In this document: in pieces, positions 1-32,864 of the stretch
Position numbering within the stretch: position 1 is the first letter of the stretch
How the letters are laid out: the number at the start of each line of letters is the position of its first letter
Assembly: GCA_947466535.1 (NCBI GenBank)
Contig: CANIEV010000025.1
Span: 1 to 32,864 of the forward strand
Direction: 5' to 3'
From: Betaproteobacteria bacterium
GTDB taxonomy: Bacteria > Pseudomonadota > Gammaproteobacteria > Burkholderiales > SG8-39
Length of the DNA stretch: 32,864 nucleotides
Notes under the pieces: generated by a model
What the model was told of the DNA's origin: nothing
What the model saw: the letters and a program-made list of their open reading frames with translations, nothing else
Databases searched by the model: none
Made by a program: the position numbers and the translations under genes

Positions 1-725
1 ATCAGGGTCTCGCCGCCTTCGAGCGAAAAGCGCTTCTGCCCGACGTAACGGGTGTGAAGATATTTTTCCAGCGTCTCTGCAGCCGTCAGGCGCTCGAGCA
101 GGCGCTTCTTCACCTCGACCGACAGCGTCGGGCGGCCGCGCACCGGCTCGAGCCGTTGCTGGATCCAGCGCTTTTGCGCCATGTCGGAGATATACATGTA
201 CTCCGCGCCGATCGAGCTGCAATAGGTCTCGCGAAGGATTTGCAGGATGTCCCGCAGCGTTGCCCGCTCCGGTCCGACGAGGGTGCCGGTGTTGAACACC
301 GTCTCCATGTCTGCTTCAGTCAGGTCATAGAACACGGGCTCAAGTTCCGGAATCTGCGGGCGCTGCTGGCGCTTGAGCGGGTCAAGCTGCGCCCAGCGAT
401 GGCCGAGCGTGCGATAGGCCGAGATCAGCATCAGGACATAGACCTGCTTGCGATCCGGGTCGGCGGTGACCGGGGTCGCGAGCGCGCGAAGGGTGCCCTG
501 CTTTGCGCGCTGCGCAAAGGATTCGACGATCGGCGCATGCGCAATGTCGCGTCCCGCCGACTCTCCTCCGGAACCCGGAAGCAGCTGCAGCTTGTCAAAG
601 TAATCGCGCCATGCCTCCGGCACCGACTGGGGATTGTCCAGGTAGTCCTCGTAGAGCTGCTCCACGAACGGAGCGTTGCCTCCGAAGAGATAGGAGGTGT
701 CCTGGAACTGGCGCATGATGCTCAT
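1..725 (-). CDS. sucA: 2-oxoglutarate dehydrogenase E1 component, N-terminal part (runs off the window)
   Basis: E1 (thiamine-diphosphate) subunit of the 2-oxoglutarate dehydrogenase complex, which decarboxylates 2-oxoglutarate in the TCA cycle. Only the first 241 codons are in the window; the gene continues past base 1. Reading the minus strand from the ATG at 725 gives MSIMRQFQDTSYLFGGNAPF, then VEQLYEDYLDNPQSVPEAWR, the typical E1 N-terminal domain that contacts the rest of the complex, and later an SSIGAEYMYISD stretch typical of this enzyme. A GGAGAT ribosome site lies just upstream of the ATG. The gene follows gltA by 88 bases in the same direction and is probably the last visible member of the sdh-gltA run; sucB and lpd would be expected beyond the edge. 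Catalytic residues are outside the window. Recognition is confident. Confidence 0.93.
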   Translation of the reverse strand, partial: MSIMRQFQDTSYLFGGNAPFVEQLYEDYLDNPQSVPEAWRDYFDKLQLLPGSGGESAGRDIAHAPIVESFAQRAKQGTLRALATPVTADPDRKQVYVLMLISAYRTLGHRWAQLDPLKRQQRPQIPELEPVFYDLTEADMETVFNTGTLVGPERATLRDILQILRETYCSSIGAEYMYISDMAQKRWIQQRLEPVRGRPTLSVEVKKRLLERLTAAETLEKYLHTRYVGQKRFSLEGGETL

Positions 726-813
726 CTTGATCTCCGTCGAATCCGTGCTTACGCCGCGTCAGATGTGAATGGCCGGTATCGCATTGACACCGGCCCGGCG
801 CGCTTGCGCCTGC

Positions 814-2106
814 TTACCGTTTTTCCATCGGGATGAGATCCCGCTTCGGAGCGCCGGTGAAAAGCTGGCGCGGACGGCCGATCTTCATCTCCGGGTCCGA
901 AATCATTTCGTTCCACTGCGCGATCCAGCCGACGGTACGCGCGAGCGCAAATATGCAGGTGAACATCGAGGTCGGGATACCCAGGGCGCGCTGCACGATG
1001 CCCGAGTAGAAATCCACGTTCGGGTAGAGCTTGCGGCTGACGAAGTAATCGTCCTCGAGCGCGATCTTCTCGAGCGCGATCGAGAGCTTGAACAGTCGGT
1101 CGTCATGCAGGCCGAGCTCGTTCAGCACTTCGTGGCAGGTCTCGCGCATCAGCTTGGCGCGCGGGTCGTAGTTCTTGTAGACGCGGTGACCGAAGCCCAT
1201 CAGGCGGACGCCGGAATTCTTGTCCTTGACCTGCTTGATGAACTCGCCGACCTTGGACACGTCGCCGATTTCCTCCAGCATCTGCAGGCAGGCTTCATTC
1301 GCGCCGCCGTGCGCGGGGCCCCAAAGGCAGGCGATACCCGCGGCTATGCAGGCGAACGGGTTCGCGCCGGATGAGCCCGAGAGGCGCACCGTCGACGTGG
1401 ACGCGTTCTGCTCGTGGTCCGCGTGCAGGATGAAAATGCGATCCAGGGCGCGCACCAGCACGTCGTTGACCTTGTATTCCTCCGCCGGGACGGCAAACAT
1501 CATTCGCATGAAGTTGGCGGTGTAGGACAAGTCGTTGCGCGGATATACGAACGGCTGGCCCATGCTGTACTTGTAGGCCATCGCGACGATTGTCGGCAGC
1601 TTCGCGATCAGGCGGAAGGCCGATATCTTGCGGTGCTCCGGATTGTTGATGTCGAGCGAGTCGTGATAAAAGGCCGACAGGGCGCCGACCACGCCAACCA
1701 GCACCGCCATAGGGTGCGCATCACGGCGAAATCCTGTGAAGAACCTGCTGAGCTGGTCGTGCACCATCGTATGACGCGTGACGGTATTGACGAAATCACC
1801 GTGCTCCGCCTTGTTCGGGAGTTCGCCGTTCAGCAGCAGGTAGCAGGTTTCGAGAAAGTCGCAGTTCTCCGCGAGTTGCTCGATCGGGTAGCCGCGATAA
1901 AGCAGCACGCCTTCATCGCCGTCGATATAAGTGATCTTCGAGGAACAGGCTGCCGTCGAAAGGAATCCCGGGTCGTAGGTGAACGCGCCGGTCTTTGCAT
2001 ACAGCGAGCGGATATCGATCACCTCCGGTCCGATCGAGCCACCCAGCACCGGAAATTCCAACGTTTTGTCGCCGTAGGTCAGTACGGCCTTCTTGTTAGT
2101 GCTCAT
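814..2106 (-). CDS. gltA: Citrate synthase (type II, hexameric family)
   Basis: Condenses oxaloacetate and acetyl-CoA to citrate, the entry step of the TCA cycle, in the cytoplasm. The 430-residue length and the N-terminal beta-rich segment (roughly residues 1-60, before [20 protein letters not shown]) fit the long Gram-negative type II enzymes rather than the shorter methylcitrate synthase encoded at 9246. Active-site motifs are present in order: [21 protein letters not shown], and [14 protein letters not shown]. The ATG at 2106 has an AGGAGA ribosome site about five bases upstream. It lies 50 bases after sdhE and 88 bases before sucA, all on the minus strand, which suggests co-transcription with succinate dehydrogenase. 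Hexameric type II enzymes are commonly inhibited by NADH; that is family knowledge, not seen here. Confidence 0.97.
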
Positions 2107-2155
2107 CTGCTTCTCCTGGCTATTCTTTTAACAGCGGCTCAAACAGCGCCCGCGC

Positions 2156-2395
2156 TCAACAATCGCGCAGCTGCTGCACTATGCCGGCAAGCGAAGGGTC
2201 TTCCACTTCGCGCCGGCCGCTCAAAACGTCCCAAAGGTCCGTGTCATCCCAGTCGAGCAGCCGGTTCAGCGAGGCAAGCCGCTCTCCTTCGAGTTCTTCA
2301 CCGTGAAGCCGGAGAAATTTCTCCAGCGTCAAGTCATTCTCGAGCAGGCCCCGGCGGCACTTCCAGCGCAAACGGTGCATCTCGACATTGGTCAT
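2156..2395 (-). CDS. sdhE: Succinate dehydrogenase flavinylation factor SdhE
   Basis: Small cytoplasmic assembly factor (79 residues, family usually 80-90) that promotes covalent attachment of FAD to SdhA. The family signature is visible as RRGLLENDL at residues 14-22 (RGxxE motif), followed by the acidic tail-side segment LLDWDDTDLWDVLSG. The start was set at the ATG at 2395 because the protein then begins MTNVEMHRLRWKCRRG, matching the family; a longer open frame upstream is just read-through opposite sdhB. It begins 9 bases after the end of sdhB and precedes gltA, the common order sdhCDAB-sdhE-gltA in betaproteobacteria. Confidence 0.92.
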   Translation of the reverse strand: MTNVEMHRLRWKCRRGLLENDLTLEKFLRLHGEELEGERLASLNRLLDWDDTDLWDVLSGRREVEDPSLAGIVQQLRDC

Positions 2396-2403
2396 GCGCA
2401 CAG

Positions 2404-3099
2404 CTAGACCGCCCGCTTGACCATCTGTTCCTTGATCTTGCCGATCGCCTTGGTCGGGTTCAGGCCCTTCGGGCAGACGTCGACGCAGTTCATGATCGTG
2501 TGGCAGCGGAACAGGCGGTACGGGTCCTCCAGATTGTCCAGCCGCTCCGCCGTCGCCTGGTCGCGGCTGTCGGCGATGAAACGGTAGGCCTGGAGCAGAC
2601 CGGCGGGACCGACGAACTTGTCCGGGTTCCACCAGAACGACGGGCAGGAGCTCGAGCAGCAGGCGCAGAGAATGCATTCGTACAGACCGTCGAGCTCTTC
2701 CCTGTCCTCGGGCGACTGCAGGCGTTCCTTTTCGGGCGCCGGGTCGTTGTTGATGAGGTAGGGCTTGATCGAGTGGTACTGCTTGAAGAACTGCGTCATG
2801 TCCACGATCAGGTCGCGGATCACCGGCAGTCCGGGCAGCGGTCTGAGTTCAACAGGCTCTTTCAGGTCGGCGATCTTGGTAATGCACGCAAGGCCGTTCT
2901 TGCCGTTGATCGTCATCGCGTCCGAGCCGCAGACACCTTCGCGGCAGGATCGCCGCAAAGCGAGCGTGTCGTCGTGTTCCTTGATGCGCACCAGCGCATC
3001 AAGCAGCATCCGGTCGCTGGGTTCGAGCGGGATGTCGTACTCCTGCATGTACGGCTTTGCGTCCTTGTCCGGGTCAAACCGCTGGATTCGAAATTTCAT
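2404..3099 (-). CDS. sdhB: Succinate dehydrogenase iron-sulfur subunit
   Basis: Electron-transfer subunit of complex II, carrying electrons from the SdhA flavin to ubiquinone at the inner membrane. All three cluster sites are visible in the 231 residues: the [2Fe-2S] site C52, C57, D60, C72 (the Asp ligand as in E. coli SdhB); the [4Fe-4S] group C142, C145, C148; and the [3Fe-4S]/third-cluster ligands C152, C199, C205, C209 with C209 in [11 protein letters not shown]. Length is normal (about 230-240). The ATG at 3099 has an AGGAAA ribosome site eight bases upstream. It lies 18 bases after sdhA in the same operon. Confidence 0.97.
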
Positions 3100-3117
3100 G
3101 ACGTTTTCCTGAGATGA

Positions 3118-4881
3118 CTAGTAGGTCCGAACCTTGGGTTCGATCGAGTCCGCGGTCAGCGGCTTGAGGTTAACAGGCTTGTAATCCAGCCGGTCCCCTT
3201 CGCGATACCAGAGCGAATGCTTGATCCAGTTCAAGTCGTCCCGGGCGCTGAAATCGGAGCGGTCGTGCGCGCCGCGCGATTCCTTGCGTGCCTCGGCCGA
3301 AACCATCGTCGCGCGGGCAACCTCGATCAGGTTATCCAGTTCCATCGCCTCGATGCGCGCGGTGTTGAACACCTTGGACTTGTCCTTGATTTCGGTGCGG
3401 GTGGCACGGTCGGCGATTTCGCGGATCTTCTTCACCCCGTCGGTCAGCAGATCGGGGAAGCGGAATACTCCACAGTGCATCTGCATCGTGCGGCGCATGT
3501 CCCGGCCGACTTCGGCCACCGATTCGCCGCTCTTCTGGTTCTCCAGGCGCGACAGACGGGACAGCGTGACATCCGCAGCATCCGCCGGCAGGTCTTTCCA
3601 CCCGCGGTTTTCCCACAGGAAACGGATCACCGTATTGCCCGCCGCCTTGCCGAACACCAGCAGATCGGTGAGCGAATTGGTCCCGAGGCGGTTGGCACCG
3701 TGCACAGAAGCACACGCGCACTCGCCGGCCGCGTACAGGCCGGGCACGGCGCTGTTCGGATTACCGTCTTTCGGTACCACGACTTCGCCAAGGTAATTGG
3801 TCGGGATGCCGCCCATCTGGTAATGCACCGTGGGCACGACCGGGATCGGATCCTTGACCGGATCGACGTTGGCGAACTTCTTGGCGATCTCGCGAATCCC
3901 GGGAAGGCGCTTGTCGATAACTTCCGGGCCGAGGTGGTCAAGTTTGAGCAGGACGTAATCGCCGTCCTTGCCCGCGCCGCGGCCTTCCTTGATCTCGGTC
4001 GCCATCGCGCGCGAAACCACGTCGCGCGAGGCCAGATCCTTGAGATTCGGCGCGTAACGCTCCATGAAGCGCTCGCCGTTCTTGTTGAGCAGGTAGCCAC
4101 CTTCCCCTCGCACGCCTTCGGTGATCAGCACGCCCGCCCCGGCAACGCCGGTCGGATGGAATTGCCAGAACTCCATGTCCTCCAGCGGAATGCCGGCGCG
4201 TGCCGCCATGCCAAGCCCGTCGCCGGTATTGATGAACGCGTTGGTAGTTGACGTGAAAATCCGCCCTGCTCCGCCGGTGGCAAGCAGCACTGCTCGAGAG
4301 TGCAGTATCGATACCTCGCCGGTTTCCATTTCGAGAGCAGTAACGCCAATGACCTGCCCGCTTGCGTCGCGAATCAGGTCAAGCGCCATCCACTCGACGA
4401 AGAACTGCGTGTTGGCCCGCACATTGCGCTGATAGAGCGTATGAAGCATCGCGTGTCCCGTGCGATCTGCCGCGCAGCATGACCGCTGCACGGGGCGCTC
4501 GCCGAAGTTCTGCGAATGGCCACCGAAGGGCCGCTGGTAGACCGTACCGTTCTCGTTGCGGTCGAACGGCATCCCGAAGTGCTCGAGTTCGATCACCGCC
4601 TGTGGTGCCTCGCGGCACATGAACTCGATCGCGTCCTGGTCTCCCAACCAGTCGGAACCCTTCACCGTGTCATACATGTGCCACAGCCAGCTGTCTTCGC
4701 CCATGTTTCCAAGTGCCGCGCCCACGCCGCCCTGCGCCGCAACGGTGTGCGAGCGGGTCGGAAATACCTTGGAGAGCACCGCCACCGACAGCCCCGCTTC
4801 CACGAGCTGGAGCGCCGAGCGGAGTCCCGAGCCTCCGGCCCCAACGACGATTGCATCAAACTTTCTGACTTGAAGTGCCAC
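3118..4881 (-). CDS. sdhA: Succinate dehydrogenase flavoprotein subunit (GTG start)
   Basis: Catalytic flavoprotein of complex II; oxidises succinate to fumarate. The 587 residues show the dinucleotide fold GAGGSG at 14-19, the SHTVAAQGG segment with H45 (the residue flavinylated in this family), the active-site stretch [19 protein letters not shown], and [11 protein letters not shown] near the capping/active site. The initiation codon is GTG (4879-4881), not ATG: it gives [17 protein letters not shown], the expected family N-terminus, and has GGAGG about ten bases upstream, inside the sdhD end. An out-of-frame ATG at 4886-4888 leads only to a short peptide. Three bases separate it from the sdhD stop, suggesting translational coupling. 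Confidence 0.97.
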
Positions 4882-4884
4882 GAA

Positions 4885-5232
4885 TCATGTCCTCCAAAGG
4901 ATCTGGACCGCCCAGCCGGCATAGCCGACGAGCGCGATGATCACCAGCACATGGAGCACGAGCCTGATGCCCGTCGGCTTGACATAGTCCATAACGATGT
5001 CCCGCACTCCGACCCACGCATGCATCAGCATGCTCACAACGAAAAGCAGGCAGGCAAACCGCATCCAGCCGCTCGCAAACAGCGCTTTCCAAGACGCGAA
5101 GGTGATCGGACCGCTTGCGAGCAGCACGACAACCATGAGAACGGTGAATGTCGCCATCACCACGGCCGTCACCCTCTGTGCGAGCCAGTCCTTCAGCCCG
5201 TAATGGGCGCCGACAACGACACGCTTCACCAT
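4885..5232 (-). CDS. sdhD: Succinate dehydrogenase membrane anchor subunit SdhD
   Basis: One of two small integral membrane subunits that anchor complex II, bind haem b and form the quinone site. The 115-residue protein has three hydrophobic segments (about residues 21-41, 57-78, 88-111). H71 in the motif HAWVGVRDIVMDY corresponds by position to the haem-ligand histidine of E. coli SdhD, and D82-Y83 to the quinone-site tyrosine. Its start codon ATG (5230-5232) overlaps the sdhC TGA by seven bases, so translation is likely coupled. Sequence similarity in this family is low, so the call rests on the motif, size and operon position. Confidence 0.93.
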   Translation of the reverse strand: MVKRVVVGAHYGLKDWLAQRVTAVVMATFTVLMVVVLLASGPITFASWKALFASGWMRFACLLFVVSMLMHAWVGVRDIVMDYVKPTGIRLVLHVLVIIALVGYAGWAVQILWRT

Positions 5233-5615
5233 AGTTTTGCTCCGATCAGCACGGTCAGTACAAGGCTCACAGCGAACACCGCGTAGCTCGTGGCGCGCGC
5301 GGTGGCGAGATCCAGCCCCTTGTGAATATCAAGAAACAGGTAGCGAATCCCGGCGCAGAAATGGTGCAGATACGACCAAAGGATCACCATAAGCGCCAAC
5401 TTGACTATCGGCAGAGAAACGTAGGACTTAAACCTGTCGAAGTCCGACTCCGAGGAAAGACTCATGTCCAGCAGGAACAGAAGCCAGACCAATCCGACAA
5501 ACAGAAGCACGCCGCTGATCCGGTGAAATATCGACACCAGGCCGGGAATTGGCAGATTGAGCAGGTTGAGGTTGTACCAGACTGGGCGGGCTTTTTTTGC
5601 TGTCGTATCAGGCAT
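5226..5615 (-). CDS. sdhC: Succinate dehydrogenase cytochrome b556 subunit SdhC
   Basis: Larger membrane anchor of complex II. The protein (129 residues from the ATG at 5615) starts MPDTTAKKARPVWYNLNLLN, has the SIFHRISG motif (S28 and R32, equivalent to quinone-site residues in E. coli), three membrane segments (about 33-50, 69-88, 108-127), and the haem-side motif LHHFCAGIRYLFLDIHKG with H84/H85. An in-frame ATG at 5648 would add 11 residues (MPVACSRGLHY) without family support; the ATG at 5615 has AGAGGA upstream and is preferred. First gene of the sdhCDAB-sdhE-gltA-sucA run. Confidence 0.95.
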   Translation of the reverse strand: MPDTTAKKARPVWYNLNLLNLPIPGLVSIFHRISGVLLFVGLVWLLFLLDMSLSSESDFDRFKSYVSLPIVKLALMVILWSYLHHFCAGIRYLFLDIHKGLDLATARATSYAVFAVSLVLTVLIGAKLW

Positions 5616-5694
5616 GTAGTGGAGTCCTCTGCTGCAGGCGACCGGCAAAAAGGGTCGTTAAAAGGGTTGAATCGGGCCGGAGCCAAGCCTTCAA

Positions 5695-5733
5695 AGTATA
5701 TCAGCCCATGCCGCTATTTTGTGGTGCACAAAA
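5695..5733 (-). promoter_or_regulatory. Candidate sdh operon promoter with a 17-bp inverted repeat over the -35 region
   Basis: On the minus strand a TATACT -10-like hexamer lies at 5695-5700, about 80 bases before the sdhC start. The region where a -35 box would sit is covered by TTTTGTGGTGCACAAAA (5717-5733), a perfect inverted repeat of 7-base arms around GTG. No good TTGACA match is present, so the promoter either is weak or depends on an activator. The symmetry suggests an operator, but the factor is unknown; the two halves are too close for a CRP site. Confidence 0.4.
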
Positions 5734-5958
5734 CGTACGAATTCATCGGCATGCATCGAACTGCGACAAAGAACTCGCAAAGTGCTCGACGATGGAACGC
5801 TCGTAGATCAGCGTCCGGGAACCCGTAGAGGGAAGACACATTGATCGCTGCAAGCTTGGCGCAAGTCACGGGACAGTATCGGGAAAGTGCCGCCGCGGAC
5901 AATGAACGTAGTGCATGTTCCCGCACTGCGATCCAGAAGATGTCCTGAGGAGCCTCAT

Positions 5959-6120
5959 ATGCAGAACTACGCTTATCTTTTCCTGGCCTGCGGTCTCACC
6001 ACCGCGATGTTCACCGACAGCGGCGTAGTGAAAAGCGTCTCCAGCGTTGCAAAGGTCGTCTTGGGCATCTTTGCTGTTCTGTGTATCGGCGCCGAGGGAA
6101 TGGCTCTGTTCGGCTACTGA
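5959..6120 (+). CDS. Small hydrophobic protein, 53 residues, unknown function
   Basis: A short plus-strand reading frame in the 556-base gap between sdhC and gntR. The ATG at 5959 has a GAGGAG ribosome site six bases upstream, which is why the start was placed there rather than at an earlier in-frame ATG. The peptide (MQNYAYLFLACGLTTAMFTD at the N-terminus) has two hydrophobic stretches, about 5-17 and 31-52, separated by a short polar loop, so it would be a tiny inner-membrane protein. The outline (AKVVLGIFAVL after a short Gly/Ser loop) loosely recalls small DUF1328-type membrane proteins, but the likeness is too weak for a name. It is the only gene here pointing toward gntR. The rest of the gap (5616-5958) holds the sdh leader and promoter region; I see no other gene in it. 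Confidence 0.5.
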   Translation: MQNYAYLFLACGLTTAMFTDSGVVKSVSSVAKVVLGIFAVLCIGAEGMALFGY

Positions 6121-6171
6121 AATCGCGTTTGCGGTGGCTGGACGCTCCGCTTCCCGTCGCCGCATGAGAAG

Positions 6172-7008
6172 CTATAGCAAGGAATTCCGGTAGACATGTC
6201 GGTCGGTCCGGTACAGGCCGCGACGGAATTCGACCGGACGGTCTCCGTAGGTGAAGGTCACCCTGTCCACGCAGAGCAAGGGGCTTCCCGGCGGAACACC
6301 CAACAGTCGCGCCGTCTTGCCATCGGCAGCCACGGCGCGAATATCTTCGTCTGCCCGGACGATACGAACGCCGAACTCGGTCTCGAAAAAGCCGTACATT
6401 GATCCGGTCCAGTCATTGAAGCGCTGCGCGCTGAATCCGCGGAATATGCCTGCGGGGAGCGAAATTTCGTCCACCACGGTCGGTATTTCCTGAAACGACA
6501 GCACCCGTCGGAGAAATACCAGGCTTTCCCCGGAACGCACATCCAGCAATCGGGCGATTTCTGCAGACGCGCGGGTTCGCCGCGAGTCGATCAGCTCGCT
6601 GTCCGGGTACTCCACCTCGCCCTGCAAGGGCGCAAGACGCAGGAAACGGAACAGCGAGCGCTCCTCGTTGTGGGTGGCGACGAAGGTGCCCTTTCCCTGT
6701 CGCCGGACCAGCAGGTTGTCCGACGCAAGCTCGTCGACTGCCTTTCGGACGGTTCCCTGGCTTACTCGAAAGCGCGCCGCAAGTTCGGGTTCGGTCGGGA
6801 TCGCCTCGCCAGGCTTCCACTCGCCGGCCTTCAGGCTTTCCAGCAGCAGCACGCGAATCTGCCGATACAGCGGTGAAAAAGTCGGCGCAGGAGCGTTCGC
6901 CGGGATTTCGACGGGTACGGACTCCCTGCGGCGAAGGACGCGCGAGGCGGTCGCGCCGCTCACCTTCCGGAATACCGGCTTTGGCCGGTCGATAGGCTTG
7001 TCTGACAT
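6172..7008 (-). CDS. GntR family transcriptional regulator, HutC/UTRA subfamily
   Basis: One-component regulator of 278 residues. After a basic, poorly conserved leader (1-45) it has a GntR winged helix (about 46-115) with the signature EPELAARFRVSQGTVRKAVD, the wing GKGTFVA, and a C-terminal UTRA-type effector domain (about 130-275; includes FLRRVLSFQEIPTVVDEISL). It sits between the sdh operon and the divergent mdh gene, the usual place of such a regulator in Burkholderiales, so TCA genes are the likely targets; the effector cannot be read from sequence. The annotated ATG (7006-7008) has no ribosome site and lies inside a perfect palindrome (7007-7020), so either the mRNA is leaderless or the true start is further in; the HTH begins far enough downstream to allow this. 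Confidence 0.9.
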   Translation of the reverse strand: MSDKPIDRPKPVFRKVSGATASRVLRRRESVPVEIPANAPAPTFSPLYRQIRVLLLESLKAGEWKPGEAIPTEPELAARFRVSQGTVRKAVDELASDNLLVRRQGKGTFVATHNEERSLFRFLRLAPLQGEVEYPDSELIDSRRTRASAEIARLLDVRSGESLVFLRRVLSFQEIPTVVDEISLPAGIFRGFSAQRFNDWTGSMYGFFETEFGVRIVRADEDIRAVAADGKTARLLGVPPGSPLLCVDRVTFTYGDRPVEFRRGLYRTDRHVYRNSLL

Positions 7009-7020
7009 CTTATATAAGAT
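7007..7020. promoter_or_regulatory. Perfect 14-bp palindrome overlapping the gntR start codon (probable operator)
   Basis: ATCTTATATAAGAT reads the same on both strands. It covers the gntR ATG on the minus strand and lies just upstream of a plausible mdh promoter on the plus strand. Position next to a GntR-type gene, perfect symmetry and AT-rich content in GC-rich surroundings suggest the regulator's own operator. Binding is inference. Confidence 0.6.
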
Positions 7021-7032
7021 AGCACTCTACAT

Positions 7033-7062
7033 TTGACGGCGCCAGTACCGGACGCCTAAACT
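7033..7062 (+). promoter_or_regulatory. Candidate mdh promoter
   Basis: TTGACG at 7033-7038 and TAAACT at 7057-7062 are separated by 18 bases, a reasonable sigma70-type pair pointing to mdh. It would give a leader of about 165 bases before the mdh ATG at 7233. That leader contains GGGGATGTGATCCCC (7178-7192), a perfect hairpin of 6-base arms around GTG. The palindrome at 7007-7020 lies about 55 bases upstream of the expected start of transcription. Confidence 0.4.
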
Positions 7063-7232
7063 TCGCACGCGTTGGCGCCGCGCATTCCGGGCAACGGATT
7101 GCCCGATGCTGCGCATCCCCGATTCCGGGTGGCGACTGCGGCTTTTCCGGCAGACACCACCGGTTTTGCGGAGCATGGGGGATGTGATCCCCGCATTTTG
7201 CAACCAAACTTCAGAACTCCACGGAGCAACAC

Positions 7233-8222
7233 ATGGCTAAAGCCCCCGTACGCGTCGCGGTCACCGGCGCCGCCGGCCAAATCGGCTATTCCCTGCTTTT
7301 TCGCATCGCCAGCGGCGAAATGCTCGGCAAGGACCAGCCGGTCATCCTGCAGTTGCTTGAAATCCCTGACGAAAAAGCCCAAGCCGCGCTCAAGGGCGTG
7401 ATGATGGAACTGGACGACTGCGCCTTCCCGCTGCTCGCCGGCATGGTCGCCGCCTCCGATCCAAAGCTTGCGTTCAAGGACATCGATGTCGCCCTGCTCG
7501 TCGGCGCCCGTCCCCGCAGCAAGGGCATGGAACGCAAGGACCTGCTCGAAGCCAACGGCGCGATCTTCACCGGCCAGGGCCGCGCCCTGAACGAAGTCGC
7601 CAAGCGCACCGTGAAGGTTCTGGTCGTGGGCAACCCCGCCAACACCAACGCCTATATCGCCATGAAGAGCGCTCCGGATCTGCCGCGCGAGAACTTCACC
7701 GCGATGCTGCGGCTTGATCACAACCGTGCGCTGTCGCAACTCGCCGCGAAAACCGGCAAGCCGGTCGACTCGATCGAAAAACTGATCGTCTGGGGCAACC
7801 ACTCGCCCACGATGTACCCGGACTACCGTTTTGCCACCATCGGTGGCCAGCCCGCGCCGAAGGTCGTCAACGACGAGGCCTGGTACCGTGACACCTTCAT
7901 CCCGACCGTCGGCAAGCGCGGCGCGGCGATCATCGAAGCGCGCGGACTGTCTTCGGCCGCCTCCGCCGCCAACGCAGCAATCGACCACATTCGCGACTGG
8001 GTGATGGGCACCAACGGCAAGTGGGTCACGATGGGCGTGCCTTCCGACGGCAGCTACGGCATTCCGGACGGCATCATGTACGGCGTGGCGGTGACCTGCG
8101 CCGACGGCAAATACCAGCGGATCACAGGCCTCGAGATCGACGCGTTCAGCCGCGAGAAGATGGACCTGACGCTCAAGGAACTTACCGAAGAGCGCGACGG
8201 CGTCAAGCACCTGCTCGGTTGA
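7233..8222 (+). CDS. mdh: Malate dehydrogenase (NAD-dependent)
   Basis: Oxidises malate to oxaloacetate in the TCA cycle. The 329 residues begin [20 protein letters not shown], with the NAD-binding GAAGQIGY loop, then [20 protein letters not shown] (mobile substrate loop with Arg residues), [13 protein letters not shown], the RLDHNRA segment and the catalytic histidine in [11 protein letters not shown]. Length and motifs fit the LDH-like dimeric MDH found in Burkholderiales (about 328 residues). The ATG has GGAG six bases upstream. It is divergent from gntR and followed by a hairpin that may end its transcript before prpB. Confidence 0.97.
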
Positions 8223-8231
8223 CGCCTGCGC

Positions 8232-8287
8232 ACGGGGAATCAGGACATCCGGATGCGTCGCCGCTCCGATTCCGATTCCCCGTTTTT
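8232..8287 (+). terminator. Probable intrinsic terminator after mdh (long-loop hairpin)
   Basis: ACGGGGAATC (8232-8241) pairs perfectly with GATTCCCCGT (8274-8283) and the pairing can extend by three more pairs past a bulged A; a run of five T follows at 8283-8287. The loop is unusually long (about 25-32 bases). It would separate mdh from prpBCD-acnA, though read-through is possible. Confidence 0.55.
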
Positions 8288-8358
8288 CCATGGTTCACGC
8301 AGCACAAGCGCAGCGACGCGATGCCCGAACGCCGGGCGATTCGAATAACGAGGAATTC

Positions 8359-9249
8359 ATGACATCCCCCAGCCAGGGCGCGAAGTTCCGCGCCGCCTTG
8401 AAGCAGGAATCCCCTCTCCAGTGCATCGGCACCATCAATGCCTATCATGCGCGGCTTGCCGAAGCATCCGGCTACAAGGCGATCTACCTCTCCGGCGGCG
8501 GTGTGGCCGCAGGTTCGCTCGGCCTGCCCGATCTCGGCATCTCCAACCTGGATGACGTGCTCACCGACGTGCGCCGCATCACGGAAGTCTGCTCGCTGCC
8601 ATTGCTCGTCGATGTGGACACCGGATTCGGCGCCTCGGCCTTCAACATCGGTCGAACGGTGAAATCGCTGATCAAGTTCGGCGCCGGCGCGATGCACATC
8701 GAAGACCAGGTGGGCGCCAAGCGCTGCGGTCACCGTCCCGGCAAGGAACTCGTCAGCACGGTCGAAATGGTGGATCGCATCAAGGCCGCGGTGGACGCCC
8801 GCACCGATCCCGACTTTTTCATCATGGCCCGCACCGATGCACTTGCGGTCGAAGGACTGGACGCTGCAATCGAGCGTGCCCAGCGCTGCGTCGAGGCCGG
8901 TGCCGACGGCATCTTCCCGGAAGCCATAACCGATCTGCCGATGTACAAGAAGTTCGCCGACGCGGTGAAGGTGCCGATCCTCGCCAACCTCACCGAATTC
9001 GGAAAGACACCGCTGTATTCGCTGGATGAAATCCGCAGCGTCAATGTCGCGATCGCGCTCTATCCGCTGTCGGCATTCCGTGCGATGAACAAGGCCGCGC
9101 TGGAGGTGTACCGCGCGGTGCGCAAGGAAGGATCCCAGAAGAGCGTGGTCGGCATGATGCAGACCCGCGACGAGCTCTACCAGTTCCTCGACTACCACGC
9201 ATACGAGCAGAAGCTCGACCAGTTGTTCGCAAAGGAGAAGGCGAAATGA
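8359..9249 (+). CDS. prpB: 2-methylisocitrate lyase
   Basis: Splits 2-methylisocitrate into pyruvate and succinate, the last step of the 2-methylcitrate cycle for propionyl-CoA. The 296-residue protein has the isocitrate-lyase/PEP-mutase fold: [30 protein letters not shown] (Mg-binding Asp), and the signature [11 protein letters not shown], whose RPGK form separates PrpB from isocitrate lyases. The ATG at 8359 was chosen because GAGGA lies upstream and the family N-terminus begins here. The 136-base gap to mdh holds the terminator hairpin and presumably the prp promoter, which I could not define. prpC overlaps its stop by four bases (ATGA). Confidence 0.95.
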
Positions 9250-10412
9250 GCACCGAAGCCACCGCATCGCCGGCTGCCGGCCCCAAGCCGAAAAAATCCG
9301 TCGCGCTGTCCGGCGTCACCGCCGGAAACACCGCGCTTTGCACCGTCGGCCGCACCGGCAACGACCTGCATTACCGCGGCTACGATATTCTCGACTTCGC
9401 CGAGCAGGCGGAATTCGAGGAAGTCGCCTACCTGCTGGTACACGGCAATCTGCCGACCGCGCCGGAACTCACCGGCTACAAGACCAAGCTGCGCGCGCTG
9501 CGCGGCCTGCCCGCCAACGTCCGTACGGCGCTGGAATGCACGCCTGCCTCCGCGCATCCGATGGACGTGATGCGAACCGGCATCTCGGTGCTCGGCACGG
9601 TGCTGCCCGAGAAGGATGATCACAACCATCCCGGTGCGCGCGACATCGCCGACCGCATGATGGCCTCGCTCGGCTCGATGCTGCTCTACTGGTATCACTT
9701 CAGCCACAACGGCAAGCGCATCGATGTCGAAACCGACGACGACTCCATCGGTGGCCACTTCCTGCATCTGCTGCACGGCAAAAAGCCGTCGGACGAATGG
9801 GTTCGCGCGATGCACACCTCGCTCATCCTCTACGCCGAGCACGAATTCAACGCCTCCACCTTTGCCTGCCGCGTCATCGCCGGCACCGGCGCCGATTTCC
9901 ATTCCGCGATCTGCGGCGGCATCGGCGCGCTGCGCGGACCGAAGCACGGTGGCGCGAACGAAGTCGCCTTCGAGGTGCAATCCCGCTACGAGAACCCCGA
10001 CGAGGCGGAAGCCGACATCATCCGCCGCGTGCAGGCCAAGGAAATCGTCATCGGCTTCGGCCATCCCGTCTACACCACCGGCGACCCGCGCAACAATGTG
10101 ATCAAGTCGGTCGCTCAGCGCCTGTCCAAGTCGGCGCGCGACATGAAGATGTTCGACATCGCCGAGCGTCTCGAAACCGTGATGTGGCGCGAGAAGAAGA
10201 TGTTCCCGAACCTCGACTGGTTCAGCGCGGTGTCCTACAACATGATGGGCGTACCCACCGCGATGTTCACTCCGATCTTCGTGATCGCGCGCACCTCCGG
10301 CTGGTCGGCGCACATCATCGAGCAGCGCATCGATGGCAAGATCATCCGTCCTGCGGCGAACTACACCGGCCCCGACAACCGCAAGTGGTTGCCGCTGAAG
10401 GATCGCAAGTAG
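9246..10412 (+). CDS. prpC: 2-methylcitrate synthase
   Basis: Condenses propionyl-CoA with oxaloacetate to 2-methylcitrate. It is a 388-residue citrate-synthase homologue without the N-terminal beta domain found in gltA at 814-2106. Motifs are [36 protein letters not shown] and [20 protein letters not shown]; the short length and position between prpB and prpD identify it as PrpC. The start codon overlaps the prpB stop (ATGA), with AAGGAG seven bases upstream, indicating translational coupling. Confidence 0.95.
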
Positions 10413-10451
10413 GCATCACGAATACGCCAACAACCGAAAACAAGGCCTCAC

Positions 10452-11903
10452 ATGTCCGCACACATCTCGAACGTCCGTCCGAAACCCGACAAGGTTCTGG
10501 TCGACATCGCCAATTACGCCCTGAACAAGAAGATCACCAGCAAGGAAGCCTATTCCACCGCGCTGTACTGCCTGATGGACACACTCGGCTGCGGCCTCGA
10601 GGCGCTGGAGTACCCCGCGTGCACCAAGCTGATGGGACCGATCGTCCCCGGCACGGTGGTCCCGAACGGCGCGAAGGTACCCGGCACCTCCTTCCAGCTC
10701 GACCCGGTGCAGGCCGCGTTCAACATCGGCGCGATGATCCGCTGGCTCGACTTCAACGACACCTGGCTCGCCGCCGAATGGGGCCATCCGTCGGACAACC
10801 TCGGCGGCATCCTCGCCACCGCCGACTGGCTGTCGCGGGTCGCAGTGGCCTCGGGCAAGAAACCGCTCTTGATGCGCGACGTGCTCACCGCGATGATCAA
10901 GGCGCATGAAATCCAGGGCTGCCTCGCGCTCGAGAACAGCTTCAACAAGGTCGGCCTCGACCATGTGGTGCTGGTGAAGGTGGCCTCCACCGCGGTGGTC
11001 GCGCAGATGCTCGGCCTGTCCTACGACGAGATGATAAACGCGGTGTCGCTCGCCTGGGTCGATGGCCAGAGCCTTCGCACCTACCGCCACTCGCCCAACA
11101 CCGGCTCGCGCAAGTCCTGGGCGGCGGGCGATGCCACCAGCCGCGCGGTGCGCCTCGCGCTTATCGCCAAGACAGGCGAGATGGGCTATCCGTCGGTGCT
11201 GTCGGCCAAGACCTGGGGCTTCTACGACGTGCTGTTCAAGGGCAACGCATTCAAGTTCCAGCGCCCCTACGGCTCCTACGTGATGGAGAACGTGCTGTTC
11301 AAGATCTCCTTCCCTGCCGAATTCCATTCGCAGACCGCGGTCGAAGCCGCGATGACCCTGCACAAGGAACTCGCGCGCATCGGCAAGTCGGCCGACGAAA
11401 TCAAGAAGATCACCATCCGCACCCACGAGGCCTGCATCCGCATCATCGACAAGAAGGGCCCGCTCGACAATCCCGCCGACCGCGACCATTGCGTGCAGTA
11501 CATGGTGGCGGTGCCACTGCTGTTCGGCCGCCTCACCGCCGGCGACTACGAGGATTCGATTGCATCCGATCCGCGCATCGACACGCTGCGCGACAAGATC
11601 AGTTGCGTGGAAGATCCGAAGTTCACCCGCGACTACCACGATCCCGCGAAACGCTCGATCGCCAATGCGCTCACCGTCGAATTCAAGGACGGCAAGAAGC
11701 TCAATGAAGTCGTGGTCGAATACCCGATCGGCCACAAGCGCCGCCGCAAGGAAGGCATGCCGGTGCTGGTCGAAAAATTCAAGACCAATCTCGCGCGAAA
11801 ATTCCCGGCCAAGCAGCAGAAAGCCATCCTCGACCTTTGCATGAACCCGTCGAAACTGGAGAAGACCCCGGTCAACGAGTTCGTGGACTTGTTCGCAATC
11901 TGA
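10452..11903 (+). CDS. prpD: 2-methylcitrate dehydratase, MmgE/PrpD family
   Basis: Dehydrates 2-methylcitrate to 2-methyl-cis-aconitate. The 483 residues match the iron-sulfur-independent PrpD type: [10 protein letters not shown] near the N-terminus, [34 protein letters not shown], and [20 protein letters not shown]. Length equals typical PrpD (about 480). It follows prpC after 39 bases. Because PrpD is present, there is no need for the AcnD/PrpF pair used by some bacteria, and neither is seen here; the following acnA would supply the hydration of 2-methyl-cis-aconitate. The stop codon lies in a 14-bp tandem duplication. Confidence 0.95.
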
Positions 11904-11927
11904 TTCAACGACGCTGATTCAACGACG
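11900..11927 (+). repeat. Perfect 14-bp tandem duplication at the prpD stop
   Basis: CTGATTCAACGACG occurs twice back to back (11900-11913 and 11914-11927). The first copy contains the prpD TGA; the second ends just before the GGAG ribosome site of acnA. It lengthens the prpD-acnA spacer to 33 bases and looks like a recent slippage duplication. Confidence 0.85.
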
Positions 11928-11936
11928 GAGAACCGC

Positions 11937-14645
11937 ATGCCGCACAACCTGCACAACACGCTCCAGGAATTCAAACTCGCCTCGGGCAAGACCGGGAAGT
12001 ACTACTCCCTGCCCGCGCTCGGCCGCGCGCTTGGCGTCAATCTTTCGCGCCTGCCGGTGTCGATCCGCATCGTGCTCGAGTCGGTGCTTCGCAACTGCGA
12101 TGGCAAGAAGGTCGCGGAAGAGCACGTCCGCCAGGTCGCCAACTGGAAGCCGAACGCCGCCCGTACCGACGAAATTCCGTTCGTGCTCGCCCGCATCGTG
12201 CTGCAGGACTTCACCGGCGTGCCGCTGCTGGCGGACCTCGCCGCAATGCGCACCGTCGCCCAGAACATGGGCAAGGATCCGAAGCGCGTCGAGCCGCTCG
12301 TGCCTGTCGACCTCGTCGTCGACCACTCGGTACAGATCGACTTCTACGGCACCAAGGCATCGCTTGACCAGAATATGAAACTGGAGTTCGAGCGCAACAC
12401 CGAGCGCTACCAGTTCATGAAATGGGGCATGCAGGCCTTCGACACCTTCAAGGTCGTCCCGCCCGGCATCGGCATCATCCACCAGGTCAACCTCGAGTAC
12501 CTCGCGCGCGGCGTGCACAAGTCGAAGGATGCCGTGTACTACCCGGACACCCTGGTCGGCACCGACAGCCACACCACCATGATCAACGGCATCGGCGTCG
12601 TAGGCTGGGGCGTGGGCGGCATCGAGGCGGAAGCCGGCATGCTCGGCCAGCCGATGTACATCCTCACCCCGGACGTGGTCGGCGTGAATCTCAAGGGCAA
12701 GCTGCACCCCGCCTGCACCGCCACCGACCTCGTGCTCACCGTCACCGAAATGCTGCGCAAGGCAAAGGTCGTCGGCAAGTTCGTCGAATTCTTCGGCGAA
12801 GGCACCGCCAGCCTGTCGGTCACCGACCGCTCGACCATCGCCAACATGGCCCCGGAATACGGCGCGACCATGGGATTCTTCCCGGTGGACGACAAGACGA
12901 TCGACTACTTTGTCGGCACCGGCCGCACCGAGGAGGAAATCGACGCGTTCCGCGCCTACTTCAAGGCGCAGGGACTCTACGGCATTCCGAAGGCCGGGCA
13001 GATCGATTACAGCCAGTCGCTGGAACTCGACCTCTCCACCGTCCTGCCCTCGCTCGCCGGACCGAAGCGCCCGCAGGACCGGATCAACCTGGACGCGGTC
13101 AAGAGCAACTTCACCACGCTCTTCTCCAAACCGGTCGGAGAAAACGGCTTTGCCAAGAAGCCGGAGGACCTCGGCCGCCGCTTCAAGACGCGCAGCGGCA
13201 TAGACATCGGCTCGGGCGACATCATGATAGCCGCAATCACATCCTGCACCAACACCTCCAATCCGGGCGTGCTGCTCGCGGCCGGGCTGCTCGCCAAGAA
13301 GGCTGTGGAACTCGGCCTGAAGGTCAAGCCGCACATCAAGACCTCGCTTGCCCCCGGCTCCCGCGTTGTCACCGAATACCTGACCAAGGCGGGCCTGCTG
13401 CCGTATCTGGAGAAGCTCGGCTTCTACACCGCGGGCTACGGCTGCACCACCTGCATCGGCAACGCCGGCCCGCTCGCCGAGCCGATCGAGGAATCGATCG
13501 TGCAGAACGATCTGGTCTGCGCCGCGGTGCTCTCGGGCAACCGCAACTTCGAGGCGCGCATACACGCCAACATCCGCGCGAACTTCCTTGCCTCACCGCC
13601 CCTGGTGGTCGCCTACGCGATCGCCGGCACGATGCTCCGCGATTTCCGCACCGAGCCGATCGGCAAGAGCCGAGACGGCCAGGACGTGTTCATCGGTCAC
13701 ATCTGGCCGACCCACGAGGAAGTCGAGTCGCTGATGAAACTCGCAATGGACGCGCCGACCTTCCGCCGCCTCTACAGCAACCTCGGCAAGGACAATCTGC
13801 TCTGGCAAAAAGTGCCCTCGTCCACCGGGCAGGTCTACAACTGGCCGAAATCGACCTACATCGCCGAGCCGCCGTTCTTCAAGGACTTCTCGATGCAGCC
13901 GACCAAGCCGGGCGCGATCAGCGGCGCCCGGGCCCTGGGCATGTTCGGCGACTCGGTCACCACCGACCACATCAGCCCGGCCGGTTCGATCAAGGCGACC
14001 TCGCCCGCCGGCCTCTACCTGCTCGAGAACGACGTCTCGCGCGTGGACTTCAACAGCTACGGCGCGCGCCGCGGCAACCATGACGTGATGATGCGCGGCA
14101 CCTTCGCCAACGTGCGGATCAAGAACCTGATGATCCCGCCCAAGGCCGACGGCAGCCGCGTGGAAGGCGGCATGACGGTGCATCAGCCGAGCGGCGAATC
14201 ACTCTCGATCTACGACGCCGCGATGAAGTACATGTCGGCCGGCGTGCCGACGGTGATCTTCGGCGGCGAGGAGTACGGCACCGGATCGTCGCGCGACTGG
14301 GCGGCCAAGGGCACCCAGTTGCTCGGCGTCAAGGCGGTGATCGCGCGCAGCTTCGAGCGCATCCACCGCTCCAACCTGATCGGCATGGGCGTGCTTCCCC
14401 TGCAGTTCAAGGGAACCGACTCCGCGCAATCGCTCGGTATCACCGGTGACGAGGAATACGACCTGCTCGGCCTTGACGGCGAGATCCGCCCGCAGATGGA
14501 CGTGACGCTGGTGGTCCGCGGCAAGAACGGTTCGCGCAAGGAAATCAGCGTCCTGCTTCGGATTGACACTCCGATCGAAGTGGACTACTACCGCCACGGC
14601 GGGATCATGCCCTTCGTGCTGCGCGAGTTGCTCTCGGCCGCCTGA
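11937..14645 (+). CDS. acnA: Aconitate hydratase, AcnA type
   Basis: [4Fe-4S] enzyme converting citrate to isocitrate, and likely 2-methyl-cis-aconitate to 2-methylisocitrate in this context. At 902 residues it has the AcnA/IRP domain order (domains 1-3 first, swivelling domain 4 last). [34 protein letters not shown], the first cluster cysteine in [17 protein letters not shown], the cysteine pair in [17 protein letters not shown], and domain-4 motifs [15 protein letters not shown] and [13 protein letters not shown] are all present. The ATG has GGAG upstream. It is the last gene of the prp run and is followed by a strong terminator. Serving both cycles is inference from position. Confidence 0.96.
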
Positions 14646-14662
14646 TCAGGCGCGCGAGAAAT

Positions 14663-14693
14663 AAAAAGCCCGGCTTCGGCCGGGCTTTTTTTT
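14663..14693 (+). terminator. Strong intrinsic terminator after acnA
   Basis: AAAAAGCCCGGC, loop TTCG, GCCGGGCTTTTT (perfect stem 14663-14674 with 14679-14690) followed by further T residues to 14693. It lies 18 bases after the acnA stop. The A-tract on the other side means it could also act on minus-strand transcripts. The AT-rich spacer 14694-14803 beyond it contains a small inverted repeat (CTTTTATTTAAAAG, 14729-14742) but no gene. Confidence 0.92.
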
Positions 14694-14803
14694 CTGCTGA
14701 TCCGAAAGAAATACCGATAATTATTGAACTTTTATTTAAAAGACCAAGTATCTACGCTGCAAAGCGGTCAATTCTGATACCGAATCCGGAATAAGTCAGT
14801 CGC

Positions 14804-15295
14804 TCAGGGAATCAGCCGTATCGCAGGAAGTATCGTTCCCGCATCGAGCAGGTCCACGCGCCGCATCACGATCCGGAACGCCCCCTCTTCCACCCGGAGA
14901 TCATGCCTCACGACGCCGGCGAGCGACAGCCGCGCGTCCTCGCGTGATTCGCAATACAGAAACGGCGTGCGAAGCCGGTATCGATTGGCCTTCGCGTCGG
15001 ACTCCTCGATATCCGGCTCCTGCATCACATGCTGGCAGCGGGTGATCGGCTGCTCCGAATACGCGCGCGGGTGCCTGAACCGGTCCACGCGCACTTTCAG
15101 CAGCACCTTGTCTTCCCAGACCAGCGACTGCTCGGTCTGGGCGTTGGTCTGTTCGGGCGACATCGGCAGCCAGTAGCAGCCATCCTTCGCAAACAGCGCG
15201 TACCACTCGTCGTAGCGCCGTTCATCCAGCAGGCGCGCGTCCATTCGCACGAAGCGCGAAAAATCCTTTTCTTCCGGAACCCAGGCGGCGCTCAT
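14804..15295 (-). CDS. Aromatic-ring-hydroxylating dioxygenase beta subunit
   Basis: Small structural subunit of a Rieske non-haem iron oxygenase. The protein (163 residues from the ATG at 15295) has the NTF2-like beta-subunit fold signature: FVRMDARLLDERRYDEWYAL, FAKDGCYWLP near residue 40, and the C-terminal stretch RIVMRRVDLLDA. Length is normal (about 160-190). The start codon overlaps the alpha-subunit stop (ATGA); a longer in-frame start at 15364 lies inside the alpha gene and lacks support. The substrate cannot be read from this subunit. It ends 110 bases from the acnA terminator. Confidence 0.9.
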   Translation of the reverse strand: MSAAWVPEEKDFSRFVRMDARLLDERRYDEWYALFAKDGCYWLPMSPEQTNAQTEQSLVWEDKVLLKVRVDRFRHPRAYSEQPITRCQHVMQEPDIEESDAKANRYRLRTPFLYCESREDARLSLAGVVRHDLRVEEGAFRIVMRRVDLLDAGTILPAIRLIP

Positions 15296-16647
15296 GCGTT
15301 CACCGCTTTGGGAAATGGCGCGCCGTCGCCCCGCGTCATGCCCTCGGTGATGAGCTTCGCCCATCCGCGATACTGGTTGCGCATCAGCACCTCATTGGCT
15401 CCATCACTTGCGTAATCGGTCGATCCGAGTTCGTCGGCCTTGAAGCCGCGATGCAGGCTCACCCAGTCGTTGCCCGGTGAGCGCACCGAACTCTGGATGG
15501 TCTCGAACACCTGTATATCGTCATGCGCCACCACCGACAACGGCGAGAACACCAATCGGTTGTAGCTCAGCGTGCGCTGCACCAGCACGTCGGGCGTGCC
15601 TTTCGGACGAAACGCCCAGACTTCGAGCAGGGTCCGATTCGATCCGAGCGGGCGCAGTACCCGCATCGTCTGCGGCGCGGCTTTAACCGCCATGCTCGGA
15701 TAGAAAATGGAATTCTGCGGCGCGAAGGACAGGATCGCATGCGCCCGCTCCTTGCCATAGGCCTTGACCATCGCTTCTTCGTACTCCGGAACCGCCGAGT
15801 AGTTCGAATGAAGGCTGGTGTTGGTGCCAAGCACGCTGTGGCCGTTGGGAAACACCCTGCCGCCCATGCTGGCTGCGAAGTCCACGCCGCCGGCGAAAGG
15901 CAGCAATAGTTCCATCGCGAGCGGCTTGGGCGAGCCTTCGGGCTGCTCGTCCCACACCGCCTTGGCGGACATCGCCGAGGACTCGTGAGTTACCGGCGCG
16001 TGCACGGTGTCGTTGATGTTCTCGAGGTAGATCTTCCAGTTGCAGCGGATCTCGTTGCGCAGGCATTCGCCCACCACTTCAAGCTCGCCTTCGGGCGAAC
16101 GGTCTGCCATGTTGTCAAGCGCGTACAGCGCACCCTTGAAATAGTCTTCGAAACCCTGCCCGATCTCGGAGAGGCGGAAGAACACGAATCCGCGGTACAC
16201 CTTGACGTTCTTCACCTTCACAAGACCCTGCCCGGACTCGCAGTCGTTCATCCGCGTCCCCTCGTAGCCCTGTCGCAGCGGCACGCCAGCGAGCGTGCCG
16301 TCGAGCCGGTAGGCCCACGAGTGGTAGGGGCAACTGAAGCCGCGCCCGGTGTTGCCCGAACGCTCGGTCACCACCTTCGCGCCCTTGTGCGCGCAGCGGT
16401 TCATCAGCACCCTGACCGACTTGTCGGTGTTCCTGACCATAATCAGGGAACGTCCCGATATCTCCGCGGTGATGTAGTCACCCGGTTCGCGGACCTGGGA
16501 CTCGTGCCCGAGATAGATCCAGCTGCGTCCGTGCAGATGCTCCATCTCGAGATCGAAAATTTCCTGGCTCAGGTAGACGTCCCGGTGAATCCGGTCCTCC
16601 TGCACCAGCGCCCGCACCGCCTGCGGGTTATCCAGATACTTGCTCAT
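15292..16647 (-). CDS. Rieske aromatic-ring-hydroxylating dioxygenase alpha subunit
   Basis: Catalytic subunit that uses O2 and electrons to hydroxylate an aromatic or related acid. Its 451 residues carry an N-terminal Rieske [2Fe-2S] domain with C85-H87 and C106-H109 (NRCAHKG and CPYHSW) and a C-terminal iron domain with ENINDTVHAPVTH, where D213, H216 and H221 form the bridging Asp and two iron ligands. GAGGAA lies before the ATG. No ferredoxin or reductase gene is nearby, so electrons must come from partners encoded elsewhere. The sequence resembles the large alpha subunits annotated for benzoate/anthranilate/salicylate-type oxygenases, but the exact substrate is not clear. The 164 bases between its start and hslR hold its promoter region; I found no convincing promoter. 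Confidence 0.93.
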   Translation of the reverse strand: MSKYLDNPQAVRALVQEDRIHRDVYLSQEIFDLEMEHLHGRSWIYLGHESQVREPGDYITAEISGRSLIMVRNTDKSVRVLMNRCAHKGAKVVTERSGNTGRGFSCPYHSWAYRLDGTLAGVPLRQGYEGTRMNDCESGQGLVKVKNVKVYRGFVFFRLSEIGQGFEDYFKGALYALDNMADRSPEGELEVVGECLRNEIRCNWKIYLENINDTVHAPVTHESSAMSAKAVWDEQPEGSPKPLAMELLLPFAGGVDFAASMGGRVFPNGHSVLGTNTSLHSNYSAVPEYEEAMVKAYGKERAHAILSFAPQNSIFYPSMAVKAAPQTMRVLRPLGSNRTLLEVWAFRPKGTPDVLVQRTLSYNRLVFSPLSVVAHDDIQVFETIQSSVRSPGNDWVSLHRGFKADELGSTDYASDGANEVLMRNQYRGWAKLITEGMTRGDGAPFPKAVNA

Positions 16648-16811
16648 GCGTGTTTCCTCAGTAGAACCGTTGAATCATCCGAAGCCCTGCTACACCGATC
16701 CGTTTCAGGCTGGCACATTCATCCTGTGGTCGGCTTCGATTATGGAATATTTGTACTCTATGAACCGCGAATCCTTGCGTTCGATCAAATGCGGTCGCGA
16801 AATCGCGTTTG

Positions 16812-17210
16812 TCATTCACCGGTGAAACGGTGAATCAGGCGCCGGTCGCGCTTGGTCGGACGTCCACCATTCACGCGCACCGGCCCGGCCGCGACCTTGC
16901 GCTGCGCAATCTGCGCCATGCGCCGCTCGCGGCTGTCTTCGCGCTCATCGTAGAGCGTCTGCGCAATGTCGGCGGAACCGCGCCGCTCGGCCACATCGCG
17001 CACCACCAGCAACCATTCCGCGTCGCCCGCGCGCACCCGGACCTCATCGCCCGGCCGCACATCCTTGGACGGCTTGACCCGTGCGCCGTTCACCTGCGCC
17101 TTGCCCGCATCCACCGCCTGCGACGCAAGGCTGCGTGTCTTGAAAAAGCGCGCCGCCCAGAGCCATTTGTCGATGCGTACTTTTTTGCCGGAATTGTTCT
17201 CAGCCGTCAT
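16812..17210 (-). CDS. hslR: Ribosome-associated heat shock protein Hsp15 (S4 domain)
   Basis: RNA-binding protein that in E. coli recycles 50S subunits carrying stalled nascent chains. The 132-residue product starts MTAENNSGKKVRIDKWLWAA; the S4 domain runs about residues 11-70 with RIDKWLWAARFFKTRSLASQ and GKAQVNGARVKPSKDV, followed by a basic C-terminal tail (RPTKRDRRLIHRFTGE). An ATG eight codons upstream (17234) is possible, but the ATG at 17210 gives the family length of about 133. Neither has a strong ribosome site. It is divergent from the lipoprotein gene with only 30 bases between starts, so their promoters overlap the coding ends. A housekeeping gene inserted between catabolic genes. 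Confidence 0.92.
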   Translation of the reverse strand: MTAENNSGKKVRIDKWLWAARFFKTRSLASQAVDAGKAQVNGARVKPSKDVRPGDEVRVRAGDAEWLLVVRDVAERRGSADIAQTLYDEREDSRERRMAQIAQRKVAAGPVRVNGGRPTKRDRRLIHRFTGE

Positions 17211-17240
17211 GAGCAGGCTCAGGCGCGGTATCATTTTGCG

Positions 17241-17582
17241 ATGAACTCAACATGCAATCGTCTTTGTCTCGCGCTCGCTGCCCTAGTGCTATCCGGTGCC
17301 ATGGCGGGATGCGGCACGATCCCGGCGAACGGCCAGTATCCGACCGGCTCGATCCGCATGGAAGACATTCGCGCCGGCATGGGCGGCCAGGAGGTTTGGG
17401 ACCTGCTCGGAAAGCCTGCAGATGTTTCGTATTTTCCCGAACGCACCGAACTCGTTTTCAGCTGGCGTTACGTCGATATCGCCGGAAACCTCATGTGGTT
17501 CAACGCGCATCTCGACCGCAAGGCAGAGAAGGTGCTCTGGACGTCGACCACGATGGATCTCAGCGCCCAGCGCCCAGACTGA
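17241..17582 (+). CDS. Small outer-membrane lipoprotein, SmpA/OmlA (BamE-like) family
   Basis: 113-residue exported lipoprotein. The N-terminus has a short charged end, a hydrophobic core (LCLALAALVLSGAMA) and a lipobox MAGC with C24 as the lipidation site. The mature part contains IRAGMGGQEVWDLLGKPADV followed by FSWRYVD, the small alpha-beta fold of SmpA/OmlA-like proteins. It is too distinct to call bamE itself; many Burkholderiales have several paralogues of unknown role. The ATG at 17241 was chosen because the signal peptide begins there; the open frame upstream overlaps hslR on the other strand. It converges on the Bug gene with 26 bases between stops. Confidence 0.75.
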   Translation: MNSTCNRLCLALAALVLSGAMAGCGTIPANGQYPTGSIRMEDIRAGMGGQEVWDLLGKPADVSYFPERTELVFSWRYVDIAGNLMWFNAHLDRKAEKVLWTSTTMDLSAQRPD

Positions 17583-17608
17583 ACAGACGCCCTCCGGGCG
17601 CCGATGCA

Positions 17609-18592
17609 TCATTCCACCTTGATGCCGGCGGACTTGATGATCCTGTCGAATTTGTCCGCATCCGAGCGGATCTGACGGGCAAACTCCTCGGGCGACGAAG
17701 CATGAATGTCGATGCCAAGGCTACCGAACCGGTCGCGGACGTCCTGCTGCGCGAGGGCTCGCACGAATTCGCCGTTCAGCCTTGTGACGATGTCGGGGCG
17801 CACGCCGGCCGGGGCGAGGAAGCCGACCCAGGTAATCATTTCCATGCCGGGGTAGCCGAGTTCAGCGAACGTCGGGACGTCGGGCATGGCCTTCGACCGC
17901 TGCTTGCTCGTCACGGCGAACGGCTTGACCTTGCCGGACTTCAGATGCGGAAGCGATGGCCCGAGCGCATCGAACACCAGTTGCACCTGCCCCGCCATGA
18001 TGTCCTGCATCGCGGGCGCGCCGCCCTTGTACGGCACGCCGATGAATTCGATTCCGCCGACAACCGCCTTGAAGAGTTCCGTCGCCACCTGCGACGGAAG
18101 CGCGGGATAGGCAAAGGACACCTTGCCGGCGCCCGCCTTCACCACGGCAATCAGCTCGGCGAGATTCTTTGCGGGAAACGCAGGCGTCGCCTCGAGAATC
18201 AGCGGATAGGAGGTCGCGAGCGTGATCGGCGCGAAGTCCTTGAACGGGTCATAGCTGAGCTTCGCGTACAAGCTCGGGTTCATCGCCATGGTGGAATCGA
18301 TTGCAGCCAGCAGCGTGTAGCCGTCCGGCGTCGCGCGCGCGACCGCCTCGGCACCGATGATGGTGTTGCCGCCGGGGCGGTTTTCCACGATCACGGTCTG
18401 CTTCACGCTCTCCTGCACCTTCTGCGCGATGATGCGGGTTACGGTGTCAGTGCCGCCCCCCGCCGGGAAGGGCACGATGATCCGAACCGGGCGGCTCGGA
18501 TAGACGTCCTGTGCCTGCGCCGCGCCCGCGAGCAGCGCGGCAAGCGCGCATGCCTTGAAGAGAATACTGCCTGCCATCCTGACTGCGTTCAT
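17609..18592 (-). CDS. Tripartite tricarboxylate transporter substrate-binding protein (Bug/TctC family)
   Basis: Periplasmic solute receptor of 327 residues. From the ATG at 18592 there is a signal peptide (MNAVRMAGSILFKACALAAL, cleavage after AAQAQ or close by), then the family start YPSRPVRIIVPFPAGGGTDT, VENRPGGNTIIGAEAVA, PDGYTLL and VPYKGGAPAMQDIMAGQVQL. AGGGAG lies eight bases before the ATG; the open frame extends further upstream but without signal. Bug proteins bind small carboxylates, often aromatic ones, and most in Burkholderiales lack adjacent TctAB membrane genes, as here. It is divergent from the MarR gene, so that regulator may control it. Confidence 0.93.
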   Translation of the reverse strand: MNAVRMAGSILFKACALAALLAGAAQAQDVYPSRPVRIIVPFPAGGGTDTVTRIIAQKVQESVKQTVIVENRPGGNTIIGAEAVARATPDGYTLLAAIDSTMAMNPSLYAKLSYDPFKDFAPITLATSYPLILEATPAFPAKNLAELIAVVKAGAGKVSFAYPALPSQVATELFKAVVGGIEFIGVPYKGGAPAMQDIMAGQVQLVFDALGPSLPHLKSGKVKPFAVTSKQRSKAMPDVPTFAELGYPGMEMITWVGFLAPAGVRPDIVTRLNGEFVRALAQQDVRDRFGSLGIDIHASSPEEFARQIRSDADKFDRIIKSAGIKVE

Positions 18593-18652
18593 GCGTGCGC
18601 TCCCTGAGAGTTGACGACCACCGGATTTGCGACCCCGGATTGACGACGGCTT

Positions 18653-18725
18653 TGACACATCAGCCAGTGTGCCACCGGGATGGCATCCGTAAAACTTCTT
18701 TTTAATTCCGCCGATTTGTGACACA
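18653..18725. promoter_or_regulatory. Two TGTG/CACA inverted repeats in the Bug-marR divergent region
   Basis: TGACACA-N8-TGTGCCA (18653-18674, one mismatch) and TGTGACACA (18717-18725, perfect) lie in the 234-base region between the divergent Bug and marR genes. They share TGTG/CACA halves and may be operators for the MarR protein. I found no convincing promoter boxes here, and the rest of the spacer shows nothing else. Confidence 0.3.
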
Positions 18726-18826
18726 CTTTTCCTGATACTGCTTTCGCGGCGGCGCACTGTCAAGCCTGACCGAAGCATGTCCGCTTGCATCGATTTCCGC
18801 GTACACACCGACCCGATCCGAGGCCC

Positions 18827-19396
18827 ATGCCCCGAACCACCGCCGCCCGCAAGTCCCCGCCCCGGCCGACGCGTTCGCGTGTTGCCGAGGCGAAGGATGC
18901 CGGCGCTGTCGATTCAACGCAGAAGTACGAAGCCGCGCTCGGCGAATTCGAATACGCGCTCTGGCACCTCGGCTCGGCCTTTGCCCGCTGGCGGCGCGAA
19001 TGCCAGGACACCGTGCCCGGACCGGCGCTGAACGGCAACGAGTCGGCCATCCTGCACATGATTCATCTCAACGACTCGCCCAAGGGCCTGATGGATCTCA
19101 GCCGGCTCTTGCACCGGGACGACCTGCCCAACATCCAGTACGGATTGAAAAAGCTCGCCTCGCTCGGCCTGATCGAAAAAAACGGCCGCTCGCGCAAGAA
19201 CATGACCTACGCGGTATCGGGCAAGGGCCGCGCGGTGGTCGATGCCTACCTCGACACGCGGCGCCGCGTGCTGGTGCGCATGTTCATGCGCGTCGCACGC
19301 ACGCCCGACGAGCTCACCGACCTGGTGATGCTGATGCACCTGATGATCGGCATCTACGGCCAGGCGGGTGATCTCGCCGTGAATCGACATCCCTGA
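18827..19396 (+). CDS. MarR-like winged-helix transcriptional regulator
   Basis: 189 residues from the ATG at 18827. The first 40 or so are basic and low complexity (MPRTTAARKSPPRPTRSRVA). A winged-helix region follows (about 70-150): LNGNESAILHMIHLNDSPKG, LMDLSRLLHRDDLPNIQYGL as HTH, KKLASLGLIEKNGRSRKNMT as the wing, and a C-terminal helical dimerisation part. This is a MarR-related type found next to aromatic or CoA-pathway genes in Burkholderiales. It lies 17 bases before the acyl-CoA ligase and is probably the cluster regulator. The start is uncertain: GAGG lies only three bases before this ATG, and an in-frame ATG at 18785 is also open. Confidence 0.8.
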   Translation: MPRTTAARKSPPRPTRSRVAEAKDAGAVDSTQKYEAALGEFEYALWHLGSAFARWRRECQDTVPGPALNGNESAILHMIHLNDSPKGLMDLSRLLHRDDLPNIQYGLKKLASLGLIEKNGRSRKNMTYAVSGKGRAVVDAYLDTRRRVLVRMFMRVARTPDELTDLVMLMHLMIGIYGQAGDLAVNRHP

Positions 19397-19413
19397 ACCA
19401 CGACGGAGCCCCC

Positions 19414-21045
19414 ATGCCCGCGATCACCGTCCACGAAAAGCTGCTCGAGACCGCACAGCGCTACCCGGACAACGACCTGCTCGTCTACCCCGGCTGGCTG
19501 CGCGATCGCTGGGAACTGCCACAGTCGAACTGGACCTATTCGCAGGCAGTGTCGATCATCGACGGGCTCGCTCGCCGCTACCGCGCGGCAGGCTACGGCC
19601 AGGGCCATCGCGTCGCGCTGCTGCAGGAAAACCGGCCGTCGCATTTCTTTCACTGGCTCGCGTTGAACTCGCTTGGCGTGAGCATGGTGCCGATCAACCC
19701 CGACTACAAGGAAGACGAAGCGCGCTATGCGCTCGAACACAGCGAGTCGGTGCTGGTGGTGACGATTCCGTCGATGCTGGAGCGGATCGCATCGGCCGCG
19801 AAGACCTGCGGCGTGCCGGTCATGCTCGCCGATGACAACACCATTCCGCAGGCGAAATCCGCGCCGCCCGGGGGGCCGACCGGAGAAGACGCCGAAGCCG
19901 CCCTGCTCTACACCTCCGGCACCACCGGCCGGCCCAAGGGCTGCATGCTGTCCAACGGCCATTTCTTTGGCTGGGGCGAGTGGTACGAAGCCCAGGGCGG
20001 CCTGATATCGCTGCGCCCGGGCAAGGAGCGCCTGATGCAGGTGCTGCCGACCTTCCACGTGAACGCGGTCGGCAATGCCTTCATGGGCATGATCTTCACC
20101 GGCGGCGCGCAGATCCAGCTCGACCGGTTTCATCCGCGCAGCTGGTGGACCGATGCGATCGAAACCCGCGCCACCTGCTTTCATTACCTCGGCGTGATCC
20201 CGGCGATGCTGATGAACATCGCCCCGTCGGAACACGACCGCGCGCATTCGCTTCGCTACGGCATGGGCGGCGGCGTCTATCCCGCGCACCACGCGGCCTT
20301 CGAAGCGCGCTTCGGCGTGCCGCTGCTCGAGGGCTGGGCCATGACCGAGACCGGCGGCGGCGGCCTGATGACCGACCTGAACGAGCCGCGCAACATCGGC
20401 GAATGCTGCATCGGCTCGCCGGATCGCGGCGGGCCGTCGCTCGAAGTTCGGGTGGCCGATGATGACGGAAACGAACTGCCGCGCGGCGAACCCGGCGAAC
20501 TGCTTGTCCGGGCGCAAGGTGCCAACCCTCGCCGGCGCTTTTTCTCCGGCTACTTCAAGGACCCGGCGGCCACCGAAACCGCGTGGCGCGACGGCTGGTT
20601 CCATACCGGCGACATCGTCCGCCAGGACACCGCGGGCAAACTCTTTTTCATGGACAGGAAGAAGAACATCATCCGCCGCTCGGGCGAAAACATCGCCGGC
20701 ATCGAGGTCGAGAGCGCGGTGCTGTCCCATCCCGATGTCGGCCAGGTCGCGGTGATCGCGGTGCTGGACGAAATCCGCGGCGAAGAGGTGATGGCGATCG
20801 TCGCGCCACGCCCGGGTGTAACGCCCGACCGTGCGCTCGCGGAATCAATCGCCGATCATTGCCTCGCCCGGCTCGCTTACTATAAGGCCCCCGGCTATGT
20901 GGTCTTCCGGGACGAACTGCCCACCACCTCGACCCAGAAGGTGCGCATGAATGCCCTGGGCGAACTCGCCCGGAACCCCGCGGCGCAGAAGGACTGCCAC
21001 GACCTGCGCGAACGAAAGCAGGCGGCACGCGGACCAAAGAAGTAA
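19414..21045 (+). CDS. AMP-dependent acyl-CoA ligase (class I adenylate-forming, CaiC-like)
   Basis: Activates a carboxylic acid to its CoA thioester through an acyl-adenylate. The 543-residue protein has the P-loop-like A3 motif YTSGTTGRPKGCMLSN, the A5 region GWAMTETGGGG, the A7 motif WFHTGDIVRQD, the hinge MDRKKNIIRRSGENIAGIEV, and the catalytic-lysine region TSTQKVRM near the C-terminus. It most resembles the crotonobetaine/carnitine- and long-chain-type ligases rather than dedicated benzoate ligases; the substrate is not predictable. GGAG precedes the ATG. It starts the enzyme cluster after marR, and its product is presumably the substrate of the following thiolase-like/DUF35-SDR pair. 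Confidence 0.9.
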   Translation: MPAITVHEKLLETAQRYPDNDLLVYPGWLRDRWELPQSNWTYSQAVSIIDGLARRYRAAGYGQGHRVALLQENRPSHFFHWLALNSLGVSMVPINPDYKEDEARYALEHSESVLVVTIPSMLERIASAAKTCGVPVMLADDNTIPQAKSAPPGGPTGEDAEAALLYTSGTTGRPKGCMLSNGHFFGWGEWYEAQGGLISLRPGKERLMQVLPTFHVNAVGNAFMGMIFTGGAQIQLDRFHPRSWWTDAIETRATCFHYLGVIPAMLMNIAPSEHDRAHSLRYGMGGGVYPAHHAAFEARFGVPLLEGWAMTETGGGGLMTDLNEPRNIGECCIGSPDRGGPSLEVRVADDDGNELPRGEPGELLVRAQGANPRRRFFSGYFKDPAATETAWRDGWFHTGDIVRQDTAGKLFFMDRKKNIIRRSGENIAGIEVESAVLSHPDVGQVAVIAVLDEIRGEEVMAIVAPRPGVTPDRALAESIADHCLARLAYYKAPGYVVFRDELPTTSTQKVRMNALGELARNPAAQKDCHDLRERKQAARGPKK

Positions 21046-21084
21046 CAAACGAGGAAGAACACCCCGAACCATGAAACCGACATC

Positions 21085-22275
21085 ATGAAAATCAAACGCG
21101 CTTCCTACGAAGGCGTGGCGGTCGCGGTACCGATTACGATCCCCTACGTCCGCTACTCGCTCCACGGCGCCCACTGGTGGGTCGGCCGTGCGCTCGCTGA
21201 ACTTTGCAAAAAGTCGAAGATCAAGAAAGAGGAAATCGACGGCCTCTGCGCATCCAGTTTCACGCTCGCGCCCGACGCCGCGGTCGGCCTCACCCAGCAC
21301 CTCGGTCTCACGGTGCGCTGGCTCGATCATGTGCCACTCGGCGGCGGCAGCGCAGTGGTGAGCCTTCGGCGCGCCGCGCGCGCCGTCCAGGCGGGCGATG
21401 CCAACATCGTCGCCTGTATCGCCGGCGATGCAAACCACGTCGAGTCCTTCCGGCTGAACACCTCGAACTTCAGCATGTTCGCGCGCGACGCGGTGTATGC
21501 CTATGGATCGGGTGGAACGTATGCGAGCTTTGCCTTTCTCACCGCCTACTACATGCGCACCTTCGGTGCGAAGCGCGAGGATTTCGGCAAGCTCTGCATC
21601 GATCAGCGCACCAACGCGCTCAAAAACCCGCACGCGCTGTTCAAGAAGCCGCTCACGATGGACGAGTACATGAACGCGCGGCCGCTCGCCACGCCTGTGC
21701 ACCTGTTCGACTGCGTGATGCCCTGCGCGGGCGCGGAGGCCTTCATCGTGATGCGCGAGGACGACGCGAAGGCACGCGGCCTGCCCTACACGAAACTGCT
21801 CTCGGCCACCGAGCGGCTCAACGCCTTCCCGCAGGACCCGATCCAGATGCGCGGCGGCTGGGAGATGGACGTCGACGAGCTCTACGGCATGGCCGGACTC
21901 ACACCAAAGGACATGGATTTCTTCCAGGGCTACGACGACTACCCGGTGATCAACTTCATGCAAATGGAGGACCTCGGCTTTTGCAAGAAGGGCGAGGCCA
22001 AGGACTACGTGCAGTCCAACACATTCACCTACGACGGCAGCACGCCCTTCAACACCTGCGGCGGCCAGCTCTCGGTGGGCCAGGCGGGCGCGGCCGGCGG
22101 CCACCTTGGCCTGGTCGAGACGATCCGCCAGCTGACCGGGGACGTGCTCGGCGGGCAGGTCAAGGACGCTGAAGTGGGCGTCGTGACCGGCTTCGGGATG
22201 ATCAACTACGACCGCGGCCTGTGCTCGGCCGCGGCCATCCTTGCCACCGGCAAGCGCATGGGAGCGAAAGCATGA
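21085..22275 (+). CDS. Thiolase-like protein (SCP2-thiolase/lipid-transfer family) lacking canonical catalytic residues
   Basis: 396-residue protein with the overall thiolase fold. Aligned by hand, the position of the nucleophilic Cys (C89 in Zoogloea thiolase) is G87, within PLGGGSAVVSL; the HPxG histidine is Q333 (NTCGGQLSVGQAGAAGG, 323-339); and the second cysteine is V367 (GVVTGFGMINYD). GYDDYPVINF (282-291) replaces the NEAFA loop. A standard Claisen/thiolysis mechanism is therefore unlikely. Relatives pair with DUF35 proteins; in steroid side-chain degradation one such pair (Ltp2 with a DUF35 partner) is an aldolase. The next gene, overlapping by ATGA, supplies a DUF35 domain. A five-codon mini-frame (21071-21088) overlaps this ATG and follows the GAGGAAG ribosome site. 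Confidence 0.85.
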   Translation: MKIKRASYEGVAVAVPITIPYVRYSLHGAHWWVGRALAELCKKSKIKKEEIDGLCASSFTLAPDAAVGLTQHLGLTVRWLDHVPLGGGSAVVSLRRAARAVQAGDANIVACIAGDANHVESFRLNTSNFSMFARDAVYAYGSGGTYASFAFLTAYYMRTFGAKREDFGKLCIDQRTNALKNPHALFKKPLTMDEYMNARPLATPVHLFDCVMPCAGAEAFIVMREDDAKARGLPYTKLLSATERLNAFPQDPIQMRGGWEMDVDELYGMAGLTPKDMDFFQGYDDYPVINFMQMEDLGFCKKGEAKDYVQSNTFTYDGSTPFNTCGGQLSVGQAGAAGGHLGLVETIRQLTGDVLGGQVKDAEVGVVTGFGMINYDRGLCSAAAILATGKRMGAKA

Positions 22276-23519
22276 CATCTGCCCTGCAGAGACCGAAACG
22301 CAAGAACCCGATACTCCGCACCCGGCTGCCGAACGTTCCGCCGGCGGCGCGAAGCCGCGTCGGCCAGGGCCTCACCTGGGCGGCCGCGCGCGGCGCCTTC
22401 GAACTCCAGGAATGCAAGGAGTGCGGCACGGTGCAGTACCCGCCGCGCGAGGCCTGCCACCAATGCCTGTCCGAAAAGCTCGTCTGGAAGGAGCAGGACG
22501 GCGCGGGCGAACTGATCTCCGAGACCACCCTGCATCTCAGCTACGAGTTGTTCTTTCGCGAGCGGGTGCCCTGGCGGCTCGGGATGGTGAAGCTTGACCG
22601 TGGGCCGATCGTCATCGCCCACCTGCACAACGATTGCCCGGTCGCGCCCACGCGCGTTCGGGTCCAGGCCTGCCTCGACAAAGGCGGACAGGCCGCAATG
22701 TTCACGATGCCGGAGAAGGAAACCCTCAACATGGCCGACGACAAGCAACTGCGCGAGATGACCTGTGATCCGAAGTTCAGAAAAGTGCTGGTGACCGACG
22801 GCAAGACCGCGGTCGGCCAGGAGATCGTGCGCGGCCTGGTGAAGGCCGGTGCCGACCTGATCTGGGTGGGCTATGCCGAGGCGTGGAAGAACTTCCCCGG
22901 CTTCGACGACCTGAAGCAGATTCCCCAGGTCACGTTGATTCCGCTCGATCTCACCAACTCCAAGTCGGTGCGCGAAGTCTGCTCGCAGATCGGCGGACGG
23001 GTGGACATCGTGATCAACAACGCCGAAGTCCACCGCACCTACGGCATCGCCTCGCGCCAGGGCGTGGAGAACGCGCGCATGGAGATGGACATCAACTACT
23101 TCGGCCTGCTGCGCCTTGCGCAGGAACTCGCACCCGCGATGCGCTCGCGCGGCGCCGACGGCCAGTCAAGCGCGGTCGCCTGGGTTAATTTGCTCTCCAT
23201 CTACGCGCTGACCAACTACCCGCCGCACGGCACGTTCTCCGCCTCCAAGGCCGCGGCGCATTCGCTCGCGCAGTGCCTACGCGCCGAAATGCGAGGCTCG
23301 GGCATCCGAGTAATCAACATCTATCCCGGCCCGATCGACGACGAATGGAACCAGACCATGCTGCCCCCGAAGCTCACGCCAGGCGCGGTCTCGAGCGCGA
23401 TCGTGAAGGCACTGCAGAGCGGTGTGGAGGATGTCTATCCGGGCGATGTGGCCCAGGAATGGCTCGCCCGCTGGCGCGACAACCCCAAGGCCCTCGAGCG
23501 CGAAGTTCAGGGCGGATAA
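22272..23519 (+). CDS. DUF35 (zinc ribbon-OB fold) fused to a degenerate short-chain dehydrogenase
   Basis: A 415-residue two-domain protein. Residues about 30-150 are DUF35: a zinc ribbon C48-C51/C62-C65 (CKECGTVQYPPREACHQC), then an OB-like part with PWRLGMVKLDRGPIVIAHL. Residues about 168-400 are an SDR: VINNAE (N249-N250), an Asn near 275, S309, and PG at 352-353. The catalytic Tyr is Phe (F322 in TFSASKAAAH; codon TTC), while K326 remains. The cofactor motif TGxxxGxG reads TDGKTAVG (175-182), keeping one of three glycines. Dehydrogenase activity is doubtful; the SDR half may be structural or bind a CoA ligand. The start ATG at 22272 overlaps the thiolase-like stop, implying a stable complex of the two. 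The reading is one continuous frame with no sign of a frameshift. Confidence 0.85.
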   Translation: MTSALQRPKRKNPILRTRLPNVPPAARSRVGQGLTWAAARGAFELQECKECGTVQYPPREACHQCLSEKLVWKEQDGAGELISETTLHLSYELFFRERVPWRLGMVKLDRGPIVIAHLHNDCPVAPTRVRVQACLDKGGQAAMFTMPEKETLNMADDKQLREMTCDPKFRKVLVTDGKTAVGQEIVRGLVKAGADLIWVGYAEAWKNFPGFDDLKQIPQVTLIPLDLTNSKSVREVCSQIGGRVDIVINNAEVHRTYGIASRQGVENARMEMDINYFGLLRLAQELAPAMRSRGADGQSSAVAWVNLLSIYALTNYPPHGTFSASKAAAHSLAQCLRAEMRGSGIRVINIYPGPIDDEWNQTMLPPKLTPGAVSSAIVKALQSGVEDVYPGDVAQEWLARWRDNPKALEREVQGG

Positions 23520-23532
23520 CAGGACGGCACCC

Positions 23533-24333
23533 ATGACAACCGACACCATAGCAACCACCAACCTCCTCCAGTTCGCTGCCGAAGTGGCATCCGGGCGCAT
23601 CCGGGTCATCGACCTCACCCAGACCCTGTCGCCGGATTTCCCGCAGATCGTGATGCCGCCCGAAATGGGCCAATGCGCCCCGTTCCGGATCGAGGAGATC
23701 TCCCGCTACGACGCGCGCGGCCCGGGCTGGTACTGGAACAACTTTTCCTGCGGCGAGCACACCGGTACCCACTTCGATGCGCCGATTCACTGGATTTCGG
23801 GCAAGGACCTGCCCAACAACAGCGTGGATACCGTGCCCACCGAGCGTTTCATTGCGCCCGCCTGCGTGATCGACTGCTCGAAGGAATCGGCCGAAAACCC
23901 GGACTTCCTTCTCACCATCGATTTCGTGAAGAAATGGGAAGCGAAACACGGCCGGATTGCCGCGGGTTCGTGGGTGCTGATGCGCACCGACTGGTCCAAG
24001 CGCACCGACCCGGTGGAATACCAGAACTTCGACGAAACCGGCCAGCACACCCCGGGGCCGGACTCCGAGTGCGTGCCGTTCCTCGTCAACGAGCGCAACG
24101 TCTGCGGCTTCGGCACCGAGGCAATCGGCACCGACGCGGGACTCGCCCAGTACCTGCGCCCGCCCTACCCCTGCCACTACTTCATGCACGGCAACAACCG
24201 CTATGGCCTGCAGTGCCTGACCAACCTCGACCTGCTGCCGCCCACCGGCGCGGTGATCCTGGCTGCGCCGCTGAAGATCAAGGATGGCAGCGGCAGTCCG
24301 CTGCGGGTGCTGGCGCTGGTGCAGGGCACGTAG
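23533..24333 (+). CDS. Cyclase family protein (kynurenine-formamidase-like metal-dependent hydrolase)
   Basis: 266-residue enzyme of the cyclase/arylformamidase family, which hydrolyses amides, lactones or cyclic ketones using a divalent metal. The metal motif HxGTHxDxPxH appears as HTGTHFDAPIH near residue 80, followed by a typical DWSK segment and C-terminal GLQCLTNLDLLPPTGAVILA. The ATG at 23533 has AGGA nine bases upstream and lies 13 bases after the fusion gene, so it is co-transcribed with it. In this cluster it could open a ring or release a product from a CoA pathway; the substrate is unknown. Confidence 0.87.
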   Translation: MTTDTIATTNLLQFAAEVASGRIRVIDLTQTLSPDFPQIVMPPEMGQCAPFRIEEISRYDARGPGWYWNNFSCGEHTGTHFDAPIHWISGKDLPNNSVDTVPTERFIAPACVIDCSKESAENPDFLLTIDFVKKWEAKHGRIAAGSWVLMRTDWSKRTDPVEYQNFDETGQHTPGPDSECVPFLVNERNVCGFGTEAIGTDAGLAQYLRPPYPCHYFMHGNNRYGLQCLTNLDLLPPTGAVILAAPLKIKDGSGSPLRVLALVQGT

Positions 24334-24409
24334 GTGCCGATTCACTATTGACCGCCAAGGCGCCAAGAGAGCCAAGAAAGCAAAACCAAAATCGGAAGGC
24401 TTCGGAACA

Positions 24410-24435
24410 GGGAGGGCGGGAGAACCCGCCCTCCC
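24410..24435. terminator. Very stable hairpin inside the inverted-repeat element
   Basis: GGGAGGGCGGG, loop AGAA, CCCGCCCTCCC: a perfect 11-bp GC stem. There is no T-run on either side, so termination may be weak or factor-assisted; it may simply be the core of the repeat element. Confidence 0.5.
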
Positions 24436-24456
24436 CGTAACCCCTCCCACCCCGGC

Positions 24457-24479
24457 AAAGCCCGCATCGAGCGGGCTTT
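24457..24479. terminator. Terminator-like hairpin between convergent cyclase and CMD genes
   Basis: AAAGCCCGC, loop ATCGA, GCGGGCTTT, a perfect 9-bp stem with A on one side and CTTTGTTTA on the other, so it may work in both directions for the two converging genes. Confidence 0.55.
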
Positions 24480-24550
24480 GTTTATGGTGGGCCTCGGTTC
24501 TGTTTTTCTTGGCGACCTTGGCTTTCTTCGCGCCTTGGCGGTTAAACGAA

Positions 24551-24949
24551 TTAAGCCCCGGATGGATTGGCCTCGACGTCGAGATCCTTGAACACCTCCC
24601 GCGCAAGGCGGTGCGCCTCGATCGCCGCCGGGATGCCGCAGTACACCCCCACCTGTAGCAGCACTTCGCGGATTTCCTCGCGGCTCGCGCCGTTGACCAC
24701 CGCGCCTCTGACGTGCGCCTTGAACTCGTGCGGGCGGTTGAGCGCGGACAGCATCGCCAGGTTCAACAGGCTGCGGGTCTTGCGATCCAGCCCCGGCCGG
24801 TTCCAGAGCCAGCCCCAGGCGAAGGTGGTGGTCATCTCCTGCATCGCCGCGCCGAAGTCGTCAGCGGTGGCGAGCGCACGGTCCACGTAGGCGTCGCCAA
24901 GCACTTCGCGGCGCGTCACCAGGCCTTTATCGTACAGTTCCTTGTCCAT
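24551..24949 (-). CDS. Carboxymuconolactone decarboxylase (CMD/AhpD-like) family protein
   Basis: 132-residue all-helical protein. The core LDRKTRSLLNLAMLSALNRP followed by EFKAHVRGAVVNGASREEIR and EVLLQVGVYCGIPAAIEAHR matches the 4-carboxymuconolactone decarboxylase branch rather than AhpD, because the AhpD CxxC pair is absent. The true PcaC reaction (decarboxylation of 4-carboxymuconolactone in the protocatechuate ortho pathway) is possible, but no other pca genes are here, so the family name is safer. The start at 24949 has GGGGGAG just upstream; an ATG at 24970 would add seven residues. The gene stands alone, convergent with the cyclase. Confidence 0.85.
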   Translation of the reverse strand: MDKELYDKGLVTRREVLGDAYVDRALATADDFGAAMQEMTTTFAWGWLWNRPGLDRKTRSLLNLAMLSALNRPHEFKAHVRGAVVNGASREEIREVLLQVGVYCGIPAAIEAHRLAREVFKDLDVEANPSGA

Positions 24950-25047
24950 TGCCTCCCCCGTAAAAGTCAAACTTTGCCATTTTCAGAAGCAGTATCCATA
25001 AGTGAAAGCAGACGATTGTATTGCTAATTTTCGCAATAGCCGTCGTC

Positions 25048-25820
25048 TCAGATCTTCAGGCGGTAGCCGGTTCGGAATATCCAGACCACGGCGATCAGGC
25101 AGGCGAAGAAGAATCCCAGCGTGGCGCCGAGGCTGGCCATGACCGGCACATCCGAGGTTCCGTGGAAGGTCCAGCGGAAGCCGCTGATCAGGTACACCAC
25201 CGGATTGAACAGGCTCACCGCGCGCCACACCGGCGGCAGCACGTCGATAGAATAGAAGGCGCCGCCGAGAAAGGTGAGCGGCGTGATCACCAGCATAGGG
25301 ATGAACTGCAGCTGCTCGAAGCCCTGCGACAGGATGCCGATGACAAACCCGAACAGGCAGAAGGTCGCGGTGATCAGCACCAGAAAAGCGATCATCCACA
25401 CCGGGTGTTCGATTACGACCGGCACGAAAAGATTGGCAGTAGCAAGGATGATCAGCCCGAGCACCATGGACTTGGTCGCCGCCGCCCCGACATAGGCCAG
25501 CACGATCTCCGGCGGCGACACCGGAGCCGACAGGAGCTCGTAGATCGTGCCGGTGAACTTCGGAAAATAGATGCCGAAAGACGCATTGGAAATGCTCTCG
25601 GTGAAGATCGCGAGCATGATCAGGCCGGGAACGATGAACGCGCCGTAGGACACCCCGCTCACCTCGCGCATGCCTGCACCGATGGCCGCGCCGAACACCA
25701 CGAAGTAAAGCGACGTCGTGATCACCGGCGTGAGAAAGCTCTGCAGCGGCGTGCGGAAGGCGCGCGCCATCTCGAAGCAGTAAATCGCCCAGACGCCGTG
25801 GCGGTTGAACGCGGGAACGC

Positions 25821-25824
<4 letters not shown>
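25048..25824 (-). CDS. ABC-2 type exporter permease
   Basis: 258-residue inner-membrane protein with about six hydrophobic segments (near 28-48, 62-80, 108-130, 140-165, 172-190, 229-250) and the ABC-2 pattern [20 protein letters not shown] followed by [17 protein letters not shown] and [13 protein letters not shown]. It resembles the YadH-like permeases. Its start overlaps the stop of the ATPase gene by four bases (ATGA), so the two are translated together. The exported substrate is unknown. The 98-base gap to the CMD gene shows no clear promoter or terminator. Confidence 0.92.
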
Positions 25825-26801
<977 letters not shown>

Positions 26802-26856
26802 TGGGCGACTCTAACCCGGTTGCCGGGGTGCAATCCGGCGCGCCCCGATGACAGAC

Positions 26857-26885
26857 GAAAAAAAGCCCGGCACGGCCGGGCTTTT
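26857..26885 (-). terminator. Intrinsic terminator of the meta-cleavage operon
   Basis: On the minus strand AAAAGCCCGGC, loop CGT, GCCGGGCTTTT continuing into a run of seven T. It lies 20 bases after the stop of the aldolase gene. The stem is the same 11-bp sequence as in the acnA terminator. Confidence 0.92.
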
Positions 26886-26905
26886 CCGAAACAGGGAGAA
26901 CGTCG

Positions 26906-27949
26906 TCAGACGGCGGCCGCCTTGCCGCCTGCCGCCTCGCGCTCTTTCACCAGGTCAAGCGCGACGTCCACGATCATGTCTTCCTGGCCACCCACCATAC
27001 GGCGCTTGCCGAGTTCGGCAAGGATGTCGAAGGTCGGGATGCCGTAACGCTCGGCAGCGGATTCCGCATGCCGCAGGAAGCTCGAGTACACGCCCGAGTA
27101 GCCCAGGGCCAGCGTTTCGCGGTCCACGCGCACCGGACGATCCTGCAACGGACGCACCAGGTCGTCAGCGGCGTACATGAGTTTCTTCAGATCGCAGCCG
27201 TGCTCGATGCCCATGCGGTCCATCACGCCGATCAGCACTTCAAGCGGCGTGTTGCCCGCGCCCGCGCCCATGCCGGCAAGCGACGCGTCGATCCGGTAGG
27301 CACCCTCTTCCATCGCGATGATGGAGTTGGCCACGCCGAGCGACAGGTTGTGGTGGCAATGCACCCCGATCTCGGTCTCGGGCTTGAGCGCATCACGCAG
27401 CGCACGCGTCTTGTCGCGCGCATCGTTCATCAGCATCGCGCCGCCCGAGTCGGTGACATACACGCAATGCGCGCCGTAGGATTCCATCAGCTTCGCCTGC
27501 TCGGCGAGCTTCTGCGGCGTAACCATGTGCGCCATCATCAGGAAACCGACGGTGTCCATGCCGAGCTTGCGCGCGTGTTCCATGTGCTGACGCGAGATGT
27601 CGGCTTCGGTGCAGTGGGTGGCAACGCGGACCGTGCGGGCGCCCGCCTTGTAGGCGGCGTCCAGATCATGCAAGGTGCCGATGCCGGGGATGAGCAGCGT
27701 CGCGACCTGCGCATGCTTGACCATCGCCGCCACCGCTTCGATCCACTCCACGTCGGTGTGCAGGCCGAAACCGTAGTTGAAGCTCGAACCTGCAAGACCG
27801 TCGCCGTGCGATATCTCGATCGAATCGACCTTCGCCTCGTCCAATGCCTTGGCGATCGCGGTGACTTGCGTGAGCGTGTACTGGTGACGGCGCGGATGCT
27901 GGCCGTCGCGCAGCGTCACATCGGAGATATAAACCTTCTTCTTTGTCAT
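26906..27949 (-). CDS. dmpG: 4-hydroxy-2-oxovalerate aldolase (DmpG/BphI/MhpE)
   Basis: Cleaves 4-hydroxy-2-oxopentanoate to pyruvate and acetaldehyde at the end of the meta-cleavage pathway. The 347 residues have the DRE-TIM metallolyase start [15 protein letters not shown] (catalytic Arg and metal Asp), VTDSGGAML, and the metal-binding [15 protein letters not shown], then the C-terminal communication domain. The length of about 345 is typical of the form that docks with the acylating acetaldehyde dehydrogenase, encoded just upstream with a 24-base gap, allowing acetaldehyde channelling. Last gene of the operon, before the terminator at 26857. Confidence 0.95.
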
Positions 27950-27973
27950 GCGTGTTCTCCTTGATCGTCCGAA

Positions 27974-28921
27974 TTACGCTGCCAGCGCGAACTTGCGTTC
28001 GGCCAGGCGCTCGGCCGCGGCAAGCGCCGCCGAGGTCATGATGTCGAGGTTGCCGGCGTAGGCGGGCAGGTAGTGGCCTGCGCCTTCGACCTCGAGATAG
28101 ATGGACACTTTCACGCCATGCTTCAGGCCGACGCCGGGTATGTTCATCGGGCTGTCCGCAGGCACCTTCTCGAACTGCACCCGCTGCTTGAGCCGGTAGC
28201 CGGGCACATAGCCCGCGACCTGCGCCACGATGTCGTCCACCGACTTGCGGATCGCGTCCTCGTTCGCGCCGTCTTCCGCAAGCACATAGACCGTGTCTCG
28301 CATGATCAGCGGCGGCTCCGCCGGATTCATGATGATGATCGCCTTGCCGCGCGCTGCGCCGCCAAGCTTGACGATCGCCTTCGAGGTGGTTTCGGTGAAT
28401 TCGTCGATGTTCGCGCGGGTGCCGGGGCCGGCGGACTTGCTCGCAATCGACGCGACGATCTCGGCGTAATGCACATTGGCGACACGCGACACCGCATACA
28501 CCAGCGGAATCGTCGCCTGCCCGCCGCAGGTCACCATGTTGATGTTCGGGCTGTCGAGGTGCTCGTTCAGGTTCACCACCGGGATGACGTAGGGGCCGAT
28601 CGCGGCGGGCGTGAGGTCGATCACCTGGATGCCGTGCTTCTGCAGCACTTCGTTGTGCTTCGCATGCGCGCCGGCGGAGGTCGCGTCGAACGCGATCTTG
28701 ATGTCCTTGAAATTGGGCAGCTTCACCAGGCCGTCGATGCCCTCGTGCGTCGTCGGCACGTTCAGGCGCGCCGCACGGGCGAGCCCGTCGGATGCCGCGT
28801 CGATTCCGACCATCGCGCCCATCGTCAGGTGTTTGGACTTGCGCATCACCTTGATCATCAGGTCGGTGCCGATGTTGCCCGAACCGATGATCGCCACCGC
28901 CACCTTTGCGTCCTTGGTCAT
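27974..28921 (-). CDS. dmpF: Acetaldehyde dehydrogenase, acylating (DmpF/BphJ/MhpF)
   Basis: Converts acetaldehyde, NAD+ and CoA to acetyl-CoA, taking its substrate from the aldolase encoded next. The 315 residues show the NAD fold [20 protein letters not shown], the catalytic cysteine in [16 protein letters not shown], and [20 protein letters not shown]. Length is normal. It is preceded by a 79-base spacer filled with a short tandem repeat, the largest gap in the operon. Confidence 0.96.
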
Positions 28922-28937
28922 TCGTTTCTCCAGAAAT

Positions 28938-29000
28938 TTTTGTCGCGCGCCTGCACCGAATTGTGTCGCGCGAGTGCGCCGGATTGTGTCGCGCCTGCGC
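28938..29000. repeat. Imperfect tandem repeat (about 23 bases, three copies) between the decarboxylase and dehydrogenase genes
   Basis: Units begin TTTGTCGCGCGCCTGCACCG (28939), TTGTGTCGCGCGAGTGCGCC (28961) and TTGTGTCGCGCCTGCGC (28984), the last abutting the dmpH stop at 29001. They fill the intergenic gap. A role in RNA structure or expression of the distal genes is possible but not shown. Confidence 0.75.
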
Positions 29001-29768
29001 TCAGGCCTTCACCGAGAACGCCACCCGCCCGAGATGCTGCATCTCCATCTCGACAAAGGTGTCCGGCGCGAGGGCTTCCGCCGCGGTCGCGCCGCCCGCC
29101 ATCACGATCCAGCCGGGCTGCAGCGGCTCCCCCGCCTCGGCCGCAAAACGCGCCGCGGCCACCAGCGAGCGCAGCGGATGGCCGAGCAGCGCCGCAGTGG
29201 ATCCGATCAGCATCGGCTTGCCGTTGAAGGACAGAACCAGCCCGAGGTTCGAGAAGTCGAAATCCGGCTTGTGCCAGGCGCCGGTGACAAAACCCGACGA
29301 GGACGAGTTGTCCGCCACCACGTCCTCGAGCGAGAACTTGAATTTCTCGTAGCGCGAGTCGATGAGTTCCATCGCCGGTGCCACCGCCTCCACCGCGGCG
29401 AGTGCCTGCAACGAGGTCACGTTGCCCACCAGTTCGGACTTCAGCAGGAAGGCGATTTCCGGCTCGATCCGCGGGTGCACATACTTCGAGATCGAGATCG
29501 GCGCGCCTTCCTCGAGGATCATGCCGCTGGTGAGCCGGCCCCAGATCATGTCGGAGAGACCCATCTGGACCATCTTCGCGCGGCTGGTGAAGCCCATCTT
29601 GATGCCAACGCGCTTCTCGCCGCGCGAGATCCTGCGGCCGATCGACGCCTTTTGTACCGCATAGGCGTCGTTCATGTTCATCGTGGTATGCGACGACAGC
29701 TGGGGAATCGCCGTCGCCTTGCGCGCCGCGTCGTCGACGGTCGCGGCGAGTGCCTGAATGTCTGCCAA
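29001..29768 (-). CDS. dmpH: 2-oxo-3-hexenedioate (4-oxalocrotonate) decarboxylase
   Basis: Decarboxylates 4-oxalocrotonate to 2-hydroxypenta-2,4-dienoate, working as a complex with the hydratase encoded just upstream. The 255-residue protein belongs to the hydratase/decarboxylase branch of the FAH-like superfamily: [20 protein letters not shown], metal ligands in [32 protein letters not shown], and [21 protein letters not shown] separate it from the hydratase by the IWGRLTSGM and [19 protein letters not shown] features; as the two families are close, a swapped assignment with the neighbour is possible. It lies 11 bases after the hydratase. Confidence 0.85.
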
Positions 29769-29779
29769 GATCGTTCTCC

Positions 29780-30622
29780 TTAGTTGCCGAAGACGGTGCG
29801 CACCGAGCCGAGGCCCGAGATCCGCACGTCGATCACATCACCGGGGCTCACCGCGGCCATCGGGCCGAGCGCGCCGCTCATGATCACATCGCCCGCCTTG
29901 AGCGGTGCGCCCACATCCACCATGGTGCGCGCAAGCCAGAGCGCGGCGATCAGCGGATTGCCGAGGCAGGCGACACCCGCGCCGAGCGAAATCTGGTCGC
30001 CGCGGCGCTCCATCACCATGCCGCACAGGCGCAGGTCGAGACCTTCGAGCTTCTTCGGTTCGTTGCCGAGCACGAACAGGCCCGAGGACGCGTTGTCCGC
30101 GATCGTGTCCTGGATCTTGATGTTCCAGTTGGCGATGCGGCTGCCGACGATCTCGATCGCGGGCACCGCATAGGCCACCGCCGAAATCAGTTCCGAAATC
30201 GCGAGGTCCTTCTTGGTGAGGTCACGATCGAGCACCAGCGCGATCTCCGCCTCGACCTTGGGCTGCATCACGCGCGCGAGCGGCACTTCCTCGCCGTCGC
30301 CGAAGGTCATGTCGGCATAGAGCATGCCGTAATCGGGCTGATCGACGCCGAGCTGCTTTTGCACGGATTTGGAGGTGAGGCCGATCTTGCGGCCGATCAG
30401 CCGCCTGCCCTGCTTCACCCAGTATTTCGTGTTGATCGCCTGTATCGCGTACGCGGTGGCGACATCGCCCGGCGTGAGCGCGTCACGGATCGGGTCGGTC
30501 GCGACACCGGTGTCGTGGGCGATGCGGATGCGATCCGCAAGCTGTTTGACGAGCGCAGCGTTGCCGCCGGATCTTGCGACTACCGTCTTTTTTGCAGTCT
30601 TTTTTGCTGATTTGGTTGCCAT
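29780..30622 (-). CDS. dmpE: 2-keto-4-pentenoate hydratase, with a lysine-rich N-terminal extension
   Basis: Hydrates 2-hydroxypenta-2,4-dienoate to 4-hydroxy-2-oxovalerate. The 280-residue protein has [30 protein letters not shown], metal ligands in [32 protein letters not shown] and [14 protein letters not shown]. The first 20 residues ([20 protein letters not shown]) are a Lys/Ala-rich tail not expected in the family, which is usually about 260 residues. The ATG at 30622 is the only usable start near the family N-terminus; no ATG, GTG or TTG occurs in frame in the tail. First gene of the operon and divergent from the 4,5-dihydroxyphthalate-decarboxylase-like gene. Confidence 0.88.
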
Positions 30623-30672
30623 GGAGATTCCCGCAGAGAATCGGAAGTAAATCGGGTCGGAAAAGCCCGCAC

Positions 30673-30710
30673 ATTGTACGCTGATGCGGTACCCGGACGG
30701 GGTGCGGTAC
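30673..30710. promoter_or_regulatory. Candidate control region between divergent dmpE and decarboxylase-like genes
   Basis: In the 151-base spacer the minus strand has a TACAAT -10-like hexamer (30673-30678) facing dmpE, and two direct copies of TGCGGTAC (30685-30692 and 30703-30710, 18 bases apart) where a -35 region or activator site would lie. No clear -35 hexamer. The direct repeats suggest a regulator site serving both genes; low certainty. Confidence 0.3.
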
Positions 30711-30773
30711 GATCCGCGTCCTGACCCCTTGTCACCACTCATCCCCACCCGGAACAGGACTACGCGCAGGACC

Positions 30774-31766
30774 ATGAGCAAACTCAAGATCAACGTCTCC
30801 ACCTGGGACTACGACCGCGTACGGCCGATCATGGACGGCCGCGTCCCGATCGAAGGCTGCGAGGTCAACTACTTCCCGCTTTCCCCCGAAGAGTGCTTTC
30901 ACCGGGCCTACTTCAACCGCGAATTCGAAGTCTCGGAAATCGGCTTCAGTCCGTACATCAACGCGGTGTCGCGCGGCACCGCGCCCTATGTGGGCGTGCC
31001 GGTTTTTCTGTCGCGCATGTTCCGCCATTCGGCGATCTACATCCGCAGCGACCGCGGCATCAATACCCCTGCCGATCTGAAGGGCAAGAAGGTGGGCGTG
31101 CCGGAATTCCAGATGACCGCGGTGCTCTGGGCGCGCGGCATGCTGCAGGACGACCACGGCGTCAGCCCGACCGACATCCTGTGGCGCCAGGGCGGCCAGG
31201 AGCAGCCCGGCCGCAAGGACAAGTACCCGCTCAATCTGCCCCGTGATTTTCCCCTTGAGCCGATCGGCCCGAACGAAACCCTCAACCAGCTGCTCGCCGA
31301 AGGCAAGCTGGATGCAGTCATCAGCGCGCGCACGCCGGTGTTCTACCGCGACGGCAAGACGCCGGTGAAGCGGATGTTCGAGGACTTCGAGACAGTCGAA
31401 AAAGACTATTTCCGCCGCACCGGCATCTTCCCGATCATGCATGCGCTTGGCATCCGCAACGACATCCACGAAAAGCATCCCTGGCTCGCCGCCAGCCTCT
31501 ACAAGGCCTACAACGAAGCCAAGCGCATCTCGCAGGCGGAGTTTTTCCACACGGCGGCGCTCAAGATCGGCCTTCCCTGGGTGGTGAGTGCAGCGCAGGA
31601 AGCGCGCGCCCTGATCGGCGACGATTTCTGGCCCTACGGTGTGGAAGCCAACCGCAAGACGCTCGAGCCGATGCTGCGCTACGCGCACGAACACGGCACG
31701 TCGCTTCGCAAGGTGGAGATCGCAGAACTCTTTGCGCACACCACGCTGGAACAGCCGAAGACCTGA
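30774..31766 (+). CDS. 4,5-dihydroxyphthalate decarboxylase-like / periplasmic-binding-fold protein without signal peptide
   Basis: 330-residue protein. The start ([20 protein letters not shown]) and [20 protein letters not shown], followed by [20 protein letters not shown] and [20 protein letters not shown], match the family that includes 4,5-dihydroxyphthalate decarboxylase of phthalate degradation, often annotated as an ABC transporter solute-binding protein because it has a type II periplasmic-binding fold. There is no signal peptide, so a cytoplasmic enzyme is more likely than a receptor. The ATG at 30774 has AGGA just upstream; the frame is open further up without support. It is followed after 26 bases by a class II aldolase-family gene. 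Confidence 0.75.
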
Positions 31767-31792
31767 TCAACCCCAAAGAGGAGAAAACAACA

Positions 31793-32521
31793 ATGGACAA
31801 ACTCACCCGCGCCATCCGCGATCTCGTGATCGCCAACCGCATTCTCGCCAACGAAGGCGTGGTCGACGCCTACGGTCATATCAGCCTGCGGCATCCGGAG
31901 CATCCCGACCGCTTCCTGCTGTCGCGCTCGCGCAGCCCGGAGCTGGTCGAACCGGAGGACATCATGCAGTTCTCACTCGACGGCAAGGTGGTGGGCGATG
32001 ACAAGCGCCCGCCCTACCTCGAGCGCTTCATCCACGGCGGGGTGTTCGAATCCCGCCCCGAAATCATGGCGGTGGTCCACAGCCACGCCCAGAGCGTGCT
32101 GCCCTACTCCATCTCGTCCACGCCGCTGCAGCCGGTGATCCACGTCGGCGCGATCCTCGGCACGCACATTCCGATCTGGGATATCGCCGACGATTTCGGC
32201 GACACCAACCTGCTCGTTGTCAATCCGGATCAGGGACGCAGTCTTGCGAAGCGTCTCGGCCCCTACAGCATCTCGCTGATGCGCGGCCACGGCTTCACCG
32301 CCGCGGGAAAAACGCTGATCCAGGCGCTCTGGATGGCGGTGTACCTGCCGGTCAACGCCGCGGTGCAAAGCGAGGCGTCGCGTCTCGGGCCGTTCAAGCC
32401 GCTATCCAAGCGCGAAATCGAACTCGGGGGGGCGCTGGACCCGACCTCCCCCGCGATGCTGCGTTCCTGGGAATACTGGGCGAAGCGCGCCGGGTGCGAG
32501 GCGCTTCTGAACGACGACTGA
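31793..32521 (+). CDS. Class II aldolase/adducin family protein (possible aromatic-acid decarboxylase)
   Basis: 242-residue zinc or divalent-metal enzyme. It contains DAYGHISLRHP near the N-terminus, the acidic residue in GGVFESRPEIMAVVHSHAQS, metal histidines in HSHAQ and RGHGFTAAG. The family includes L-fuculose-phosphate aldolase and also decarboxylases such as the 3,4-dihydroxyphthalate 2-decarboxylase of phthalate pathways and HCOMODA decarboxylase. With the 4,5-dihydroxyphthalate-decarboxylase-like gene upstream, a decarboxylase role is the better guess than sugar aldolase. The ATG has a strong AGAGGAG site nine bases upstream. The 124-base gap to the next gene shows no terminator. Confidence 0.82.
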   Translation: MDKLTRAIRDLVIANRILANEGVVDAYGHISLRHPEHPDRFLLSRSRSPELVEPEDIMQFSLDGKVVGDDKRPPYLERFIHGGVFESRPEIMAVVHSHAQSVLPYSISSTPLQPVIHVGAILGTHIPIWDIADDFGDTNLLVVNPDQGRSLAKRLGPYSISLMRGHGFTAAGKTLIQALWMAVYLPVNAAVQSEASRLGPFKPLSKREIELGGALDPTSPAMLRSWEYWAKRAGCEALLNDD

Positions 32522-32645
32522 TGCCTGTGATGTAATCCAATCCGCATCCGCCCCTGACGCCGGTCTGCTTCAGGGCAACAACGGCGCACGATACGGGCGA
32601 CGCAGTGCATACGACCCGCGGTGCGTCCGGCAAGGAGGAACAAAA

Positions 32646-32864
32646 ATGTATCTTAGGGAGTATCTGAACAAGGGGGCATCGCCCCCTCGTATATCCCCCA
32701 ATCCAGAGGGATGCGCTGTTCGATTCGTCGCACGATTGGGACTTGATCAGAGCTTCCTTGGGAAGATGTTGCTTGCCCTTGTACTCGCCCTGCCTTGTTC
32801 CGCAGGCGCGCAAGGCTTCCCGTCCAAACCCATCCGCCTTGTGGTGCCCTATCCCGCCGGCGGC
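32646..32864 (+). CDS. Bug/TctC family substrate-binding protein, N-terminal fragment (runs off the window)
   Basis: The first 73 codons of a second periplasmic solute receptor. After a hydrophobic signal (MLLALVLALPCSAGAQG, about residues 41-57) comes FPSKPIRLVVPYPAGG, the family start also seen in the Bug gene at 17609. The ATG at 32646 has an ideal AAGGAGG site (32632-32638) seven bases upstream, but it adds about 40 residues before the signal peptide, which is unusual; the alternative ATG at 32766 would give an ordinary signal peptide but has only a poorly placed ribosome site. The extra segment includes a GC hairpin (AGGGGGC, loop ATC, GCCCCCT, 32671-32687). It probably belongs with the two upstream genes. 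Confidence 0.85.
   Translation, partial: MYLREYLNKGASPPRISPNPEGCAVRFVARLGLDQSFLGKMLLALVLALPCSAGAQGFPSKPIRLVVPYPAGG

Follow-up and report, generated by a model that had tools for sequence, protein, structure and literature searches.

The coupled genes at positions 21,085 to 23,519 of the window, by which we mean the whole stretch of 32,864 nucleotides that was analyzed, encode two proteins that, on sequence identity and gene order, are the IadG and IadH of iad, the locus for degradation of indole-3-acetate (auxin). The two proteins probably form one retro-aldolase of the auxin-degrading pathway, which would split dioxindole-3-acetyl-CoA into isatin and acetyl-CoA with the DUF35 domain of IadH as obligate partner and the SDR domain of IadH in a non-catalytic role. 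The IadG and IadH reading frames overlap by the bases ATGA (-4) and are flanked by genes for a CoA ligase (IadF) and an isatin hydrolase (IadI), the same ligase-before, hydrolase-after arrangement as in the Variovorax locus. The features of the window that bear on this reading are as follows.

14804 to 15364, minus strand: Rieske oxygenase beta subunit, IadE-like (Pfam Ring_hydroxyl_B)
15292 to 16647, minus strand: Rieske oxygenase alpha subunit, IadD-like (542-550 bits to PDB 7yls/8h2t and 9o71)
18785 to 19396, plus strand: MarR-type winged-helix protein 5' of the ligase gene, a putative regulator (Pfam HTH_27; no match among solved structures in the PDB)
19414 to 21045, plus strand: acyl-CoA ligase, IadF-like (AMP-binding domains; proposed product dioxindole-3-acetyl-CoA)
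21085 to 22275, plus strand: IadG, predicted thiolase-fold retro-aldolase of 396 residues (Pfam Thiolase_C_1; motif Y283-D284-D285-Y286)
21931 to 21942, plus strand: codons of the YDDY motif, IadG residues 283-286, aligned with Y302-D-C304-Y of CtSal (PMC12329534)
22272 to 23519, plus strand: IadH, 415 residues, DUF35 fused to a probable pseudo-SDR (Pfam zf-ChsH2, OB_ChsH2_C and adh_short)
22377 to 22646, plus strand: DUF35 part of IadH, about residues 36-125, zinc ribbon and OB fold (Pfam)
22779 to 23510, plus strand: probable pseudo-SDR part of IadH, about residues 170-413 (adh_short; Z 33.5 to 5u4s)
23533 to 24333, plus strand: isatin hydrolase, IadI-like (381 bits to 5nmp; motifs HTGTHFD, WYW and GLQC)

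Directly past the isatin hydrolase gene, on the other strand, lies a gene for a carboxymuconolactone decarboxylase family protein (24551-24970, minus strand; PcaC score 149.4 bits, below the cut-off of 155.7). A meta-cleavage lower pathway occupies 26906-30607 (minus strand) and comprises 4-hydroxy-2-oxovalerate aldolase, acetylating acetaldehyde dehydrogenase and two members of the hydratase/decarboxylase family. Positions 30774-32521 contain two ORFs, one like a substrate-binding protein and one of the class II aldolase family, the latter with 3,4-dihydroxyphthalate decarboxylase as its top NCBIfam match, below the cut-off of that model; these ORFs may be phthalate-type decarboxylases.

The iad locus is known from Variovorax paradoxus CL014 (PMC12633357, PMC9613470, PMC10374108). 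A genome of the large family f49 carries a locus, L147, that holds IadA-B-C-D-E-F-G-H-I-J in the published order, and the IadD of this locus is 94% identical to PDB 7yls. We take 7yls to be Variovorax IadD from its name, from the IadD/E structure in the paper and from the L147 match; the PDB code does not occur in the accessible part of the paper. Because L147 has the published gene order and the Variovorax-type IadG and IadH are 63% and 68% identical to the window proteins, the window pair is assigned as IadG and IadH. The next gene agrees with this arrangement: its product scores 380-381 bits against solved isatin hydrolases and, with HTGTHFD, WYW and GLQC, has intact counterparts of the signatures of that family, namely the HxGTHxD metal motif, the WxW pocket and GLQC/GLAS (PMC6117287).

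A sequence-only reading of this DNA had proposed a new orphan complex, and had suggested a search for the DUF35-SDR domain order. That order was found in plasmid records and in many genomes: by tblastn, 37 plasmid records (Azospirillum, Sulfitobacter, Roseibium, Ruegeria and others) have one place covering at least 80% of the fusion length, which together with the genomes rules out an orphan or window-specific complex. The novelty claim thus falls, since the pair belongs to a published locus and the fusion is widespread. The coupling of the two genes, which the same reading had noted, is real and not due to chance. A scan of genome contigs recovered IadG relatives of 64-70% identity at 80 loci, mostly from Achromobacter, Bordetella, Pusillimonas, Azoarcus and alphaproteobacteria; the DUF35-SDR partner adjoins IadG in nearly all of them, most with the 4-base overlap, and the traits described below are family-wide. 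The pair is present in 82 of the 268 genomes of the family that holds the Achromobacter-type relatives.

The usual gene order in these loci is Rieske alpha, Rieske beta, acyl-CoA ligase, thiolase-like protein, DUF35-SDR and cyclase. Counted within 9 kb and on the same strand, the neighbors in 78 loci longer than 15 kb, which were fetched by likeness to the pair itself and so describe the close family only, are the ligase (77), DUF35-SDR (78), the cyclase, or isatin hydrolase (77), and Rieske alpha and beta (67 each). The other iad genes appear in the same set as IadA-like (58), IadB-like (61), IadC-like (48) and IadJ-like (62) neighbors.

IadG lacks the Cys/His/Cys set of thiolases. In pairwise alignments G87 falls on the first Cys of the set, Q333 on the His and V367 close to the second Cys, much as had been read from the letters, and Gly and Gln occupy the first two of these positions in all 117 IadG sequences. 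The best match to a solved structure by sequence is Sal (9myr, 163 bits), followed by 7yvy, 6ok1 and 7pxp. An AlphaFold2 single-chain model (pLDDT 86.9, residues 120-144 poorly defined) resembles Sal 9myr most closely (Z 49.2), then Ltp2 6ok1 (Z 46.0) and thiolases (at most 45.9); matches within 1 Z count as tied, so that the third rank is tied with Ltp2. Ltp2, which had been named for comparison, is an apt choice. Sal uses a catalytic Tyr302 and Cys304 in a YDCY motif, with Gln347 and Gln352 in support and a Gly at the old nucleophile position (PMC12329534). In the alignment, IadG has Y283, D285, Q328 and Q333 at Sal Tyr302, Cys304, Gln347 and Gln352, and G87 at Sal Gly89. Y283-D284-D285-Y286-P287, G86, G87, N323, Q328, Q333 and G369-F370-G371 are invariant in 117 of 117 sequences.

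These features, namely the Sal/Ltp2-like fold, the catalytic Tyr and the Gly in place of the nucleophilic Cys, are those of the retro-aldolase class, and they lend support, from sequence and model, to the earlier idea that a thiolase-fold protein and DUF35 make up a C-C lyase for the CoA ester from the upstream ligase. The accompanying claim that both proteins are degenerate holds only in part: the SDR domain is probably non-catalytic, but IadG has a complete and invariant set of the Sal type. Judged by its residues, IadG is not a dead enzyme but has an active site of the Sal type with an Asp-for-Cys change. Neither the Cys304 of Sal nor the second Tyr (Tyr344) of Ltp2 is present, Asp285 and Gln333 taking these places in 117 of 117. 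Because its motif is YDDY, against YDCY in Sal and YDHF in IpfD (Ltp2 type), IadG is by alignment neither of the Sal nor of the Ltp2 subtype but a third variant, in which the Tyr is kept and the Cys or His has become Asp. The Sal variants C304S, C304H and C304A have lost all activity, and an Asp at this place therefore needs a different detail of proton transfer.

More distant YDDY proteins occur in Nonomuraea (37%) and Novosphingobium resinovorum (53%). The gene of the latter lies beside a CoA ligase gene and one for a short stand-alone zinc-ribbon/DUF35-type protein without an SDR, and no isatin hydrolase was found within the fetched 6 kb flanks. DUF35 without SDR thus seems, from this arrangement, to be enough for a YDDY enzyme. 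Both YDDY proteins outside the iad context (L176 4283-7493, N. resinovorum pSA1; L174 4896-6050, Nonomuraea gerenzanensis) adjoin CoA ligases and have no SDR fusion, and other YDDY aldolase pathways are possible.

In Variovorax, the reductase IadC, the Rieske dioxygenase IadDE and the dehydrogenase IadJ give C10H9NO4, dioxindole-3-acetic acid (DOAA), and the next genes are given as acyl-CoA synthase (iadF), 'ketothiolase' (iadG), 'alcohol dehydrogenase' (iadH) and 'kynurenine formamidase' (iadI), assignments that for G, H and I rest on annotation in the accessible part of the paper (PMC12633357). According to the same part, anthranilate formation requires every gene from iadF to iadJ, and deletion of iadF, G, H or I leads to a build-up of DOAA with anthranilate lowered (PMC12633357). 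Isatin is named as an intermediate of indole-3-acetate breakdown in Bradyrhizobium and Variovorax in the portion available of another report (PMC9613470).

In the retro-aldolase route, IadF would convert DOAA to the CoA thioester. In this beta-hydroxyacyl-CoA the beta carbon is quaternary, so that it could not be oxidized to the ketone that thiolysis requires. Thiolysis after beta-oxidation would thus be impossible, the case that Ltp2 solves at steroid C17. Tyr283 of IadG would take the C3-OH proton as the C-C bond breaks, and Asp285, at the Sal Cys304 place beside Gln328 and Gln333, would handle the proton for the acetyl-CoA enolate, with isatin (C8H5NO2) and acetyl-CoA as predicted products. 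The hydrolase encoded by the next gene would then open isatin with H2O to isatinate (C8H7NO3). The formulas agree: isatin plus H2O equals C8H7NO3, a compound that is among the observations in the accessible part of the Variovorax paper (PMC12633357), whereas dioxindole plus H2O does not give C8H7NO3.

In the published scheme, a ketothiolase (IadG) and an alcohol dehydrogenase (IadH) act together with IadF to remove the side chain reductively, giving dioxindole. We consider this very improbable, although besides the gene annotation it has an experimental observation on its side: C8H7NO2, the formula of dioxindole, is reported to build up in two strains, iadCDEFGH_JK2 and the iadI mutant, for the latter of which it is reported in place of isatin, and the available text proposes reductive removal (PMC12633357). 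This is also the main point against a retro-aldolase; the C8H7NO2 of the strain without iadI may be dioxindole made from isatin by other reductases. A ketothiolase is at odds with the Gly and Gln at the nucleophilic Cys and His positions of every IadG and with DOAA-CoA, which has no beta-keto group, and an alcohol dehydrogenase with the Variovorax-type IadH (L103), which has F322 and no TGxxxGxG. Moreover, the next enzyme is an isatin hydrolase, and a reductive path through C8H7NO2 followed by a hydrolase is unbalanced unless there is a further oxidation.

Pairwise alignments and Pfam bear out the description of IadH as a DUF35-SDR fusion in which TDGKTAVG aligns with TGxxxGxG and F322 with the catalytic Tyr. 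Its zinc ribbon, C48-x2-C51-x10-C62-x2-C65, has canonical spacing and all four Cys in 117 of 117 sequences. Coupled genes and an intact zinc ribbon fit a DUF35 partnership, and we infer from homologues that IadG and IadH associate physically; as in Sal-Shy and Ltp2-ChsH2, the DUF35 domain would dock on IadG and line the substrate cleft. The single-chain model (pLDDT 90) shows an intact SDR fold, which matches 5u4s with Z 33.5 and an rmsd of 1.5 over 237 residues (31% identity). No IadH keeps TGxxxGxG (0/117): in place of the first Gly in the dinucleotide loop all 117 sequences have Asp176, and a Gly at position 180 occurs in only 3 of them. At residue 322 there is W in 64, F in 27, Y in 18, T in 5, H in 2 and S in 1, so that the Tyr is lost in 99 of the 117; residue 326 is K in 79, Q in 22, M in 7, E in 6 and another residue in 3. 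On the IadH tree, the Trp322 sequences group in a single clade, and about 13 substitutions are required at residue 322. These substitutions suggest that the SDR domain is probably an inactive pseudoenzyme. It would then serve as a non-catalytic scaffold, which may shape the assembly or recruit IadJ.

An alternative, which we regard as unlikely, keeps IadG as a retro-aldolase but lets the SDR domain bind NAD(P) and stay active in certain lineages, for instance as a reductase or dehydrogenase of isatin or dioxindole. The N-S-Y-K tetrad is indeed kept in 9 of the 117 IadH proteins, the window protein with its F322 not among them, so some might retain activity; 5u4s, the closest solved SDR, was crystallized with NADP, and the available part of one report has dioxindole detected in cultures (PMC9613470). 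Set against this are the universal Asp176, the near-absence of Gly180 and the repeated changes at residue 322. In addition, the operon has a working SDR elsewhere, since both motifs of the SDR IadJ, TGGSAGIG and YSATK, are intact (L147). As a separate observation, 5u4s itself aligns a Leu (SLSASK) with the catalytic Tyr position, its crystallization with NADP notwithstanding, and the Tyr may have been lost before the fusion with DUF35 arose.

The window genome differs from the complete loci. No single locus in it holds a complete iadABCDEFGHIJ set; IadA- and IadJ-like genes lie on other contigs (59% and 54% identity), and no IadC orthologue was found in its 341 contigs (90% complete). Two IadA-like genes (59%, 54%) lie close together on another contig of this genome, at 10426-16116. 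The Rieske genes of the window are on the strand opposite to the pair, unlike in most relatives, and their alpha subunit is 51% identical to the IadD of L147 and about 58% identical to that of a second Rieske set in L147. This second alpha/beta set lies beside the L147 iad locus (3657-5021, minus strand), near several solute-binding proteins. The Rieske identities, the missing IadC and the meta-cleavage genes downstream would suit a pair that serves a parallel pathway in this organism, with an arylacetic or indolic acid other than auxin as substrate. We doubt this reading, as an isatin hydrolase with intact signatures directly follows the pair and points to an isatin-type product; auxin is the likely substrate here.

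The iad genes and pathway are known; the retro-aldolase mechanism and the reassignment of the two proteins appear to be new. A literature search of partial coverage found no paper describing IadG as an aldolase, and the accessible parts of the published iad papers do not mention a DUF35 domain, an aldolase-type active site or the SDR decay. The sequences argue that the annotation as 'ketothiolase' and 'alcohol dehydrogenase' is wrong, and on this reading the database names 'thiolase' and 'SDR oxidoreductase' mislead for this family. Plant growth is affected when root bacteria break down auxin, and for the iad route the step that removes the side chain has so far been assigned from annotation alone. 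A retro-aldolase would give a chemically balanced path to isatin and names the residues to mutate, and the Asp-type active site would be an addition to a small class of enzymes that is of interest for biocatalysis on C-C bonds.

Among known systems, the bile acid aldolase CtSal-CtShy (PDB 9myr; PMC12329534, PMC11321319) is the best match to IadG by sequence and fold, with the Tyr, both Gln and the Gly (Tyr302, Gln347, Gln352 and Gly89) matched by Y283, Q328, Q333 and G87. In both pairs the partner is a DUF35 fused to another enzyme fold, but the zinc site is C3H1 in Shy and C4 in IadH, and the fused domain is an active MaoC hydratase in Shy and a probable pseudo-SDR in IadH. The steroid aldolase Ltp2-ChsH2 (PDB 6ok1) and IpfD/IpfE likewise combine a thiolase fold with DUF35 on a tertiary beta-hydroxyacyl-CoA, and ChsH2 also pairs its DUF35 with a dead enzyme domain (PMC11321319). 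The ipf genes for ibuprofen degradation (pIBU218) share with iad the logic of CoA ligase, Rieske oxygenase and thiolase/DUF35, but IpfD has YDHF and GEAY where IadG has YDDY and SVGQAG, and IpfE is a stand-alone DUF35 and not a fusion. An ibuprofen-type pathway as direct homologue is out, IpfD being of the Ltp2 type and the isatin hydrolase pointing elsewhere.

In anaerobic toluene degradation, BbsAB is a thiolase/DUF35 pair and BbsCD an SDR pair with a non-catalytic subunit. The parallel that the sequence-only reading drew with them stands, but it is more distant than those with Sal/Shy and Ltp2/ChsH2: BbsB is a lower-ranked match to IadG (Z 44.8; 95 bits), and BbsAB, unlike the predicted IadG-IadH enzyme, is a genuine thiolase whose substrate is a beta-keto CoA ester. 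A direct BbsCD-like relation of the IadH SDR part was not seen among its solved relatives, of which 5u4s is the best, and absence from that list excludes nothing. A bolder and more tentative possibility is that IadG represents a third catalytic type of thiolase-fold retro-aldolase, Tyr-Asp as against Tyr-Cys in Sal and Tyr-Tyr in Ltp2, and that the pseudo-SDR recruits IadJ, the active SDR of the same operon, by serving as its docking platform, so that DOAA would be made and cleaved in one assembly. Such a platform would have parallels in ChsH2, with its dead MaoC domain, and in BbsCD, with its dead subunit.
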